The translations under genes and the position numbers were made by a program. From a virus, in the IMG/VR virus record IMGVR_UViG_3300030451_003374, positions 22,437-86,436 of that record: a stretch of 64,000 nt of DNA; one strand, written 5' to 3'. Of the stretch, positions 1-64,000 are shown piece after piece (within the stretch, counting starts at the first letter, position 1; every line of letters starts with the position of its first letter). The notes under the pieces were generated by a model. The model saw only the letters and a list, made by a program, of their open reading frames with translations. It made no database searches and was not told the DNA's origin.

Positions 1-221
1 CCTAACACATGTTTACTACTACTTTTACCTGATAGTTCAGGTATGTATTCCTGAATAGAAACTCTCCTCGGTTCTCCTGTTCTGAGTAGTTTCTTTTTCT
101 TGTCTAGTAAATGGGTCATGCCTATCCATTTACAGTACCAGCTAACGTTCTGTGCCCAATCATACATTGAGCTGTGCATGTCTTCACTGATTAGACCATC
201 GTAGACATTGACGTCAACCAT
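1..221 (-). CDS. Partial phage protein, possibly a 2OG-Fe(II) oxygenase
   Basis: An open frame starts with ATG at 221 and runs off the left edge, giving about 73 residues with no stop. The start (MVDVNVYDGLIS, then a Trp/Tyr-rich stretch around residues 19-31) recalls the N-terminus of phage prolyl-hydroxylase-like 2OG oxygenases, but the catalytic HxD...H part lies outside the window. It follows the fibre genes on the same strand after a gap of about 63 bases. The function is an inference only; the reading frame itself is well supported. Confidence 0.55.
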   Translation of the reverse strand, partial: MVDVNVYDGLISEDMHSSMYDWAQNVSWYCKWIGMTHLLDKKKKLLRTGEPRRVSIQEYIPELSGKSSSKHVL

Positions 222-284
222 AGTATAAGAGATTTGAATTATATAGCATGGCACTACTATTGGGAGTTGTGCGGTGTCCCTCTC

Positions 285-2168
285 TTATACTTCGGTTAGA
301 TTGATTTTATATTTCTTACCCGAAATGTTGTTTATCATGTATATATTATCTTTACCTTCTTGTAATGTCCAGTTACCTTCACTTCCATCAACGTCATTAC
401 CACCTGTACCTACGTTACTGAAGTGCATGTCGGCAGTAAATACGTTTTGCCAACGTGTTCCTGCTGCACCCAAGTTTCTGGTAGCGTCTACGTCTGGTAA
501 CATATTACCAGTCATCGTAATATCACCAACACTTATCGCAGGAGTACCAGTAAGACCAGTAGCATTACCTGAGAATGTGGCAGCAGTAAGAACATTTGTG
601 CCTGGGTTCCACTTAAGATCTGAGTCAGTTCTCAAGTCCTCATTACCAGTCAGAGTATCTACAAATGTAAGGTAATGATCAGCAGAAGTTGTGTTAGTTG
701 CAGTCAACTCGACTTTATCAGCGATCACACTTGTGAGTGCTGAACCATCAAGTGCGGGTAATGCTCCTGATAATTGTGCTGAAGGTAGATTTGTAAGAGA
801 TGCTCCTGAACCTGAGAATGTGGTAGCAGTTGCGATACCCGCAGTTATAGTACCAGCCGTCTCTATCGTAAGTCTCGCTGTACCATTTACTGAATTTACT
901 ATATTCAGTGCAGCAGTCTGTACAACTGTGTTACCAGTTTGGATCGCAGTTGCATCAATACCCGTAAGGTTTGCACCATTTCCATAGAAATGTGATGCAG
1001 TTATAATACCACTAGCATTGACTGTGGTAGCAGCAAGTTGACCTACAGTGGATACACCTGATGAGTTTATGTCACCAGTAACGTGCCCATTTAGTCTTCC
1101 GACGAATCCAGATCCTCCGACTCCATTAATACCCGCCACAAAACCACCAATAGCAGTGGCAATACCAGATACATTAATATTTGTTCCATTGAAAAATGCT
1201 ACAGTAGATACACCAACGGAGTTGAGTGACCCTAAGAATCCAAAGCTACCAACAGGTGCTACGAATCCTTTTGAAGTTGTTACAATACCCGTTGCTTGTA
1301 TTGTATCACTAAAGAATTGATTTGCGGTAGATATACCAGCAGAATTGAAGTTTCCAGTCAATCTACCTGTCACGTCTCCAGTCACATTACCTGTGACATC
1401 TCCTGTCACATCTCCAGTTACGTCTCCAGTTAGATCTCCAGTGAATCCAGCAGTAGCTGTTACTCCAGCACCGGCTAAATCTCCCTTGAACCCAAGACTT
1501 GATGTTATAATACCACTCGCATTCACATGCTCAAACTGTCCGTTCACCTGAATGCTGGCGATACCCACTGATACTTGGTTTACAGTCAAACCAGCACCAA
1601 CTCTTATCGTACCAACATTACCAAAACCGAACGTACCATCTTCATTCTGTATATTAGTTCTAGCATCAGCCGCAGAGAATATACTTACAATACCTGACTG
1701 ACCTGGTTCTGGGAAGAATGATAAACCAGCACCTACTTTGAATGTTGTTATACCTGTCGCTCTCGTAAATCCATCAGCGTCCATTACATCATTAGTGGAC
1801 TTGTTGATTTGCATGGTAGCAATACCAACCTCTATACCACCACCCAAGTCTAACTTCATCTGAGTAACAGTAACACCATTACCTTTGAAGTTTAGTTTTG
1901 TAATTGAACCAGCAAAACCAGTTGGAGTTATCTCATCTTTCTGTACTTCTATACCATCAACACTACCAGACGGTGCTCCTGAAGGAACATCCCAAAATCT
2001 TTCGCCCTCTACAGTACCGTATAGTACCATATTATTATTAGCGGGCAGTCCAAGATTAGGTTCTGCCTCTTCCAATCCAAGGAAAGCAGGAAGACCTGGT
2101 GTCTGTTTTCTGTGTGTGGATAGTCCAGCGTATGATGTTACACCAACTCGCCCAGATAATAATCTCAT
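285..2168 (-). CDS. Fibre-like virion structural protein with DVTG repeats
   Basis: A 627-residue protein made of many short Gly/Ala/Thr/Ser-rich beta repeats. Phrases such as NASGIIT and GVSTV recur, as in cyanophage tail-fibre and whisker-like proteins. Around residues 245-275 there is a run of 4-residue DVTG-type repeats. The C-terminus (GNWTLQEGKDNIYMINN) is a compact Trp-containing cap of the kind seen at fibre tips. It is the last gene of a run of three adjacent structural genes (one-base gaps) below the 1847-residue protein. It is likely a distal tail or fibre component that contacts the host. No enzymatic motif is visible, and the exact T4 equivalent cannot be assigned. Confidence 0.7.
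   Translation of the reverse strand: MRLLSGRVGVTSYAGLSTHRKQTPGLPAFLGLEEAEPNLGLPANNNMVLYGTVEGERFWDVPSGAPSGSVDGIEVQKDEITPTGFAGSITKLNFKGNGVTVTQMKLDLGGGIEVGIATMQINKSTNDVMDADGFTRATGITTFKVGAGLSFFPEPGQSGIVSIFSAADARTNIQNEDGTFGFGNVGTIRVGAGLTVNQVSVGIASIQVNGQFEHVNASGIITSSLGFKGDLAGAGVTATAGFTGDLTGDVTGDVTGDVTGNVTGDVTGRLTGNFNSAGISTANQFFSDTIQATGIVTTSKGFVAPVGSFGFLGSLNSVGVSTVAFFNGTNINVSGIATAIGGFVAGINGVGGSGFVGRLNGHVTGDINSSGVSTVGQLAATTVNASGIITASHFYGNGANLTGIDATAIQTGNTVVQTAALNIVNSVNGTARLTIETAGTITAGIATATTFSGSGASLTNLPSAQLSGALPALDGSALTSVIADKVELTATNTTSADHYLTFVDTLTGNEDLRTDSDLKWNPGTNVLTAATFSGNATGLTGTPAISVGDITMTGNMLPDVDATRNLGAAGTRWQNVFTADMHFSNVGTGGNDVDGSEGNWTLQEGKDNIYMINNISGKKYKINLTEV
1351..1443 (-). repeat. 12-bp tandem repeats coding DVTG units
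   Basis: About seven imperfect 12-bp units lie inside the fibre-like gene. On the plus strand they read like cctgtcacatct or ccagttacgtct. They encode the DVTG/NVTG/RLTG repeat. Copy number in such arrays can change by slippage, altering the length of the fibre shaft. Confidence 0.8.
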
Positions 2169-2169
2169 C

Positions 2170-2508
2170 TTACTTTGCGTTCTCTAGTATACTAATAATG
2201 CACTTCATAGTATTATTGTTATCCCCCTGAATTTTGAGGATATCACCTGTCTCCATAACGAGACGTCCATCAATGAATGACATAGCATCCTGATGTGGAA
2301 TTCTGGCGTTCTTTACAAGTTCAGTATCTACTCCACTTCTACTGTGCTGTACAGTAAATGATGTTATAGATGAACCCTGTCCAACGTTTGATACGTTGCC
2401 GAATATTACAAGTGACGCTACGCCAGGAGGGCAAGTGTAAATACCCACTGCTGCGTCTGTCACGGTATGCGTAATAGTCTTGAATTTATTTAATGGAATC
2501 GCAGCCAT
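2170..2508 (-). CDS. Small virion structural protein
   Basis: A 112-residue beta-rich protein without signal peptide or membrane segment. It lies one base from the gene on each side in the fibre gene block, so it is surely co-translated with them. Small proteins at this place in cyanophages are usually virion components. The sequence (for example PPGVASLVIFGNVSN and VMETGDILKIQGD) suggests a compact jelly-roll-like fold. No catalytic motif is visible. Assignment as structural rests on context. Confidence 0.6.
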   Translation of the reverse strand: MAAIPLNKFKTITHTVTDAAVGIYTCPPGVASLVIFGNVSNVGQGSSITSFTVQHSRSGVDTELVKNARIPHQDAMSFIDGRLVMETGDILKIQGDNNNTMKCIISILENAK

Positions 2509-2509
2509 C

Positions 2510-5164
2510 TTACATTTGTCCTCCTAAAGCGATGATTAATGGGGTAAGCGTTGCTTGGATACTCTTGTTGAAAGCATCTCCAGATATAGTTCCTGTTTGT
2601 TGATTGATAGTGAACCCATCGCCAACCTTAAGGTTTCCTCTCTCATCAGTAGACGTATAGACTACTCTACCTCCAAATTCAGATACTGTTTCATTCTCAG
2701 GAATGGTAACACCACCGTTTCTAGGTAGTGCAGCTGGAATAGTATGTCCAGAACCAACGAATTCAAATGTATATGATGACGCAAGAATAAGAGACTGTCT
2801 TGCGAATGGAACTGTTGACCCTACGCCCACATTAGCAGGAAGTGTTTGGTCAATAGTTATAGTAGAAACACCAGCAGTAACAGGTGTCGCACTATTTATA
2901 GTAAAATAAGTAGGTTCAAGTTCAGCAGAAGCAGTAGCCGTAACTCCTGTGCCTGGTGACGCTATGGTCACTGAAGGTACAGCTCGATACTGTGATCCAG
3001 TAGCGAACATATTGACAGCAGTTATACTACCAAAACCACTGACAACTGCAACACCCTCTGCGTTAGCCCCGTTAGGTCCGGAAGGTGCTCCTATGGTCAC
3101 GATAGGAGGATTCGCAGAAGTATAACCAGAACCAGAGTTTGTTACGTTGACTCTGACTACCTCGTTGAATTTCTCTCCAAGATATAATACCTGACCTGAG
3201 TATGGTCTATCAGTTAGACCAGAAACTGTAACTGTGTTATCTTCTTCCTCTGCTGTTGCTGTAAGAATACCTGTCTGATTTACTGTACCAACACCTGATG
3301 CAACTATTCCAAACGTACCAAATGATGCGTTAGAGTTGTTGAGGTCACACTGTCCACCTGATACACAACTGATTGCATACTCATCACATACGGTGAATAT
3401 CGAAACTAACTGTGCATAACCATCGTTGGATATGGTAACACCGATACCACCTTGGTTGTACTGAGTATATGAGTCAACAACCATTGACTTAGTACCATCA
3501 GCATGATCTCCATTTATCCTCATACCAACGCTGTTAGGTACAAAGTTTGTACAGTTTCTGACGTATGGAGACTGAGTTATAATACCAGCAATTCTTGCAT
3601 GACTTCCTGCATCACCAACGTTGAAGGTAATAGTATCAGTAGTGTGTGCTGTAATAGCAGTGAATATACCAGCTATTGGGTCTGATGCTCTAGGATATGG
3701 ATGGTTGGTAGCATAATAGTCTTGCTCACACTGGAAATTGAGTGATGATGTTACTATACCTACACTGTTTGAATTGTTTAGACCATGTCCTGCGGACGTA
3801 ACAGTAGTAACACCTGATGTTGGATCGTATAATATCGCTGTAGGTGTCAGTGCATTACCAGCATGCCAGTTAGGTCCTACTTTTATACTATCAACACCCT
3901 TCACAGCACCCACATTGACAGTTATAGTATCACTGGTAAACGCTGATATAGTAAGTGCTGTATTGTGTGCTGGATCTCCAGCTCTTGGATATGTGTGGCT
4001 GGTAGCATGGTTGTCAGCATCACATGTAAATGACAGTTTGTTTACGCCAATGGTGATAGTATTGCTAGTATCAAGTCCATGTCCTGCACTTGTTATTACC
4101 AAAACTCCAGTCAAAGGATTATAAGTCGCACCAGATACAGACTTACTTCCTCCACCTGTCACCGTAAATGCATTGGCTACTGTCCCACCATTGTAAATGT
4201 GTGTTCCTGTGTCTTTATTCCATCTATGTCTATTGACAACACCACCAGGTGGGAATGTTACCATCGCTGCGGTGTTTGCTGCACCAACGAATGACATGTT
4301 CTGTAGTAAAGAACCATTATGTACTTCAAATAGATCTTGCCCTATATTTGTAGGCATGATCTGTGTATTTCTTAGATCATCTCCGTCAACTGATACGTTT
4401 CTTGGTACGAAGATTGGGTTATTCTCTGGATATATTCCTCCTGCTACTCTAATAGTGTCTCCTGCTTTTGCTACACCACATGCACCTTTGACTGATCTCT
4501 TTGCAGTTGATAGTGTTTTACCATCAGCAGCATCGTCTCCATCTTCTGCAACATAATATATGTTCAGTGTGGAAGCACCAGCTCCAACCCACTGTGTACC
4601 ACCAGAATTATCTGCTGCTAATACAGATCCACCCGCACCAACAGTGTCGTTAGAATCACGGAATACACCATCAATTCTAACAGCACCCTTGACATCAAGG
4701 AGATACTCAGGTTGGGTGCTACCAATACCCACCCTATCATTCGAGTCATCATAAACTAAATTATCAGCACCACCAAATTTTCCGTCGGATTTTTTGTACT
4801 GTATTTGAGTTTGTAATCCCGATGCGTCTGTCTGAATGTCTGCTCCAGCACTCCACGAAACACCAGTTCCAACTGATATAAGAACATTATTATTTGCACC
4901 AGCACCTTCATTGCCATCAAATAATTTCTTTCTTATAATAACATCTTTATTGAAATCTATGTCTTTACCTGGCTGGGTGCTACCTATCCCAACCTGATTT
5001 GCTGCCAGAACGCCATCAAAATTGGCAGTCGTTGCTACGTCTAGACCGTATTTGGGATCAGTTTTACCAATACCAGTCTTATTATTGTCAGCATCAACTA
5101 CTAGAGCGTCATCTCCGACCTCTAGACCTTTTTCTACCGCAAATTTCTTATTGACAGTCGCCAT
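2510..5164 (-). CDS. Large structural protein with beta-helix-like and duplicated modules
   Basis: An 884-residue late structural protein. Residues 1-200 hold repeated VGIGSTQP-type segments. Residues 203-270 (YYVAEDGDDAADGKT ... DTIRVAGGIYPENNP ... NVSVDGDDLRNTQIMP) look like the start of a pectate-lyase-type beta-helix. Residues 341-420 and 441-520 are an internal duplication. Residues about 675-735 contain two GxGY...P.VTI modules also seen in gp5. It starts at ATG 5164 with a good AAGGAG ribosome site and a GATAAATA late motif just upstream. It is likely a tail-fibre or baseplate-peripheral protein. It shares the helix-start motif with the 1847-residue neighbour, suggesting a common origin. 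Confidence 0.7.
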   Translation of the reverse strand: MATVNKKFAVEKGLEVGDDALVVDADNNKTGIGKTDPKYGLDVATTANFDGVLAANQVGIGSTQPGKDIDFNKDVIIRKKLFDGNEGAGANNNVLISVGTGVSWSAGADIQTDASGLQTQIQYKKSDGKFGGADNLVYDDSNDRVGIGSTQPEYLLDVKGAVRIDGVFRDSNDTVGAGGSVLAADNSGGTQWVGAGASTLNIYYVAEDGDDAADGKTLSTAKRSVKGACGVAKAGDTIRVAGGIYPENNPIFVPRNVSVDGDDLRNTQIMPTNIGQDLFEVHNGSLLQNMSFVGAANTAAMVTFPPGGVVNRHRWNKDTGTHIYNGGTVANAFTVTGGGSKSVSGATYNPLTGVLVITSAGHGLDTSNTITIGVNKLSFTCDADNHATSHTYPRAGDPAHNTALTISAFTSDTITVNVGAVKGVDSIKVGPNWHAGNALTPTAILYDPTSGVTTVTSAGHGLNNSNSVGIVTSSLNFQCEQDYYATNHPYPRASDPIAGIFTAITAHTTDTITFNVGDAGSHARIAGIITQSPYVRNCTNFVPNSVGMRINGDHADGTKSMVVDSYTQYNQGGIGVTISNDGYAQLVSIFTVCDEYAISCVSGGQCDLNNSNASFGTFGIVASGVGTVNQTGILTATAEEEDNTVTVSGLTDRPYSGQVLYLGEKFNEVVRVNVTNSGSGYTSANPPIVTIGAPSGPNGANAEGVAVVSGFGSITAVNMFATGSQYRAVPSVTIASPGTGVTATASAELEPTYFTINSATPVTAGVSTITIDQTLPANVGVGSTVPFARQSLILASSYTFEFVGSGHTIPAALPRNGGVTIPENETVSEFGGRVVYTSTDERGNLKVGDGFTINQQTGTISGDAFNKSIQATLTPLIIALGGQM
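3605..4144 (-). repeat. Internal duplication of about 80 codons in the 884-residue protein
   Basis: Residues 341-420 (3905-4144) and 441-520 (3605-3844) share the order TSAGHGL, F.C..D..AT.H.YPRA.DP, then DTIT.NVG. The two copies clearly derive from one module and are separated by about 20 residues. Confidence 0.8.
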
Positions 5165-5189
5165 TTAACAAAGAACTCCTTGATATGTT

Positions 5190-5197
5190 TATTTATC
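5190..5197 (-). promoter_or_regulatory. Late-type promoter motif GATAAATA
   Basis: On the minus strand GATAAATA stands about 26-33 bases upstream of the ATG at 5164 and overlaps the stop codon of the 1847-residue gene. It differs by one base from the T4 late consensus TATAAATA. Confidence 0.45.
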
Positions 5198-8100
5198 AGC
5201 TAATACGCATGATGTAAGCGATAGCATAGTATGGTGGTAAGTTAGCATTAGTACCACTAACACCCTGTGCATCAACGGATAGTCCAGTTGATACTGATTC
5301 TGTATCAGCAGTGTATGCTGCTAGTCTGTCGCCATCAGGTCCTCCAGACTGTTCTAGTTCAGATATGTTACCTTGATCTGTGACATTACTAATACCACTA
5401 CCAGCATAATTATTGCCAATGGTGCTTCCATCTCTTGAAGCAAATGCATAGTTATGCTCGTGTCCAGACTCTGTAGTTGAGTGAGTGTGTGATACAACTA
5501 CTGCATTAGCACTACCACCTGTGCTGTCAGCAGCATATGCACTACCTCTACCAACGATAAACTTATCAACTAAGTTAGGTGTACCATTACTTCCATTACA
5601 TAGAGCCCAGTTACTTGGAACGTTGGCATCTGTTCCAGACCACATTATAATACCACCGATAGGTATAGTACCATTTCCAACAAAGTCAGAAGCGGTAACT
5701 GTTCCACCTGCTGTGATGTCATCAGCAGCGTTGATATCATCCGTAGATGTTATCTGTTCTGCTTGTAATGTTGTTGTAACTGTAGCATTCTGCTGAACTA
5801 CTAAGGTATTGACTGTGAGTGTAGCACCTGAGAATATCATTGATGAACTATCTTGTAGTTCTCCATTCAATCCTGAGAATACCACTCTACCTGAAGTCAA
5901 GTCTGATACTTGTGCACTTCCTGCAACCAATCCAGTTTGGAATGTACCAATACCAGAAGCAGTTATGTTACCACCTATGCTTGCATCACCTGTTACATCA
6001 AATACTCTACCACTTGTATTCTCAGCTATACCAACTGCAACTCTATCGAATGAATAAGAGTCAGTGTGATCGTATGATATTGGGCTGAACTTCTTCCAAG
6101 GTTGGCTAGAATCTGATGTTCTTACCCAACCAAGATAACCACCCTTATCGTACGTTGTGTTGATTATAACTTCATCTGTAGATGATGTAGGAGCAGTCTG
6201 GTTAGATCCATTCACCCCGATGATTACACTATTACCTACATTACCTGACCTATTACCTTTCAGTTCAATGTCAACTACCTCAGTATTTCCTAAACTATAG
6301 AAGTTAGAGTTGACTGTAAGTTCATCTAGTGTCAGTGTGCTAGGTAGTGCAGTGGTTGTAGTAGCGTCAAACTCACTAATAGTTGACTTCTCTTCACCAG
6401 TAATAGCATCTATCTTCTTCCTACCAACAAAGAACTCACCCTTGTCATTCATACCTGAGTACACAATTGTACCACCTCTAGAGGTAGTTGCCTGTGCTAG
6501 TAGTTGCTCGTCGTCATCTAAAACTCTGGTTTGAGTTTGTGGTAGTGACGTTGAGTAGTTACCTGGACCGAAACCAATGTATTCAAACGTATGTCCTGAT
6601 GCCCTGATCGTACTATGACGTCTTGACTCCATGGGTAATACTTTGATCTTCACCGCAGCAGCATAAGCAGGGTGTGATGTAGCATTAGTACCCAATGCAC
6701 CCCTTGCTATAGAAGTTGTAGCATTGCTTGTAATACGAACAATCTCATTCTCTATCTGTAGGTAGTCACCTCTTCTGAGCTTGGAGTGGTTCTGTACTGA
6801 TAATGTATTAGTTGTGGTAGTAAGACCTGATGTTAGGTTAGTTGTAGTACCACCGTATATTGTTATACCTCTATTCTTTCCTCGTAAACCAATACCTGAT
6901 CCATGTGCTATAGGTCCTGCTTGGAACGCTGGAGCTGTACCAGCATCCATCTTGACTGATACTGATGATCCATAACCAATCCTATCCTGAACTGAGAATG
7001 TTCCGTTGAATACTGTCCTATCGCCTGTGTTACCTGAAATTACAATCTCATCACCACGCTTTAGTCCTATGTCTCTATGTAATGTAACCGTAGCAATACC
7101 ACTTATAGTATCATGTACAATATTATTGATGGCAGTTGCCACACCAACGTGGTACATGTATCCACCTGTAGATCCAACTGAGATATTACTCTTCTCAAAC
7201 ATCACCTTATTTGGATCTGTGATGTTGGTTATCCTACTAAGACCATTGTACTGATCACTTCCAACACCAACAATCTGAATAACATCACCCACATTGTTGT
7301 CGATTGAGGTGACAGTTACTTGACAGTCAGCACCTGGTGTAATGAATGGTACGCCCTTTACAGTAAGAACATCGCCTACGGTATAACCTGTACCATGATC
7401 AACTAAATCAATTGCTGTGATAGTTGCAGCCGCAGCGACAGTAACGTCAGCAGTTGCTCCTTTACCAGTACCACCAACTAGATCCACACTGAAGTAGAAT
7501 TCAGCTGAGCCTGAGTTAGTACCGTACTGTGTACCACCAGTTATGTTACCAAGATTCAATATACCATTGAATCCATGGTCAACCTCAGTAAAGATACTGA
7601 CATCTGTTCCTGAAACGCTGCTGGCAGTCAATCCAAGACCAACACCAGTGTCCTCTATTATATTAAGACTGGTTTCTTTTGTAATACTATGTGCAGGATC
7701 ACTACCCTCTACCTGACCTATTGTGCCTCTGAGTGCATATGACTTGGTTGGTTCTGGATCGTCAACTGGGTTATCTACACTTACCTGTGGTCTGAGGTCA
7801 TTGATATTTTGTGGGAATCTGTTCTGCCCAATATCAAATGGTGCTACCTCAGGTATGCTATGGTAAGATAACAGAGTTAGATTATAGATACCATCTTGAC
7901 TGCCTGGTCTGTGTTCCTGAATTACTTGATGGTTGAAGATTTGATATGCATTACCATAATCTTTTCTTACGAAGTAAGGAGAGAACGTACGACCTGATCC
8001 AACAATATTGTTATTGTGTAATGTATATGGTACGTTAGCTGTGATAGTTGAAATACCGCCAGGATTAGTGCTTATACCAATACTAAACGTCTTCTTATCA

Positions 8101-10739
8101 TTGATCTCTAATACTTCAAATACACCGTTATATCCTTGATTTGATAGTCCACCACTGTTATTCGTTGATCTTAGTCTGTTGATTTGTACAGTCTGACCTC
8201 TCTTCAACCTATGTGGGAACTTAGACGTGATGATACCAACGTTACTTGCCCATGAAGCATGGATGATGTTAGTATCTGTTCTAAGATCTGTATCACTAGC
8301 AAGGTCTACATTGTCGTTCTGGAACTTATCATCATCTATGACAGCACCACTATCTTGTATAACATAACCATTCTGTGGTGGTGCAGCGTTTGATGCTCCT
8401 TCAGGAATGATATAAGTTGCTTGATATATTTTCTCTAGGTCTCTTCTATTATCAACCTGTCTTCTAACAAATACGTTTGTTGTCTCAGGTGTAATACCAG
8501 TCTGGTTCTGTACTATAAACGTATGTAAATTATTACCTGAGTCTACATTTACGTGCCAACCAGTCTCATCCCATTGTATTGGGTGACCAGGATCACCTGG
8601 CACTTTACTTACCACATCAGAGACGACTGTTAGTTCACCACCAAGATTATTGACGCCAGCAATATTATTATTTGCTAGTGCATTATTCTTAGTTGTTGCT
8701 ATCTTGATTTGGTTAGCAGCAAGTGATGCTGTTATAGCATAGTATGTCTTCTTGTGCTCTATACCATCAGGTAATGATCCAGTATCACTGAAGAACTTGA
8801 TTGACTCACCTTGGAATAGATTATGATCTGCTTGTAGTGTTATAACATCACTTGTTATACTATTGATTCCAGCAGCTCTACCTACCATGTGGACTTTTTG
8901 ACCAGAAGGTCCTACTCCACTAGGAACTGTCATCAATACATTTGCTGTTGATGTAATACCAGCAATGGTAAGGTTCAGTGTCTCACCAATCTTGTTACCA
9001 ACAGTAAATATTGAAGTTTTATCTGAAGGAACTGTGTCCTTGTTCTTATAACCTCTGATGTATAACTTATTACTTGGTGCTGCGACTGTGTCTTCTACAT
9101 CTATCTTCAACCAGTTGAAGTTTACTTGGTTAGCATAATTCTTCTGTGCTGGAAGTATGTTGACGAGATATCCCTTATCATCTTTATTGAACGCATCAAA
9201 CTTGAATCCATCAGCACCTAACGCTTTCTCACCAAAGTTAGAGTTAGAGTTAGTGATAGATGAGTCACCACCTGACTCACAAATAAAGTGCTTACCACAA
9301 CCTACAGCAAACGTAGATACTAACTGTAATACAGCATCATTAGATGCCTTGATATGAAAACTCTCATGAGTTGGTTTGTGTATTGCAAACGAGTCAGTGT
9401 GTAGTGTAGTAGAACTTCCTAATGTTGCTTGGTCTTTATAAGTTCCAGATACTGAGTCATACTTTACAAATGCATTATCATCCTTGTTTAGTGATACACC
9501 AGTGAACTGGGCAGCAACCATTGACTTGAATCCAGATGCTTTTGCACCATCAGCATGAAGTCCGTTCATACCAAACACTGATCTTACAGAACAGTTGAAG
9601 ATATATGGAGATGATGATGCTACGGTATCACTTTCAATCGCAACAGTTGGAGCTAGACCTGACAGGTTGGGAGTTGCTGTAGATGCTGGTGCAGTTGTTA
9701 CACTATAAGTAAACAACGTATCACTCAATACCTGAGTAACAATATGAACACCATCATACTCTGTACCGTTGACGTTACCTGATCCGGCTACGCCTCTTAT
9801 TATAACTGGAGTACCCACGTTATAATCATGTGGCTCAGCAGTTTGAACCGACACAACTGTGGTAGCAGTGGATGATGATGGGTTTACACCTGAATATATG
9901 TCCTCAATCTCAATTGCACCTACCTGAGATAGTTCTCCAACGATTCTTGATTCGTCTGTTACCTTCTCAAAGTCTGTATTACTAGGATATGATGGGATAG
10001 CACGACCAGAACTGTTACCAAATGCCAGTGTCAACTTAGCATAGTACATGTCTAGGTCAGTTAGACCCTTACCACTTATCTGATTCTTACCATCAGCAAA
10101 CTCAAATGCAGTTAGTTTATGGTGTGAGAAATTTGGTTGATATACTGATGTTGTATAATCTTTGAATATTCTATCTGCTGGATCTCCATCAAATATTGTA
10201 ACTTCTCTGAAGTAACAACCACCAGTAACTCTGAAGATCGCACTATTTGCTATGTTGGTATTAGCTGGGTCTGGTACAAACTTAGGTCTTACCTTAGTTT
10301 TTCTGAGATCCATACCAACGATGGATGTACCACGTGGCATGATGACACCACCATGTGCAGAGTTGAATTGAAAGAGAACGTTCTGATCGCTCTGTACATC
10401 AAACTCTGTACCTATAGAGAATTCATTTATTGCCTGACTAGAACCATTGACATCAGTAACTGCTCCCGCAGTATTGATCTGATAGCCTGGTCTATTGTCA
10501 ATATAATGAATACCTGGTGCTACTACAATAGTAGTCTTATCAAACTTATCATTATCTTTACCTAACTGATATGAAAATCTAGCAGACTCAAGTAATGCCC
10601 TCTGGATAGTTTTAAAGGGTCTAGTTCTAGAATTACCTGTGTTGCTTATATCATCAGTCGCATCTAATTCTTCAGGGTTAACGTATAAAACATTACCCTG
10701 TATATTTTTTAGAAAATTTTCAAGTCTACTTAACGGCAT
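5196..10739 (-). CDS. Giant structural protein with C-terminal tail collar domain
   Basis: At 1847 residues this is the largest protein in the window. The N-terminus (MPLSRLENFLKN, then RTRPFKTIQRALLESARF and MPRGTSIVGMDLRKTKVRP) is the usual start of a cyanophage baseplate or fibre protein with a pectate-lyase-like helix. The middle is a long run of Thr/Gly/Ile-rich beta modules, including a GxGY module (DHGTGYTVGDVL). The last 170 residues or so are a phage tail collar domain: IGGIIMWSG, WALCNG, TPNLVDKFIVG, SHTHS and PPYYAIAYIM. Such collar domains end T4 gp12 and many fibres. A plausible role is a baseplate-attached short fibre or adhesin. Length and gene position make it a key host-contact protein; the receptor is unknown. 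Confidence 0.8.
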   Translation of the reverse strand: MPLSRLENFLKNIQGNVLYVNPEELDATDDISNTGNSRTRPFKTIQRALLESARFSYQLGKDNDKFDKTTIVVAPGIHYIDNRPGYQINTAGAVTDVNGSSQAINEFSIGTEFDVQSDQNVLFQFNSAHGGVIMPRGTSIVGMDLRKTKVRPKFVPDPANTNIANSAIFRVTGGCYFREVTIFDGDPADRIFKDYTTSVYQPNFSHHKLTAFEFADGKNQISGKGLTDLDMYYAKLTLAFGNSSGRAIPSYPSNTDFEKVTDESRIVGELSQVGAIEIEDIYSGVNPSSSTATTVVSVQTAEPHDYNVGTPVIIRGVAGSGNVNGTEYDGVHIVTQVLSDTLFTYSVTTAPASTATPNLSGLAPTVAIESDTVASSSPYIFNCSVRSVFGMNGLHADGAKASGFKSMVAAQFTGVSLNKDDNAFVKYDSVSGTYKDQATLGSSTTLHTDSFAIHKPTHESFHIKASNDAVLQLVSTFAVGCGKHFICESGGDSSITNSNSNFGEKALGADGFKFDAFNKDDKGYLVNILPAQKNYANQVNFNWLKIDVEDTVAAPSNKLYIRGYKNKDTVPSDKTSIFTVGNKIGETLNLTIAGITSTANVLMTVPSGVGPSGQKVHMVGRAAGINSITSDVITLQADHNLFQGESIKFFSDTGSLPDGIEHKKTYYAITASLAANQIKIATTKNNALANNNIAGVNNLGGELTVVSDVVSKVPGDPGHPIQWDETGWHVNVDSGNNLHTFIVQNQTGITPETTNVFVRRQVDNRRDLEKIYQATYIIPEGASNAAPPQNGYVIQDSGAVIDDDKFQNDNVDLASDTDLRTDTNIIHASWASNVGIITSKFPHRLKRGQTVQINRLRSTNNSGGLSNQGYNGVFEVLEINDKKTFSIGISTNPGGISTITANVPYTLHNNNIVGSGRTFSPYFVRKDYGNAYQIFNHQVIQEHRPGSQDGIYNLTLLSYHSIPEVAPFDIGQNRFPQNINDLRPQVSVDNPVDDPEPTKSYALRGTIGQVEGSDPAHSITKETSLNIIEDTGVGLGLTASSVSGTDVSIFTEVDHGFNGILNLGNITGGTQYGTNSGSAEFYFSVDLVGGTGKGATADVTVAAAATITAIDLVDHGTGYTVGDVLTVKGVPFITPGADCQVTVTSIDNNVGDVIQIVGVGSDQYNGLSRITNITDPNKVMFEKSNISVGSTGGYMYHVGVATAINNIVHDTISGIATVTLHRDIGLKRGDEIVISGNTGDRTVFNGTFSVQDRIGYGSSVSVKMDAGTAPAFQAGPIAHGSGIGLRGKNRGITIYGGTTTNLTSGLTTTTNTLSVQNHSKLRRGDYLQIENEIVRITSNATTSIARGALGTNATSHPAYAAAVKIKVLPMESRRHSTIRASGHTFEYIGFGPGNYSTSLPQTQTRVLDDDEQLLAQATTSRGGTIVYSGMNDKGEFFVGRKKIDAITGEEKSTISEFDATTTTALPSTLTLDELTVNSNFYSLGNTEVVDIELKGNRSGNVGNSVIIGVNGSNQTAPTSSTDEVIINTTYDKGGYLGWVRTSDSSQPWKKFSPISYDHTDSYSFDRVAVGIAENTSGRVFDVTGDASIGGNITASGIGTFQTGLVAGSAQVSDLTSGRVVFSGLNGELQDSSSMIFSGATLTVNTLVVQQNATVTTTLQAEQITSTDDINAADDITAGGTVTASDFVGNGTIPIGGIIMWSGTDANVPSNWALCNGSNGTPNLVDKFIVGRGSAYAADSTGGSANAVVVSHTHSTTESGHEHNYAFASRDGSTIGNNYAGSGISNVTDQGNISELEQSGGPDGDRLAAYTADTESVSTGLSVDAQGVSGTNANLPPYYAIAYIMRIS

Positions 10740-10772
10740 TACCTATAAATCCTGACACCAATTCCTTCAACC

Positions 10773-10779
10773 TATTTAG
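10773..10779 (-). promoter_or_regulatory. Late-type promoter motif CTAAATA
   Basis: CTAAATA on the minus strand lies about 34 bases before the ATG at 10739. The spacing fits a late promoter for the 1847-residue gene. Confidence 0.4.
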
Positions 10780-10892
10780 CAGCCATCGTCGTTGAACTTT
10801 GTGTGTATCAGTACAATATAGTCCTCATCCTCTACATCTTCGGGTTCTTCTTCCAAAAGACGCTGATCGTAGATTTTCAAGTTGGAGTCCAT
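10776..10892 (-). CDS. Acidic 38-residue protein
   Basis: A short frame (MDSNLKIYDQRLLEEEPEDV...) of 38 codons ends with TAA at 10776-10778. Its ATG overlaps the stop codon of the preceding 114-residue gene as TAATG, the junction used throughout this genome, which argues that it is translated. It is strongly acidic in the middle (EEEPEDVEDEDY). No known family is recognised. Confidence 0.5.
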   Translation of the reverse strand: MDSNLKIYDQRLLEEEPEDVEDEDYIVLIHTKFNDDGC

Positions 10893-11236
10893 TACCGTCG
10901 TGGCAAACGTTGTAAGATAGGTGAAATATCTGATTCTACTCTCTGTACAATCTTCTCTAATATATCCACATCAATGTTCATGAACGGTGGTATAATACCC
11001 AACATTCTTAGTAAACCATCAACAAAAAGTGCGAGTGTAGTGAAACCAAGTATCATACTAATGATAGTGGCATCTCTGTTATGCTTACGCATTGACTCCT
11101 CGTCAATCCTTCTTGCTTCAGCAACTGCGTCGGCAATTAGTTGATTCACTTCTTGCTTTGTGTAGTATTGTGTCTCAAGATTGAGTTTCACAAACACATC
11201 TGAAGTTGGAATCTGACTGACTAATTTTTGTATCAT
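10892..11236 (-). CDS. Small membrane protein with coiled-coil start
   Basis: A 114-residue protein. Residues 20-55 are charged and helical (VNQLIADAVAEARRIDEES). Residues 59-86 form a hydrophobic segment (IISMILGFTTLALFVDGLL) that likely spans a membrane. The C-terminus is basic (QRLPRR). It lies between the baseplate genes and the 1847-residue gene and is coupled to the 38-residue ORF. The function is unknown; a minor role in virion attachment or lysis is conceivable but unsupported. Confidence 0.6.
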   Translation of the reverse strand: MIQKLVSQIPTSDVFVKLNLETQYYTKQEVNQLIADAVAEARRIDEESMRKHNRDATIISMILGFTTLALFVDGLLRMLGIIPPFMNIDVDILEKIVQRVESDISPILQRLPRR

Positions 11237-11247
11237 TTATTTTGTCT

Positions 11248-11436
11248 TTAGGATATGTATAACAATTCTATCTCCTCATCAATCTCCACTGCCTTTTTTG
11301 ACATTTGATGTATTGTACAGAAGTGGTCAGCATCGTCACAATCAATTGTTTGCACCTGACCATCACACCCATGGATCTTTACAGATGCCCTTGGGATGTT
11401 GATTTCGATTTTACTGACGTATTCTTCAATGTACAT
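11248..11436 (-). CDS. Small hypothetical protein
   Basis: A 62-residue protein with four Cys/His-containing positions (IHGCDGQVQTIDC, then HFCTIHQ). It is preceded by a consensus sigma70-type promoter, so it may be expressed early, unlike the surrounding late genes. No family is recognised. The paired Cys and His residues could bind metal, but spacing does not match a known finger. Confidence 0.55.
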   Translation of the reverse strand: MYIEEYVSKIEINIPRASVKIHGCDGQVQTIDCDDADHFCTIHQMSKKAVEIDEEIELLYIS

Positions 11437-11458
11437 AAGAGATTTTGTAGTTCTCCCT

Positions 11459-11487
11459 AATATAACGCAGAAGACTGCTTATGTCAA
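11459..11487 (-). promoter_or_regulatory. Sigma70-type promoter (TTGACA-17-TATATT)
   Basis: Minus-strand -35 TTGACA at 11482-11487 and -10 TATATT at 11459-11464 are separated by 17 bases. The stop codon TGA of the upstream 93-residue gene (11484-11486) lies inside the -35 box. It faces the 62-residue gene, starting about 20 bases downstream. Confidence 0.65.
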
Positions 11488-11765
11488 TCTTCTATGGTTT
11501 CTCCGTCTTTGACGTTTGCCATAGCATTATACTGTCCTGCGATACCAGCACCTAGGTTGTTTTTGATTTGAACCTGTCTGCCATCATAAAGGATTGCTTC
11601 AATGTATAGTTCTTGCCATACACCGTATGGAGTTATTTGAACTACCATTGACTCTGGTTTGATCTTGTTTGCCCATGCATCAGGAAGACATATGAGTCCA
11701 TCGGGTGGAATCTTACCTTTGCATCTAATAGTGGCTTTGCTCGGTGAATACTCTTCTGCTGCCAT
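11484..11765 (-). CDS. Hypothetical beta-rich protein behind a late promoter
   Basis: A 93-residue soluble protein (MAAEEYSPSKATIRCKGK...). It has a perfect TATAAATA late motif about 24 bases before its ATG, so it should be made late with the virion proteins. The sequence alternates short strands and turns (VVQITPYGVWQELYIEAIL) and ends acidic. No family or catalytic motif is recognised. A structural or assembly role is inferred from timing and position only. Confidence 0.6.
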   Translation of the reverse strand: MAAEEYSPSKATIRCKGKIPPDGLICLPDAWANKIKPESMVVQITPYGVWQELYIEAILYDGRQVQIKNNLGAGIAGQYNAMANVKDGETIED

Positions 11766-11788
11766 TTGCTGATATATTATTACTTCAG

Positions 11789-11796
11789 TATTTATA
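11789..11796 (-). promoter_or_regulatory. Late promoter TATAAATA
   Basis: An exact T4 late consensus on the minus strand, just inside the intergenic gap after the 250-residue gene. It drives the 93-residue gene. Confidence 0.65.
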
Positions 11797-11798
11797 CG

Positions 11799-12551
11799 TT
11801 ACCTAGAATACTTAGGATCGTCATACTTAGGATCTGGATAATCCTCCCAAGTTTCTCCTTGATATTCTACCACGAGTGGATTGACGTCTTTTCTCTCAGC
11901 ATATACGTGGTAAAAACAATCAGTGACACCTTCAAGTGTTATCTTACTATCATCCCATTCCTTTACTATAATATCCTGTGTTGATCCAACTGGTTGTGTT
12001 TGAACCGTGATACTATCAATCACCACTAGGTCTTTCCAGTAGTCAGGTAACACAATCTCATTGTCCTGTGTTCTACCTCTGAAATATACACCAACCTCAG
12101 GTCCTTCAATACAAGCATATCTAAGTCTATGTCCTTCTCCCTTACTGGGATGTACCATATCAAATGGTTTAGGTAAACTGTCAGCAGTTTTGTGTCTTGA
12201 TTCTAATCTACCTTTAGATAAACAATCAACCGCACCAGTGACATAAACATCACCATCTATTACTAATGCATTGACACCTTGAGCACCACCACCATTACCA
12301 ACTATACTTACGTCACCCTCTACATCCAATGCTCTACCCTTCATCTTGGGCTCAAATTTTTGAAGACCTATATCTGTACCTATGTTAATATGTCCAAACG
12401 CTATATCACTATGCTCTCCTAGAAACACAGGTCCTACTGCTGAAAGAGTTCCTACGTATGGTTTGTCACCATCAAGAGTCTCTACTGATTGATCAACATG
12501 TGGTTCAGGTCCTATTACGATTTTACCTGAGAAAATATCTGGTATATTCAT
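11799..12551 (-). CDS. Virion structural protein with fibre-type C-terminal domain
   Basis: A 250-residue protein. Residues about 1-120 are short beta repeats (FGHINIGTDIG, ALDVEGDVSIVG, NALVIDGDVYVTG) as in fibre shafts. Residues about 128-165 carry HPSKGEGHRLRYACIEGPEV followed by GVYFRGR, a signature seen near the C-terminus of several phage tail and fibre proteins and in some large DNA virus proteins. The C-terminus is rich in Asp, Pro and Tyr. It overlaps the next gene by ATGA. It probably forms a small fibre or decoration on the baseplate. Confidence 0.6.
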   Translation of the reverse strand: MNIPDIFSGKIVIGPEPHVDQSVETLDGDKPYVGTLSAVGPVFLGEHSDIAFGHINIGTDIGLQKFEPKMKGRALDVEGDVSIVGNGGGAQGVNALVIDGDVYVTGAVDCLSKGRLESRHKTADSLPKPFDMVHPSKGEGHRLRYACIEGPEVGVYFRGRTQDNEIVLPDYWKDLVVIDSITVQTQPVGSTQDIIVKEWDDSKITLEGVTDCFYHVYAERKDVNPLVVEYQGETWEDYPDPKYDDPKYSR

Positions 12552-13093
12552 TTTTGTATTTTACTAATGAATTCTTTGAGTGATGGTGGTATGATCTTAG
12601 AGTTAGATTCATGTACATGAACAAACCCTCCTTGCAATACATGTGCAGCATCTGATCTTGCTATAAGATTCTGTGTTGCAATGACTTGCACGTTACTACC
12701 ATTCAATTTAGCAGTTTTCTTTGCTTCTGCAAAGAAATCCTGATTTGCATTTAGTTTTATATTACCTTCTTCAGCATCAGTTGCTTCCATAACTATCTTC
12801 GCAGCGTTCACGTTGAACTCACCACCACATTCAATATTGAAGTCTCCGTCTACCTTTATACAAAGAGGTCCTGATCCTGACTGTATAATGTTAGAACCAG
12901 GATTATCTACCTCTATACCTCTTTTGGATCTTATTTCCCAACCACCATCTCTGAATAAACGTAAGGTTGCATCCGATCCTGCCTTTAACTGGCAATCTGC
13001 TTTTCTCAGTACATCTTTATCTTCCCTACCGATCCTTAGAGAACCGTCATGGGGATGATTTATTATAATTGGTGGTACTTTATTCTCTGACAT
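12548..13093 (-). CDS. Baseplate-associated beta-helix-like structural protein
   Basis: A 181-residue protein with a ladder of short strands (GPLCIKVDGDFNIECGGEFNV, then AKIVMEATDAEEGNIKL and AKLNGSNVQVIA). This resembles the C-terminal needle helix of gp5/VgrG-type spikes. It is coupled to gp5 by TAATG. Because gp5 here has no obvious needle, this protein may supply the spike tip or part of the helix. That role is inference; no exact homologue is named. Confidence 0.55.
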   Translation of the reverse strand: MSENKVPPIIINHPHDGSLRIGREDKDVLRKADCQLKAGSDATLRLFRDGGWEIRSKRGIEVDNPGSNIIQSGSGPLCIKVDGDFNIECGGEFNVNAAKIVMEATDAEEGNIKLNANQDFFAEAKKTAKLNGSNVQVIATQNLIARSDAAHVLQGGFVHVHESNSKIIPPSLKEFISKIQK

Positions 13094-15084
13094 TATGCAC
13101 CTCTAGGGCAATCCACTACAGTAAGGACGCTTGTGCTTGGTATGCTTGGTGATGCATATTCTTTGACTGGTACAAATTTTGTTCTAGGTCTTAGAACTGC
13201 ACCATAACCAGTAGAACTGTTCACAGCAAGACCAGATAAACCACCACCCATTGGGCAAGATCCTTTTAGTCCTACTATTCTACCATTGATTACCTCAGGT
13301 GTCATCACACAACCATCTGATGTTGATACTGTGTCGGTTGGTTGGTATCCTGTGCCTGTGCTGACAATATCTGCACCTTCAATTACACCAACTACTTCTT
13401 CTCCTGCACTACCAGATCCAAGATAACCATCACCTGTCTCTATCATGATGACCTCTACAACCTTTTCATCCTCTATAACTGCTATACCAGTAGCACCCCT
13501 ACCATTCTCACAATTGTCTATAAAAGATACATATGGAGTCTCAGTATATCCAAATCCAAGATCTTTCATGTCTACACCCACAACTTGTCCTATTTCATTG
13601 ACAACTGCCTGACCAAATGCTCCGAAACCACCTCCACCAAAGAACTGCACACTAGGTGGTTGGCATGTCTCAGGGTCATATGGATTACAAGGACCTGCTA
13701 ATTTCTCCATCTCACTCATAGGTCCTGGATCTCCAGTCATACCAGGAAAAATATTGTCCATCATACCATCAATACCCTTACCAGTCTTATTCATAAGGTT
13801 TGTCATCCCAATCATCTTAGCAAAGTCCATATCTTTCTTGCCTGTCTGTCCTTTGTTCAACTCAACATCTAAGTCTAACTTACACTCAGAATCTTCACAA
13901 GCAAGAAGTTTCATAAGACCTTGAATAGCACCTATTGCTTTACTCAACATTCCTCCGAAATTGGGTAAAGAAATACTTGGTATAAGACCTTTGATACCAG
14001 CCATCAATGGAGCGATTGCTTTCTGTATATCATCTGTTATCTTACCTAAGATACCTGATAGGAAAGACTCAATAGCACATAAAGGAAAGTTCAACAACTT
14101 ACCAATCAAACTCTTTATTGCTTTAGTAATAAGATTTTTCAATCCTTTCATTATATTTTGCAGTAAACAATAGATACCGTCCTTTGCTTTTTCTATACCT
14201 ATTTGTTTTGCTAAGAAGTTAGGGTCAAGAAAATCCATTGCACCACTTACCGCTTCGTCAATGTTATTGAATAACTTAGTTCTAGTATTTGCTATGACAT
14301 TGGATAGACTTCCTGCCATTTTCTTGGCAGCATAATCCACTAATTTGTCTACATTTACCACAGTATTCAATACTGGATCTATGTACCCTGCTTTAGTCTT
14401 CTCTAATTTCTGTAGAACCTTCATCAAATCACCAAGTGCTCCACCCATATTCTTCAATGCCTTGGATGGTGTGCTACACTCTGATGCTTTGGTTAGTTTT
14501 ACTACTTTATTGTTCTCTATCTTACCAATGGTGTCAACCTTCTTACCACTGGATGCTAAAATCTGATCATTATTGTCAACAATTGTGCCACCTTCAAATG
14601 TAGAATCTCCTCCACCAACCTTCGTAGTTACTCCCAAACCCCCTGTTATGAAGGGGTCAACCGAGATTGGGGAAAATCCTGATGAAGCAGCAATTTCTAC
14701 CTCTTTCCAGTCAATGAGGTTCTTCATATTCTTATGCTGTGCTAGAGAACCGAATATGACTGGTTGCTGTGCCTCTATACCATCAAGGAAGAATCCAAAA
14801 ACTGTCTCGCCACCTTGGAGAAAATTACTGAAACCAAAGTGATTGATACCTGATCCAAACGTGGGTGGCAATAAGAAATGTGCCCACGGTAATTCATCAT
14901 CCGGTATGTCATTAGTTGATGGATGCTTCCCTATTATTCTTACTTTTGCTCTATATCCGTAATCGTTTGTTTCTTTATTTTCTTCATTTCTCCACGCAGA
15001 GTCTATTACTACTTGTCCAATGAACCAGTAGAACCCATCTTGTCCAAGATGTTGCGTTTTTATAGACTCTTGTTCAAGTACCAT
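13093..15084 (-). CDS. gp5: Baseplate central spike/hub protein gp5 (OB domain)
   Basis: A 663-residue protein whose N-terminal 120 residues match the gp5 OB-fold domain: FYWFIGQVV, YRAKVRIIGKHP, LPWAHFLLPP, then GETVFGFFLDG and QPVIFGSL. The middle (residues 200-400) is Lys/Leu-rich and helical with coiled-coil-like and amphipathic stretches. The C-terminal third contains FGFGYTETPYVSF-type modules. T4 gp5 carries a lysozyme domain after the OB fold; no glycoside hydrolase motif is visible here. It acts at the tip of the tail during injection. It is coupled to the CP12 gene upstream and the 181-residue gene downstream by TAATG. Confidence 0.8.
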   Translation of the reverse strand: MVLEQESIKTQHLGQDGFYWFIGQVVIDSAWRNEENKETNDYGYRAKVRIIGKHPSTNDIPDDELPWAHFLLPPTFGSGINHFGFSNFLQGGETVFGFFLDGIEAQQPVIFGSLAQHKNMKNLIDWKEVEIAASSGFSPISVDPFITGGLGVTTKVGGGDSTFEGGTIVDNNDQILASSGKKVDTIGKIENNKVVKLTKASECSTPSKALKNMGGALGDLMKVLQKLEKTKAGYIDPVLNTVVNVDKLVDYAAKKMAGSLSNVIANTRTKLFNNIDEAVSGAMDFLDPNFLAKQIGIEKAKDGIYCLLQNIMKGLKNLITKAIKSLIGKLLNFPLCAIESFLSGILGKITDDIQKAIAPLMAGIKGLIPSISLPNFGGMLSKAIGAIQGLMKLLACEDSECKLDLDVELNKGQTGKKDMDFAKMIGMTNLMNKTGKGIDGMMDNIFPGMTGDPGPMSEMEKLAGPCNPYDPETCQPPSVQFFGGGGFGAFGQAVVNEIGQVVGVDMKDLGFGYTETPYVSFIDNCENGRGATGIAVIEDEKVVEVIMIETGDGYLGSGSAGEEVVGVIEGADIVSTGTGYQPTDTVSTSDGCVMTPEVINGRIVGLKGSCPMGGGLSGLAVNSSTGYGAVLRPRTKFVPVKEYASPSIPSTSVLTVVDCPRGA

Positions 15085-15311
15085 TAGTCGTCATATACTA
15101 GACACTCTGGTTCGTCAGGGTGAACATCACAAAATACCTCTAATACATTAGGGTCGTGGTGATCTCCCGCTTCGATTTCATCTTTATGATGCTCGACATA
15201 TTCCTCCAAATCATGCAACTCATCTTCAATATGATGACGCATTGGTTCAGAAGTTTTAGGATTTGCTAGGATTTCTTTATCCTTTGCAATGTGATCTTCA
15301 ATAGATTTCAT
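15084..15311 (-). CDS. cp12: CP12-like Calvin-cycle regulator
   Basis: A 75-residue protein whose C-terminus (LEVFCDVHPDEPECLVYDD) matches the CP12 signature, with Cys61 and Cys70 nine residues apart as in CP12. In cyanobacteria CP12 joins GAPDH and phosphoribulokinase into an inactive complex under oxidising conditions. Phage CP12 is thought to shut down carbon fixation and push carbon into the pentose phosphate path, which would fit talC in this genome. The N-terminal half is helical and charged and lacks the N-terminal Cys pair. It sits with TAATG coupling between gp5 and the gp27-like gene, an odd place for a metabolic gene, so it should be expressed late with the baseplate. Confidence 0.8.
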   Translation of the reverse strand: MKSIEDHIAKDKEILANPKTSEPMRHHIEDELHDLEEYVEHHKDEIEAGDHHDPNVLEVFCDVHPDEPECLVYDD

Positions 15312-16594
15312 TATTCCTCGTATGGTAGATAGTGTTCTCTAACAAGTGTAAGTCCTGTAAAATCTCCTCTAGGATTACCAAACTCATGTGATAGTCTTGC
15401 GATAAGATATTTACCAGAACTTGGTGTGACGCCAGCAGTGGTGCCTTCGCCAGTATTTAGGTCGGGAAATTTGAAGTTTAGTGTCATACCAACTTCAAGA
15501 TTCAAGTTCATGGGAATGGTGACATCAAGCATTTGAGAGTATAGTAATTGATACTGTGAAGCAGCATGTGCTTGTCTCCAAGTCACTTTCGTAGCAAGTT
15601 CTGCTAACTCATTGTCTTTTGCAGTCGTTGACCCAAGATCAAGAACACTTAGTATACGACGAGATACCTGTTCATCAGCTGAACTAGCAACCTCACCGTC
15701 TGTTTCCGACTTATGAATGTAGAAATTTACATTTCTATCCATTATATTATACACCATATTAGAAGTTTGGTATTGACCCGCCCTAAGTTTTTTGATGAGA
15801 TCTTGACTTTCTCTAAATTTTGGTGTTGAAGCAAGTGTGAATGGATTAGTATTCATTGCATCTTTAGCTCCAACCTTTTCATAGACTGGGAAGTCAGATT
15901 CTTTTTCCATCATCTCCCGTATAGACCTAAAATTATATCCAGTTTTTTGAGTCTCAAAGAACATAAAACCACATAAACCTTTCTCAGGTGATTCTTCTTC
16001 AGCCTTAGGTGTTACTGATTTTGTTGCTAGTCTATTGATAAGGTTGATAGGTCTTGTATAATTTCCACAAAAATCATATGTATTTGAAGTTGGCTTTACA
16101 ACCTGTCTAGACGGATCAGCACCTAATATTGATGTAAGTATCGTCCCTACTGTCTTGGATATTGCACCTTTGTACTTATTAGATACTCTTGTTGTATGAT
16201 TACTCAGAGTTGTTGGAGTAATGCACGTCAAAGTGTACATTTGTCTCTTGTCTTGATGAGTTCCGTTATCAATATTGACTATGATTAGATTATTTTTCTT
16301 TGCCTGACTAAATTCAAAAATCTCCTCGTTTTCTAAACTTGCATGTCTGAATGACAATTCAACTGACATTCCAGTCCTTATAGGTAACTTATCTAAAAGA
16401 CCATTAGTATCCACACAAGTTATCTTTACTATTAGAGTATTACCAAAACCCTCATAATACTTACAGAATAACATCTGTCCCATCAGAGATTGAGCTACAT
16501 TAGTCTCCTCAGGCACCTTAATATCTCCAGCCACATCAAACTTTATCAGTTTGTGACTTCTTGTCCATAAACCAGCAGTTACTTCTTCTGACAT
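15311..16594 (-). CDS. Baseplate hub protein, gp27-like
   Basis: A 427-residue protein directly upstream of cp12 and gp5. Its N-terminal half has the tube-like beta pattern of gp27/gpD hub proteins, with a long helical and loop insertion in the middle (residues 190-290). The C-terminal part (MTLNFKFPDLN, then GKYLIARLSHEFGNPRGDFTGLTLVREHY) matches the final strand pair of hub proteins, where a KYLI...H.F....F...L.LVR pattern is typical. T4 gp27 is 391 residues, so length agrees. It would form the trimeric ring to which the gp5 spike binds. The assignment comes from gene order and this motif. Confidence 0.65.
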   Translation of the reverse strand: MSEEVTAGLWTRSHKLIKFDVAGDIKVPEETNVAQSLMGQMLFCKYYEGFGNTLIVKITCVDTNGLLDKLPIRTGMSVELSFRHASLENEEIFEFSQAKKNNLIIVNIDNGTHQDKRQMYTLTCITPTTLSNHTTRVSNKYKGAISKTVGTILTSILGADPSRQVVKPTSNTYDFCGNYTRPINLINRLATKSVTPKAEEESPEKGLCGFMFFETQKTGYNFRSIREMMEKESDFPVYEKVGAKDAMNTNPFTLASTPKFRESQDLIKKLRAGQYQTSNMVYNIMDRNVNFYIHKSETDGEVASSADEQVSRRILSVLDLGSTTAKDNELAELATKVTWRQAHAASQYQLLYSQMLDVTIPMNLNLEVGMTLNFKFPDLNTGEGTTAGVTPSSGKYLIARLSHEFGNPRGDFTGLTLVREHYLPYEE

Positions 16595-18675
16595 TATACT
16601 GACATATACCCGTTTATCTCCATCATATTTATTGAGGAACCTCCACCAAACATTGCTATAGTATTACTATTATCAATTGAGACATTAGTTGTTTGATTAC
16701 CTTCTTGAAGTACATTGAAACTCGTATTTACTGGATTGCTCTTTTCATAGAATTTCTTTATCCTTTTGAATTGTGGACTATTGAAATACTTTTGGATGTC
16801 GAAATCACTTTTCGAGAACGGGAATTTCTTTTTAGGCACGACCTTACCCTTAGGATAGGGGATTTGAAGATCTGTAGGACCTAAGTTGAAGAAGTCAATT
16901 ATCTCAGTATCTACCTTGAACTTGGGGTCAGCTGCTCTCCTTTCTAAGAAATTTCTATATGACCTATAAAGTGTCATCTCTGCATCAGTCATTGGATCAC
17001 CAGTTACTATCTTTCTAAGCATATTACTTTGCATCAACTCAAATCTAGAATACTCAATATCAGTTTTATTGATTATTTCCTCACCTTGTCTCATTTGTTC
17101 TATTTCTTGTAATGAAATCTGTGTAACTTTATTCCTATATCTTTCAATTTGACTTGATATTCTTCTTTGAGATTTGAAGTAAGCATTGGTCAATTCTTTA
17201 TTATTTTTGAACTTAGCTGCTTCTGTTGACATCTCTTTGGAGAACTTCATCAAATTTCTTATGGCTTTATCATATATGTCAACCTTATCTACTAAAAATT
17301 TCTTACTTCTAACCTGTCTTACTATTCTTCTATTGTCATCCAGTACCTTATTAGTCTTGTAGTTTATTCTACGAATTTGTCTTCTAACTTCTATAGTTCT
17401 AGTTACATTTTTGTTGATAAACTGAGGTTTGACAAAGAATGGTATATTATTTGGTTTTACAATGCTACCACTACTTGTATTTGGTATTGCAATTTTACTA
17501 CTACCAAGATTTGGAAATGGATTAGCAGTGCTACCAGGAGTAACATTGATCATTTTCTTTGGTATAAACCCCTTTCCGAATCCCTTTGCTCTACCTCTCA
17601 ATAATATGAACAGTGCAATATTGACAGGATCTGTAAATGAATCTACAAAATCTCTTCCAGTTTGTAATATACTTTCTTTTAGTATCTCTCCGTAAGGAAT
17701 TCTTTTTAGGATATACAAATCCCTTTGAAGCGTCTCCTTAAGATTTCTTGGTTTTTGATTGGGATTTGCTACGTCAAATTCAACTTCATTAGAAGTATCT
17801 CCACTAACTGTATCTGATAAAGGTCGTTTTGGTCTAGCAAACCTATTGATAAAACCACCTAAACCACCTTGTCTTGCTGGAATAACAAAATCACTATCTC
17901 TTGTTCTTGTGCGATCAAAGTCATCCTGTCTAAGTTTCTCAAATTTATCAAGGACTACATCAAACTTGTCAAGTGCTGATCCAAAAAGTGTAGATCCTTT
18001 TTGCAAATCAACTTTCTTCAGTTCTAATTTCCTTCTAGTCTCCTCATTTGCACCTGTTATAGAGTCAGCAATGTTACCACCTGACGTAGCACCAATAAAA
18101 GAACCTAAAAGACCACCTAACGCACCACCAACAACCGTTCCAGCACCTGGTACAATAAAAGATCCTATGAGTGCACCTAACTTTGCACCCGCAGCTCCAC
18201 CAGCAATTGCACCACCTGTTGTGGCAACAGCACCAGTCCCTGCCTGTACATTAGTTTGACCTGATGCCTTCCTATCTAAAAAATCATATCCAGTAAATGC
18301 TACTGTCAGAAGTGAATTTAGCTTTGATCCATTTCTTAAGATATTTGTATTGACTCTTCCACCACTTGATATAGTTGGTTTAGTTCTGAATATCTTGAAC
18401 CTTCTTGTACCACCCCCTGTAGTTGGACTAGGTTTTCTAGGTCTAAACCTTCTTATAACACCAATACCAGCACCACCACCAGCTAATCCAAGTAAAGCAT
18501 TAGCTCCTGTTTGTCTTCTTTGCTGTTGCCTATCAGCCCTATCCTTGAACGCTTTGTTTAGTTCTTCTCTATCTTTTTGAAGTCTAGATTTTATCTTTAA
18601 ATTTCTAAGACTGAGTAGTGACTCTCTTTCACTACCTATTTGCATCAACTTGGTTGTTGCTGTAAAATTACTCAT
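16594..18675 (-). CDS. Tape-measure-like or hub-internal structural protein
   Basis: A 693-residue protein. Residues 1-60 are charged helix. Residues about 145-205 are very Gly/Ala-rich and hydrophobic (GGAIAGGAAGAKLGALIGSF) and could cross a membrane during DNA injection. Residues 430-600 are Arg/Lys-rich helix (NNKELTNAYFKSQRRISSQI). This make-up fits a gp29-like tape measure or internal hub protein. It overlaps the 505-residue gene by ATGA and follows gp26. No exact T4 equivalent can be fixed from sequence. Confidence 0.55.
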   Translation of the reverse strand: MSNFTATTKLMQIGSERESLLSLRNLKIKSRLQKDREELNKAFKDRADRQQQRRQTGANALLGLAGGGAGIGVIRRFRPRKPSPTTGGGTRRFKIFRTKPTISSGGRVNTNILRNGSKLNSLLTVAFTGYDFLDRKASGQTNVQAGTGAVATTGGAIAGGAAGAKLGALIGSFIVPGAGTVVGGALGGLLGSFIGATSGGNIADSITGANEETRRKLELKKVDLQKGSTLFGSALDKFDVVLDKFEKLRQDDFDRTRTRDSDFVIPARQGGLGGFINRFARPKRPLSDTVSGDTSNEVEFDVANPNQKPRNLKETLQRDLYILKRIPYGEILKESILQTGRDFVDSFTDPVNIALFILLRGRAKGFGKGFIPKKMINVTPGSTANPFPNLGSSKIAIPNTSSGSIVKPNNIPFFVKPQFINKNVTRTIEVRRQIRRINYKTNKVLDDNRRIVRQVRSKKFLVDKVDIYDKAIRNLMKFSKEMSTEAAKFKNNKELTNAYFKSQRRISSQIERYRNKVTQISLQEIEQMRQGEEIINKTDIEYSRFELMQSNMLRKIVTGDPMTDAEMTLYRSYRNFLERRAADPKFKVDTEIIDFFNLGPTDLQIPYPKGKVVPKKKFPFSKSDFDIQKYFNSPQFKRIKKFYEKSNPVNTSFNVLQEGNQTTNVSIDNSNTIAMFGGGSSINMMEINGYMSV

Positions 18676-20189
18676 GCAGTAACTCCACCGAAGATTGCTG
18701 GTGAGTCATACTGAATAATGTTGTGGAAGTTGTCTATAGTAACACCATCATTTGAACTATAATCTGTTGATACAGTTACACTAGCAGATGATGCGTTACC
18801 GTCTATCATCGCAACGTTTTTCTGATTATTTGGCATCACAAATGTATTAGAACTGATTTTATCCTCACCACTCCCTTCTCCATCATCTTCACTTATAATC
18901 TCTTCAAAGAGAGGTGATAAATCAAATACTTCATTTTCTGATGTATTTGGTCTTATGTTTGGCATTGCTTGTAAGAATCCACCTAATTTCTCCGCATCCA
19001 TATTCTTAAATGGTGTCAAATCAGTCGCAGACAATTTTTGACCTTCTGGTAATGACTTGTTTATCTCAAATAATGCTAATTCTCTTTGCAATTGTTCAGT
19101 GAATAGTATCTTATCAGCATCAAACTTGAGACCTTTTGCGTCAAACATCTCTTCTACAGCACCCAATGGATCATCAATATTGAACAAACCGACTCCAGAT
19201 TCTGCATCTGGGTCTAAATCAGTTTGGAATTGATTGATTTCACTTAGAGTCATGTCAGAAACTGGAACTGTCTTTCCACCTATTTGATCCAAACTTCCAC
19301 CTGATTGATCTTGAAGAAGATTTTGTAACTCCATCAATCTATTGTTCTTCATCAAATTAGGGAACAACCCTGAAGATGTTATTTTAGTACCATCAGCAGC
19401 ACTTGTTGAAATACCACCAGGTATGATAGGACTTACTCGATCAACTCTATCTGATTGTAATCTGTCAATCAGGAATGAAAATCTTTCTAACTGTGTTTTG
19501 AACCTGTCTACATCTGGTTGGTTTATGGTTTGATCTGTTACTAACTGCTTTCTTACAAGTTCTCCTCTTACCTTATCAGCATCACCGTCTCCTCCTTTAC
19601 CAGCAAGTGCTCCCAATCCCATCAAACCAAGGAGTGGTAACAAGAGTCCTAATTTACCAGCACCAGCTCTAGGAGATAGACCAGCTCTCATTCCAGTTTG
19701 TGGTTTTACTCCTCCTCTCTTACCAAAACCTAATAGTTGTGATATTATAATCGCTGATCCTGTTATAACCTCAGGCAAATATTGTGATAGTGCTGCTCCT
19801 GTGGCAAGAGTTAGATCTCTTGCACCAGCACCAAAATTACCTTGCTGAAAGTTACCCATCGCTGATGCTAAACTAACACCAGCCACAAGTGCTGCTACAT
19901 TCATCAGACTTCCCTTCAGACTTTCTGTAGTCTTAAGTTCTTTCTTTAGTAACTTTACTTCTTCATTATAATATCTTTCTCTTGATCTTATATCTCTATT
20001 GAGTGACTTTCTTATAACTGACATACTCTCTTCCATTCTGTCCAAATTGGAGAACATGGAAGTTACCTTTGCTGATACTACATTTGTATTAGTCTCTTGC
20101 TGTGCCTGTGCATCCAGCAGAAGATTTACCTTCTGGTTTACTTCCCCCGAAGAAGGCATCATTGATGATAACTTTGTAATATCAGCCAT
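18672..20189 (-). CDS. Structural protein of the hub/tape-measure region
   Basis: A 505-residue protein. Residues about 15-95 are a charged helix that could form a coiled coil (RMEESMSVIRKSLNRDIRSR). Residues about 97-150 and 185-200 are hydrophobic and Gly/Ala-rich, like membrane-active stretches in tape-measure proteins. The C-terminal half is acidic and loop-rich. It lies between the gp26 cluster and the 693-residue protein, each joined by overlapping start and stop codons. The two large proteins may share the tape-measure role. No domain is recognised beyond this architecture. Confidence 0.55.
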   Translation of the reverse strand: MADITKLSSMMPSSGEVNQKVNLLLDAQAQQETNTNVVSAKVTSMFSNLDRMEESMSVIRKSLNRDIRSRERYYNEEVKLLKKELKTTESLKGSLMNVAALVAGVSLASAMGNFQQGNFGAGARDLTLATGAALSQYLPEVITGSAIIISQLLGFGKRGGVKPQTGMRAGLSPRAGAGKLGLLLPLLGLMGLGALAGKGGDGDADKVRGELVRKQLVTDQTINQPDVDRFKTQLERFSFLIDRLQSDRVDRVSPIIPGGISTSAADGTKITSSGLFPNLMKNNRLMELQNLLQDQSGGSLDQIGGKTVPVSDMTLSEINQFQTDLDPDAESGVGLFNIDDPLGAVEEMFDAKGLKFDADKILFTEQLQRELALFEINKSLPEGQKLSATDLTPFKNMDAEKLGGFLQAMPNIRPNTSENEVFDLSPLFEEIISEDDGEGSGEDKISSNTFVMPNNQKNVAMIDGNASSASVTVSTDYSSNDGVTIDNFHNIIQYDSPAIFGGVTA

Positions 20190-20361
20190 TAGCTTGCTGT
20201 ACTTCTAATCGTTGTTTTTCTAATGCACTAGCTAGGTATTTTACATATACCTCTCGCTCCCATGGTATCATCGACTCTATATCACTCAAAGACCACTTAT
20301 GGTGGTGAATCAAACTAAAATTCGTCTCTAGAAAATTATCTATTGACGTGTGATATAGCAT
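20182..20361 (-). CDS. 59-residue ORF, candidate frameshift extension of gp26
   Basis: The frame (MLYHTSIDNFLETNF...IPWEREVYVKYLASALEKQ) starts at ATG 20361, overlapping the gp26 stop as TAATG, and ends at TGA 20182-20184, overlapping the next gene. The WEREVYVKYL...LEKQ helix resembles the short distal part of phage tail assembly chaperones. It lies in the -1 frame relative to gp26, and a T TTT TTC heptamer sits just before the gp26 stop, so it may be made both alone and as a gp26 fusion. Its place right before the tape-measure-like genes fits the chaperone idea. Confidence 0.65.
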   Translation of the reverse strand: MLYHTSIDNFLETNFSLIHHHKWSLSDIESMIPWEREVYVKYLASALEKQRLEVQQANG

Positions 20362-21086
20362 TATCCGAAAAAATTTGCCAAACCCTCAATTTCAACTTTA
20401 GTAGCAACCTGTGTATTAGGATTGATGACCTCTCCTTCATACTTCAATTTTGGCATAGTAGCAAAGAACTGTTCAATTTTTTTGAACTGAGAACTGCTAA
20501 GTTGCTCAATGAAATTGACAATCTCCTTTAATGTACAATCATCCTGTGTCCATGCTTCTTCTTCTGTATAAACAGTGTCGACACATTTTGCTACAGAATC
20601 GAATGCTGCATCAACTCCATCGTCATCAGCTTTGTCAGTGACTGTAAAGTTAGTTCTTAGGAATTCATCCATAGATGGATATTTCATAAGAATACTAATC
20701 CCACCACCAATATCAATTTTCTTATCATGTCCTTCTGGTACATCTAATCCGATGTCAGATAGTCCAATAGTAAGTGGAACTTGTGTATCTGGTTCATCAT
20801 TACAGTTGACAAGTAATTCTACAGTCTCACCTACAGATTTACCTCTTATATTGAGAAAAAGGTATTCTAAATCAAATGCTGGAAGTTCATCCACTTTGAT
20901 TCTAGACTGTACACAAGATTTTATGACATTTTTCACTGTGGCGATAATGTCTTTTTGTTTACCACTCTCAAGAGCGATAAGTAGTGCTTTTTCCTCTTTT
21001 ACAAGAAAGGGTCTATATTTTACTGGTTTACCAGTAGATAGTAGCGTCAACTCAAATGTGGGTGCTACAACTTTAGGTAATGGCAT
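20361..21086 (-). CDS. gp26: Baseplate hub/tail assembly protein gp26
   Basis: A 241-residue member of the T4 baseplate protein family represented by gp26: MPLPKVVAPTFELTLLSTGK, KYRPFLVKEEKALLIALES, then DLEYLFLNIRGKSVGETV and VNCNDEPDTQVPL. These are the standard family landmarks. It is slightly longer than T4 gp26 (208). It is likely needed for hub or tube assembly. A CTAAATA late motif precedes the ATG. The last codons (AAT TTT TTC GGA TAA) contain a slippery heptamer, described separately. Downstream genes are the 59-residue ORF and two tape-measure-like genes. Confidence 0.85.
   Translation of the reverse strand: MPLPKVVAPTFELTLLSTGKPVKYRPFLVKEEKALLIALESGKQKDIIATVKNVIKSCVQSRIKVDELPAFDLEYLFLNIRGKSVGETVELLVNCNDEPDTQVPLTIGLSDIGLDVPEGHDKKIDIGGGISILMKYPSMDEFLRTNFTVTDKADDDGVDAAFDSVAKCVDTVYTEEEAWTQDDCTLKEIVNFIEQLSSSQFKKIEQFFATMPKLKYEGEVINPNTQVATKVEIEGLANFFG
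20367..20373 (-). other. Candidate -1 frameshift heptamer T TTT TTC
   Basis: On the minus strand the gp26 codons AAT TTT TTC precede GGA TAA. The heptamer T_TTT_TTC fits X_XXY_YYZ. A -1 slip would continue as CGG ATA ATG into the 59-residue ORF without meeting a stop. No strong downstream stem-loop was found by eye. Confidence 0.55.
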
Positions 21087-21107
21087 AATCTTTCAATTCA
21101 ATCGTTT

Positions 21108-21114
21108 TATTTAG
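21108..21114 (-). promoter_or_regulatory. Late-type promoter motif CTAAATA
   Basis: CTAAATA on the minus strand stands about 21 bases before the gp26 ATG, in the short gap after the gp54-like gene. Confidence 0.5.
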
Positions 21115-21121
21115 TATAGCA

Positions 21122-22063
21122 CTAAGAACCTAATCCTTCATTATAAATTCTAAGTTGCTCAGAAGCAGAAGGTTGACCATCAGGACCCCATTCATGCTCT
21201 TCTGCCTCAATGAAGTAATCGTCATATTCTTTACCAGTTCCAATGTTACTAGACACGGGTTGTTTTATTGTTTTATCTATTATAGGATCTCTAGTCTTAA
21301 ATTTGTCACTTGTAAGGAATCCGTTACCATTTGATGCAGTTCTGTCAATATAAAAGTACTCATATTTGAACGAGACTGTTGTTTTTATGAGTTCAGACTT
21401 ACCATATGCTAATGGAGAAGCAATAATATTGACTGGGAAAGCATTTTGAAGATAGTAAGTAATACTATTAGATCTGTTGAATGCAACATCAAAATTATCA
21501 GATTTATCTAGTCTCTTACCCTTATCATGCACCTCCTTACTAAATGCTGTAATTTCTATAGGGCATTTGTAAGTTCTTGGATATTGCAACCTTCTAAATG
21601 ATGGAATATCATTGATACGGTCTGTGGTATTGAATCCATGTCCACCTCTGGATAAGTGAGTAGGTGATATAAACTCTAACCAAGCATTGAAGACATCATT
21701 GGTATAATAGTCTCTTTGACTATACCATGTAAGGTTTATATCAGGATATCTCCTAAATGTAGCATAATTCTGCGAAACACCTTGTCTCAACCCATCTACC
21801 TGAGATGTTTGAATCTGTGAACCAGGTAATAATGCTTCTGAGCAGAATAATGATAGAAATTGACCTGGTGATGCTTGTTTATCGTATAAAGTGCTTTGAG
21901 AAAGATAACTTGCTAGACTTTGAGAATTTTCAAAATTTATTGATACATCATATATGTTATTGAAGGCTGGTGCAATACCACCATTTGCTACTCTTGATCT
22001 ATATAATTCTTCCGTTGGCATGCGGTGCCTATCATTTCTATAGACACTTGGTACTCTAGCCAT
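21122..22063 (-). CDS. Baseplate tail-tube initiator-like protein (gp54/gp19 type)
   Basis: A 313-residue protein beginning MARVPSVYRNDRHRMPTEEL. The sequence (NNIYDVSINFENSQSLASYL, QTSQVDGLRQG, INLTWYSQRDYYTNDVFNAW, then FSKEVHDKGKR and NAFPVNIIASPLAYGKSELI) follows the T4 tube fold shared by gp19, gp48 and gp54: a mid-protein Y....F..W..FI and a late FP..I. Length is close to T4 gp54 (320). It is the first gene of the minus-strand structural operon and is divergent from gp4. Call as gp54-like is favoured because gp48 and gp53 lie next to it on the other strand, but a tube-like paralogue cannot be excluded. Confidence 0.65.
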   Translation of the reverse strand: MARVPSVYRNDRHRMPTEELYRSRVANGGIAPAFNNIYDVSINFENSQSLASYLSQSTLYDKQASPGQFLSLFCSEALLPGSQIQTSQVDGLRQGVSQNYATFRRYPDINLTWYSQRDYYTNDVFNAWLEFISPTHLSRGGHGFNTTDRINDIPSFRRLQYPRTYKCPIEITAFSKEVHDKGKRLDKSDNFDVAFNRSNSITYYLQNAFPVNIIASPLAYGKSELIKTTVSFKYEYFYIDRTASNGNGFLTSDKFKTRDPIIDKTIKQPVSSNIGTGKEYDDYFIEAEEHEWGPDGQPSASEQLRIYNEGLGS

Positions 22064-22070
22064 CTAAATA
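22064..22070 (+). promoter_or_regulatory. Late-type promoter motif CTAAATA for gp4
   Basis: CTAAATA on the plus strand lies in the divergent gap, 24 bases before the gp4 ATG, with the usual late spacing. Confidence 0.5.
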
Positions 22071-22093
22071 TAGCGTGAACGTGTATACTATGT

Positions 22094-22525
22094 ATGTCAT
22101 ATCAGGGGAAGTTTCGTCCCAGAAACTCAAAAAAGTATAAGGGCAACCCCCAAAATATCATTTATAGGTCACTTTGGGAAAGAAAGTTCATGGTATATTG
22201 TGATGAGAAACCTCAAATTCTCACATGGGCATCAGAAGAGTTCTTCATACCATACTATGACCCAACTACCAAAAAAGTGAAGAGATACTTTCCTGACTTC
22301 TATATCAAGTACAAGAATCTACATGGTAAGGTGGTGGAAAAAGTAATAGAAATCAAACCATTGAAGCAATGTAATCCACCCACTCAGAAGAAAAAAACAA
22401 AGAAATATATGTATGAAGCACTAGAATATGCAAAAAATCAAGCAAAATGGAAGGCAGCAAAAGATTTCTGTGCTGACCGTAAATGGGAATTTCAAGTAAT
22501 GACGGAGAAGGAACTTGGCATATAG
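22094..22525 (+). CDS. gp4: Head completion protein gp4
   Basis: A 143-residue homologue of T4 gp4 (also named gp50/4, 150 residues). Landmarks are MSYQGKFRPRNSKKYKG, NIIYRSLWERKFM, LTWASEEFFIPYYDP, KRYFPDFYIK, VIEIKPLKQ and NQAKWKAAKDFC. The pattern W.SE..IPY, RY.PDF and EIKP is the TnsA-like endonuclease core, with E210-type acidic residues and the EIK triad. The protein acts on the packaged DNA end or neck before tail joining. First of four co-directional genes; the next start overlaps it by 11 bases. Confidence 0.9.
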   Translation: MSYQGKFRPRNSKKYKGNPQNIIYRSLWERKFMVYCDEKPQILTWASEEFFIPYYDPTTKKVKRYFPDFYIKYKNLHGKVVEKVIEIKPLKQCNPPTQKKKTKKYMYEALEYAKNQAKWKAAKDFCADRKWEFQVMTEKELGI

Positions 22526-22934
22526 CGACGAATTTCCAGACTCAACTTATAGTGGGAGTCCTAAACCTGGCACCCTTTCTATCTTCAGATATGGTGCAAA
22601 ATATAAGAAAACACTCCCATATTGGGATAGAAACCCACTATGCTACATTTTTGGAGCATCTGGTGGTGCATTCTATGGTCTAAACTTACACTACAACCCC
22701 CCTACTAACAGGAGAGCAATTCTGAGTTATATTGATAATGGTGGAGATCCGACAAAGGTTCGTGGGTACCATAAATACCTAAAGTCTTATATGGATACCC
22801 CTTTCATTGTACTTGGTATGAGTGACTGGGACAAAGCATTATCCTATGGTATGGAAGAATTCCGTAGAGTTATAGGTTCTGTAGAGTTGGGTGTCGACGC
22901 AGCGACAGTACAAAAAGGTGGTTTTTACAAGTAA
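22515..22934 (+). CDS. Conserved phage protein of the gp4-gp48 block
   Basis: A 139-residue protein with the pattern FRYGAKYKKTLPYWDRNPL, then GGAFYGLNLHYNPP..RR, a widespread phage family whose exact job is not known to me. No ATG is available near the 5' end. The likely start is TTG at 22515, with a GGAGAAGGAA ribosome site directly upstream inside gp4. It ends at TAATG with gp48. Position between neck and baseplate genes suggests a structural or assembly function. Confidence 0.65.
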   Translation: MAYSDEFPDSTYSGSPKPGTLSIFRYGAKYKKTLPYWDRNPLCYIFGASGGAFYGLNLHYNPPTNRRAILSYIDNGGDPTKVRGYHKYLKSYMDTPFIVLGMSDWDKALSYGMEEFRRVIGSVELGVDAATVQKGGFYK

Positions 22935-24721
22935 TGTCATTAGCAGAAGAACAAAAAGAAGCAAATAATTACGCAATGCAAAATTGTGTATATGAAGGTG
23001 GATCTCTCGCGGGAGGAGATTTAGGAAATACCTACTCATGTGAGATGGGTATAAATGGTAATATTGGTACAGATGCAGTAAATGATGATGGATATCATAG
23101 AATTGAAGTAGATATAACAGAGACTGATGGAAGTGCTGGAACAGAAGAGGTATATGTAAAACCAATACTATCAACAGATGTCACTGGAGATAATTTTGGA
23201 TCAGTCATAAGAATTGAAACTTTGAGTGGTGAAGTAATAGATTTAGACACAGAATTGGGTAAAAATTTAGTGAAATCTGATAATTTTAGTGAGTTATATA
23301 CTAGAACATTAGCACAATTGAAGTATGTGTCAGAAACTTCTGGAGTACAAAACTTCGTCTTATCAAAAGATCAATGGGAAGCAGCAAATGAAGCAATCGC
23401 AAGAAATGATGACGGTGATCTAAAAGACTTATGGGATAAAATAAACACAGATGAACATGTAAGGAACTCAAGTTTTCCTCTGTTATTCAAATATAAAGAC
23501 TTGGATACTAATGAGTATAGTGAGGATAATATTGGTGTTAGAATATCAACTTCAGAAGGGGAAACCACCGTCATAAATGAAAGAGAAGAAGAAGAACAAA
23601 CAGTAGAAAATTTAGATACAAACAATGGATTAGGAGAAATATTCAAATTATTCCCTGTTCTGAAATATCCTGCTGATGCTGCATATGGGGCTGGTGGTCA
23701 AGATTATATCAGATTTGAGACTTTTAAGTATAAACCGCCCAATGTAGGTGCTTTTAATAAAGAAAGAAGACGTGACGATAATCCAGCAGTAATAGATGTA
23801 ATAAAGGGTTCAGGTCCAACTAGATCTACAAATCTTGGAGATTATGGTAATACAATAAAATTACCTATTCCAAATGACCTAAGAGTAAGTAATGGTGTTG
23901 AATGGGGTGGTGGTAAAGCAAATGCGATGGAGATGGCAGCATTTCAAGGTGCTACAAACAAAATTGGTGAGGTTGAAGATGGTGGTTTCGGTAACGTATT
24001 CAAGGGTATGGATAATATTGGTAAATTCATAACTGAATTTAAAAGTTTAGATAATGATGACAGAGGTGGTGGAACAGCAATGACAGCATTCCTTGCAAAG
24101 ATGATGTTATCTTCTATCAATATAAATGTAGACACTAATCAATTTGTTGCACGTTCTTTGGGAATAGCAATAAACCCAAATCTAGAATTATTGTTCTCAA
24201 GTCCAAAGTTGAGAAATTTCACATTTAGATTTGATTTTGCACCAAATGATGAGCAAGACGCAAAAATGTCTAGACATATAATGAGAGTGTTCAGACAAGG
24301 CATGCAACCTACTGGGTATGCTGGTAGGCAGTCTGGTCAACGTATAGGAACCGCAAATATCTTTATTGGTGCACCTAGAGTGTTTAGAATAGGTTACTTC
24401 AATGGAACTAATAGGATTAGAGGTTTACCTATACATAAAATATGTGCTTTGACACAAGTATCAACAAACTTTACACCTGAAAATGTTTACCAGTCTTATG
24501 CAGATAGTAATGCAGTGTCTAACCCTGTTAGATCAACCATGGAATTAGCATTTACTGAGTTGACTCCAATATTTGCCGAGGATTACTTAGATCCAAATGG
24601 AGATGGTGGAACAAAAGAACAGAAAGCTAATGCAAGTATAGCAGACTTGATGAAACCAGAAGGTGAGGGAGGAATCCTTCAAGGGGATAATAAAATCAAT
24701 ATTGAGGATATTGGATTCTAA
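22934..24721 (+). CDS. gp48: Baseplate tail-tube cap protein gp48
   Basis: A 595-residue protein. The C-terminal 200 residues follow the T4 gp48 pattern: NPNLELLFSSPKLRNFTFRF, FAPNDEQDA, IMRVFRQGM, then IGAPRVFRIGYFNG and LTQVSTNFTPENVYQSYAD. This is the tube fold with the NP..E..F..P..R.F.F.F signature. The first 250 residues are an acidic extension (for example VINEREEEEQTVENLD) absent from the 364-residue T4 gp48. It should cap the baseplate and start tube polymerisation. It is followed directly by gp53. Confidence 0.8.
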   Translation: MSLAEEQKEANNYAMQNCVYEGGSLAGGDLGNTYSCEMGINGNIGTDAVNDDGYHRIEVDITETDGSAGTEEVYVKPILSTDVTGDNFGSVIRIETLSGEVIDLDTELGKNLVKSDNFSELYTRTLAQLKYVSETSGVQNFVLSKDQWEAANEAIARNDDGDLKDLWDKINTDEHVRNSSFPLLFKYKDLDTNEYSEDNIGVRISTSEGETTVINEREEEEQTVENLDTNNGLGEIFKLFPVLKYPADAAYGAGGQDYIRFETFKYKPPNVGAFNKERRRDDNPAVIDVIKGSGPTRSTNLGDYGNTIKLPIPNDLRVSNGVEWGGGKANAMEMAAFQGATNKIGEVEDGGFGNVFKGMDNIGKFITEFKSLDNDDRGGGTAMTAFLAKMMLSSININVDTNQFVARSLGIAINPNLELLFSSPKLRNFTFRFDFAPNDEQDAKMSRHIMRVFRQGMQPTGYAGRQSGQRIGTANIFIGAPRVFRIGYFNGTNRIRGLPIHKICALTQVSTNFTPENVYQSYADSNAVSNPVRSTMELAFTELTPIFAEDYLDPNGDGGTKEQKANASIADLMKPEGEGGILQGDNKINIEDIGF

Positions 24722-25377
24722 TGGCTTATTTTACAAACTTTCCGAAAGTATCACTTCCATCCTTTGCTGATAACAGGAGATCATCTCTTGATTTTGTCAA
24801 TTCGACAAATTTATTCAAAAGAGGAAAAATAAGAGAAGAAATTATAGGTAGCATAGCTGCATTTGAAAGATTTTCTATAAATGGTGATGATAGACCTGAT
24901 AATGTGGCATTTAGAGTATATGGAGATTCTTCATTAGATTGGGTAGTTCTGATAAGTAATAATATACTAAATGTGAGAGATGAGTGGCCAATGAATCAAT
25001 ATGACTTCAAAAGATATATTGATAATAAGTACTCAACGACACTTCTTACACAAATTCACCATTATGAGTCAAAAGAAGTAAGAAACTCAAAAGGACTTCT
25101 TTTACAACAGTCTGGAATATGGGTTGATGCAGATCACTCCTTCTCTTGGTCTGAGAATGGTAAGAAGTATACTCAAACTGGAACCACGTCAGTATCAAAT
25201 TTACAGTTTGAAGAAGATAGAAATAATAAGAAAAGATCAATCAATGTAGTAAGATCTAACTATCTTGAAGTTATAAAAGAAGATATGAGGGAATTACTCA
25301 CATATACTGATAGTAGTCAATATGTCAATAGAAAACTGAAAAAAGGATCTAATCTAAGAATTTTGTCTCCTCGCTAG
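24721..25377 (+). CDS. gp53: Baseplate wedge protein gp53
   Basis: A 218-residue protein. T4 gp53 landmarks are visible: residues about 53-90 (FRVYGDSSLDWVVLISNNIL...EWPM) match the ANAIYG...YWVLLMCN segment, and the C-terminal IKEDMRELLTY resembles the final helix of T4 gp53. Length matches (T4: 196). It completes the wedge during baseplate assembly. Its last 24 bases overlap the end of the convergent hydroxylase gene. Confidence 0.8.
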   Translation: MAYFTNFPKVSLPSFADNRRSSLDFVNSTNLFKRGKIREEIIGSIAAFERFSINGDDRPDNVAFRVYGDSSLDWVVLISNNILNVRDEWPMNQYDFKRYIDNKYSTTLLTQIHHYESKEVRNSKGLLLQQSGIWVDADHSFSWSENGKKYTQTGTTSVSNLQFEEDRNNKKRSINVVRSNYLEVIKEDMRELLTYTDSSQYVNRKLKKGSNLRILSPR

Positions 25378-25905
25378 ATGGTGAGGATTGTTCTCACTAT
25401 GAGGAACATCCCAAACTAGAGTATATCTGTCAACATCACTTACATTGACAGCACCATGTGGTATCTTGTTGTTGAACCAAAAGAAAGTGCCAGGTGCAAC
25501 ATAGAATTCCTGATTACCGACTTGATATAAGTATACTCCTTGTAACGATAAGTGATATCTATCTTTGTTTTGGTAATATAACCCCTTATCAATATGCCTT
25601 AGGACTTTATCGCCTGGTTTGAGCCGAAAGAATCCTGCTCTACCTGTTTCCTTTATATTATGCCTTTCCCAAAATTTATGCACATTTTTGTACTTATCGT
25701 ATAATGGTGTTTTTCTTTGTCCCATCGCATCATGCGGATCTTCGCCTTTTTCGACTTTTGCCCAAACTAACGGTAAAAACCCATATGGGCTCTTATCGCC
25801 ACCTACACCTCTTTGCTTAGATACCCAATCCCAGTCATCTAAGTCCATTTCGTCTAAAAACGGTTTTACGTCAATATTCTCTTCTATGATAATAATGTTT
25901 TCCAT
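25354..25905 (-). CDS. Aspartyl/asparaginyl beta-hydroxylase-like oxygenase
   Basis: A 183-residue protein of the Asp/Asn hydroxylase branch of Fe(II)/2-oxoglutarate oxygenases. Residues 103-150 give RHIDKGLYY, RYHLSLQG.Y and PGTFFWFNNKIPH. Iron ligands would be His104, Asp106 and His150, with Arg160 binding 2-oxoglutarate. All are present, so it should be active. The substrate is unknown; family members hydroxylate protein Asp/Asn or Pro residues. It overlaps gp53 convergently by 24 bases and is preceded by an odd A/T-rich gap. Confidence 0.75.
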   Translation of the reverse strand: MENIIIIEENIDVKPFLDEMDLDDWDWVSKQRGVGGDKSPYGFLPLVWAKVEKGEDPHDAMGQRKTPLYDKYKNVHKFWERHNIKETGRAGFFRLKPGDKVLRHIDKGLYYQNKDRYHLSLQGVYLYQVGNQEFYVAPGTFFWFNNKIPHGAVNVSDVDRYTLVWDVPHSENNPHHLARRQNS

Positions 25906-25921
25906 GAAAAAACCTTAAGGG

Positions 25922-25977
25922 TCAATTTTTGGTCGGAGTTTTTTTTGCCCTTTTTTTGAAACAAAAAGTCGTTTTTG
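25922..25977 (-). repeat. A-rich segment resembling the 5' end of the carbamoyltransferase gene at 33495
   Basis: In the gap between the two oxygenase genes, the minus strand aligns without gaps to 33445-33500. About three quarters of 56 positions agree by hand count, including identical AAAAAAAACTCCG. It may be a decayed copy of the start of that gene. Homopolymers inflate the similarity. Confidence 0.35.
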
Positions 25978-25984
25978 GTACAGC

Positions 25985-26551
25985 TTAGGCATGAATAAGT
26001 ATGTGGAAAGCAATAGATACTCGTGACTTCTCTGACCTATTGACATCAACATAGTGAATCAAATTGCTGTTGAAATAAACTCCTTTGTTTGCTTTAGGTT
26101 TTATAACACATGCATTATGATCTGATTTAGGTACAACTGCTGTATTCAAGTACCTATTAGTAAATGGACTCATGATAATAAGATCACCACATCTTGGTGG
26201 TGCTTTCAACCAGTATGCTCCACTGATCTGTCCATAAGTATGATGATGCATCATATTAGATGCACCTTTACCGTTTATGTTAGCAAAAAGATGGACACAT
26301 TCCAGACCTCTTGGTCTTACTATGTCATATGACTGTAGATATTCATAGCAATTATTTACTATCATCTCTTTCAAAGGATTGAACTGTGGCATCTTATCGA
26401 GTCCAGTTTTCTGCCAACCATCTACGTTAGAGTATCCGTCTGACTTAGGATCTTTTTCATGTAGTTCCATTACATGCCTAAGAGAAAGGTCTAGGACGGT
26501 AAGACTACCATCCCAGACCCCTACATGTTCATTGAAGGATAAGATATCCAC
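25985..26551 (-). CDS. 2OG-Fe(II) oxygenase family protein
   Basis: A 188-residue protein. The family core HHHTYGQISGAYWLKAPP, CGDLIIMSP, then LIHYVDVN and SRVSIAFHI is seen at residues 102-183, the pattern of a phage and cyanobacterial 2OG oxygenase family. Likely ligands are a His among 102-104, a nearby acidic or Gln position, and His166, with Arg177 for 2-oxoglutarate. A clean HxD is not visible, so activity is uncertain. The start is GTG at 26551, immediately after the gp32 stop (TAAGTG), so it is translated with gp32. Confidence 0.7.
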   Translation of the reverse strand: MDILSFNEHVGVWDGSLTVLDLSLRHVMELHEKDPKSDGYSNVDGWQKTGLDKMPQFNPLKEMIVNNCYEYLQSYDIVRPRGLECVHLFANINGKGASNMMHHHTYGQISGAYWLKAPPRCGDLIIMSPFTNRYLNTAVVPKSDHNACVIKPKANKGVYFNSNLIHYVDVNRSEKSRVSIAFHILIHA

Positions 26552-27436
26552 TTACTCTTCTGCTAGTTTCTGAAAGTAACTTAGTGCATCATCATCTTCA
26601 TTGACTGATGCTGGTGCAGATGCAACAACAGGTTCTGGTGTTGCAGTTACGATCTCTTCCTCTTCATTAGCAACTTCTGGTGCTACAGGTGTTCTCTTGT
26701 TGTTTAGAACTGAATTCAATCTGGTTTCTAAATCTTGATATGATTTGAACTCAGATGGATTTGTAAATTCTTTGAGAGAATACTGCTTCTTCCATAGTGC
26801 TTCAAGTGCATCATCATCGTCAAGTAATGCAGAAGATGCAGCGAACTCAGAACTATCATAGTTTCTGTATCCTGCTACGTTCTTTGCTTTCAACTTGAAG
26901 TTAGCACCCTGCCAGAAATCGAATGGATCGATTGCTTCCTCGTCCTCGAACTCAGGTTGCATTGCTGCTGTAATTTTGTCGAAGATTTTCTTACCAAATT
27001 TATATAAGAATGTTTGACCTTCGTTATGAGGATTGGTTGGATCTTTTACAACATAGATGTTTGCAATGTAAGTAAGTTTTCTCTTCTGCTTACGTGCAAG
27101 GTCTTTGTCTGCATCTATGCCACTGTTCCATAGTAGTCTGTTGTACTCTGACACAGGATCTTTTTGACCAAGTGTAGTTAGACTATTCTCTATGTACCAA
27201 CCACCAGGTCCTTGGAAAGCATGTGACCATACCTTTGCCCATGGTAGTTCTTCTCCGTCAGGTGCAGGGAGGAATCTGATTACAGCATAACCGTTTCCTG
27301 CTTTGTCTACTTCTAATTTCCATAGACGGTCATCAGCATTTGATGAACCAGTCGTATTCATTTTCTCTATCTCTTTGGTCAACTTAGAAGTAAGATTTCC
27401 CAAGCGAGATTGTTTTTTTAGATTTGCAAATGTCAT
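26552..27436 (-). CDS. gp32: Single-stranded DNA binding protein gp32
   Basis: A 294-residue homologue of T4 gp32. The start is ATG at 27436, giving the standard MTFANLKKQSRLGNL N-terminus (the LKKQSR basic box mediates cooperative binding). The OB core follows (WKLEVDKAGNGYAVIRFLPAP, then WSHAFQGPGGWYIENS). The C-terminal 45 residues are acidic and unstructured, ending DDALSYFQKLAEE, the tail that binds replication partners. No Cys is present, so the zinc site of T4 gp32 is missing. It has its own promoter with both sigma70 and late elements. An upstream in-frame start would add 21 residues unlike the family and is rejected. Confidence 0.9.
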   Translation of the reverse strand: MTFANLKKQSRLGNLTSKLTKEIEKMNTTGSSNADDRLWKLEVDKAGNGYAVIRFLPAPDGEELPWAKVWSHAFQGPGGWYIENSLTTLGQKDPVSEYNRLLWNSGIDADKDLARKQKRKLTYIANIYVVKDPTNPHNEGQTFLYKFGKKIFDKITAAMQPEFEDEEAIDPFDFWQGANFKLKAKNVAGYRNYDSSEFAASSALLDDDDALEALWKKQYSLKEFTNPSEFKSYQDLETRLNSVLNNKRTPVAPEVANEEEEIVTATPEPVVASAPASVNEDDDALSYFQKLAEE

Positions 27437-27503
27437 AAGTTTGACTCGTAGTATTCGTCGTATTGAATGGATTGGTGGATTAACACCTTGCATACGCAAG
27501 TTT

Positions 27504-27532
27504 AGTATAGTATATTATTTAGGTGTCGTCAA
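27504..27532 (-). promoter_or_regulatory. gp32 promoter (TTGACG-17-TATACT) with overlapping CTAAATA
   Basis: Minus-strand -35 TTGACG at 27527-27532 and -10 TATACT at 27504-27509 have a 17-base spacer. A late-type CTAAATA (27516-27522) lies within the spacer, so gp32 may be expressed early and late. Just downstream, CTTGC-GTAT-GCAAG (27487-27500) can form a small hairpin at the transcript start. Confidence 0.6.
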
Positions 27533-27535
27533 GTA

Positions 27536-27769
27536 CTAATCTTTGTCCATTTTTTGGAACCATTCCTTCAAGGTAGTCTGATATCCTGACTCACGTGAAG
27601 GTGGTTCTTTGATACCCATAATTTTTTTGTAGTCAATATACATTGCTTGAAGTAACCAACTCTGAGATAGACTATGAGGTCCTTCCTCAAGTAATTCTAC
27701 TTGACGTTTGCTGAGTCCTGCCTTACGTGCTAGGTACTCTTTTCTCCATGCATGGGGGTCTTCGTTCAT
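27536..27769 (-). CDS. Small hypothetical protein upstream of gp32
   Basis: A 77-residue charged helical protein (HAWRKEYLARKAGLSKRQVELLEEGPHSL) with a helix-turn-helix-like centre, though no family is recognised. It overlaps the 41-residue ORF by ATGA and ends just before the gp32 promoter. Its place in the gp33-gp59-gp32 replication and late-transcription block suggests a role there. Confidence 0.6.
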   Translation of the reverse strand: MNEDPHAWRKEYLARKAGLSKRQVELLEEGPHSLSQSWLLQAMYIDYKKIMGIKEPPSRESGYQTTLKEWFQKMDKD

Positions 27770-27891
27770 GTTTCTGGTGTTGGGTTGAAATGATGAGCAT
27801 ACTGATCATCAATGTCTGATAACTCTATCGGCCAATTGAAAGGTGACTCACTACTGATACCTATCATGTCTGCCACTTCATCCTCATTCAT
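27766..27891 (-). CDS. 41-residue acidic protein
   Basis: A short frame (MNEDEVADMIGISSESPFNW...) linked by ATGA overlaps both to the DUF1825 gene before it and to the 77-residue gene after it. Such double coupling argues that it is translated. It is acidic and has no recognised family. Confidence 0.55.
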   Translation of the reverse strand: MNEDEVADMIGISSESPFNWPIELSDIDDQYAHHFNPTPET

Positions 27892-28217
27892 CTTTTTAAC
27901 TGGGACTGCATTTTATCTAGGGTATCTTTCATGTTCTTGAATATAGTAGTCATGTCTGTGGTTCCAAACCCTAACATTTTAGTCTGATCTTTCAATTTAT
28001 TTTTCATCTTCACTGCATCTGGATCTTCAGACAAACACATCCTAGTCCACATTATCTGTTGCTTCTCTAATAGTTCCTTCAATGTCTCAATGTGTTCCCA
28101 CTTTGCATCGGGACTCATGTATGGAAACTTTAGTATGACTGAGTAGAGATCTTTCTGTAGGTCATAGATGTATTTCATCTCTTCCTTCACTGTCTCTGAC
28201 TCAAAAAAATCTGCCAT
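27888..28217 (-). CDS. DUF1825 family protein
   Basis: A 109-residue protein starting MADFFESETVKEEMKYIYDL. It follows the cyanobacterial DUF1825 pattern: F(F/D)SE.V.EE...I..LQ..., a central E.L..L.E....M..R..LSED motif and a C-terminal M...L..M...L. It is almost wholly helical. The family is common in cyanobacteria and their phages; the function is unknown. A GGAAGAAG ribosome site precedes the ATG. It leads a set of small coupled genes before gp32. Confidence 0.7.
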   Translation of the reverse strand: MADFFESETVKEEMKYIYDLQKDLYSVILKFPYMSPDAKWEHIETLKELLEKQQIMWTRMCLSEDPDAVKMKNKLKDQTKMLGFGTTDMTTIFKNMKDTLDKMQSQLKR

Positions 28218-28252
28218 CTTTGATTTACTTCTTCCAATATTTTATATAGTTT

Positions 28253-28837
28253 TCACTCACATGTCAATAGCCAACTTCTATATTTTTTGCGATCTATCTT
28301 CATGAATGGTAAGTACTTTCTGATCTTCATACCAACTGCTTTCCACACAGGGTCGTCTAGTTTCTTATCAAACACATCACAGAACTTGAACAGTCTTTCG
28401 TAGATACACATGTTCTCTACACTAAATCTACCAGCAAGATGTTCTTTTAGTAATGGTGGATGACCCTCTGAGGTGTCAAACAAATCGTCAATCTTATATG
28501 TCTCAAGTAATGTATTAGTCTGAGACTTGAAGTCATAGAACAAACTCTCTGATCTCCTCATCCAATCCTTATATACTACCTCTCCTGATCTTATTATGTT
28601 TCCTATCCACACACCCTCAGGGTTATCTGTTGCTACAAAGTTAGCAAGGAAGAAATTATGTATCTCATTGTCCTTATACTTCCTTGATGTTTTCTCAAAG
28701 AAATATCGATCCTTCCTCTTGTAGAATGATTCTATCTTTGCTTTCGATCTACCACCATACTTATGGTAGTCATACTTCTCTCTCGTAAAGTGATTCTTGA
28801 ATGCAAGATACTCTTTGTAAGTATCAAACGGTGTCAT
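28253..28837 (-). CDS. gp59: Loader of replicative helicase gp59
   Basis: A 194-residue homologue of T4 gp59 (217). Matches include YKEYLAFKNHF, KYDYHKYG, YKRKDRYFFEKTSRKYKDNE, FFLANFVATD.....WIG and the C-terminal W..VGMKIRKYLPFM. gp59 loads the gp41 helicase on gp32-coated forks. ATG 28837 is chosen because GAAGAG stands five bases upstream; the ATG at 28852 has no ribosome site. The gene overlaps the end of the radical SAM gene by 14 bases. Confidence 0.85.
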   Translation of the reverse strand: MTPFDTYKEYLAFKNHFTREKYDYHKYGGRSKAKIESFYKRKDRYFFEKTSRKYKDNEIHNFFLANFVATDNPEGVWIGNIIRSGEVVYKDWMRRSESLFYDFKSQTNTLLETYKIDDLFDTSEGHPPLLKEHLAGRFSVENMCIYERLFKFCDVFDKKLDDPVWKAVGMKIRKYLPFMKIDRKKYRSWLLTCE

Positions 28838-29900
28838 AGGTCTCTTCAGCATACATCGGTACGTTTTTCTTCATTGTAGCATCTAATTGCTTCGTTGCAG
28901 TAAACCAAACTGGATTACGTGGACACATCGTACAAATGTCATGGGGTTTCAACACCTCATCAAATGATTTCCTTAGGTTTTCTTCGGTATCATTTATGCT
29001 TGTGGGTTTATAGTCAAGGTACTTCTTCCATGCTGGATCATCTACCTGATCTGTAGCATGCAAAGACTCCCTGAGATATGATATCATAGGGCACTTCCAT
29101 AGATGTCCATTGTATAACTGACTGTTAGGGCAAGAGCAGTGCTTGAAACTCTCTTCAGGATCACCCTCCTCAAAAGGATAGTACTTTATACTATCATCAT
29201 TGAATTCATACTTGACAATGTCAAACCACTGTCTTGGTTTACCATCAAGTAATCTAAATGCTTCACTAAACTCTAGTAGATTCTCTGTGTCCACACCTCT
29301 GGACTTGAGATACCTCACAAACTTTGCTGCGTTTTCCCAATTGATAGATCCCTGTGGTGTATACCATGGTTTGTGGAAGGTAAGTCTAAACACTACACCT
29401 TTCAACATCTCATCAGCAATCCATTCTTGTTCCTGTATTAGTCTAGATCCATTGCTGAATAGTTTTATATTACATTTCTGTCCTGTTGCTTCTGCCACTT
29501 CTCTTGTGACTGTCACAACTTCTTTAGTCCTTGGTTCTAATAATGGTTCACCACCTATGATACTGATGTGACTCCACACATGTATCTTTGGTAGTATGTT
29601 CTTTATATCTTCCTTCAGTGCATCAATATCTACCCTACTGTTCACACCCAACAGACTACTGTTATGATTACATGCTCTGCATGCTAGGTTGCACCCATTG
29701 ATAACATGTATGCTGAGTAACCTAGTGGTAGGTCTTTCCTTCTCTAGTTCTGCGATCTCTTCTGGAGTGCACTGTCTGAAATTACTTATCCAAAAACCAC
29801 GTTGTTCTCTCACGTAGTCGACACTAACCGCTACCTCTCTGAGTCTTTCCTCAGGTAATTGGTTGTGGATCTTTCCGAATGTCCACTCCTTGATCTTCAT
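28824..29900 (-). CDS. Radical SAM protein A
   Basis: A 358-residue protein. Residues 70-77 (CNLACRAC) give the CxxxCxxC motif for the [4Fe-4S]/SAM cluster, followed by IIGGEPLLEP (the GGEP SAM-binding motif). Cysteines also cluster late: KHCSCPNSQLYNGHLWKCP near residue 258 and ICTMCPRN near 326, which could hold an auxiliary cluster as in SPASM/Twitch enzymes. It shares both segments with radical SAM protein B at 31836-32696, so the two are paralogues. The substrate is unknown. It lies between gp33 and gp59 with tight overlaps. Confidence 0.8.
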   Translation of the reverse strand: MKIKEWTFGKIHNQLPEERLREVAVSVDYVREQRGFWISNFRQCTPEEIAELEKERPTTRLLSIHVINGCNLACRACNHNSSLLGVNSRVDIDALKEDIKNILPKIHVWSHISIIGGEPLLEPRTKEVVTVTREVAEATGQKCNIKLFSNGSRLIQEQEWIADEMLKGVVFRLTFHKPWYTPQGSINWENAAKFVRYLKSRGVDTENLLEFSEAFRLLDGKPRQWFDIVKYEFNDDSIKYYPFEEGDPEESFKHCSCPNSQLYNGHLWKCPMISYLRESLHATDQVDDPAWKKYLDYKPTSINDTEENLRKSFDEVLKPHDICTMCPRNPVWFTATKQLDATMKKNVPMYAEETYDTV

Positions 29901-30166
29901 TAGATGCTAAAGAATTTTGCCTTAGATGTTCTCTTTAGATAATTTAGGTCAGTAGCATTGCCTTTGAGTTTTTCTTTCAAAGGTTTGGTGATGAGTTTAG
30001 AAACAGATTCTACCTCGATGTTATTCACATCACAGTAGTGACAGATTGCCTCGATGTAGTTCATCTCGTTGTTGTTACTAACAAGATTCTCAATGTCATT
30101 AGTAAACTTGTCCTGACAGAGCAATCTGTTCTTCAGGATCTCACGCATCTTTGTTTTGGCACTCAT
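29900..30166 (-). CDS. gp33: Late transcription coactivator gp33
   Basis: An 88-residue protein that aligns with the C-terminal half of T4 gp33: NYIEAICHYCDVNNIEVES matches MSYLEATTAFLEENSIPET, and ITKPLKEKL..NATDLNYLK matches the following helix. gp33 bridges the host RNA polymerase and the sliding clamp at TATAAATA promoters; the clamp contact is a hydrophobic C-terminus (LDFLL in T4, AKFFSI here). ATG 30166 is chosen over TTG 30184. It overlaps the nuclease gene by 26 bases. The late motifs seen in this window would need it. Confidence 0.75.
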   Translation of the reverse strand: MSAKTKMREILKNRLLCQDKFTNDIENLVSNNNEMNYIEAICHYCDVNNIEVESVSKLITKPLKEKLKGNATDLNYLKRTSKAKFFSI

Positions 30167-30815
30167 TGATTTTTTCTTCGACAAATTTTTGAATGTAAAG
30201 GACTAATTTTTTCATATACTTTATCTTATCATACTCCTCGTACACTGTCACCTCTCCGTTCTCACATGTCATAATAATAACAAGTTTCTTGACAGGTATT
30301 CCTGTACGTTCAAAGAACATACAAGCATACGCTGCTGCCTGTACAAAATAGTTCTCTATCCAATCCCTAGGTTTGGGTTTCTCTGCTGTCTTGAAATCAA
30401 TTATTGATAACTCTCCATTATATTCTGCGATGCAGTCGACTGTACCGGCAACACCTAACTCTTCACTAAAAAGACTTTTCTCAAGAGCGTATATATTATT
30501 TATATTTTTTAGGGTCTCCTTCGCTTGAAGGAACAACATCTTAGGACTAGGTTTATCAAACTCTACCTCCTTGTTGAGTAGATGATTCTCTATCAACTCA
30601 TGTGTAGCAGTACCTCTGGAGGTTGCACGTTTAGTAATTCTATTTGCTTCTGCTTCACCTATCCTCTTCCTCCAGTCAACAAAGATTTGTTTATTCCAGT
30701 GTGAGGTAACTGAAGTGATTGAGACCATGGGTCTACCATTGACAGTGTAATACCTAGCACCATCTATATTCTGCCTCTTTAGTTTAGGCAGTTCGCAGTC
30801 AACATGAGTGAACAT
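30141..30815 (-). CDS. RecB/MGME1-like PD-(D/E)XK exonuclease
   Basis: A 224-residue nuclease. Landmarks are RGTATHELIEN (residues 67-77), then ELGVAGTVDCIAEYNGEL and SIIDFKTAEKP, giving catalytic Asp127, Asp140 and Lys142 of the PD-(D/E)XK fold, followed by YFVQAAAYACM. This arrangement is that of RecB-C/Cas4/MGME1 nucleases. In a phage it likely processes DNA ends in recombination or host DNA breakdown. It is coupled to phoH by TAATG. Confidence 0.8.
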   Translation of the reverse strand: MFTHVDCELPKLKRQNIDGARYYTVNGRPMVSITSVTSHWNKQIFVDWRKRIGEAEANRITKRATSRGTATHELIENHLLNKEVEFDKPSPKMLFLQAKETLKNINNIYALEKSLFSEELGVAGTVDCIAEYNGELSIIDFKTAEKPKPRDWIENYFVQAAAYACMFFERTGIPVKKLVIIMTCENGEVTVYEEYDKIKYMKKLVLYIQKFVEEKINECQNKDA

Positions 30816-31567
30816 TACAAACCTAAGGTGTGTTTACTGGTGATATAACTCTTGACTAATCCAGACCTTACTATATCATCAACACCAAACTCAACCAAAG
30901 CAAACTCAGGCATCATAGTGATGATCTTTTGAAAGTCTAAGATACCATTCTTCTCATTGGTTCTAATGAGATCGGTTTGTGCTACGTCACCGCAGAACAT
31001 AATCTTAGTGTCTTCACCTACTCTTGTTATTATACTATCTAACTCATGAAAATTCAAGTTCTGTGACTCATCTACTATAACAATAGAAGCATCAAGTGTT
31101 GTTCCTCTGATGAAAGATGTAGACCAGAAGGTCACACTCTCCTGTGCTTTGAGATTACCCCACAACATTTCAAATTCATTGTCCGTTGCCAACTCAAACA
31201 TATACTTGACCATATTCTTGTATGGTATCTGGTATAGTGCTGACTTGTCCTCGTGATCACCAGGTAAGAAACCTATCTCTCTAGTTGACACAAGTGATCG
31301 TACCAAGACTACCTTATTGTATGGTGTCAAAGGATCTAGCACCTGTTTCAGTGCCATGTAGAGGGTGATGAATGTCTTACCTGTTCCTGCTGCACCGTAA
31401 AGGAATAGGTTCTTGCCCTCATTGTAGTGAGCAAATGCAGTAGTCTGATTAGGTGTGATAGGTTCGATAGGAACCATCATGTCAGAGTTATATGGTTTCT
31501 TCCTACGTAATTGCTTTGCTGTCATGCCAGCACCTACACTGACTGACATTTTCTTTTTGCGTGGCAT
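30815..31567 (-). CDS. phoH: PhoH-like P-loop ATPase
   Basis: A 250-residue PhoH protein. The Walker A motif GAAGTGKT is at residues 58-65 and Walker B is IVIVDESQNL, with the PhoH-typical VLVRS, EIGFLPG and GDVAQTDL motifs. PhoH is common in cyanophages; its role is unresolved (RNA processing or phosphate stress response). ATG 31567 is chosen because it overlaps the previous stop as TAATG; a 25-residue upstream extension would run inside that gene. Confidence 0.9.
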   Translation of the reverse strand: MPRKKKMSVSVGAGMTAKQLRRKKPYNSDMMVPIEPITPNQTTAFAHYNEGKNLFLYGAAGTGKTFITLYMALKQVLDPLTPYNKVVLVRSLVSTREIGFLPGDHEDKSALYQIPYKNMVKYMFELATDNEFEMLWGNLKAQESVTFWSTSFIRGTTLDASIVIVDESQNLNFHELDSIITRVGEDTKIMFCGDVAQTDLIRTNEKNGILDFQKIITMMPEFALVEFGVDDIVRSGLVKSYITSKHTLGL

Positions 31568-31818
31568 TAGAAGTGTACTGTCTTTTGTGGTTTTACTTTT
31601 GATCCTGGTACTTGTGCTACCTTTGATAGCACCTCGTTCCATCCACCATCTGTTCTACTGTAAGCATCTCCTGTGCCACTGACGGTACCTGCTGCACCCT
31701 GTGACCAATCTTTATCCCAATCAGGGTTGTCCTTTCTCCACTGATCATACTCTTTCATAGACATCATGAGTTCTTTAGTCTCACCTGTCTTCAAATTCTT
31801 TATTGGGTATGTTGGCAT
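31567..31818 (-). CDS. Small conserved phage protein ahead of PhoH
   Basis: An 83-residue protein starting MPTYPIKNLKTGETKELMMS. The MPTY....TGE start recalls FmdB-type small proteins, but the zinc-ribbon cysteines are absent. The middle is Asp/Trp-rich and the C-terminus is Lys-rich. It has a perfect late promoter TATAAATA upstream and is coupled to phoH by TAATG, so phoH may be transcribed late from here. The function is unknown. Confidence 0.6.
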   Translation of the reverse strand: MPTYPIKNLKTGETKELMMSMKEYDQWRKDNPDWDKDWSQGAAGTVSGTGDAYSRTDGGWNEVLSKVAQVPGSKVKPQKTVHF

Positions 31819-31835
31819 GTGTTTTTGTAAGTGAT

Positions 31836-32696
31836 TTATTTATAGGTATTAATTACCTTCCTCTGTGTCTTCTCTTGTTGAGCAGCACTAAAGTGAAGAG
31901 GTTTTGCTGTACACATTCTGCATACATTATCAGGTAGTATAGATCCCTCACAAAACTTTGTCAACTCATCGTCAGCACAGTCAACAGAGACACCATCAAC
32001 ATAATATTCCTGCCACTCTGGATCATCACGTTGACCTGTTACGTCCAACATCTCCCTAAGAAATGCAGTGTTCGGACATTTCCACAACTTACCATTATAT
32101 AATTGTGAGTTAGGACATGAACAATACTTGAAACTCTTATCAGGTTTCTCATGGTTGTATGGATATACTTTATCTCCTCTCTTCTTTATACTATAGAACC
32201 ACCTGTCCTTATTAGTATGATGTTCTGTTGCTCTAATCTTCCACGTCTGATTGGGAGCAGGACCTATGAACAATTCATGATCTGTCTTAGCAACAAAGTC
32301 TCTTACTGTTTTTATTATCTTGGCACCACGTTCTGTAGTCTCTGGTAAATGAAAACTAAATCTCAGATATACTTTAGGGTGGTCAAGGTATTTGTATATC
32401 CAATCATTACTTTCTAACAGTTCACCATTAGTATAAAGATACACATCATTACTAGCATGCTCTAGACATGTAGTAAATATCTCCTCGCATCTAGGATTCA
32501 AGAGTGGTTCACCACCTATCACTGACACTCTATTGATATCTACTCTTGGTAAGATAGTCTTTATATCATACAGAAGTTTATCTGTATCTAATTTACTGCC
32601 TGGTGCAAAGTAATTACTAAAATGATTACAACCTTTACATGATAGGTTGCAACCAATGGCAGAACTAACGTCAAGTATGTTGAGTCTAGGTTTCAT
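31836..32696 (-). CDS. Radical SAM protein B
   Basis: A 286-residue radical SAM enzyme: CNLSCKGC at residues 16-23 (CxxxCxxC), VIGGEPLLNP, and later KYCSCPNSQLYNGKLWKCP and VCRMCTAKP. The last two match radical SAM protein A (HCSCPNSQLYNGHLWKCP), suggesting a conserved auxiliary cluster or substrate site. It is the last gene of the carbamoyltransferase block and overlaps the N-half gene by 11 bases. The product could be a tailoring enzyme for the same substrate as the carbamoyltransferase, but this is inference. Confidence 0.8.
   Translation of the reverse strand: MKPRLNILDVSSAIGCNLSCKGCNHFSNYFAPGSKLDTDKLLYDIKTILPRVDINRVSVIGGEPLLNPRCEEIFTTCLEHASNDVYLYTNGELLESNDWIYKYLDHPKVYLRFSFHLPETTERGAKIIKTVRDFVAKTDHELFIGPAPNQTWKIRATEHHTNKDRWFYSIKKRGDKVYPYNHEKPDKSFKYCSCPNSQLYNGKLWKCPNTAFLREMLDVTGQRDDPEWQEYYVDGVSVDCADDELTKFCEGSILPDNVCRMCTAKPLHFSAAQQEKTQRKVINTYK
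31837..31844 (-). promoter_or_regulatory. Late promoter TATAAATA
   Basis: An exact late consensus on the minus strand, 19-26 bases before the ATG at 31818 and overlapping the stop of the radical SAM gene. Confidence 0.65.
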
Positions 32697-33495
32697 TATA
32701 TGCTAGGTATGCTGCACCCATTGCAGTGCCACCATCGTGAGCAACAGGTTCAATATAGAAATTTATATGAGGGTACATCTTTTGTATCTTATAGTTAGCA
32801 ACACAGTTCAAGAAGCAACCACCTGACAAACATACATCTCCTGTTGTCATTTCTATTAGTTCTTTATATCTTCTCTCCCATCTTTTTTGTATGGTAGCAG
32901 CAGGGTCATGATTGTATGCACTCAGACCCATGACCTTCCCTGCATCTCTGTAGTCCCAATCATATGTCTTAGCAGTCTCTTCAAATAATCTACCAATACC
33001 TACGAACTCAGGTGAGAAGTATCTCTTGTGTGTCTCTACGAATGTGGGTGCTACGAAAATAGATTCTATCTCTAGTCCTTCGCTTGTCTTAGAACCATTA
33101 GAGTCTACAACCACACAAGATGCATCAGTAAACCCAGAGTTATAGAAAGCACATGCAGCATGAGTTAGATGATGCATAGATCTATAGTCATACAGTCTAG
33201 CGTTAGGATATTTCTTTTTTATATTTGATATGTCTTTTATATTATCTAATCTCTTATCACCTTGAGTCCAGTATGAGTCAGTCAAGGCTACGTGTTCAAT
33301 TCCTTCTGGTAGATATGGTAACAAGGAACTGACCTTATGATCCCACTTGTTCCTTGTTACTCTCTCCGACTCCAGATATAATTTTGGTTTACCATACTCC
33401 AATAAACATACCGACCCGTTGTTTGATAGGTTGAACCCTACAACCCATTTTTTTGCCGGAGTTTTTTTTCCAGTTTCTGGTAAACTAAAAGTCAT
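32686..33495 (-). CDS. Carbamoyltransferase, N-terminal half (copy B)
   Basis: A 269-residue protein equal to the N-terminal ASKHA-fold domain of NodU/TobZ carbamoyltransferases: VGFNLSNNGSVCLLEYGKP, MHHLTHAACAF (metal-binding His motif), VVVDSNGS, AGKVMGLSAYN, LSGGCFLNCVANY and HDGGTAMGAAYLAY. It lacks the C-terminal carbamoyl-phosphate-processing domain, which is encoded separately just upstream (33492-34091, ATGA overlap). Normal family members are a single chain near 550 residues. It lacks a roughly 80-residue internal stretch present in copy A. Confidence 0.85.
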   Translation of the reverse strand: MTFSLPETGKKTPAKKWVVGFNLSNNGSVCLLEYGKPKLYLESERVTRNKWDHKVSSLLPYLPEGIEHVALTDSYWTQGDKRLDNIKDISNIKKKYPNARLYDYRSMHHLTHAACAFYNSGFTDASCVVVDSNGSKTSEGLEIESIFVAPTFVETHKRYFSPEFVGIGRLFEETAKTYDWDYRDAGKVMGLSAYNHDPAATIQKRWERRYKELIEMTTGDVCLSGGCFLNCVANYKIQKMYPHINFYIEPVAHDGGTAMGAAYLAYNET

Positions 33496-34091
33496 TTTTG
33501 CCTGAGCTTATGCACCTCAGGGAAGTAAAGATAATCTATTGCACTATCCTCAAAGGTTTTGATTGCATCCTCAGGTGTCTCCACTAGAGGTTCTCCTGCC
33601 ATGTTGAATGATGTATTGAATAGCATAGGCACATCAGTAATCTGATAGAAAGCATCAATCAATTGATAGTAATTTAGATTGTCTTTCATGTCAACAGTTT
33701 GTACTCTACAAGTCTTGTCTATGTGTAGTACCGCAGGGATTTTATCATGTGTATGTGGTAAAGCATCCACAGCATACATCATGTACGGAGACTCTACAAG
33801 TCCTGCCATGTCAAACCACTTGTGTGCATGAGGTAGTAGTACACTGCCAGCGAATGGTCTGAAGGACTCTCTTCTTTTGATTAAATTAATCTTGTCTTTA
33901 CCTTCAGGGTCTCTTGGATCAAACAAGATAGATCTATTACCTAGTGCTCTAGGTCCTGCTTCTGACCGTCCTTGAAAGATGGCAACGCTATTTCTATCCG
34001 CCAAAAGCTCTGCTACTTGGTGGGAAGTAACGGTGTCACCTTCTATATCTTGAAGGTCGTAAGTAGGTCCTAAGTAAAGTGTTTCAATCAT
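33492..34091 (-). CDS. Carbamoyltransferase, C-terminal half
   Basis: A 199-residue protein equal to the C-terminal, YrdC-like domain of NodU/TobZ carbamoyltransferases: LYLGPTYDLQDIE, AIFQGRSEAGPRALGNRSIL, KRRESFRPFAGSVL, then VPMLFNTSFNMAGEPLVETP. This domain makes carbamoyl-adenylate from carbamoyl phosphate and ATP; the N domain moves the group to the acceptor. It starts with its own ATG and overlaps the 71-residue gene by 8 bases and the N-half B gene by 4. Since the order is C then N on the transcript, this is not a simple frameshift break of one gene. Confidence 0.85.
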   Translation of the reverse strand: MIETLYLGPTYDLQDIEGDTVTSHQVAELLADRNSVAIFQGRSEAGPRALGNRSILFDPRDPEGKDKINLIKRRESFRPFAGSVLLPHAHKWFDMAGLVESPYMMYAVDALPHTHDKIPAVLHIDKTCRVQTVDMKDNLNYYQLIDAFYQITDVPMLFNTSFNMAGEPLVETPEDAIKTFEDSAIDYLYFPEVHKLRQK

Positions 34092-34299
34092 CGTGGTCGT
34101 CCCAAGGGTCTGTTAGTTCTTTGTTATCAAAGAAGGATTTATACAGACCGTACCCTGAGAGGAGTACTAATATTACAAGGACTGAGATGCCAAAAGTAAT
34201 GTTTGGATTCAATGTCAAGTGAGGAATCAATGGTTCCTTACAGTTCAATTCCCATGTACCAGGTAAAAAATACACTGGTGGGCAAGATAAAAATGTCAT
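34084..34299 (-). CDS. Small single-span membrane protein
   Basis: A 71-residue protein: N-terminal MTFLSCPPVYFLPGTWELNC, one hydrophobic helix (ITFGISVLVILVLLSGYGLY), then an acidic tail ending DPWDDHDD. ATG 34299 overlaps the upstream stop as ATGA; a TTG three codons earlier is less likely. It lies between carbamoyltransferase genes; no function is known. Confidence 0.6.
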   Translation of the reverse strand: MTFLSCPPVYFLPGTWELNCKEPLIPHLTLNPNITFGISVLVILVLLSGYGLYKSFFDNKELTDPWDDHDD

Positions 34300-34796
34300 A
34301 CTATCCAATTTGGTTTTCTGGATGGGTCACGTAGATAATTAGATGCAACCCAAGGTTTGCTGCTAATGTAATTCTTGTAAGCAGTAAAAGTGTCAATGCT
34401 TGTGTCATGTTTATACTCATCAGGCATTGCACGGGTAAAGGACGTGGGTGGTGGGCAGTCGTCAAAGATAATATCAGCACACTCTATTGTGTACTGACAA
34501 CTATGAGTCTTGTTGTATCTATGCGTGTATTCTGCACACAATGCTAGACCATGTTCAATCAACCATCTGTAGTTAGTCTGTGCCCAGATAGTACATGGAT
34601 GATTACGGAAAGCACCCTTCTCTGTATTGTATGGTGAACCATCTACCTTAGGTAGTATGCCAAAACCATGACCCCACTTGTCTGACGCTACGATAGAGAG
34701 CATTTGACATGTCTCTAGTGGCATCTTGACTATGTGTTTGTCGGGTAAAACTTGAGCAGACTTGACAGGTGATGGATCAGTTACAAAAATGTTCAT
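34296..34796 (-). CDS. Conserved phage protein of unknown function
   Basis: A 166-residue protein starting MNIFVTDPSPVKSAQVLPDKHIVKMPLET. It has HPCTIWAQTNYRWL, ALCAEYTHRY and AMPDEYKHD motifs. It belongs to a phage and bacterial family that shares the D.H..KM..E start with pyrimidine-dimer glycosylase-type proteins. Catalytic function has not been shown to my knowledge. It is embedded in the carbamoyltransferase cluster with overlaps of 20 bases (upstream) and 4 bases (downstream). Confidence 0.65.
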   Translation of the reverse strand: MNIFVTDPSPVKSAQVLPDKHIVKMPLETCQMLSIVASDKWGHGFGILPKVDGSPYNTEKGAFRNHPCTIWAQTNYRWLIEHGLALCAEYTHRYNKTHSCQYTIECADIIFDDCPPPTSFTRAMPDEYKHDTSIDTFTAYKNYISSKPWVASNYLRDPSRKPNWIV

Positions 34797-35832
34797 AATA
34801 TGCTAGTAACGCTGAACCTATTGCTAGACCACCATCATAAGAAAGTGGGTCAGCATATAGATTTACATCTACATTCTTTATGATAGCGTAGTTTGCTACA
34901 CAATTCAAGAAGAAACCACCAGTTACACACACATTCTTATTATTTGTTAGGTTTATTGCCATCGCTACCATGTATATTGCATGTCTTTCTGCTGATTTTT
35001 GTAGATTATATGCTAGGTCTATTGGTTCTTGGTTACCATAGTATCCTGTGCTATCCTCCTTGGCATATAATTCTTTGCTACAAAAACTATGACCATACTC
35101 CTCTTTGAATAGATCAATACGTTTAGATCCATATCCTGTACGTTCAGATCCATATGCTGACAGTCCCATCGTCTTCCCTGCATCTAACTCATCAAACCCA
35201 CACTCTCTTGAGACCCTTCTGTATGCCTGTCCAACGCTAGTCCTATCACTATAGAGTATAAATCCATCAGTATTCTCACTGTGACAGTCCTCTCCCTCCC
35301 AGAACAGTAACTCTGTGTTCATTGATTCCCAATATGGTTTCTCTATTTTTCTACATTCTTCTTCACTCCAGAACGTAGAGTAATGTTTGAAGACAGGATT
35401 CTCATTGTCAAATATACTTTCTATCTCACAGAATCTACGTTCATTATGATCATGAACTGATCCTTTACCATCCATTACTAAGACAGCACAGTCATCAAAT
35501 GGTGATCCGTAACGTGCGTTAGCAGCATGACACTCATGATGTCTCTGTCTGTAATCTAGTATCGGTATGTTCTTATCTCTTATGACTTTACAAACTGCTT
35601 CCTTCTCCTTAGTTCTCTGTAAAAACTTCTTAGGATAATACTTTGTATAACAATCACATATAGCAACAGCATCTACACCATCAAGGTATTTCTCTACCAA
35701 AAATTTTGCACCACGATCCCTCTTGATTCTACTGAGTCTTTCTTCTTCAAGATAAAACTCAACCTCACCGTCATTTATGATAGCAAGAGAACCATTCTTA
35801 GATAAATTTATTCCTGCAATCCGTGTTCCCAT
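34777..35832 (-). CDS. Carbamoyltransferase, N-terminal half (copy A)
   Basis: A 351-residue protein, a second ASKHA-type N-terminal carbamoyltransferase domain: AGINLSKNGSLAIINDGEV, RQRHHECHAANARYG, AVLVMDGKGS, AGKTMGLSAYGSERTG, VCVTGGFFLNCVANY and SYDGGLAIGSALLAY. It is only moderately similar to copy B and longer by an insertion around residues 130-290. No second C-terminal half follows it, so it must share the C-half at 33492-34091 or act without one. It overlaps thyX by 25 bases. Confidence 0.85.
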   Translation of the reverse strand: MGTRIAGINLSKNGSLAIINDGEVEFYLEEERLSRIKRDRGAKFLVEKYLDGVDAVAICDCYTKYYPKKFLQRTKEKEAVCKVIRDKNIPILDYRQRHHECHAANARYGSPFDDCAVLVMDGKGSVHDHNERRFCEIESIFDNENPVFKHYSTFWSEEECRKIEKPYWESMNTELLFWEGEDCHSENTDGFILYSDRTSVGQAYRRVSRECGFDELDAGKTMGLSAYGSERTGYGSKRIDLFKEEYGHSFCSKELYAKEDSTGYYGNQEPIDLAYNLQKSAERHAIYMVAMAINLTNNKNVCVTGGFFLNCVANYAIIKNVDVNLYADPLSYDGGLAIGSALLAYYEHFCN

Positions 35833-36455
35833 CCTAGTGCCTCCGCAACGGCAGGGAATTGTCCTGCAAAAATACAGGCACAGTTCCTAGCGATCTCCAT
35901 GTGTTCCTTTTGAGTACCGTGTGCAGATCTTAAATTTATGTAGTGTATCCAAGACCGACATGATCCTGTCATGTAAATTTTTGTAGGTGTCGCTAGTGGT
36001 AAGACAAACCTTGCACACTCCTTCGCAACACCCTCCTCTAGCATCTGATGATACAATGCCTCTGCTGAACTGAACAAAGTTTTTATCTGCAATTCTAACT
36101 TCTGTTTTACAAACTCATCCAAGTCATCAGTAGAGTTCTGACGATTCTTTTCGTCCTGTCTTCTGAGATCTGGTACAGGTATCTCTCCTAGATGATCAGT
36201 GCTTGCATAGCGTTGACTGAACTCTTGGAATGTAAATGATCTATGTCTTAGTATCTGTGCAGCGATAGCACGAGTTGTCTCTATCTCTAGAGTCATGGTC
36301 GCTTGCTCAAATACTGACCAGTGATTGTGCTTGATACAATACTTCAGCAAACCAGCGTACTTCTCGTTCTCCTGATTGTTAGGGTTAGATACTCTGGCAA
36401 TGTATGCCATCATCTTCTCAGCATCAGGAGTGATGGTTACTAACTTGACGTTCAT
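35808..36455 (-). CDS. thyX: Flavin-dependent thymidylate synthase ThyX
   Basis: A 215-residue ThyX. The signature RHRSFTFQEFSQRY is at residues 70-83, with HWSVFEQATMTLEIE before and the C-terminal CRSWIHYINLR...QKEHMEIA. It makes dTMP from dUMP using FADH2 and methylene-THF. It is preceded by a 50-residue ORF (ATGA overlap) and overlaps the carbamoyltransferase N-half A gene by 25 bases, so expression is linked. Confidence 0.95.
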   Translation of the reverse strand: MNVKLVTITPDAEKMMAYIARVSNPNNQENEKYAGLLKYCIKHNHWSVFEQATMTLEIETTRAIAAQILRHRSFTFQEFSQRYASTDHLGEIPVPDLRRQDEKNRQNSTDDLDEFVKQKLELQIKTLFSSAEALYHQMLEEGVAKECARFVLPLATPTKIYMTGSCRSWIHYINLRSAHGTQKEHMEIARNCACIFAGQFPAVAEALGWEHGLQE

Positions 36456-36604
36456 ATGTCCTCTATTTGATCACCATAATCCACTTCAACTGGATCTAGG
36501 TCATCATATTTATAGGACTGTTCGTCACTCCATACCTCTGCCTTGAGTGCAGACAGTAGCATTTCTAAGTCAGTGACGATGACTTTTAGTTTGTCTCTAT
36601 CCAT
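36452..36604 (-). CDS. 50-residue acidic protein upstream of thyX
   Basis: A short frame (MDRDKLKVIVTDLEMLLSAL...) ends with TGA overlapping the thyX ATG. The first half is a regular amphipathic helix; the second half is acidic. It is the first gene after the terminator at 36621. No family is recognised. Confidence 0.55.
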   Translation of the reverse strand: MDRDKLKVIVTDLEMLLSALKAEVWSDEQSYKYDDLDPVEVDYGDQIEDI

Positions 36605-36620
36605 GACAAAATTATAGCAT

Positions 36621-36648
36621 AAAAAAAGGAGGGTGCAATACCCTCCTT
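36621..36648 (-). terminator. Rho-independent terminator
   Basis: On the minus strand a GGAGGGT-ATTGC-ACCCTCC type stem is followed by seven or more T residues. It ends transcripts coming from the genes above 36668. Confidence 0.8.
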
Positions 36649-36667
36649 GTATCAGATGTACTCAGTT

Positions 36668-36787
36668 CTATGCTGTTACAGCTTTCTCTAATCTTATTCC
36701 ACGATAAGTTAGTTCGACTTTGTTAGTCTTCTGAGTTTTGTTTCTGTCAGTGTCATACTTGACACCACGATAAGTGACTTGTGCCAT
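36668..36787 (-). CDS. DUF4278-like 39-residue protein
   Basis: A 39-residue frame (MAQVTYRGVKYDTDRNKT...) with two copies of TYRG (residues 5-8 and 28-31). This matches the short cyanobacterial and cyanophage DUF4278 family (YRGV.Y ... YRG). The ribosome site GGAG lies eight bases upstream of the ATG. The function is unknown. A terminator follows about 20 bases after its stop codon. Confidence 0.65.
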   Translation of the reverse strand: MAQVTYRGVKYDTDRNKTQKTNKVELTYRGIRLEKAVTA

Positions 36788-36827
36788 TTGGTTTCTCCAA
36801 AGTAGTAGGGATTGTAGCCCCGTTCCT

Positions 36828-37097
36828 TCAGTCGTCTTTTGCGTCCTTAGTTTTGAAACACATAGGATTAGTATGTGCTACCACAACCCTTGTTATTTCT
36901 AATTGCTCAGATATATCAGGATTATTTCTTGCAGTGTCTATTAGTTCAGCAGCAGTCTCACAATCAAGTGGTGCTCCAATCACTATTAAACTAAGAAGAA
37001 GTTGGTACATAAGGATGAACGATTCCGTTCCGAGTCGGCTTACTTGCGTCCTGAATGTATCAGGATGAACGTATTGGTATGCTAACATACCATCCAT
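36828..37097 (-). CDS. Hypothetical protein
   Basis: An 89-residue helical protein with a hydrophobic middle (ILMYQLLLSLIVIGAPLD) and a soluble C-terminal half ending KTKDAKDD. It sits three bases after the radical SAM C gene. It is not recognised as a known family. A start three codons later (ATG 37088) is also possible. Confidence 0.55.
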   Translation of the reverse strand: MDGMLAYQYVHPDTFRTQVSRLGTESFILMYQLLLSLIVIGAPLDCETAAELIDTARNNPDISEQLEITRVVVAHTNPMCFKTKDAKDD

Positions 37098-37099
37098 AT

Positions 37100-38230
37100 T
37101 TAGTCAACCCTTTTAGTATCAACGGATACATTTTTTCTTTTGACACCACAGTAATCCGAACATATATGTGGTCTCTTATCCCATGACTCTACAAGTGTAC
37201 ACTGGAATAATGGGGTGTTCAATATCTCTTCAAGTGAATTATGTTTTAAAGATAAAGATTTCAATCCACCCTGATTCTCTATGAGTGGAATCATACTATC
37301 GTAGAACACCTTCTGCATATACTCAGCACCCACACCTTTATTAGGATTCTTTATGTCCCTGTAGATAGCAGGGGAATCTATATCACCATTGATATAGTAG
37401 TCAGGATAGAAGAAGCGTAGTCTACTCTGGTGGAAGCAGCAAGCATGAACAATACCACGACTGTCTATCCTAAGTTGACCTGGATTCTTTATACCATGAC
37501 CATACCTACAGTCAATCTCTGTGTCCTCTGCTGCGGGTGGCTGCTGGAACACATGACCATCAACACCCTCTAGTTTATGTACCACTCCCCTGTATTCATA
37601 TGTAAATGTACCATCTCCCTTACCACTAGCATCATATAGATCGTTTACATTAGTATGTCTGAAGTCTTTGAACCCCATCAGTCTACTAAGATTTCTACAT
37701 CGTTTGATTTGATGTTGGTTGTGTTTGAATACTAGCATCCTCCAGACAGCAGGACCTCCTGCCTTTATAAATGCTCTAGCACTGTCTATAACTTTGTTAT
37801 AATCTACACCTACTCTGTACTGTTGTAGAGTATCTGTCAAACCATCTATGGAAAAGATAAGAAAACTATCTCTGTGTGATGATGCCATGAGAGCACCCAG
37901 TCTACCCCAGAACTCTTGGTCTCGTGTACCACCATTGGTACTCATCTGGAAGACTATACTACTGTTAGCATTGAGAGTGTAAGAATATATGTCTAACAAA
38001 TCCTCATTCAATGAGGGTTCACCGAATGATCCTTGAAAATATATCAGTTCTGTCTTTCTAAGAGTCTCAATAGGAAACCATCTCTTCCAATCAGCGAGTG
38101 ATATGGAAGAGCGATTCATAGATGGGTCTGGTTTCAAGACCGCTACCTCATCATTGTATGAGGTCTTATGTCTAGCACATAAAGGACACTTGGAGTTGCA
38201 ATGATCGGTCAGATCAATTAGGAACTTCAC
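37100..38230 (-). CDS. Radical SAM protein C
   Basis: A 376-residue radical SAM protein with CNSKCPLC at residues 11-18 (CxxxCxxC) and a GSFGEPSLNEDL motif in place of GGEP. Further cysteines occur in the second half (IDCRYGHG, HACCFHQ, HICSDYCG), likely an auxiliary iron-sulphur site. It is not close to A and B. It starts with GTG at 38230, overlapping the upstream stop as GTGA. It may modify a peptide or nucleotide; nothing in context decides. Confidence 0.75.
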   Translation of the reverse strand: MKFLIDLTDHCNSKCPLCARHKTSYNDEVAVLKPDPSMNRSSISLADWKRWFPIETLRKTELIYFQGSFGEPSLNEDLLDIYSYTLNANSSIVFQMSTNGGTRDQEFWGRLGALMASSHRDSFLIFSIDGLTDTLQQYRVGVDYNKVIDSARAFIKAGGPAVWRMLVFKHNQHQIKRCRNLSRLMGFKDFRHTNVNDLYDASGKGDGTFTYEYRGVVHKLEGVDGHVFQQPPAAEDTEIDCRYGHGIKNPGQLRIDSRGIVHACCFHQSRLRFFYPDYYINGDIDSPAIYRDIKNPNKGVGAEYMQKVFYDSMIPLIENQGGLKSLSLKHNSLEEILNTPLFQCTLVESWDKRPHICSDYCGVKRKNVSVDTKRVD

Positions 38231-38679
38231 CTATCCTTCCAAACTATCTCCGGATATGCTTTCTCTACTACGTTTCTAGTGATGCGATACTTGCTTTGTA
38301 GTTCTCCATCTTTCACTAGAACTAATACTTCTGCCTCGTCCTTATGTAATGCCTCTAGCATCTGGACTAGCATTGTCTCACGTTTCATCTGAGATAGTCT
38401 AGGATTGCCACCTCTTATAAAATTGTAGAGTGATCTCCACTCATGAATCAAACGTGTGTGTCCTCCGTCAACTCCAACTGGAGCATCATTAGGTTTGTAA
38501 GGGACATCTCCCTCAGGTATAGCACTTCTGATTGCTTTATCAAAGTTCCAAATCAAACATGCTTTTACATCATCTCTCTTGTGTTTTGTAAGTACTTCTA
38601 CTTTTTTCTCAACAGTTTTAGCACCATGAGCTGCTCTGAGTATCTCAGAAACAAGAGGATTAGGTGGTAGTTTTGCCAT
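38227..38679 (-). CDS. DUF6433-like conserved cyanophage protein
   Basis: A 150-residue protein: MAKLPPNPLVSEILRAAHGA, VKACLIWNFDKAI, YKPNDAPVG, IHEWRSLYNFIRGGNPRL and KDEAEVLVLVKDGELQSKY. This is a conserved cyanophage and T4-like family (DUF6433) of unknown function. It looks soluble and helical. It is coupled to radical SAM C by GTGA. Confidence 0.6.
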   Translation of the reverse strand: MAKLPPNPLVSEILRAAHGAKTVEKKVEVLTKHKRDDVKACLIWNFDKAIRSAIPEGDVPYKPNDAPVGVDGGHTRLIHEWRSLYNFIRGGNPRLSQMKRETMLVQMLEALHKDEAEVLVLVKDGELQSKYRITRNVVEKAYPEIVWKDR

Positions 38680-38681
38680 AA

Positions 38682-38912
38682 TTAGTCTTCAAGATCATCT
38701 AGTTCGGGTTTGCCATTCTCAAATCGAAAGGCGATCAATTCATCAGCAATGGGGTTACCATTCTCGTCAAACATCTCAGGATGAGTGTACTGAGGTGTCA
38801 CGTCATGTATATATGCACGTAACAAGTAACCAATCACAAGAGATACTCCTATCGCTAGGAGGAGCACAGTTACACTGAGGGCAATGATAACTGCTGTAAT
38901 GTTTAGATCCAT
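38682..38912 (-). CDS. Small single-span membrane protein
   Basis: A 76-residue protein: residues 5-33 form one long hydrophobic helix (ITAVIIALSVTVLLLAIGVS), followed by an acidic soluble tail ending LDDLED. Upstream, TCTCCCT/AGGGAGA can pair across a 10-base loop in the leader. The function is unknown. Confidence 0.6.
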   Translation of the reverse strand: MDLNITAVIIALSVTVLLLAIGVSLVIGYLLRAYIHDVTPQYTHPEMFDENGNPIADELIAFRFENGKPELDDLED

Positions 38913-39023
38913 TTGTTTATGTCTCCCTGTGTATATGTAGGGAGATTCTTATACCCCATAATAGCACAGAAAATACAGGTTTTCTTTTTCTCTTCCTTGT
39001 GAGAAGAAAAACCGACCCTTTGT

Positions 39024-39260
39024 TCAGATCATCTTTAGTCTTTGGAGATGATGTAGTGTGTCTTTGCATCCGCCTATGTGTTTGTTATCAATTTGAACTT
39101 GTGGAAAGGTAGCACCCTCCTCAAACTCCTCATAAAACTGGCGACGAGTAAAGTCTTTGTCCAGTTTGTACTCTAGGTATTCTATCTTCACAGCAGCGAA
39201 GAGTTGTCTGACTCTTTCGCACCACTGACAGTTATCTCTAGACCATAGAACTGCTTTCAT
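39024..39260 (-). CDS. Glutaredoxin
   Basis: A 78-residue glutaredoxin with active-site CQWC at residues 11-14, TFPQV (cis-Pro) and HIGGC near the C-terminus. It reduces disulphides, for example in ribonucleotide reductase, using glutathione. Short length is usual for phage glutaredoxins. It overlaps the 181-residue gene upstream by 4 bases. Confidence 0.9.
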   Translation of the reverse strand: MKAVLWSRDNCQWCERVRQLFAAVKIEYLEYKLDKDFTRRQFYEEFEEGATFPQVQIDNKHIGGCKDTLHHLQRLKMI

Positions 39261-39802
39261 GAATTCATTTGTACTATGTTTCCTGCAACAACAAACCTGT
39301 CATTGCCTTCTACCATCTTATCAACACCGTGTGGTGCATAGGATGGATAAAATATTATATCATTTGTTCTCTGTGTTTTGGGATATACTTTCTGATCTCC
39401 TAACATAAAGTAGAAGCACTTTTGTTTCGGAACATCAACGAAATGCACCCATGAAACCAGTTGACTAGGATGTCTGTAATGATTATGGACATCAATAACC
39501 GCACTGAGTTCTCTTGTATATAGTTGACCCCAAATACTGCTGTAACTGAATATAGATTTACTATTATACACTCCAATTTTTTGTAGAACTTCCTTCAGTT
39601 TTGGTATGTAGAGTTGAAGTAGTTCTTTATCTACAAAGTTACCATCCACTGTGTTAGCAGTGTTGTTAGGATTCCTATGGTAACCTGTGTAATGTTGACC
39701 CCAACCAGGATCACCCTTCAAAAAGTAAGGGTCTCTGTATCTGTTCTTCAAATTTTTGACAGTACTGTCCGTCAGAACAAACTGTTCCGTCCATAATATC
39801 AT
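39257..39802 (-). CDS. 2OG-Fe(II) oxygenase-like protein
   Basis: A 181-residue protein. The core is VIDVHNHYRHPSQLVSWVHF, then a strand pair, RTNDIIFYPSYAPHGVD and RFVVAGN. Likely ligands are His106 or His108 and His158, with Arg169 for the cosubstrate. The HxD acid is replaced by HNH, so it could be a halogenase-like or inactive variant, or a cupin. It is coupled to the glutaredoxin gene. Confidence 0.6.
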   Translation of the reverse strand: MILWTEQFVLTDSTVKNLKNRYRDPYFLKGDPGWGQHYTGYHRNPNNTANTVDGNFVDKELLQLYIPKLKEVLQKIGVYNSKSIFSYSSIWGQLYTRELSAVIDVHNHYRHPSQLVSWVHFVDVPKQKCFYFMLGDQKVYPKTQRTNDIIFYPSYAPHGVDKMVEGNDRFVVAGNIVQMNS

Positions 39803-39819
39803 AACAAAGTTTTATTATA

Positions 39820-40104
39820 TTAGCTCGTTGGATAAGAACCAGTGATGGTCTTCTGCTTCTCCATGTAATCTCTGTCTGCTAGGACTAACTTCTTCGCTAT
39901 CTCCTGCTTTCTCCAGTAGTCTATCCTCTCATCAAATGCAGCTCTATCAACCTTCTTTAGAAGTCTTTCTCTAAATCTCCACTGTGGATTAGACCCTGAT
40001 GTATCAAGAGCAGTAGCATCAGCAGCATCAGAAAGTACACCGTCTTTTTCTTTAAGTGTGTTGCTAACAGAGCTATCAAACTCTGCGTTTCTTGCTATAG
40101 ACAT
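39820..40104 (-). CDS. Hypothetical late protein
   Basis: A 94-residue protein with a disordered acidic start (residues 1-40) and a basic helical C-terminal half (RFRERLLKKVDRAAFDERI). A perfect TATAAATA late motif stands about 25 bases before its ATG. No family is recognised. Confidence 0.6.
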   Translation of the reverse strand: MSIARNAEFDSSVSNTLKEKDGVLSDAADATALDTSGSNPQWRFRERLLKKVDRAAFDERIDYWRKQEIAKKLVLADRDYMEKQKTITGSYPTS

Positions 40105-40127
40105 CTGTTATCTGTTTGTTTCTACAC

Positions 40128-40331
40128 TTATTTATAAGATTTATCATAAGATGGAGGAATGTGATGGTCATTCCAGTGCCTGATATTACCACCAACAATA
40201 AAACAGTTGGTGATTACAAGTTGAACCATGATAAAGGTTCTGATAATACAGATCCAGTTGTCATACTTCTTTGTTGTCTCATCATTGAAAGAACCTAAAG
40301 CATACTTCCAGACCTTCCAGAACTCTTTCAT
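40128..40331 (-). CDS. Conserved small membrane protein of cyanophages
   Basis: A 67-residue protein: MKEFWKVWKYALGSFNDETT, then a likely membrane helix (ICIIRTFIMVQLVITNCFIV) and NIRHWNDHH. The pattern WKYALGS...YDNWICIIRTF recurs in cyanophage proteins as I recall, with no known function. It is coupled by ATGA to the 35-residue ORF. The late promoter of the next gene lies within its 3' end. Confidence 0.6.
   Translation of the reverse strand: MKEFWKVWKYALGSFNDETTKKYDNWICIIRTFIMVQLVITNCFIVGGNIRHWNDHHIPPSYDKSYK
40129..40136 (-). promoter_or_regulatory. Late promoter TATAAATA
   Basis: An exact late consensus on the minus strand, inside the end of the 67-residue gene and 25-32 bases before the ATG at 40104. 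Confidence 0.65.
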
Positions 40332-40435
40332 CCGTAGGTCGCTACGTTGTAGTGCCTACGAGGAGGATAAGGATCCTTCTTTACTCTTGCCTTCATGTAT
40401 ATGCGAAGGAGTTGTTCGGTAGTTAGTGTCATCAT
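40328..40435 (-). CDS. Basic 35-residue protein
   Basis: A frame (MMTLTTEQLLRIYMKARVKK...) of 35 codons whose TGA overlaps the next ATG. It is basic (KKDPYPPRRH). It is the first gene after the terminator at 40449. No family is known. Confidence 0.5.
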   Translation of the reverse strand: MMTLTTEQLLRIYMKARVKKDPYPPRRHYNVATYG

Positions 40436-40448
40436 GATAATTTAGCAT

Positions 40449-40475
40449 AAAAAAAGACCCCTGTAAAGGGGTCTT
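40449..40475 (-). terminator. Rho-independent terminator
   Basis: Minus-strand AAGACCCC-TTTACA-GGGGTCTT stem followed by a run of T. It would stop the RNA started at about 40739. Confidence 0.8.
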
Positions 40476-40501
40476 ACATATCGAAGTAATAACAAAAGGA
40501 G

Positions 40502-40521
40502 GGAGACCCCGAAAGGTCTCC
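40502..40521 (-). terminator. Terminator-like hairpin
   Basis: Minus-strand stem GGAGACC/GGTCTCC with a six-base loop, followed by CTCCTTTTG. It is weaker than the two flanking terminators and may be an internal RNA structure. Confidence 0.45.
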
Positions 40522-40745
40522 TATGTTATAACGAAAAGGGGAAGGAAGGATTACTTATCGTACCGACATGAACAGGGAATCGCTAAAGCGAAAATTTGTA
40601 CTGCTCAACTCAAGTTCCTCTGGTAAAGGTTCACCTCCTTTAGGGAGGGCGAGTACCACCTCTAACTTGATGCATTACCCCGCCAAATTCCAACAGGGTT
40701 ATTCTGCCACTTCCATGAGCGATGATCAGTCACTCATCTGTATTT

Positions 40746-40774
40746 ATTATAACAGCTTCTTCACTACGTGTCAA
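40746..40774 (-). promoter_or_regulatory. Consensus sigma70 promoter for the candidate RNA
   Basis: Minus-strand -35 TTGACA (40769-40774) and -10 TATAAT (40746-40751), 17 bases apart, both exact. The -10 runs into TATAATAAATA, which also contains a late-like AATAAATA. It reads away from psbA into the non-coding interval. Confidence 0.8.
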
Positions 40775-40878
40775 CTCTTTTTGGTGATATCTTATATGCA
40801 TTAGTTCTATGAAGGCGAAAGACCCTACTATGATTAGGTTGCAGACGGTCAGAGGATGAGTAAGATATTTCAAGGCAT

Positions 40879-40907
40879 AAAAAAAGACCCCTACTATGTA
40901 GAGGTCT
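40879..40907 (-). terminator. psbA terminator
   Basis: Minus-strand AGACCTCTAC-ATA-GTAGGGGTCT (ten pairs, one G-U) followed by seven T residues, shortly after the psbA stop. Confidence 0.85.
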
Positions 40908-40918
40908 CTGTGATCGGA

Positions 40919-42001
40919 CTAACCGACTGAAGGTGCAACAAGTGCAACAGTTGAAGACTCAGCAGAAGCAAGGTCTAGTGGGAAGTTGTGTGCATTTCTT
41001 TCATGCATTACTTCCATACCTAGGTTTGCTCTGTTTAGAACATCTCCCCATGTAGGAACGATCTTTCCGTTAGCATCAACTACAGACTGGTTAAAGTTGA
41101 AACCGTTGAGGTTGAATGCCATTGTACAGATTCCCATAGAGGTCAACCATACACATACAACTGGGAATGTTGCTAGGAAGAAGTGTAAACTTCTTGAGTT
41201 ATTGAAAGAAGCATATTGGAATATGAGTCTTCCGAAGTAACCGTGTGCAGCAACGATGTTATATGTTTCCTCTTCTTGTCCAAACTTATAACCATAGTTC
41301 TGTGACTCAGTTTCTGTAGTCTCTCTGATAAGAGAAGAAGTAACGAGTGAACCATGCATAGCAGAGAAGAGTGACCCTCCAAACATACCTGCTACTCCTG
41401 CCATATGGAAAGGATGCATCAAGATGTTATGTTCTGCTTGGAATACGAACATGAAGTTGAATGTACCACTGATACCTAAAGGCATACCGTCTGAGAATGA
41501 ACCCTGACCGAATGGGTATACAAGGAACACAGCGAAAGCAGCAGATACAGGAGCTGAGTATGCTACGCAGATCCATGGTCTCATACCTAAACGATATGAT
41601 AGTTCCCACTGTCTTCCCATGTATGCAGAGATACCAATTAGGAAGTGGAAGATTACCAACTGATAAGGACCACCGTTATACAACCACTCATCTAGAGTAG
41701 CAGCTTCCCATATAGGGTAGAAGTGTAATCCAATAGCGTTGGATGATGGAACGACAGCACCAGAGATGATGTTGTTACCAAAGAGTAGAGATCCAGCAAC
41801 TGGTTCTCTGATTCCGTCGATGTCGACAGGAGGTGCAGCGATGAATGCTACGATGAAACAAGCAGCAGCAGTTAGTAAGCATGGGATCATTAGAACACCA
41901 AACCAACCAACGTACAAGCGATTGTCAGTGGAGGTTACCCACTCACAAAACTCGTCCCATCCAGATAGCAAACCACCACGCTTACGTGAAATAGTTGTCA
42001 T
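40919..42001 (-). CDS. psbA: Photosystem II D1 protein
   Basis: A 360-residue D1 protein, full length. Landmarks are [50 protein letters not shown] (contains the redox Tyr), [37 protein letters not shown] and [12 protein letters not shown]. The C-terminus ([14 protein letters not shown]...) has the normal cleavage site after Ala and a 16-residue tail. Phage D1 replaces the quickly damaged host protein to keep electron flow during infection. It has its own consensus promoter, a 5' hairpin and a terminator, so it is a stand-alone unit. No intron or break is present. Confidence 0.98.
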
Positions 42002-42085
42002 TTGAAAATGAGTGCGGGTATATGAAGGGTATAAAAAGACTTAATTTATTCTCCCTATAGGTCTTGGTTTGAGGGGAGCATGATA

Positions 42086-42103
42086 AGTGAGGAAATCCTC
42101 ACT
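42086..42103 (-). other. 5' leader hairpin of psbA mRNA
   Basis: AGTGAGG-ATTT-CCTCACT on the minus strand is a perfect seven-pair stem starting about three bases from the expected transcript start. Such 5' hairpins can stabilise mRNA. Confidence 0.6.
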
Positions 42104-42112
42104 GGTTTATTT

Positions 42113-42141
42113 ATTATAACAAAATGTTACGAGGATGTCAA
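42113..42141 (-). promoter_or_regulatory. Consensus sigma70 promoter of psbA
   Basis: Minus-strand TTGACA (42136-42141), 17 bases, TATAAT (42113-42118), all exact. The TGA stop of the upstream DUF616 gene (42138-42140) lies inside the -35 box. The -10 again runs into TATAATAAATA, with a late-like AATAAATA. Confidence 0.85.
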
Positions 42142-43019
42142 CTCTGAATAGGTAGTTGAGGACAAAGAACATTCCTATCTACAAACTCATCAAAGTTGAA
42201 GCGAGCAATGATTGGATGCAGTCCAGTGATAGGACGGAGTGCGTTCAATAACTCTCTCTTCTGTCTCCATTGTTGCTTGTGTCCATTCTGTGGATGAAGT
42301 TTCCTTCTATACTTCTTACCCTGATACCCAAAGACTATACCTACCTCTCCTGCTAGGTGCTTATGTCTTTTAATATTATTCTCATCAATATATGCTTCCT
42401 TTTTTATCCATGCATTCTCTATGATCTGTAGTTCTGTCTTAGTCAACTGCCTTGCTGTGTCAAATGATATCTGATCTCTGTTAGTTCCTATGAGAGAATA
42501 CTTCCACCACAAATCACCGAAGGTATACATGTCTTGATCTAATACTCTCCATATAGATGCTAATACAGGACTACAATACTCCTTGAAGTTATATCCCACG
42601 TCCCTTATAGTTTTTGATATCTCTATCGCCTCATCAAAAGTACACATTGATGGTAAGAAACTTTCAAGTATTTCCTCATAGTAATTGAACTTCTCACAGT
42701 GTCTCATGATAGTAAACCTATGCTCCAGATACTTCTTACAGTTGTCTACAAACTTAGGTGTCATTACATAGCAACCATCTAACCATACAGTCTTAGTACC
42801 ATAAGGAAATACTTTATGAGGATTGATCTTAACATATGCTGACCTTCTCCTATGACATGGGTGATCACATGGTATCTCTCTGAACTCCCAAGGTCCTTTC
42901 TTCTTCACAGTATTGTCAGTGAACATAACATACTTGATATCAGGATCATAGTAATGCTCATCAGGTATCTCATCATACCCATTGGTTATGCAACTGTATA
43001 TTACTATCCTAGAATCCAT
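42138..43019 (-). CDS. DUF616 (TOD1/MUCI70-like) glycosyltransferase 1
   Basis: A 293-residue protein with IYSCITNGYDEIPDEHYYDP at the N-terminus, VMFTDN, RRRSAYVKINPHKVFPYGT, VWLDGCYVM, IMRH and TNRDQISF. This is the DUF616 pattern of putative glycosyltransferases found in bacteria and plants. VWLDGC is the probable metal- or nucleotide-sugar-binding acidic site. It is the last gene of the glycan operon and ends in the psbA promoter. It is a paralogue of the next two genes. Confidence 0.75.
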   Translation of the reverse strand: MDSRIVIYSCITNGYDEIPDEHYYDPDIKYVMFTDNTVKKKGPWEFREIPCDHPCHRRRSAYVKINPHKVFPYGTKTVWLDGCYVMTPKFVDNCKKYLEHRFTIMRHCEKFNYYEEILESFLPSMCTFDEAIEISKTIRDVGYNFKEYCSPVLASIWRVLDQDMYTFGDLWWKYSLIGTNRDQISFDTARQLTKTELQIIENAWIKKEAYIDENNIKRHKHLAGEVGIVFGYQGKKYRRKLHPQNGHKQQWRQKRELLNALRPITGLHPIIARFNFDEFVDRNVLCPQLPIQS

Positions 43020-43860
43020 TCACTATCACTAACTTAGGGTCATTCTTTTCCCAATAACCTGTTCTATCTCCAAACAACCAGTCTCCTGTCTCCTTCATAA
43101 TAGCAGCACGATATCTCATCCTCATGCTGAGTCCTGTAATCTTTGCTAGTTGCTCCACTGTATCAGTAGGATCAATTCTTTTACCACCATATCTACCACC
43201 TTTATTCTTCCACCATTTACCATCAACAGGGTTAGCATCAGACCACCAACCAACACAATGTCTACACTCATCCCAACCATACTCCACTCCTGATGTCTGT
43301 AGTGCGACAGATAAAGATACTTGATCTCTCTTACCACCTCTCATATACCACTTCCACCACACCATGTTAGGCATCCATGCTTCAGAGTTCCTCCACAATA
43401 CTGTACCTAATGGTGAGAAAAATTTAGAGAAGTCGAACTCAGTCTCTTGTTTTACTTCTCTTGTAAAGTTTATAATGTCAAATGGTTCCATGAATCCTCT
43501 ATGAATATACTCAGCACACTCCTCAAGATAGTAATACTTATGTGGATGCTGCATCAAGAAGAAGTTATGGTCATTCAATATATTCTCACTCAACTCAAAG
43601 AAATTTACAGAGGTATGTCTTGCAGATATAACAGTATGAAGTTTAGATGCATCAATATAAACACTTTTACCTTCTATAGGACACAATATTTTTGGATGAC
43701 GTGACACTCTGACAGGATCATCATGAGAGTATTGTATCTCTCTTAGTTCCCAACCTTCTTGCTCCTCTACAGTGCCATCATGGTAACATATAAAATGTTC
43801 ACCTGATTTATTAGGTGGTAGTTCATGGTATGCGTTGGTGATTGCTGTATAATACTTCAT
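43009..43860 (-). CDS. DUF616-like glycosyltransferase 2 (divergent)
   Basis: A 283-residue paralogue: YTAITNAYHELPPNKSGE, FICYHDGTVEEQEGWELREI, VYIDASK, QHPHKYYYLEECAEYI and GKRDQVSLSVA. The start and RDQ motif fit DUF616, but the acidic motif is VYIDAS rather than VW.D, and the C-terminal half is shorter. It may have altered donor or acceptor choice. It overlaps gene 1 by 11 bases and gene 3 by 4. Confidence 0.7.
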   Translation of the reverse strand: MKYYTAITNAYHELPPNKSGEHFICYHDGTVEEQEGWELREIQYSHDDPVRVSRHPKILCPIEGKSVYIDASKLHTVISARHTSVNFFELSENILNDHNFFLMQHPHKYYYLEECAEYIHRGFMEPFDIINFTREVKQETEFDFSKFFSPLGTVLWRNSEAWMPNMVWWKWYMRGGKRDQVSLSVALQTSGVEYGWDECRHCVGWWSDANPVDGKWWKNKGGRYGGKRIDPTDTVEQLAKITGLSMRMRYRAAIMKETGDWLFGDRTGYWEKNDPKLVIVNGF

Positions 43861-45437
43861 ATAATATTGAAATACTTCATGTAAAAATCATGGTGTTTAT
43901 ATCTAGCATGTATTCTATGGTTCAGTCCAGTAATCTTATATAATTTTACCATTAATTCTTGTAGTCTAAGGTATTGTTTCTTGTCACCATGTTGTGGATG
44001 TTTACCTCTCCTTCCTATCTTATTGAAGAATCCTAATTTGATACCAGATTGATTTCTATCACCATAGAAGAGTGGTTCTATTCCAGTGTCCTGTATGGCA
44101 GCATCAAATGGTATGTTGTCACGATTGTATTTTTTATTACCCCACATGTACCACCTCTCATTGAATGTTTTTATTTCTTCTGTCAATTTTCTCCACACTA
44201 TTGTGCATTGTGGACTGGAATAGTTCTTAAAATTATATCCATTATCATTCAATTCATTTATAAAATTCATGAGAGTTTCCTCTGAGAAGAATGCACATGT
44301 ATATCCTTCTATAATCTCATCAAGTAAAGAGAAATTACCTCCATGTTTTAGTGCAGAGAATGGAAATGATTTCATACTTCTCTCTATAAACAACTCAGTC
44401 AATACGAAACAACCATCTATCCATACTGTGTAAGAATTTTCCGGAAAGAACTCATGTGCATTTGCTTTGACATAGAATGCAAAGTCTCTTGGATCTTCTA
44501 TATCTAAATCTAACTCAACATATATCCATGGTTTTACTGTAGTATCAATAGTGCCATCATGGAAACAGACATACTTTACATTAGGATCGTAGTATGATTC
44601 CCTAGGGAATACATCATAGTTATCAGTAATACATGTGAATACTATTAGTTGTGTATCAATATCAGATCCAAATTCAAACGGTAATGAATCTGTTGTAGAT
44701 TTTATCATGATACTTGCTATATCTTTGAAGTTGAAAATCTCATTCAACTCTGTCTGTAAGTCTACAATAGATCTATTAGTTGGTTTGTCTATACAAAATG
44801 AATGATTGTATGGTTTGATTCTATTTGGTTTTGATAGATCCACCATGGGTGTAGGGTTTCTATCTGCCTTGACTACAAGATACTCTGCCATTGAACTAGA
44901 GACTTGATCTCTATTCACTCCACCCATATACCATTCTCTCCATACCTTACCCCATTCAATAACCTCTGGTGTAAGTCTCCTCCATATCACACAGTTTATA
45001 GTTTGATCGTAGTCTTTAGGATCATATCCTCTACTCTGCATGAGACGTGCCATGTCTATGATCTCATCTTTGGTAGAGAATCCATAAGCATGTAGTTTAT
45101 TAAACTCAGCAGTCAATGATCTCTTATCAGGATGTGTTGGTAACATAAAGTCACCTTCATATTCTTTAGAGAACTCTACAAGTTCTTGTGTGATATTATA
45201 TGCAGCGTCAACCCATACAACATACTCACCCTCATCAAAATATAAATGAGGACAATGTTTAGGATGATATGATCTTCTAACTGGACACTCTTCTTCTACA
45301 TCTATCTTGATATATTTCCATAGTGGTTTAGTAGTCTCTATAGTACCATCATGGAAACAAATATACTGACAATCTTTATCATAATATACGTCAGGAACGG
45401 TATCATAACCGTTCGTTATACACGTATAGAATATCAT
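43857..45437 (-). CDS. Two-domain DUF616 glycosyltransferase 3
   Basis: A 526-residue protein holding two complete DUF616 domains. Domain 1, residues 1-215: FYTCITNGYDTVPDVYYD, ICFHDGTIETTK, VVWVDAAYN, HPDK and GVNRDQVSS. Domain 2, residues 265-525: VFTCITDNYDVFPRESYYDP, VCFHDGTIDTT, YTVWIDGCF and KYNRDNIPF. A linker of about 50 residues separates them. The pair could add two sugars in sequence or act as one catalytic and one binding domain. With the two neighbours it makes four DUF616 domains in 3.3 kb. Confidence 0.8.
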   Translation of the reverse strand: MIFYTCITNGYDTVPDVYYDKDCQYICFHDGTIETTKPLWKYIKIDVEEECPVRRSYHPKHCPHLYFDEGEYVVWVDAAYNITQELVEFSKEYEGDFMLPTHPDKRSLTAEFNKLHAYGFSTKDEIIDMARLMQSRGYDPKDYDQTINCVIWRRLTPEVIEWGKVWREWYMGGVNRDQVSSSMAEYLVVKADRNPTPMVDLSKPNRIKPYNHSFCIDKPTNRSIVDLQTELNEIFNFKDIASIMIKSTTDSLPFEFGSDIDTQLIVFTCITDNYDVFPRESYYDPNVKYVCFHDGTIDTTVKPWIYVELDLDIEDPRDFAFYVKANAHEFFPENSYTVWIDGCFVLTELFIERSMKSFPFSALKHGGNFSLLDEIIEGYTCAFFSEETLMNFINELNDNGYNFKNYSSPQCTIVWRKLTEEIKTFNERWYMWGNKKYNRDNIPFDAAIQDTGIEPLFYGDRNQSGIKLGFFNKIGRRGKHPQHGDKKQYLRLQELMVKLYKITGLNHRIHARYKHHDFYMKYFNII

Positions 45438-46195
45438 TTTCGTGCTGCTTCACTCAGTGTCTTCTCTGTTACGTTACCAGGTTCTCTTATGAACCAACCT
45501 GTTGCAATATACTTTGACTTTTCACCTGTTAGAAATGCACCACGATGCATGTGAGTATATGCTGCTGGCCACAGTACTACTGTACCTTTCTTTGGTTGGA
45601 AGGATATCTCTTGATGATAGAAGTCTGTTGCTCCACCATTCTCATATGGAATATCATTTAGATATATCATCCATGTTAGAACTCTATCTCTATACAAGAA
45701 GTTACCATTCTCACAATGCCATACATGATAACCACCACCAGGATCAGTACGTTGTAACTTACATGTCCATGATGATACAGGGTCACTTGCATCTACAAGA
45801 CCTGAGTACTTCTTGACATACATTTCAAATGCCATACCTACAGACTGGTTGACTTGCATAGTCATAGTCTGATCACATATCTCTAGGTATAGTTGATGAT
45901 CCTTTCTACCCATTCCACCCTGTGGAAACTGAGTCTTACCATCATTGAAATGATCCAATGTAAATGTATCGTCACCCATCTTAGTCACATCATGTGTTGA
46001 TGGTATGTTCTTGAAATATTTTTTTGTGTACCAGAACTCAAAAAGATCTACGAGTGAGTCACAAAATTCTGGTTTGACAAAGTTCTCAAAGACACCTATG
46101 GCACCATAGTCTTTCATCTCTGTGAATACTGGTTGTGGTACCTTGATAATAGGATCGTACTCGTCACTCTCAAGTGGTGTAATAGATGTGTTCAT
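45434..46195 (-). CDS. 2OG-Fe(II) oxygenase, prolyl-hydroxylase type
   Basis: A 253-residue protein. The core GGYHVWHCENG, RVLTWMIYLNDI, GGATDFYHQE, KGTVVLWPAAYTHMHRG and KYIATGWF is that of phage P4H-like oxygenases. Ligands would be His160, Glu162 (Glu in place of Asp) and His217, with Lys228 binding 2-oxoglutarate. The substrate might be a sugar or a protein side chain. It overlaps flanking glycosyltransferase genes by 4 bases each. Confidence 0.8.
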   Translation of the reverse strand: MNTSITPLESDEYDPIIKVPQPVFTEMKDYGAIGVFENFVKPEFCDSLVDLFEFWYTKKYFKNIPSTHDVTKMGDDTFTLDHFNDGKTQFPQGGMGRKDHQLYLEICDQTMTMQVNQSVGMAFEMYVKKYSGLVDASDPVSSWTCKLQRTDPGGGYHVWHCENGNFLYRDRVLTWMIYLNDIPYENGGATDFYHQEISFQPKKGTVVLWPAAYTHMHRGAFLTGEKSKYIATGWFIREPGNVTEKTLSEAARK

Positions 46196-46992
46196 TGTTC
46201 TTTCAATTGATTTAGGTATACTGATGGCGGAACTCTACCAACGTACTCATCAAGTTCCATGATTTGATCAATGGTATGATCCACTGCTTGGTATTCCCAG
46301 AACTCCTTTAATGCATTATTGCTTCCTTTGTGAAAAATGTCAAGGTGTTCTTCATGTATATTAGAACCCAAGTCCATCCTGTAATTGAACAAGGGTGTGG
46401 CATAGGTCTTACCACTATCTAATATTAGGTCTTCGGAGACTGCTCTTGGTCTGATGTTCTGGTCGATCTTCCACTGCGTTCCTCTTTGGTGTAGACGGAT
46501 GCACTTAGTTGCATGATGACGAGTAATAAGGTAGCAAGCAGCAGAAAAGTCATTGATAAATCTGTGGTGAAGTTTCAAGGTTATCCCATTAGGATTTATA
46601 ATAGTAAGTTGCAAACAATCAAAGTTTATTGGCAGTCTCTTACGTACTTCTTTCCATGTGAACGTCCAACTAGATGCAGTAGATAAATCTACATCATCTT
46701 CCATGATGAAAACCTCATCTAAATCTGTCTCTTCTACAAAATATTTGAGGGCACTCAAGTGTGACATGACACAAGCACACTCACCTGTATTCATCTGATC
46801 AGGAACTGTTCCTTTTAGGTGCTCTTCAAACTCCTCACCATCTATACCTGAGATACGATGATGATCTTTTATTCCCCAATAGGATAGATGATCTTCCATA
46901 TACTTCCTTCTCTCTGTGCAGCGATCAAGATTGATCCACAACACATTAGGAAAACCATCTAGTTTTTTTATCGCTTTATTTTTGTCGGGCAT
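46192..46992 (-). CDS. Glycosyltransferase family 25
   Basis: A 266-residue GT25 (LPS galactosyltransferase-like) protein: VLWINLDRCTERRKYMEDHL, HHRISGIDG, GECACVMSHLSAL and FIMEDDVDLS, with the EDD metal motif at residues 98-100. The C-terminal half (AACYLITRHHATKCI) follows the family. It transfers a hexose to a polysaccharide or collagen-like acceptor in known relatives. It overlaps its neighbours by 4 and 17 bases. Confidence 0.8.
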   Translation of the reverse strand: MPDKNKAIKKLDGFPNVLWINLDRCTERRKYMEDHLSYWGIKDHHRISGIDGEEFEEHLKGTVPDQMNTGECACVMSHLSALKYFVEETDLDEVFIMEDDVDLSTASSWTFTWKEVRKRLPINFDCLQLTIINPNGITLKLHHRFINDFSAACYLITRHHATKCIRLHQRGTQWKIDQNIRPRAVSEDLILDSGKTYATPLFNYRMDLGSNIHEEHLDIFHKGSNNALKEFWEYQAVDHTIDQIMELDEYVGRVPPSVYLNQLKEQ

Positions 46993-47884
46993 TTAAGTAC
47001 TCAGGGTTAGCATAATATTCTTCAAGTTGTTTGCGAGTCATCTTGCTCAACTTCTGCCACAGTTCCCTGTTACTTTCTATGTGTGGGTTATTGAACCATG
47101 AATTAGGTGTCCTACCATGCTCCATGTGGAACACGTGATCATTCAATCTCAATACCTTAGAACAAGTATTGAATCTATGATAGCGTTCGTCATCTTCATA
47201 ACCATATGCTACAAACCCTTCGTTCTCTGCACCTAGTCTACGGTATTCTTTTGTGTCAAAGAATTGACAGAAACCAAACTTGGCATCATATAAGTTTGCT
47301 TTTCCTTGGAACGCTCCGAAATTGAAATTAGAATTAATGAAACGAGTAACATCTTCATCCTTGATAAACAACTGGTATTGGAACTCACCTATTCCATAAG
47401 GGTATACACATTTTATATCTTCACCATTGTAACCTTTGAGTATAGTATTCTGTGCGAGTATGTAACTGTTTAGTGGGAGGATTATATCTGCGTCGTAGTT
47501 GCATACAACTGGTGTCTCTACCAACTCCAACATATCATTGAGTAGTTTGGTGCGATGAAATATTACATCATCTGCCTCCTCAAATATGTGATGTATATTA
47601 TGCATCTTGATAGGAGGTACTACCTCATCAAGCATAGGAACAACTTGCTTTAGGAATACAGATTCCTTATCATGTTCTTTTACTATTATTTGAGTGTCAA
47701 AATTCTTTAGAAGATATACCAATGTGGTAGTTATATTTCTAATTCTATCTGCTGTCTCACACCTAAGAGGTATGATAAATGTAGTGCTTGTTAGATCCCA
47801 CGAATTTATAGGTTGAATTTGTAGGTCTTCGTACATACCAAGATCAGGAATCTCTACTCCCTCTTGTACGATTTTATCTGCCAT
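46976..47884 (-). CDS. Glycosyltransferase, GT2-like with GT7C-type end
   Basis: A 302-residue protein: STTFIIPLRCETADRIRNIT, CNYDADIILP (DxD motif), then GFVAYGYEDDERYHRF, the galactosyltransferase C-terminal motif, and FHMEHGR. These give a GT-A fold with the DAD metal site. The donor is probably UDP-hexose or HexNAc. It ends with an overlap into the GT25 gene. Confidence 0.8.
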   Translation of the reverse strand: MADKIVQEGVEIPDLGMYEDLQIQPINSWDLTSTTFIIPLRCETADRIRNITTTLVYLLKNFDTQIIVKEHDKESVFLKQVVPMLDEVVPPIKMHNIHHIFEEADDVIFHRTKLLNDMLELVETPVVCNYDADIILPLNSYILAQNTILKGYNGEDIKCVYPYGIGEFQYQLFIKDEDVTRFINSNFNFGAFQGKANLYDAKFGFCQFFDTKEYRRLGAENEGFVAYGYEDDERYHRFNTCSKVLRLNDHVFHMEHGRTPNSWFNNPHIESNRELWQKLSKMTRKQLEEYYANPEYLNARQK

Positions 47885-48672
47885 TACTTTAATACCTCCC
47901 AGTTGCTACAGTATAGATCAGATGTTATATGATTCTTAGTATACCCTACTCCGAACCATTTGTCAGGTGCTATTATCCTTTTGTTAGGATTCTTACTCAA
48001 CCATGACCCCCACCAACTGAATGATGAGTTAGCGATAATGAAATCAGAACACAGACTCATCATGCACAAGTCTGCAAGATTGTCTCCACCTTCTGAGATA
48101 AGGAACCTATCATCAGGGAACTCAGTGCCACACCATTCAGGATCGTCAGAAAAAATAATAACATTACGTTTAGCATCAAACTTTGATAGGGCAGCGTCAT
48201 AGTATTCCTTTGGACATGGTGGATGATTATCACAGTTCTGTATATAGTCACCTCTACGAACGTGTAATGCAATAGGATCATTCACTGTTGCAATCATATC
48301 TTCACATGGTTCTCTGATCTCATTCTTGAACTCAAAGTCCTCACGTATTTCATCTTCTATATGATCAAAGTATTTTGTACTCTGTAAGTATGCATATACA
48401 TTATGATTGTCAGGCATATTGTTGAACAAGTTTGCATCATAATGGAAGTGTGCTTCTCCTACGTAGGTGCCAGGACACGTTCCTATGTTAGTCAAACCTT
48501 TTAGTTTGAATGCCTCAAAGAGTTGATGGTCTGTCCACTCATCTTTGAAGTCACTATCAGGAATCATAAAATCAAAACCACGATGTGCTGCTATGCCTCG
48601 TAGTCCTGCATACTGGAACATTTGATTACCCAGTCTGCCATGTCTTCCTAAGTGGTTGAATCCTATTGTCAT
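47884..48672 (-). CDS. Fucosyltransferase-like GT11
   Basis: A 262-residue GT11 protein: GRHGRLGNQMFQYAGLRGIA, ALHVRRGDY, VIIFSDDPEW and DLCMMSLCSDFIIANSSFSW. HVRRGDY is the GDP-fucose binding motif of alpha-1,2-fucosyltransferases. All motifs are present, so it is probably active. It starts with ATG overlapping the 78-residue gene by 4 bases. Confidence 0.9.
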   Translation of the reverse strand: MTIGFNHLGRHGRLGNQMFQYAGLRGIAAHRGFDFMIPDSDFKDEWTDHQLFEAFKLKGLTNIGTCPGTYVGEAHFHYDANLFNNMPDNHNVYAYLQSTKYFDHIEDEIREDFEFKNEIREPCEDMIATVNDPIALHVRRGDYIQNCDNHPPCPKEYYDAALSKFDAKRNVIIFSDDPEWCGTEFPDDRFLISEGGDNLADLCMMSLCSDFIIANSSFSWWGSWLSKNPNKRIIAPDKWFGVGYTKNHITSDLYCSNWEVLK

Positions 48673-48905
48673 GATTTAATTTTGTAAGGCATTTCTTCCC
48701 ATATCAACCAATCTTTTGGTTTAGGTGCTAACAAATAACAATCCTTATCACTTGTCACATATGCTTCAATGAGTGCTTGTACCTCTACAGTAAGTCGATC
48801 ATTACTAGCTGATACTCTATGATTACTATGACCAAGATAGACAAGTCCACCTGTCAACATAGCAGTAGCAAAGTAACCTATGGTTACAGCATAATTTAGT
48901 TTCAT
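48669..48905 (-). CDS. Small membrane-anchored protein
   Basis: A 78-residue protein with one N-terminal hydrophobic segment (AVTIGYFATAMLTGGLVYLG) and a soluble C-terminal part with LLAPKPKDWLIWEE. It may anchor to the inner membrane or be exported. Enclosed in the glycosyltransferase operon by ATGA overlaps; no family is recognised. Confidence 0.6.
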   Translation of the reverse strand: MKLNYAVTIGYFATAMLTGGLVYLGHSNHRVSASNDRLTVEVQALIEAYVTSDKDCYLLAPKPKDWLIWEEMPYKIKS

Positions 48906-49588
48906 GATGAATGTTTTTCTTTCAAGTATTCAATCTCCTTTGGTAAGAGATCTTCGTATTGTCTTTGTGTTTGATTGGGGTGTTCTCTATTAGAGATGTG
49001 ATAAGTTTTTATCACTGCTGGTTGTCCATGATCTCTGTACAATCTATAGTACATGTCACAGTCCATCAGCATAACAAGTTCCTCATCAAAATACTCCTCA
49101 ATACCTTTTCTCAGTGCGAGAATAGATGGTGAACTAAGAGTATTTACCCCTTCTAATAAACGGTCATTCCAAACAGGCACCTTTGGATTGTAGTGTGTCT
49201 GTCCATTATCTAGGGTGTGAGCAAACCCCGTAACCGCCCAGTCGACATCCAATTTGAATGCCTTATGTAAATCTTCTGTGAGGGTTCTGGTTAGTATGAA
49301 ATCATCAGAGAAGAGAACCTTTAGTATGTCACCATCTGCGTTGCGAAGAGCATGATTAGTGTTAGCAGAAATGTTCCCATGATTAGTCTTATTTCTAACA
49401 TAGTTTATATGAAATAGATCTGAGTATTCTTTACAAGCATTGAGAACTTTGTCTGTCTTTCCATGATCGGAAATCCACACGTTGAAGTCCTTATCAGTTT
49501 GTTCGGACAGAGCATAGAAAATATCAAACAAGTAGGATTGACATTTTGGATTGCTATCATGGGTCGGTATACAATAACTGACCGTCAT
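48902..49588 (-). CDS. Glycosyltransferase family 2
   Basis: A 228-residue GT2: VSYCIPTHDSNPKCQSYLFD, LSEQTDKDFNVWISDHGKTD, NHALRNADGDILKVLFSDDF (the donor-binding SDD) and LMDCDMYYRLYR. The GT-A fold is complete. Donor and acceptor are unknown. Confidence 0.8.
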   Translation of the reverse strand: MTVSYCIPTHDSNPKCQSYLFDIFYALSEQTDKDFNVWISDHGKTDKVLNACKEYSDLFHINYVRNKTNHGNISANTNHALRNADGDILKVLFSDDFILTRTLTEDLHKAFKLDVDWAVTGFAHTLDNGQTHYNPKVPVWNDRLLEGVNTLSSPSILALRKGIEEYFDEELVMLMDCDMYYRLYRDHGQPAVIKTYHISNREHPNQTQRQYEDLLPKEIEYLKEKHSS

Positions 49589-50373
49589 CCATTTACCTCT
49601 TTGACTATCCTATCAGTGAGTCTAGGTACGACATCATTGTCGCTATGAAATTTCTTTGCTCTCTGATAGTTATCTTCGATAGCATCTAATCTGACATCAT
49701 ATTTGTTAGCATCAAGACTTGATAATATATTCTCTAGTTCATCTATTGTATTGAATGTTATTATACCATCCATGTTGAACCACTCATTGATGTTAGGACA
49801 TCCATAGTATATTGGTACAGTCTTAGATGCAAAACAATCTATTACTTTTTCTGTGAAGTAGTTCTTCTGTCTGGAATTTTCAACAGCGATGTGGAACTTA
49901 GCAGACTCAAAGAAGTCATTCCTTCTGTCATGGAATGGTGGTGACTTATGTGCATAGTATTGTAGACCATTAGACACATCAATACTCTTGAGTAACTCGT
50001 ATATATCCAGACGTAACTTGTGTCCTAGTGTCTGATACTTCTCACTGGTAACAAAGGTGACATTATTACCCTTGTTTAGTTTCAAATCTTTGAAGTCTAA
50101 CCAACTACTACCCCACTCAAATAGTTCTGCCTGTGGATAGTGGTCTAATATCTTCTGTGTAAATGTGTATATCTTATCGAACTTCATTGCACCACGAAGT
50201 GCTCCCTCTGTAACAGTAGGAAGAATAGAATATGGTTCTGCTAAAAATAATATCTTATAGTCTGCTCTCTCATCACAATCTAAATTATCGATTGAGATAC
50301 TTACATTCTTTTTGAAGTCAAGTCCTTTGTCACCCCACGGATTCCACCATAGTGGATAGAATTTTGTAGTCAT
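49585..50373 (-). CDS. Fucosyltransferase-like GT10
   Basis: A 262-residue protein: AKFHIAVENSRQKNYFTEKV, IDCFASKTVPIYYGCPNI, then ENILSSLD. This is the GT10 (alpha-1,3/4-fucosyltransferase) donor site, ending in the usual YW/YYG.P motif. The N-terminal half is a Rossmann-like acceptor domain. Along with the GT11 gene it implies GDP-fucose or a related 6-deoxyhexose donor. Confidence 0.85.
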   Translation of the reverse strand: MTTKFYPLWWNPWGDKGLDFKKNVSISIDNLDCDERADYKILFLAEPYSILPTVTEGALRGAMKFDKIYTFTQKILDHYPQAELFEWGSSWLDFKDLKLNKGNNVTFVTSEKYQTLGHKLRLDIYELLKSIDVSNGLQYYAHKSPPFHDRRNDFFESAKFHIAVENSRQKNYFTEKVIDCFASKTVPIYYGCPNINEWFNMDGIITFNTIDELENILSSLDANKYDVRLDAIEDNYQRAKKFHSDNDVVPRLTDRIVKEVNG

Positions 50374-51035
50374 CGTATTTCTTGAAAATGATAATGGAAA
50401 CCAAAGGTTTCTTGTTCACTGTCTGGTAGCATCTCTTCTCTAGAGAACTTACTCGCCACCTCGACGGGAGCATACACACATCCCTGTCCCTCGAAGATGT
50501 GCCTGTTGTGTACGCATATGTTCCCGTCCTCGTTATATAGTCCGGCATTCATGTGCTTATAAAAAGTACCCTCGTTTACTTCCCAAGGGACGGTGACTTT
50601 TGTGGGGACGTCGAGTAGACGCTTGGAGCGTAAGGAAAATCCTCCATTCCCGACACGTTGGTTCCTTCCCCACGGGTCAAGGTACGCTGTTGGGTCATCT
50701 CTCCACGGTGCACCAATGTAGTCATACTCAAGAAATTTATTATCCCAAAGATGAGGACGAATAACGTAGCCGTCCGGATGTATGAGAAGGCAATGCGAGG
50801 TCCTGACGTGATTAGTAAGATTGTAAATACAATAAAAATTAAAGTCATTGATACTTTCTATGGGATAGGTTTCTTCATACTCAACCTGATCACATAGTCC
50901 TTCTGGTTTTTTGCTACCTAAAAACTTTGCTCGACCCCATTGAATCTTTTCGCATGATTTATTTATTGCGTACACTGCATCTGGAAGGTCTAAATCTGCC
51001 AGTATTATCAGTGTGACATCAGGTATTTTTAGCAC
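50370..51035 (-). CDS. DUF5672-type glycosyltransferase
   Basis: A 221-residue protein: YIGAPWRDDPTAY, NQRVGNGGFSLRSKRLLD, EDGNICVHNR and YAPVEVASKFSREE...FGFHYH, the DUF5672 pattern. It starts at GTG 51035 (no ATG nearby) and overlaps the next gene by 17 bases. The stretch about 50400-50820 uses more GC-ending codons and CG dinucleotides than its neighbours, suggesting separate origin. Confidence 0.75.
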   Translation of the reverse strand: MLKIPDVTLIILADLDLPDAVYAINKSCEKIQWGRAKFLGSKKPEGLCDQVEYEETYPIESINDFNFYCIYNLTNHVRTSHCLLIHPDGYVIRPHLWDNKFLEYDYIGAPWRDDPTAYLDPWGRNQRVGNGGFSLRSKRLLDVPTKVTVPWEVNEGTFYKHMNAGLYNEDGNICVHNRHIFEGQGCVYAPVEVASKFSREEMLPDSEQETFGFHYHFQEIR

Positions 51036-51936
51036 GGTTTACCGCCCTATTGAATATACTGTGTAAGTGTAGCATATTTACGTCAAGATTTCTAGCTCTT
51101 ACAAACAGATCATCATGCTCTGCTAACATTGTTTTCGTTATCGTACCATAATCATTTACCCATAACACAGGATAGTTATCGTATAACCTCTCTAGGTATG
51201 GGTTTCTTTTCATGATAGGAACTCGTTTCATATACAAAACCTCCCAGTTCCTATGGCAATCCACAGCATTTCCTTCAGGACATATCATAAACTTATGATC
51301 CTGAATGTCTTTTAGATAGTATCTGTATTCCTTTCTTTCTCCGACAGTTGCAAATGACTTGTTGGAAAACATATCCCTGATGTTTCCTCTAACCGATAGG
51401 TTGGTATGCTCAGAGTGATTAATGTAGAGAAGTTTTCTAGGTTTGGGATCGTCTCCCATCGCATGGATGAGAACATCTTGTCTATTATCGTGGACATGTA
51501 ACCTCCTTCCCACTCCGTAAGGAAATGGATGTAGTTTTTCGTGAGTCCCTATCGCATTAGCACCATAGACCCCCAATACGTTAGGAGGTATATGAATATC
51601 ACTGTTGATAGGAGTATCTTCATTGTTACAAAAGACTATAAATTTTTTGTCTAGTGAAGCACATAACTTCATTAGATCGTTTTTAGACTGTAGACCATCT
51701 ACCCAACGCTGATCAGCATCGTTGTTGCATTTGATCTGTCTATTATATAATCTAATATTATCTATGAATAGAGTCAAGACATCCTTATCACTTTGGTTTA
51801 CAAATGTAATAAACTCTATGTTGTCAGTATTAGCATCCTTCATGAATGCATTCAACACCTGACCTACCACTCCTGCCTGATCACCAAAGTCATAGTCACA
51901 GTGGTCTGCTATTGCAGGTCCTGATATAACATTCAT
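51019..51936 (-). CDS. Exostosin-like glycosyltransferase
   Basis: A 305-residue protein. The C-terminal half has HKFMICPEGNAVDCHRNWEV, LYMKRVPIMKRN and YDNYPVLWVNDY, as in exostosin/GT47-like and related phage glycosyltransferases, where CPEGNG..C.R.WE forms the nucleotide-sugar pocket. The N-terminal half is less conserved. It overlaps the GT17 gene by 4 bases. Confidence 0.7.
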   Translation of the reverse strand: MNVISGPAIADHCDYDFGDQAGVVGQVLNAFMKDANTDNIEFITFVNQSDKDVLTLFIDNIRLYNRQIKCNNDADQRWVDGLQSKNDLMKLCASLDKKFIVFCNNEDTPINSDIHIPPNVLGVYGANAIGTHEKLHPFPYGVGRRLHVHDNRQDVLIHAMGDDPKPRKLLYINHSEHTNLSVRGNIRDMFSNKSFATVGERKEYRYYLKDIQDHKFMICPEGNAVDCHRNWEVLYMKRVPIMKRNPYLERLYDNYPVLWVNDYGTITKTMLAEHDDLFVRARNLDVNMLHLHSIFNRAVNRAKNT

Positions 51937-52781
51937 AATGTCTTTATAAACTTCTTCATCTTACGATTCTTCTGTGCTCTTACATAAGCAGGGAATGACT
52001 CGTCTATTGGTACAGTTGTGGGAGTATACAAATAACTTCTACCATAAGGATCTTGATTATTTTTTATCCTATCCTCCATACTATCTCTGAACTCTGCTTT
52101 ATTATTCTCCTGATGCTCGTATGCATCCATCTTCTCCCTAACAGTATCAGCATCACCAAAGAAACTCCAGTGCCATGATGCATCAGCAATCTTGTATGCT
52201 AATTCATGTGACTGTCTTAGTTTATCTACACTCATACTCTTCAGTGTTTTCATATCACATACTCTTGTTCCCATCCACTGATCCTCACACTTCACATTGA
52301 GGTAGTAGTAATATAAAGGACCTGTCAATACATAATGATTCTTTGGATCAAACCAACTTTCTATACACTGTATCGCTTCTGGGTTTGCAATCTCATCTGC
52401 ATCACTTGTTAGTATGATGTCATTGTCCTCTGCTATATCAAGGAACCCATAGATTGCTGAGTCCTTATGGAAGCATGCTCTCTGATAATGTATTGGTAAA
52501 TCTTTTATACCTTCTTCTATCATACTACGATGGTAAGGGACACCCTCATAGTATTGCTCGTATGTTTTATTGTCGTCCTCTGTCAGATGATATATTATCT
52601 TATCGTCCCACTTCTTGAATCTCTTTCTATTCTCTGCAAAGTATAGGGGTTTTGGTTTACCTGTGAAGGTTATGTTTGCCTCATTGATAACAAAATAATC
52701 TACTGAGTTACCTAAGATATTCATTCTTAGTTCTAATAGATCTAGTTCATTATAAAAAGTAAAGACGTCAAAAATTTTCAT
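51933..52781 (-). CDS. Glycosyltransferase family 17
   Basis: A 282-residue GT17: KIFDVFTFYNELDLLELRMN, VDYFVINEANITFTGKPKPL, IILTSDADEIANPEA (DAD metal site) and SWHWSFFG. In animals this family adds bisecting GlcNAc; bacterial and phage members modify surface glycans. The length matches the catalytic domain. It overlaps its neighbours by 4 bases each. Confidence 0.9.
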   Translation of the reverse strand: MKIFDVFTFYNELDLLELRMNILGNSVDYFVINEANITFTGKPKPLYFAENRKRFKKWDDKIIYHLTEDDNKTYEQYYEGVPYHRSMIEEGIKDLPIHYQRACFHKDSAIYGFLDIAEDNDIILTSDADEIANPEAIQCIESWFDPKNHYVLTGPLYYYYLNVKCEDQWMGTRVCDMKTLKSMSVDKLRQSHELAYKIADASWHWSFFGDADTVREKMDAYEHQENNKAEFRDSMEDRIKNNQDPYGRSYLYTPTTVPIDESFPAYVRAQKNRKMKKFIKTL

Positions 52782-53320
52782 GGGTAATAATTTATATTGA
52801 GGGTGAATCTAGTGGTCTTAGATGGTGAAGAACTTGAGTGGTACTGTGACCCATCAAAGACTACAACCTTCCCTCTTTCAGGTGTTTCTCTATGTATAAC
52901 CTTTTGATCAGAGTCGAAAAAGAATGTGTCACCGTCTGCTTTATTAGGATAATATAGTGCCACAATATGTTTTCTATCAGGTTGATCTATATGTGAGTTA
53001 TGTGCTACACCAAAGACATCAGGTCTAGGATATTGTAATGTCATGTGTGCTCTCATCATTATATTATTAGGCATACCTATTGCTTGACCAATTGGAATCC
53101 ATGGGAACTTACGGAAGTGTTCTGACTTCTCTCCTTCTTCGTTCAATAATGTGTGACTGAAGTAAGGATGCATGTCAGTCTTTAGATCATGCTCAAAATT
53201 ACCATAAGCACAATCATCAAAGTAAAAGTATGGCAACTTCTTACACAGATTCTCTATGAGTTTCTGATGTGTAAGTTTAAGTTTGTGCCTTGTAATCGAA
53301 AAGGAATTGTCGTTGCTCAT
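52778..53320 (-). CDS. 2OG-Fe(II) oxygenase
   Basis: A 180-residue oxygenase with His110-x-Asp112 (NSHIDQ), VALYYPNKADGDTFFF, and FDGSQYHSSSS with His161 and Arg171. All catalytic residues are present. Family members hydroxylate sugars, nucleobases or proline. The ATG at 53320 overlaps the upstream gene by 44 bases, more than usual here, but no later ATG would keep the first helix. Confidence 0.75.
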   Translation of the reverse strand: MSNDNSFSITRHKLKLTHQKLIENLCKKLPYFYFDDCAYGNFEHDLKTDMHPYFSHTLLNEEGEKSEHFRKFPWIPIGQAIGMPNNIMMRAHMTLQYPRPDVFGVAHNSHIDQPDRKHIVALYYPNKADGDTFFFDSDQKVIHRETPERGKVVVFDGSQYHSSSSPSKTTRFTLNINYYP

Positions 53321-54053
53321 CAGAGTTAGTCCATTCTCCTATACCTATGTAATCAGGTAGTTCCATAAGGTTGATCCTGACATCAGTATTATAGAACATC
53401 TTATAATTTAGGTGCTCTGTAATATGGAGGTCAGTACAATATAATTCTTCTATCTTTTTGCTACACAATGCAGCAGCAGTACCAAATGTTCCTACACCTG
53501 ATGTTGCTACATGTTTTGCATTGATTAGTGTGGCAAAGTCTTGTTCCACACTCTTAGATTGTATAGTTACCTTTGGATTCTTTCTTAGTTCTTCTATGAT
53601 AGGATTATAGTTATCAGGTTCTGTTACTACTATTGCCTTCTCAAAGGCTTCAAGCAAAGTAAAGTAAAAAACGTAGGGATTAGGAACATATTGATCAGGG
53701 TTAGTGACGTTCTTGTCAAAAACATCTCCACTGCGAATATGGATGACAAGAGTGTCATCAGGAACATCAACACTGGGGAGTGCCAACTGAGGGTATATAA
53801 ACTCCTTACAAAACGCTCGTATCTGAGTGTATACCAACGAAGAATCAATCGTAACTTCTTTGTACGGTCCTTGATAATAGAAAAATTTGGACTGATGGTC
53901 ACTACGACCATCCCCAAATTTAACCGAAAATTGTTTGATGACATCATGTGGAATAGATTCAAATGTGGTCTTGTATGCTTGTGCCATCATCAAACCAACA
54001 GCACATTGTTGTATGTTATTACCTAGTCTGCCATACCAATGAGAAATTTTCAT
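53277..54053 (-). CDS. Fucosyltransferase-like protein (GT11/GT23 type)
   Basis: A 258-residue protein: KISHWYGRLGNNIQQCAVGL, TLVIHIRSGDVFD (the RxGD donor motif), YVFYFTLLEAFEKAIVVTEP and AKHVATSGVGTFGTAAAL. It resembles GDP-fucose-type enzymes (HIRSGD). ATG 54053 overlaps the FkbM gene stop as ATGA; an 11-codon longer start lies inside that gene. Third fucosyltransferase-like gene of the island. Confidence 0.75.
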   Translation of the reverse strand: MKISHWYGRLGNNIQQCAVGLMMAQAYKTTFESIPHDVIKQFSVKFGDGRSDHQSKFFYYQGPYKEVTIDSSLVYTQIRAFCKEFIYPQLALPSVDVPDDTLVIHIRSGDVFDKNVTNPDQYVPNPYVFYFTLLEAFEKAIVVTEPDNYNPIIEELRKNPKVTIQSKSVEQDFATLINAKHVATSGVGTFGTAAALCSKKIEELYCTDLHITEHLNYKMFYNTDVRINLMELPDYIGIGEWTNSDEQRQFLFDYKAQT

Positions 54054-54706
54054 ATGAAAATGTTTCTTGCTTCGGAACCCATACATTCAAATGGTTTCCA
54101 TGTCTCCTCTTTGACTACGTATGGATCAACCCACCAGTCTTCGTATGGATTTGATCCGTTACATACACTAGAACATACTAACACATATCCTTTCTCTGTC
54201 AAGTATTTTCTTGACGCATCCATGATACCAAAACCATCTTTGTATGCATCATGTTCAAAGGTTATAACACTACATCTGTACTCATCTAGTGGAAACTTTT
54301 TCAGCACATCAAATGTTATGTTAGGTGGTTCACAGTCAAGAGAAAGGTAGTCTATTCTACCTTGCCACTTCTCTTTCTTGATTGCTTCCTCGTAATCAAA
54401 CACTGTACCATCTGCTTCATAGCAATGGTTCTGTCTTGCCATGTCTCCATTGAAGACTTCACACATTGCTCTCTCTATTTCAATAGAGAATCCTCTCCAT
54501 TCAAATACAGTCTCTAATAAGAATGTGTTACTCATACTTTGAGGATGGTTTGCACCAACCTCAACGTACTTACCATTCCTCTTACCCTTCAGCATAGACA
54601 GAACAAACAAGTCCTGATATGCTTGAGAGTAATTTTCAAATACTTTAGTGTGTCCACTGAAAGGATGCTTTAGTGTATCCTTTTCATAATTATAGGTTGT
54701 ATTCAT
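54050..54706 (-). CDS. FkbM-like methyltransferase
   Basis: A 218-residue protein: YSQAYQDLFVLSMLKGKRNG, KYVEVGANHP (SAM-binding motif I), SNTFLLETVFEWRGFSIEIE, then YLSLDCEPP and VITFEHDAY. This is the FkbM family of SAM-dependent methyltransferases, often acting on sugar hydroxyls. It is coupled at both ends by ATGA. Confidence 0.8.
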   Translation of the reverse strand: MNTTYNYEKDTLKHPFSGHTKVFENYSQAYQDLFVLSMLKGKRNGKYVEVGANHPQSMSNTFLLETVFEWRGFSIEIERAMCEVFNGDMARQNHCYEADGTVFDYEEAIKKEKWQGRIDYLSLDCEPPNITFDVLKKFPLDEYRCSVITFEHDAYKDGFGIMDASRKYLTEKGYVLVCSSVCNGSNPYEDWWVDPYVVKEETWKPFECMGSEARNIFI

Positions 54707-55836
54707 TTGCTACAGTTACCATAAGACAGATACTTCTTACCAGTTATATCATGCTCTGCATCAACAGGGTACATGTCCTTAGTAATCTGTGACATGATCC
54801 AGTTGTATGTCTTACTCATTCCCTCTTCAAGTGTTGTACTATAATCCCAACCTAACTTCTCTCTGATAAGATCGTTGTTAGAGTTTCTACCTCTTACACC
54901 TGTGTGTGGTACATCAATATGATCCTTACCAATTTCTTTCTTGGCAACTTTAGCAGCAGTATCTACTAACTGATCAATGGTTACCATCTCTTCTGACCCT
55001 ATGTTTATGGGAGCAGTCCACGTTCCTTCCATGAGTCTACGTGTTGCTTCAATACATTCATCGATGAAGAGGAAGCTTCTTGTTTGAAGTCCATCTCCCC
55101 ATACTTCAATTGAGTCTCCACTGGTAGCGTACGCCACTTTTCTACAGATAGCTGCGGGAGCTTTTTCTCTTCCACCGTACCAAGTTCCTTCTGGTCCGTA
55201 GATGTTATGATACCTCGCAATCCTAACATCGAAATTATGATTACGACTGTAAGCGAGATATAACCTCTCGCTGAATAATTTTTCCCATCCATATTCAGAA
55301 TCAGGTGCAGCAGGGTAAGCGGAATCCTCACGACAATCAGGATTATCTGGATCAAGTTGGTTGTACTCAGGGTACATACAGGCAGAACTTGAATAGAATA
55401 TTTTAGTTTTACCCACTACGTCAGGTACAGGTTGTAATAGACGTGGGTAACTTTCGTTCATCTCCTTTTGACATGATAGGAGATTTATGTTAATAAGAGC
55501 AGAGTTATGCATCAAGTCAGCATCATGCTCACCAGTAAAGATGTAACCAGCACCACCCATGTCGGCAGCAAACTGATAGATCTCATCGAATGGTTCCTCA
55601 TACTGGAAGGGGACACTAGCATAGAAATTTCCAGTCTCTCCTCTAAAATGAATGACTCTTCTCATGAAGTCTCTGTCTGTGAGATCTCCTGTGATAAACT
55701 CATTGGCAGCAGTATCAGAGAAGTCAGGGTGTTTGAGGTCAACACCTCTTACCCAATAACCTTCGCTTATCAATCTCTTTACCATATGTGAACCGATGAA
55801 CCCACCGGCACCAAGCACTAATGCTCTCTTTTTCAT
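54703..55836 (-). CDS. GDP-mannose 3,5-epimerase-like SDR
   Basis: A 377-residue extended SDR. VLGAGGFIGSH is the NAD-binding site; IYQFAADMGGAGYIFTGEHD, FYSSSACMYPEYNQ and SEYGWEKLFSERLYL (Tyr-x3-Lys) are landmarks of GDP-mannose 3,5-epimerases, as are RYHNIYGPEGTWYGGREKAP and QTRSFLFIDECIE. The product would be GDP-L-galactose or a related sugar. ATG 55836 overlaps the 3-dehydrase stop as ATGA; a 25-codon longer start is rejected. Confidence 0.85.
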   Translation of the reverse strand: MKKRALVLGAGGFIGSHMVKRLISEGYWVRGVDLKHPDFSDTAANEFITGDLTDRDFMRRVIHFRGETGNFYASVPFQYEEPFDEIYQFAADMGGAGYIFTGEHDADLMHNSALININLLSCQKEMNESYPRLLQPVPDVVGKTKIFYSSSACMYPEYNQLDPDNPDCREDSAYPAAPDSEYGWEKLFSERLYLAYSRNHNFDVRIARYHNIYGPEGTWYGGREKAPAAICRKVAYATSGDSIEVWGDGLQTRSFLFIDECIEATRRLMEGTWTAPINIGSEEMVTIDQLVDTAAKVAKKEIGKDHIDVPHTGVRGRNSNNDLIREKLGWDYSTTLEEGMSKTYNWIMSQITKDMYPVDAEHDITGKKYLSYGNCSK

Positions 55837-57137
55837 TTGTTTTCTTTGATATATTTTATTATAACATGATCTATGTAGTCTAGCATGTCCACCGTAATAA
55901 CTGGTGAACACCCTATAAAGAACACGTTGTCTAGAACTTCTGAAGCTCTGGGATAGTTTGATGCAGGTTCGATATGCCTATAAGCAGGATGCATAAGAAT
56001 ATTACCAGCAAAATAATTCCTCGTCTGGATTCCATGATCTTCTAGATACTTTACAAGGTGGTGTTTACCGTCCTTATATATTATCGGAACTCCAAACCAA
56101 GAGGTCTCAGCATGTTCTTTCTCTTCAACAACCCTGCAACCAGGAATTTGGTTGAAGACCTGAGTGAGTGCTCCTTTATTCATACGACGGACACAATGTA
56201 TCTCTGTCTGCTTCTCCAACTGCACAAGTCCAATAGACCCTTGCAGATCGGCAGGCTTGAGGTTGTATCCTTGGACGCCAAAGACATACTTATGATCGAC
56301 ATCTTGGTCGTACCCTTCCAACCAGCGATCAAATCTCTTTCCACAGACACCGTTGGGCAATTTATTTTGGGCACCTACACAGTAACATCCACGACCCCAC
56401 CAAGCAAACGATCTGGCGATCTGAACTATCTCCTCGATATTAGAGGAGATCATTCCACCTTCAATCGTGCAGATATGATGTGCTGGATAGAAAGAACAAG
56501 ACGCTGCGACGGCTTTTTTAGTCAGCAACTCACCTCTCCACTTGCTACCCAAGGAGTCACAGTTGTCAGCGATGTAATGCAATCTGTTCCTATCAAGAAT
56601 CTTAAAAAACTGATCGAAGTCATAGGGATTACCAAGAACAGGTGAAGAGAAAACAGCAACAGTTCTAGGTGTAAGTTTATCTTCTATCTGTTGTAGGTTC
56701 CAATTCAAATCTTCCATGTCTATGTCTACAAAGACAGGTTTCAATCCATTCTGAATGATAGGGTTGATAGTAGTAGGGAAACCACATGCACATACTATTA
56801 TTTCATCTCCATCATGCCAATCAAAATATTTTTTCAACGCAGCAATCATCACTAGGTTAGCAGACGAACCACTGTTGACCATGACAGAGTGCTTGAAGTC
56901 AAACTTCTTAGAGAATGCACGTTCAAACTTGTTGACATTCTCTCCTGCTGGCAACCACTTACCACCTAGTAGTGTTGTAATAGCAGCAGTAACTTCTCTA
57001 TTGTCCCAGTAAGGACCTGAGTAATAAATGGGATCGCCTGGTTTCCAATTCTTGTTTGGAAGATAAGGCATGATATCATATCCACCTTTCTCAAGACTGA
57101 ATATGAAGTTGTCGACCTGTTCTCCTAGGTTATACAT
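55833..57137 (-). CDS. RfbH/E1-like PLP and [2Fe-2S] hexulose 3-dehydrase
   Basis: A 434-residue DegT-fold protein. The PLP lysine is replaced by His220 (CSFYPAHHICTIEGG), as in ColD and in CDP-4-keto-6-deoxyglucose 3-dehydrase (E1, RfbH/AscC). Cys193, Cys251, Cys253 and Cys265 fit the E1 iron-sulphur pattern C-x57-C-x1-C-x7-C, except that the last gap is 11. HKYVFGVQGYNLKPADLQGS matches the E1 family. It should remove the 3-OH of a 4-keto-6-deoxy sugar, giving a 3,6-dideoxy sugar. Known E1 enzymes need a reductase partner (E3), not seen here. Length is near E1 (437). Part of the gene, about 56100-56620, has GC-richer codons. Confidence 0.85.
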   Translation of the reverse strand: MYNLGEQVDNFIFSLEKGGYDIMPYLPNKNWKPGDPIYYSGPYWDNREVTAAITTLLGGKWLPAGENVNKFERAFSKKFDFKHSVMVNSGSSANLVMIAALKKYFDWHDGDEIIVCACGFPTTINPIIQNGLKPVFVDIDMEDLNWNLQQIEDKLTPRTVAVFSSPVLGNPYDFDQFFKILDRNRLHYIADNCDSLGSKWRGELLTKKAVAASCSFYPAHHICTIEGGMISSNIEEIVQIARSFAWWGRGCYCVGAQNKLPNGVCGKRFDRWLEGYDQDVDHKYVFGVQGYNLKPADLQGSIGLVQLEKQTEIHCVRRMNKGALTQVFNQIPGCRVVEEKEHAETSWFGVPIIYKDGKHHLVKYLEDHGIQTRNYFAGNILMHPAYRHIEPASNYPRASEVLDNVFFIGCSPVITVDMLDYIDHVIIKYIKENK

Positions 57138-57943
57138 AAATCTTTGACAATAAATTCATTGGTAATGTGCTGTGCAAAACCTAACTTCCTCAACTTAGAT
57201 GTATCTAACCAGAAGTGTTGTGTCTGCACGTTGTTATGGAACTCTGGTGGATCAATGTTTATAATCTCACCACGAGATCTTGTGAAGTGTTTAGCGAGTT
57301 CTACAATCTCACTAACCTTAGTGGGTTGTCCTGACCCTATGTTGTAGATTTCATTCAACTCACCCTTGTCCATAACAAGTTTCATTGCTCTACATACATC
57401 CTTGACATGCATTATATCACGACAATGAGATCCATTATCATATACTTTGATATCACGATCTTGTTTCAATTCATTTACCATCCATTGGATAGCATTCTTT
57501 TTCCTACTGGCATTAGTATCTCCTTCACCCATGACATTACATAGTCTCAGGATTCTATACTTCATCCCCGTCGTTTGAGCGAAAGAAATGATAAGATCTT
57601 CTGCACACTTCTTGGTAATAGAATAAAATCCTGTTGGTTTGCAATCCGATACTTCTGTGGCGGGAAGTGCTCCCCCTTTTCCATAGACAAACCATGAGGA
57701 AACGAAGTTGAATGTGATGTCTTCTGATCTACAGAAGTCGAGTGTTTCACAAAGGACTCGAAGATTTGTTTCGACATCCAAAGTGATCTGATCATGTACA
57801 TTGTAGTTGTGTGTGGTTGAGATCATGTACAGGATGTCATTGTGCCTTGGCACTCTATCATCTCTCTCCTGTACTTCAACCTGTTCCTTGTATAGGTTTT
57901 TGAAATGCTTACCTATGAAACCGTGACCGTAAAGTGAAATCAT
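57125..57943 (-). CDS. SDR sugar-nucleotide reductase or epimerase
   Basis: A 272-residue SDR: SLYGHGFIGKHF (NAD site), FVSSWFVYGKGGALPATE, YSITKKCAEDLI (Tyr-x3-Lys), LRLCNVMGEGD and RDIMHVKDVCRAM. It lies between the 4,6-dehydratase and the 3-dehydrase, so a role as 4-ketoreductase or epimerase making the final deoxysugar is likely. It overlaps both neighbours. Confidence 0.75.
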   Translation of the reverse strand: MISLYGHGFIGKHFKNLYKEQVEVQERDDRVPRHNDILYMISTTHNYNVHDQITLDVETNLRVLCETLDFCRSEDITFNFVSSWFVYGKGGALPATEVSDCKPTGFYSITKKCAEDLIISFAQTTGMKYRILRLCNVMGEGDTNASRKKNAIQWMVNELKQDRDIKVYDNGSHCRDIMHVKDVCRAMKLVMDKGELNEIYNIGSGQPTKVSEIVELAKHFTRSRGEIINIDPPEFHNNVQTQHFWLDTSKLRKLGFAQHITNEFIVKDLCIT

Positions 57944-58884
57944 ACTAACTTTTCAAGATACCATGTGATAGTAGCACGAATCCCTACTTCAAAATCTGTA
58001 GTAGGTCTCCATCCTGTGCGTTGTGTAATCTTACTATGATCCATTCCATATCGTTTGTCAATGCCAGGTCTTTCATTGCTGATACCAATCAGATCATGTG
58101 GTTTCTTCAGCATATCTAATATCATTATAGTAACATCTATATTTCTCTTCTCACATGATCCACCTACGTTGAAGTGATCGTTGATTATATTCTTCTCTTC
58201 CAGTTTCCATATTGCAGAACAATGATCGTAAACATATAACCAATCTCTTACTTGATGTCCACCTTGATGCATGTATGTAATCTTATTTCTAAACGCATTG
58301 TATATAACTTTAGGTATCAACTTCTCTACATGTTGATGAGGACCATAGTTGTTAGAGCAGTTAGTAATAAGGTAAGGTAGACCATAAGTGTTATGCCACG
58401 TCTTGACAAAATGGTCAGACGCTGCTTTGCTTGCTGAGTACGGATTTCTAGGGTCATATGGTGTTGTCTCCTTGAATAATACCTTGTCATAATATTCTAA
58501 AGAACCATACACTTCATCAGTAGATATGTGATGGAACTTCTCTACGTTATGTCTTAGACTGGCATTCAATAAATTGATTGTGCCAATTACATTTGCTTCT
58601 AAGAAAGGTCTGTAGTTAGTTATACTATTATCAACGTGTGACTCAGCAGCGAAGTGAAATACTTTCTTGATCTTATACTTGTCAAAGATATAATTTACAT
58701 TCTCCTCCTGTGATATATCACAGTACTCAAATATAAACTGATCATTGAGTGGCATGTATTGTTTGTCAGCAGCATAAGATAGGTTGTCAATGATGATAAC
58801 CTGATCATCTACACCAGTATATTTTTTGAGATAGTGTAGGAAGTTACTGCCAATAAATCCTGCACCACCTGTAACTAGGAACAT
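57940..58884 (-). CDS. Nucleotide-sugar 4,6-dehydratase (RmlB-like)
   Basis: A 314-residue SDR of the dTDP-glucose 4,6-dehydratase type: VTGGAGFIGSNFLHYL, FHFAAESHVDNSI, HISTDEVYGSL, NPYSASKAASDHFV (Tyr-x3-Lys), NCSNNYGPHQHVEKLIP and VRDWLYVYDHC. It would make the 4-keto-6-deoxy sugar that the 3-dehydrase needs. The nucleotide type (dTDP or CDP) is not decided by motif. No sugar-phosphate nucleotidyltransferase is in the window. Confidence 0.9.
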   Translation of the reverse strand: MFLVTGGAGFIGSNFLHYLKKYTGVDDQVIIIDNLSYAADKQYMPLNDQFIFEYCDISQEENVNYIFDKYKIKKVFHFAAESHVDNSITNYRPFLEANVIGTINLLNASLRHNVEKFHHISTDEVYGSLEYYDKVLFKETTPYDPRNPYSASKAASDHFVKTWHNTYGLPYLITNCSNNYGPHQHVEKLIPKVIYNAFRNKITYMHQGGHQVRDWLYVYDHCSAIWKLEEKNIINDHFNVGGSCEKRNIDVTIMILDMLKKPHDLIGISNERPGIDKRYGMDHSKITQRTGWRPTTDFEVGIRATITWYLEKLV

Positions 58885-59084
58885 AAGTCTATAAGTTTAT
58901 CAATGTATGCTTTTGCCTTCTTTAGGTCTTGGACTTTATCGTCCTTGTATCCTGCACGACAGACATACTTCACTACATTACCAGTGAAGAAATCAAGTCC
59001 TTGATCTGCTATGAAATCCCAGACTTGTATCTTACCACGTTGGTAATGTGCAGGGTCTTCTGGTTTGAAATCATCTGGATTCAT
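58875..59084 (-). CDS. DUF3310 family protein
   Basis: A 69-residue protein: DPAHYQRGKIQVWDFIADQG, FFTGNVVKYVCRAGYKDD and DLKKAKAYIDKLI, the full DUF3310 pattern of small phage proteins (often called SaV-like). ATG 59084 overlaps the cupin stop as TAATG; an ATG five codons upstream is possible. The function is unknown. Confidence 0.85.
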   Translation of the reverse strand: MNPDDFKPEDPAHYQRGKIQVWDFIADQGLDFFTGNVVKYVCRAGYKDDKVQDLKKAKAYIDKLIDLCS

Positions 59085-59446
59085 TAGTAGTGACCCCATG
59101 CAAAATGATCTACACGATTATAATCATCTTGTAGTCTTACAATATCATCTTCCTGACAGTCACCTCTTTGTACTTCTATAATTCTTATTCCCTTCTTACC
59201 ACCCTGTATACGATGACGTTGTTCAACCTGTATGAAGAATGTATCACCAACTTTACATGGTGTCTCAAGATTACCTTGAGTTATTATACCGTCACCTTCT
59301 ACAACAACCCAGTCCTCAGTGCGGTACCTATGAAATTGTAGAGAGATTCTCATCTCTGGTTCTATGAACAGTTCTTTGACACAATAATTGTCACCCCTCC
59401 TCAAGACAGTGAAGTAACCCCATGGTCTTCTTTCTTTTTCAATCAT
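59084..59446 (-). CDS. Mannose-6-phosphate isomerase type II-like cupin
   Basis: A 120-residue cupin: KERRPWGYFTVLRRGDNYCV, KELFIEPEMRISLQFHRYRT, EDWVVVEGDG and RIIEVQRGDCQEDDIVRLQD. This is the type II PMI domain that normally follows a GDP-mannose pyrophosphorylase domain, here alone. It may interconvert fructose-6-P and mannose-6-P for GDP-sugar synthesis, or be a sugar epimerase-like cupin. It overlaps the next genes by 3-4 bases. Confidence 0.85.
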   Translation of the reverse strand: MIEKERRPWGYFTVLRRGDNYCVKELFIEPEMRISLQFHRYRTEDWVVVEGDGIITQGNLETPCKVGDTFFIQVEQRHRIQGGKKGIRIIEVQRGDCQEDDIVRLQDDYNRVDHFAWGHY

Positions 59447-59673
59447 CCAATAAACCCCGTATTCAATAGATCATACTCCAAGTTCTCCATAATAACATCG
59501 TAATCTCTATCTCTATCATTGTAAAAGTAAATGTCCTGTGACTGATAGAAAGACTTTAGAGAATCATAAAGATTAGGATGATCATACTCTAAGTCTATCT
59601 TATTTTCAACAGCAGATACAAGTAATTGAGATTTGTTTTTGAATCTCGAAAGAAAAGATCCCTTCTTCGACAT
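59443..59673 (-). CDS. Small hypothetical protein, first after internal promoter
   Basis: A 76-residue protein from ATG 59673 (MSKKGSFLSRFKNKSQLL...). Longer starts (59709, 59694) lie at or before the expected transcript start of the promoter at 59696-59725, so 59673 is favoured for that transcript. The N-terminus is basic, the C-terminal half Tyr/Asp-rich. No family is recognised. Confidence 0.5.
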   Translation of the reverse strand: MSKKGSFLSRFKNKSQLLVSAVENKIDLEYDHPNLYDSLKSFYQSQDIYFYNDRDRDYDVIMENLEYDLLNTGFIG

Positions 59674-59695
59674 TGTTTTTTGAACTAACGACATA

Positions 59696-59725
59696 ATTAT
59701 ACTGTTCATTCACCTCAGTTGTCAA
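59696..59725 (-). promoter_or_regulatory. Consensus sigma70 promoter inside the glycan operon
   Basis: Minus-strand TTGACA (59720-59725) and TATAAT (59696-59701), both exact, 18 bases apart. It lies in the end of the 179-residue oxygenase gene and would drive the sugar genes downstream. Confidence 0.7.
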
Positions 59726-60254
59726 GGAAGTAATCATACTCATTTAGAGTGACCACATTGACGTTGATTGCTATCCGATATTCCTTTGTTTTAGATGGCA
59801 AAGGTGAGTGATAGTATGTAGCAGGGAAGATAAGGAGTTCACCTTCCACTGGTTTATGTATATACTCTTCTCCACCCAATAAAAACATGATGTCACCTGA
59901 CTGTGGTGGTTTCCGTAGGTAGAAGACAGTAGATATATCTTTCTTTACTTTCTCAGGCATGTGGTTGTGCATAAAACTCACAGTCCTATCTTGATTAGAT
60001 ACGTACGCCCAACTCTTATTGAATATTCTATCTGGTATATCTGCCTTAGGATATAGTGTTATAACCTCTTGTTTTATTATATCAAACAGAGGTTGAAAGA
60101 ATCCTAGATTGTTTGGTGCTATATCAAATACATATTCACCTCTCTTATAGTTTTTATTACTCCACTTATGTTGTAGTATTAGTTTCTTGCAGAGCAGTTC
60201 TACATCATCTGCCCAGTCTAATCCTATATGTTTTGAGATTATATTATCTCTCAT
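59715..60254 (-). CDS. 2OG-Fe(II) oxygenase-like protein
   Basis: A 179-residue protein. The core VSFMHNHMPEKVKKDISTVF, PQSGDIMFLLGG, GELLIFPATYYHSPLPS and YRIAINVNV is typical of a phage 2OG oxygenase family. Likely ligands are His96 or His98, His149, and Arg160 for cosubstrate; an Asp in the HxD place is not clear. ATG 60254 is chosen (11-base overlap with the upstream gene); a 24-codon longer start lies inside it. Confidence 0.65.
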   Translation of the reverse strand: MRDNIISKHIGLDWADDVELLCKKLILQHKWSNKNYKRGEYVFDIAPNNLGFFQPLFDIIKQEVITLYPKADIPDRIFNKSWAYVSNQDRTVSFMHNHMPEKVKKDISTVFYLRKPPQSGDIMFLLGGEEYIHKPVEGELLIFPATYYHSPLPSKTKEYRIAINVNVVTLNEYDYFLDN

Positions 60255-60777
60255 GTATGTCAGTACTATTCTCTTTAGGTAGACCACAGAATATCTGAAC
60301 ACTCTTTCTATTACCAAATGATTCATTGACCATGATAGGTGTCACAGCATGATCTTCTCCCTGCTCATTTATCATAAGCATATTTCTTTGAGGGTGAATA
60401 CACTTCAATTCACCAGTCAACTTCTCTCTCCACATGAATACACCACCCTTCTCTGGTTCCCATGTGTTTAGATATAATGTAGCACCATATAAACTTGCTT
60501 TATCATCATGCCAATTGATACCAGAACCTGGTAACCACAAGTGATAGTTTATGTTCGTAGGAATTTGATCAAAGTATTGAGTCAACTGGTTACGGAGGTC
60601 ATTGAACTGATAGACCTCTGGTCTGGATGAGAAACAATACTGTTTGAATCCTTTCGTTAGTTTCTCATCCCACTTCCATTTACTTATACCCCATACGTCT
60701 TGCTTCCTCTTCCTATTCATCTCATCGAGGCATCTGTCGATGAGTTCTTCTGATACTGCGTTATGAATGATTCGCAT
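60244..60777 (-). CDS. 2OG-Fe(II) oxygenase
   Basis: A 177-residue oxygenase: GSGINWHDDKASLYGATLYL gives His90-x-Asp92, then WEPEKGGVFMW and EDHAVTPIM with His143 and an Arg/Lys near 157. All catalytic residues are visible. It overlaps talC by 17 bases. Confidence 0.8.
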   Translation of the reverse strand: MRIIHNAVSEELIDRCLDEMNRKRKQDVWGISKWKWDEKLTKGFKQYCFSSRPEVYQFNDLRNQLTQYFDQIPTNINYHLWLPGSGINWHDDKASLYGATLYLNTWEPEKGGVFMWREKLTGELKCIHPQRNMLMINEQGEDHAVTPIMVNESFGNRKSVQIFCGLPKENSTDIHER

Positions 60778-61420
60778 TTGCTATGCTCTCTAGGTCTGCA
60801 TTGAATAGTTCTAACCCCTTGTCAGTCAAGATGTGGTTGTACATCTTTTCAAATACTGATGGTGGCATTGTAACTATGTCAGCACCTCTAGCGAATGAAC
60901 CAGACACACCAGACACATCTCTAATAGATGCAGATAGTATCTCTGTAGCACTCACACCTTGTACTGAGAATATGTTACTGATCTCTTGAATCAATTCTAA
61001 TCCATCTACAGAGTTGTCATTCAATCTACCAACGAAAGGAGAAACATACTTTGCTCCTGCCTTTGCTGCAAGGATTGCCTGTGCTGCTGAGAATATCAAA
61101 GTTACATTTACATTTATAAGATTTCTTTTCAACTCTCTGCATACCCATAGACCTTCAACAGTACATGGAACCTTGATGGTTGCAACCTTTCCGAACAGAG
61201 TAGAGAGTCTCTTACCTTCTTCTACCATCTCCATAGCATTACCACCAACTTCCATGCTGATGTCAGTGAGTCCTAACTCTGCTAACTCTTCATAGACTTT
61301 GATGGGATCTCTACCACTCTTACGTATAAGTGTTGGGTTTGTTGTGACACCGTCTATAAGACCAGTGACATAGTGCTTGTTGATCACTTCTGTGTCAGCA
61401 GTGTCAAGAAAAATTCTCAT
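60761..61420 (-). CDS. talC: Transaldolase TalC
   Basis: A 219-residue short transaldolase: MRIFLDTADTEVINKHYVTG, LIDGVTTNPTLI, ATIKVPCTVEGL with Schiff-base Lys83, NVTLIFSAAQAILAAKAGAK and YVSPFVGR. It is the usual cyanophage enzyme that drives the pentose phosphate pathway and fits with phage CP12. First gene of the long minus-strand unit, divergent from the exported-protein genes. Full length. Confidence 0.95.
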   Translation of the reverse strand: MRIFLDTADTEVINKHYVTGLIDGVTTNPTLIRKSGRDPIKVYEELAELGLTDISMEVGGNAMEMVEEGKRLSTLFGKVATIKVPCTVEGLWVCRELKRNLINVNVTLIFSAAQAILAAKAGAKYVSPFVGRLNDNSVDGLELIQEISNIFSVQGVSATEILSASIRDVSGVSGSFARGADIVTMPPSVFEKMYNHILTDKGLELFNADLESIANANHS

Positions 61421-61455
61421 GTTTCTAGGTATTTTTATCGTTGGATATATATTAT

Positions 61456-61463
61456 CATAAATA
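61456..61463 (+). promoter_or_regulatory. Late-type promoter motif CATAAATA
   Basis: CATAAATA on the plus strand lies 24 bases before ATG 61487, one base from the T4 late consensus. Confidence 0.5.
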
Positions 61464-61486
61464 CGGCTAGAATGCTACGTATAAGA

Positions 61487-61978
61487 ATGAAAAAACTTAT
61501 TCCTTTTATTATGTTAGCGTTAGCTGCTCCGATGACTGCTCGTGCAGACATTACTCACAGACTGTCATCAAGTGTTCAGTTACAAGTGAACGCAGCAGCA
61601 ACACAGGTTGAGAGGATCGGATCCTCATTCTCGATAACGGGTAACGGTGTCGATACAACAGATGGTACAACAGCTGGTACTGTTTCGGTTGGTACTATAA
61701 CTTCAGGTGTTTATGCTCCTGGTACTATAGCAGCAACTCAGGATGTACCTGGTGCAGCTTTCAGCTTTACCCAGTCATACACTCAAGCAGATGCTGTTTC
61801 AACATCAGCACCAACAGTAGGTACTGTAGGAAACTTCAGTAACCAAACTTCAACTGCTGCTGGTACAAAAGACACACTCGCTGGAACTATAACCAGTGCA
61901 GGGGTTATGACACTAACTGCTGGTGGTGCAGGTACTTCAGCTACAGGACAGCATGTCACTGAACTTACTATAAGATAA
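61487..61978 (+). CDS. Exported Thr/Gly-rich protein
   Basis: A 163-residue protein beginning with a clear signal peptide (MKKLIPFIMLALAAPMTARA, cleavage after ARA). The mature part is Thr/Ser/Ala/Gly-rich with repeated TAGTVSVGTITSG and TSAPTVGTVGN segments and no cysteine. It looks like a secreted or fibre-type beta protein. ATG 61487 is chosen; ATG 61472 is possible, and the long upstream extension lacks a signal shape and overlaps talC. No family is recognised. Confidence 0.6.
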   Translation: MKKLIPFIMLALAAPMTARADITHRLSSSVQLQVNAAATQVERIGSSFSITGNGVDTTDGTTAGTVSVGTITSGVYAPGTIAATQDVPGAAFSFTQSYTQADAVSTSAPTVGTVGNFSNQTSTAAGTKDTLAGTITSAGVMTLTAGGAGTSATGQHVTELTIR

Positions 61979-61994
61979 GGAGTTATGGTAACAA

Positions 61995-62438
61995 ATGAAC
62001 TTGTATCGTGCGATAACTGTCAGTGCACTTGTCCTTGCGACTGCACCGACTGCGATTGCAGTCCCTGTGGTCCCTAACTTCACACAGGGCTCGATGACCA
62101 GCCACACGGAGACGACGTCTACCGTGACAGAGACCATTAATTCTATGGATTACTCGACAGGCTGGACATACTCGGTAACGGGGACAAACGTACAACACGA
62201 TGGCACGAGCATATCTCCTGATGTGGGGAGTGCTCAATCTAATACTTTGAATGGAGTGACTTCATCATGGACTGGTTTAGACTTAGAACAAAAACCAAAC
62301 TGGACACAGCAAAACGTAGGACAATCGTTCCAATTCACGGAGCACTACAATGGCCCAGGCTTACAGACACAGACAATAATACAAAGAACAACAACAATAC
62401 AAAGCGTCACAGATACAACCTCAATCTTCAGTCAATAA
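61995..62438 (+). CDS. Exported small protein
   Basis: A 147-residue protein: signal peptide MNLYRAITVSALVLATAPTA then IAVPV. The mature part is Thr/Ser/Gln-rich (TSHTETTSTVTETI, TIIQRTTTIQSVTD), cysteine-free and beta-like. The first two thirds use CG- and GC-ending codons more than the genes around it. It follows the first exported gene by 16 bases and its 3' end overlaps the next gene for 172 bases in another frame. Confidence 0.6.
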   Translation: MNLYRAITVSALVLATAPTAIAVPVVPNFTQGSMTSHTETTSTVTETINSMDYSTGWTYSVTGTNVQHDGTSISPDVGSAQSNTLNGVTSSWTGLDLEQKPNWTQQNVGQSFQFTEHYNGPGLQTQTIIQRTTTIQSVTDTTSIFSQ

Positions 62439-63289
62439 GTACATCAGTACTATCCGTCCTTAGTCTTTTTACCATAACTACCCCAGTCTTAGCAAACACA
62501 GACGTGGGGGGAGTTTCTGCTACCGCTAATCCAGTCGCCAACTCTTCAGGCTCAGTAACCAATCAAGCTATACAGGTATTACAAGGACCTTATATTACCA
62601 ACACTTATAGTAATGGTATACAGTGTCAAGGTGCTACCATGAACCTTACTCCGTTCTTCACTGGGAGTCTCAGCGAGCAGCATCCTTACGAAGATTATTG
62701 GATGGATCCAGTGTACAACATGCTAGACGCCAATGATGACGGTGTACCCGATAATCCAGGTGAAATTTTATTTTATAAACCAACAAGAACAGGTCAGAAG
62801 AACAACCAGAATATATCAATAGGTATCAGTGGTACTATAAGTTGGCCACTTGATAAGAAATTGACTCAGTTATGTAAAGAGGCAGCAACACAGCAGATAG
62901 CATTCATCGAGCAGACAAATGCCAACAAGAGATTGGACTTTGAGATCGCTCGTTTAAAAAATTGTGGAGAACTAATGAAGGCTGGAATTATGTTCCATCC
63001 AAAGTCTCCTTACTACTCTGTATGTGCTGATGTTGTATTGGTAAACCCACCAAATACATTACCAAATCACACTCACTCTATCCCTTCGTCTTCTTATTCT
63101 TTTTCGGAACCTTCAAAGGAGGTAGACCCCTCTTCTCCCGATACTTATTTGATCTCACCTCCTGAGGAGACAAAGTCCGATGACGTCCCAGTTTCTTCTT
63201 CACAGTATCAGTTGCCTTCTTTATTAGAGGTTTCACAGCCCTCAGAATCAAATCCGCTAGGGGTTTTGCAAATAGGGCAGACGCAGTAG
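62267..63289 (+). CDS. Exported protein with overlapped ends
   Basis: The frame from ATG 62267 gives 340 residues. Residues 1-45 are basic and lie wholly inside the previous gene. Residues about 46-78 (NLQSISTSVLSVLSLFTITT then PVLANTDVGG) look like a signal peptide, so the true start may be a non-standard codon near 62400 or the product has a long cytoplasmic leader. Residues 105-265 form the likely mature domain (PYEDYWMDPVYNMLDANDDG, QLCKEAATQQIAFIEQ, CGELMKAGI). The last 70 residues are Ser/Pro-rich and are antisense to the end of the 266-residue gene. No family is recognised. Confidence 0.5.
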   Translation: MDWFRLRTKTKLDTAKRRTIVPIHGALQWPRLTDTDNNTKNNNNTKRHRYNLNLQSISTSVLSVLSLFTITTPVLANTDVGGVSATANPVANSSGSVTNQAIQVLQGPYITNTYSNGIQCQGATMNLTPFFTGSLSEQHPYEDYWMDPVYNMLDANDDGVPDNPGEILFYKPTRTGQKNNQNISIGISGTISWPLDKKLTQLCKEAATQQIAFIEQTNANKRLDFEIARLKNCGELMKAGIMFHPKSPYYSVCADVVLVNPPNTLPNHTHSIPSSSYSFSEPSKEVDPSSPDTYLISPPEETKSDDVPVSSSQYQLPSLLEVSQPSESNPLGVLQIGQTQ

Positions 63290-63878
63290 CAACTGTTGCT
63301 ATGACTGCTGTGGTAGTAACCACGTTTGTTGATGGTAAAAATTTTTCAACAGCAGTAGTAGGTTCATATAATACTACACAGGTCGTGCCTTGGAGTTCAT
63401 GACCTATAACCTTCTCATCTCCACTCGCAGTTAAATCACCGACTCTTGGTTGACCTGGTGCAGGACATGGTTGTTCCTCTGTACCTAGATCAGTAGTCTC
63501 AGGAACCTCTGGTGCACCTGGTGGTTCTGGTGGTGGTTGTACATTTGGTGGTGGTGCTTCTGTCGTTATTATTATATCTTCTGGTACATAGTCCATCGCA
63601 TCAAAGGATGGATACTGACCGTCACATAAAACAACAGTCCCATCACTGTCATCCGTGACAAGTGAGGGACTTTTTCCTTCGTCTTCTGGGTGTGCTTCCA
63701 CACAACCTGGTAAATCTACTATTGGTTTCCCAATGTACACTGTAACTGGGACTGTTACGTTAGGTACAGAGGGTGCATTGAATACTTTTACATCTGGCAC
63801 ATTGAGAACTCTGATAGGAGGTATAGTTACCTCTATCTTATTCACACTTGGAGAGTGTATGAAGTCAAGTTCTTCCAT
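63078..63878 (-). CDS. Conserved phage protein with Pro-rich linker and membrane helix
   Basis: A 266-residue protein: N-terminal short repeats VPDVKVFNAPSVPNVTVPV, a Pro-rich linker (APPPNVQPPPEPPGAPEVPE), a hydrophobic segment near residues 185-210 (NVVTTTAVIATVATASALFA), then a strongly basic tail (LPPLKVPKKNKKTKG). It may be a minor virion or membrane protein. Its last 70 codons overlap the convergent gene for 212 bases. It is coupled to the partial gene upstream. Confidence 0.55.
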   Translation of the reverse strand: MEELDFIHSPSVNKIEVTIPPIRVLNVPDVKVFNAPSVPNVTVPVTVYIGKPIVDLPGCVEAHPEDEGKSPSLVTDDSDGTVVLCDGQYPSFDAMDYVPEDIIITTEAPPPNVQPPPEPPGAPEVPETTDLGTEEQPCPAPGQPRVGDLTASGDEKVIGHELQGTTCVVLYEPTTAVEKFLPSTNVVTTTAVIATVATASALFAKPLADLILRAVKPLIKKATDTVKKKLGRHRTLSPQEVRSNKYREKRGLPPLKVPKKNKKTKG

Positions 63879-64000
63879 CTTCTAAGTAACAATACTCACA
63901 TGCATTTGGGTGACCTATGAGTTCTGGGATGTCATGCTTTGCTTGCTGTAGTGCTTGGAAAGCATCCTCTGCGTACTCACAGATCTCTATAACGTTGTTC
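63865..64000 (-). CDS. Partial small protein at the right edge
   Basis: An open frame enters from the right edge and ends with TGA at 63865-63867, giving 44 residues (NNVIEICEYAEDAFQALQQA... HPNACEYCYLED...). The two close Cys residues (CEYC) could bind metal. It overlaps the next gene by 14 bases. The start lies outside the window. Confidence 0.5.
   Translation of the reverse strand, partial: NNVIEICEYAEDAFQALQQAKHDIPELIGHPNACEYCYLEDGRT

Follow-up and report, generated by a model that had tools for sequence, protein, structure and literature searches.

Class III carbamoyltransferases are described in PMC9633730 and PMC9654439 as single chains, inside which a labile intermediate moves between active sites. 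A locus on a contig of 132,946 bases from an uncultured marine virus of cyanobacteria encodes the two halves of such an enzyme on separate chains, with two acceptor halves and one donor half, which raises the question of whether one donor subunit can serve two acceptor subunits.

Organisation of the carbamoyltransferase locus

All positions refer to the window, a 64,000-nt stretch of this contig, which was classed as linear and may be incomplete. The genes of the locus are:

35808–36455, minus strand: thyX (PF02511), the upstream neighbour, overlapping N-A by 25 nt
34777–35832, minus strand: N-A, a stand-alone Kae1-like (acceptor) half of 351 aa (PF02543)
34296–34796, minus strand: DenV-like gene, pyrimidine dimer DNA glycosylase (PF03013), between N-A and C
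34084–34308, minus strand: small gene encoding a PsbN domain (PF02468) at its C-terminus, between the DenV-like gene and C, overlapping C by 8 nt
33492–34091, minus strand: C, a stand-alone YrdC-like (carbamoyl-adenylate forming) half of 199 aa (PF16861)
32686–33495, minus strand: N-B, a second stand-alone Kae1-like half of 269 aa (PF02543)
31836–32696, minus strand: rSAM2, a radical SAM gene that shares 11 nt with N-B
30815–31642, minus strand: phoH-like gene, downstream anchor of the thyX...phoH locus, named by its match to the annotated PhoH of S-RIM44 and Sf-FP1

The transcript order is thyX, N-A, DenV-like, PsbN-domain, C, N-B, radical SAM, with two small genes between N-A and C as the preliminary description had it, and the coordinates give an overlap of 4–25 nt between every adjacent pair from thyX through the radical SAM gene (4 nt for C and N-B). 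The reported presence of two N-halves and one C-half was confirmed by the open reading frames, Pfam and PHROG. Pfam matches were above curated cut-offs for N-A (PF02543, E 7.5e-21), N-B (PF02543, E 3.5e-15) and C (PF16861, E 4.9e-61), and PHROG 1601, 'Nol-like carbamoyltransferase', matched all three, each on its own part of the profile. Both class III domains are present but are carried by three ORFs on separate chains; fused N-A+C chains were found in F-type relatives only (see below). Across the 132,946 bases of the contig, the trio provided the sole matches to PF02543 (two) and PF16861 (one).

The trio was also found elsewhere, the same thyX...phoH operon recurring in the same order in many marine viral contigs of IMG/VR. 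A chance or mis-called frame was rejected as an explanation, given three conserved ORFs, family matches above cut-off and the recurring order. The radical SAM gene follows N-B in many relatives and is missing in several (for example L100, L104, L108 and L145), and was therefore not retained as a fixed partner.

Conserved residues and predicted folds

Metal-ligand positions were mapped via sequence alignment together with the family alignment. The ligands of GdmN are H133, H137, D156 and D333 (PMC9633730); H98, H102, D121 and D333 of N-A and H108, H112, D131 and D254 of N-B form invariant alignment columns, and the motifs are retained in nearly all N-half copies of the relatives, the misses being incomplete or differently spelled rows. 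In C, K72xR74 and S161xN163 are invariant in an alignment of 13 sequences and correspond to the YrdC catalytic motif KxR...SxN, as stated for TsaC in PMC9654439. These motifs were kept in 32 of 32 full-length aligned relatives, a thirty-third being a contig-end fragment. The N-terminus of C opens with the linker motif LYLGP.

The AF2 model of N-A (pLDDT 84.8) had TobZ (3ves) as its top Foldseek match (E 7.4e-15). That of N-B (pLDDT 91.0) was aligned by VIA-align to TobZ 3vf2 with Z 25.0 and rmsd 2.3 over 236 aligned residues, and scored higher against TobZ/GdmN (Z 22.6–25.0) than against TsaD/Kae1 (Z about 16–20). N-A and N-B formed sister clades in the tree, with support of 100/99 each and 99/96 jointly.

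Arrangements among relatives

A census of 115 distinct loci, most of them on contigs that are fragments, gave the following arrangements:

F: fused N-A+C, then N-B, 8 loci
S3: N-A, C, N-B, 24 loci
S4: N-A, DenV/PsbN, C, N-B, 25 loci
S4d: N-A, DenV, C, N-B, 8 loci
S2: thyX, C, N-B, 18 loci
S2d: thyX, DenV/PsbN, C, N-B, 3 loci
Partial: 29 loci

C and N-B thus occur without N-A at 21 of the 115 loci (S2 and S2d), and an N-A query on nine such contigs found no N-A in any of them, only N-B. With the same query, one of the nine also gave a distant fused enzyme. Mapped on the N-B tree, N-A is present for 34 entries and absent for 13, with at least seven changes between the two states. N-B itself was found at 150 of 150 loci whose sequence extends 900 nt or more beyond C, a figure counted on contigs that were not de-duplicated and biased in that many loci were retrieved by N-B or C queries.

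These patterns bear on an arrangement resembling TsaD-TsaB, in which N-A and N-B would form an obligate heterodimer with N-B as a non-catalytic paralogue and C as a separate donor like TsaC. Such Kae1-fold paralogue pairs are known (TsaD-TsaB; PMC9654439), N-B is shorter than N-A and has Asn in place of the general-base His, and N-A was never seen without N-B where the sequence permitted a check. However, N-B does not need N-A, because 21 of 115 loci keep C and N-B alone. N-B also retains its metal ligands, whereas the C-lobe of TsaB is said to be unfit for nucleotide and metal binding (PMC9654439), and its fold is closer to TobZ/GdmN than to TsaD/Kae1. We therefore regard an obligate heterodimer as unlikely.

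The stand-alone C proteins of two S2 loci (L226 and L240) share 84.3% and 89.9% identity with the C part of a fused protein (L246). The same C lineage is therefore found either fused to N-A or alone beside N-B, which gives good indirect support for one donor with two acceptors and suggests that C may serve both N-A and N-B. Each of 18 trio records had a single PF16861 match; a second, distant match was found in 3 of 24 records (one F, two S3) and in the S2 record G019. A further C is possible in trio genomes, since most contigs are fragmentary. The proposal that one catalytic subunit could serve two acceptor subunits with different substrates gains support for its first part from the relatives in which this C lineage is joined to N-A or accompanied by N-B only.

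Origin of the split and selection on the three genes

In five relatives checked, the N-A stop lies within the start of C, in a 26-nt out-of-frame overlap at the position of the linker of the fused enzyme, so that N-A and C resemble a once continuous gene cut in two. In the window this junction is occupied by the DenV and PsbN genes; DenV is absent from it in S3-type relatives. The preliminary description had held that the trio is not a broken single gene, which applies to N-B, the only true extra of the three, but probably not to N-A and C, given this overlap and the eight fused loci. The N-A of F-type loci branches beside all split N-A (89/91, short of strong support), and the Met of 'MKTLYLGP' is retained in 8 of 8 F proteins. 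Given the support for that branch and the retained Met, fission of a fused ancestral gene and re-fusion of separate genes are both possible directions of change.

A gene cut at its linker could also be read as decay, the trio being the remnants of a dying fused gene, and fused relatives had been named beforehand as a possible sign of this. Fused N-A+C proteins do exist, but the split forms are open and conserved across 60–100% amino-acid identity, the motifs of C are intact in all full-length aligned relatives, and dN/dS was about 0.06–0.24 where measurable for N-A, C and N-B, indicating purifying selection, with the long-distance values rough as several dS exceeded 1 and dS for N-B of L100 was infinite. 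Within the limits of the dN/dS test, decay was rejected as hardly credible.

Substitution of the general-base histidine

The statement that all halves keep their motifs holds for the metal ligands but had to be corrected for the general-base His (H27 in GdmN, H14 in TobZ), which is replaced by Lys12 in N-A and Asn25 in N-B. Asn25 lies opposite TobZ position 14 within the phmmer alignment; Lys12 was placed by extending the alignment by one residue and by its sharing a column with the N-B residue. Among N-A relatives, 60 had Lys and 17 His (77 readable; 5 incomplete), and among 100 N-B relatives (5 read by eye) 92 had Asn, 8 Glu and none His. His was present in 70 of 70 fused proteins other than F with a readable N-terminus (by eye; near-duplicates not removed).

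A TobZ H14N variant was crystallised with carbamoyl-adenylate (PDB title), and GdmN H27N had no activity left (PMC9633730). As the general-base His is absent and GdmN H27N is dead, N-A or N-B could be inactive on hydroxyl acceptors. These substitutions are also what speaks for C partnering one N-half only, with the other binding carbamoyl-adenylate or a nucleotide for another purpose or being an inactive relic: the His is substituted in both N-halves, and that of N-B is the very change that inactivates GdmN (PMC9633730) and is seen in the TobZ H14N crystal. We consider a single partnership unlikely, as all three genes are under purifying selection, metal-ligand motifs are present in nearly all copies, and C is kept both in fusion with N-A and where N-B is its only companion.

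The hydroxyl of a sugar or of a hydroxymethyl group would need such a base, unlike an amine or thiol acceptor, as for TsaD and HypF. One speculative reading is that N-B, lacking the base, would transfer carbamoyl to an amine or thiol and N-A, with Lys or His, would serve a second acceptor, both drawing on one activated pool, with N-A gained and lost freely.

Candidate acceptors

The trio could in principle be a split version of the phage enzyme of eLife 2021 that carbamoylates 5-hydroxymethylcytosine DNA. That class III enzyme has this activity in vitro, and genes of the thymidylate-synthase family are found alongside it (PMC8670742); thyX adjoins the trio upstream. ThyX, however, belongs to a different family (PF02511) from the partner hydroxymethylase given in that paper, a ThyA-family protein (PF00303), and a ThyA-type hydroxymethylase was found in 0 of 8 records searched for PF00303, including the contig of the window, which may be incomplete; this disfavours 5-hydroxymethylcytosine as acceptor. 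Moreover, the enzyme as printed in PMC8670742 has the His (GHNAS), which is missing from both N-halves. We consider this acceptor very unlikely.

A glycan/sugar gene cluster lies in the window at about 46–59 kb, and a phage-made sugar may be considered as acceptor. Among seven relatives searched, PF16363 was found in two trio records and was not found in the third trio fragment or in the S2 and split-pair records, so the link is weak.

Proposed mechanism

We favour, as the probable explanation taken as a whole, that T4-like cyanophages carry a class III carbamoyltransferase of the NodU/TobZ type divided into subunits, with one donor and two acceptors. C would form carbamoyl-adenylate from carbamoyl phosphate and ATP, as its kept YrdC motifs imply, and would hand it to two distinct Kae1-like acceptor subunits. 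N-B would be the constant partner of C and an additional acceptor domain that has diverged; N-A would be the former fused partner, absent from several lineages, and with C would make up the two parts of a gene that was fused either ancestrally or by re-fusion. We infer that the subunits bind, that C feeds both N-halves, and that both transfer carbamoyl, to differing acceptors.

If true, the natural division of the enzyme into one donor and two acceptor subunits would show that the intermediate can pass from chain to chain and that its source can be shared, much like in the t6A system. The fused, split, split-with-insert and N-A-less forms found in one locus make the question testable. The loss, in functional-looking genes, of a base regarded as essential also raises the question of what chemistry or acceptor is used, and if the base-free reading is true, two different modifications would be supplied from one activated pool. 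Cyanophage 'carbamoyltransferases' are common in databases. PMC9146016 assigns them to pyrimidine synthesis, which the PF02543/PF16861 domains do not support.

Comparison with known systems

Searches of the open-licence PMC literature brought up, among the matches listed, no account of a split class III carbamoyltransferase and none of such a trio. The trio shares with TobZ, GdmN, VtdB, NovN and NodU, each a Kae1-like N and YrdC-like C domain in one chain, the domain families, the N-half fold, the metal-ligand residues and the YrdC motif residues. It differs in having three chains with two acceptor halves per donor half, Lys or Asn in place of the general-base His, and a shorter N-B. A bacterial scan (genome_contigs, best 80 of 582) gave a fused N+C frame in 79 of 80. 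A Methylophilaceae MAG (L318) was rejected as a natural bacterial split, its gene being broken over several frames.

The nearest relatives in named phages are the fused cyanophage 'Nol-like carbamoyltransferases' (S-SSM5, P-RSM4, S-SSM7 and others; PHROG 1601), whose C half shares 52–62% identity with that of the trio but which are single chains and carry His. S-SSM7, with a fused enzyme and a separate N-half, comes closest among named phages to two N and one C, but has three C matches in total. The split pairs of S-RIM44 and Sf-FP1 (thyX, C, N, g385, phoH) occupy the same locus as separate genes in C-then-N order, but have a single N-half with His kept; their split is probably independent of that of the trio, because the linker remains on the N-half and not on C. 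The nearest named record, marine virus AG-345-D19 (MH319720.1), has the order thyX, C, N-B, radical SAM, g385, phoH, with 48% (N-B) and 58% (C) identity to the trio and Asn at the base position, but no N-A beside C and N-B.

The MetaGPA 5-hydroxymethylcytosine carbamoyltransferase (eLife 2021) is a phage enzyme of the same family but one 63-kDa chain with His and a ThyA-type partner gene (PMC8670742). The TsaC/TsaD-TsaB(-TsaE) t6A system likewise combines a separate YrdC-like donor with two paralogous Kae1-fold proteins. In contrast to that system, no TsaE was seen in the trio operon, N-A is dispensable in evolution, both paralogues of the trio keep their metal ligands, and the trio sequences are nearer to the TobZ family.

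Genomic context and relationships of the carbamoyltransferase halves

The preliminary description of two separate N-terminal (Kae1-like, acceptor) halves, N-A and N-B, and a single C-terminal (YrdC-like, donor) half, C, of a class III carbamoyltransferase was borne out by profile searches, with two PF02543 halves and one PF16861 half passing the curated cut-offs. Beyond the trio, neither family had a match elsewhere on the 132,946-base contig (classed linear). The genes are listed below in transcript order, every neighbouring pair overlapping by 4-25 nt.

35808-36455, minus strand: thyX, first in the transcript order
34777-35832, minus strand: N-A, PF02543 above the curated cut-off
34296-34796, minus strand: DenV-like gene, between N-A and the PsbN-domain gene
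34084-34308, minus strand: small gene of 74 aa, its C-terminal part a PsbN domain (PF02468, PHROG 8051)
33492-34091, minus strand: C, PF16861 above the curated cut-off
32686-33495, minus strand: N-B, PF02543 above the curated cut-off
31836-32696, minus strand: radical SAM gene (rSAM2), directly after N-B

Downstream of rSAM2 lie a small regulator-like gene and phoH. The presence of psbA (40919-42001 of the window) and of T4-like gp32, baseplate proteins and DNA polymerase identified the contig as a T4-like cyanophage. Three radical SAM genes are located near the locus (28824-29900, 31836-32696 and 37100-38230), none reaching the NCBIfam cut-off; rSAM1 and rSAM2 are alike, by eye, in a Cys-rich C-terminal stretch. 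A large glycan/sugar cluster follows psbA (window 42138-58884) and encodes glycosyltransferases of families 25, 11, 10 and 17, GDP-mannose-dehydratase-like proteins, a DegT aminotransferase and a 2OG oxygenase.

Structure models of N-B and N-A (mean pLDDT 91.0 and 84.8) had their best matches in TobZ (3vf4, E 1.2e-12, and 3ves, E 7.4e-15, respectively), N-B aligning with TobZ over 236 residues at 2.3 A (VIA-align, Z 25.0). Phylogenetically, N-A and N-B formed sister clades (support 100/99 each, 99/96 together) set apart from the fused outgroup rows, also when fewer rows were used. When the window was compared with six relatives, and two pairs of relatives with each other, dN/dS by the Nei-Gojobori method was 0.06-0.24 in all three genes of the trio wherever dS was finite; dS was infinite in one comparison and exceeded 1 in several. 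These values do not support decay. Divergence between the window and one relative, L017, was mosaic (dS 0.145 for N-A, 0.233 for N-B and 1.27 for C), as if recombination had swapped C separately.

Gene order among relatives and possible origin of the split

IMG/VR was searched with N-A, C and N-B queries and then with profile queries (using the best 80 matches out of 243 in one case and out of at least 582 in the other), loci were sorted by a gene-order script and contigs were de-duplicated by identity of their C (or N) gene. Among the matches listed, this gave 115 distinct loci, a count that includes neither the window nor loci L028-L087, which have fused genes only. The order of the window was found in 25 of the 115 and a version with DenV alone in eight, while C immediately followed N-A in 24 (S3 loci). 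Eight loci carried a single 512-530 aa frame of N-A plus C, then a separate N-B (F loci); 18 had just C and N-B (S2), three had DenV/PsbN, C and N-B without N-A (S2d), and 29 were partial. Every locus whose contig reaches far enough to tell is flanked by thyX and phoH. Among named phages, the search for N-A relatives gave none above 35% identity, the best being the N-half of AG-345-D19 (34.6%). Many cyanophage contigs carry a tandem pair of fused carbamoyltransferase genes (L032, L035, L036, L039, L047, L058, L061 and others), whose members belong to different N-tree clades where both were placed (for example, L061, L032 and L039). The carbamoyltransferase gene of L318, from a Methylophilaceae MAG, is broken over several frames and was rejected as an example of a natural split.

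The earlier view that the trio is not a broken single gene needs correction for N-A and C. In five loci (L100, L101, L104, L106 and L107) the N-A stop falls 26 nt inside C, so that the same DNA encodes the N-A tail (...TLPRT* or ...IIPRT*) and, in another frame, the C start (MKTLYLGP). Since LYLGP-like residues form the N-to-C linker of fused phage enzymes, the N-A/C junction corresponds to that linker, and N-A and C look like halves of one gene. The DenV and PsbN genes of the window sit exactly at this junction; some relatives have DenV only and others neither. F proteins were sister to the split N-A rows (support 89/91), and F may be either ancestral or a re-fusion. Across the eight distinct fused N-A+C proteins encoded by loci L229-L232, L234-L238, L242, L243 and L246, the Met before KTLYLGP is invariant and the preceding residue variable; this Met may be an internal start that yields C as a free protein, or may be left over from a re-fusion. 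In S-RIM44 and Sf-FP1, C and N are also separate at the thyX...phoH locus, but the linker is on the N-half, unlike in N-A/C, suggesting that their split is independent.

Active sites

The K-x-R and S-x-N residues of C (K72, R74, S161, N163) were invariant across 13 sequences, and its motif blocks were kept in every full-length row of an alignment of 33 relatives (one row being a contig-end fragment). The GdmN iron ligands H133, H137, D156 and D333 (PMC9633730) have conserved counterparts in N-A (H98, H102, D121, D333) and N-B (H108, H112, D131, D254). The statement that all motifs were kept fails at the general base. In GdmN, H27 deprotonates the acceptor hydroxyl, and the H27N variant was fully inactive (PMC9633730); the equivalent TobZ H14 has likewise been mutated (3vex, the H14N variant with carbamoyl-adenylate, according to the PDB title). 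N-B has Asn25 opposite TobZ H14, inside the phmmer match to 3vex, and N-A has Lys12, placed by a one-residue extension of the alignment and a column common with N-B. His was present in 70 of 70 fused phage proteins with a readable N-terminus (by eye, near-duplicates included; two more were truncated), and the F-type fused proteins have Lys. Of the 77 readable N-A copies among relatives, 60 had Lys and 17 had His (five truncated), with at least three His/Lys changes in the N-A part of the tree. The 100 N-B copies, five of them read by eye, had Asn (92) or Glu (8). Loss of the general base is a new feature, and a more puzzling one; searches of open-licence papers found no description of it or of the trio.

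Possible sharing of C and proposed mechanism

The suggestion that one C serves both N-halves gains real though indirect support from relatives. C is joined to N-A in F loci while N-B stands separate, and N-B is the sole N-half in S2 and S2d loci; the N-A query found no N-A in nine of nine N-A-less contigs checked, one of them of 122,669 bases. Compared with the C part of the fused L246, the stand-alone C of two S2 loci shows 84.3% (L226) and 89.9% (L240) identity, indicating that the same C was recently used in both ways. On the N-B tree, in which 34 rows have N-A and 13 lack it, the presence of N-A changes at least seven times, counting gains and losses alike. In all 150 loci that extend 900 nt or more beyond C, N-B followed; this figure is biased because many loci were fetched with N-B or C queries, and it counts contigs that were not de-duplicated. 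Counting against sharing, a second, distant PF16861 match occurred in three of 24 records checked (one F, two S3) and in the 122,669-base S2 record, in frames of ~460-490 aa that are TAA-interrupted in three of these four; most contigs are fragments, so a further C may lie outside them. The three interrupted frames, in which the TAA falls inside the family match of a distant, shorter carbamoyltransferase, lie at G019:C1:71-72.5 kb, G036:C1:6.5-7.9 kb and G044:C1:45-47 kb.

From its motifs and family, C would make carbamoyl-adenylate, and the gene orders suggest that this would be handed to N-B or N-A, each of which may transfer the carbamoyl group to its own acceptor. The persistence of C and N-B in loci that lack N-A makes it less likely that the two N-halves form an obligate heterodimer like TsaD-TsaB. 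A purely scaffolding role for N-B also fits poorly with the S2 phages, which have no other N-half. As to acceptors, the one phage precedent is a class III carbamoyltransferase described as acting on 5hmC DNA (PMC8670742), but a search of eight records gave no ThyA-family hydroxymethylase. A sugar is possible given the glycosyltransferases, GDP-mannose-dehydratase-like genes and DegT aminotransferase at ~46-59 kb of the window, although the link with sugar genes is inconsistent across relatives. For N-B, a hydroxyl acceptor would be less expected because the general-base His is absent. The acceptor is an amine for TsaD and a thiol for HypF, neither of which is known to have this His.
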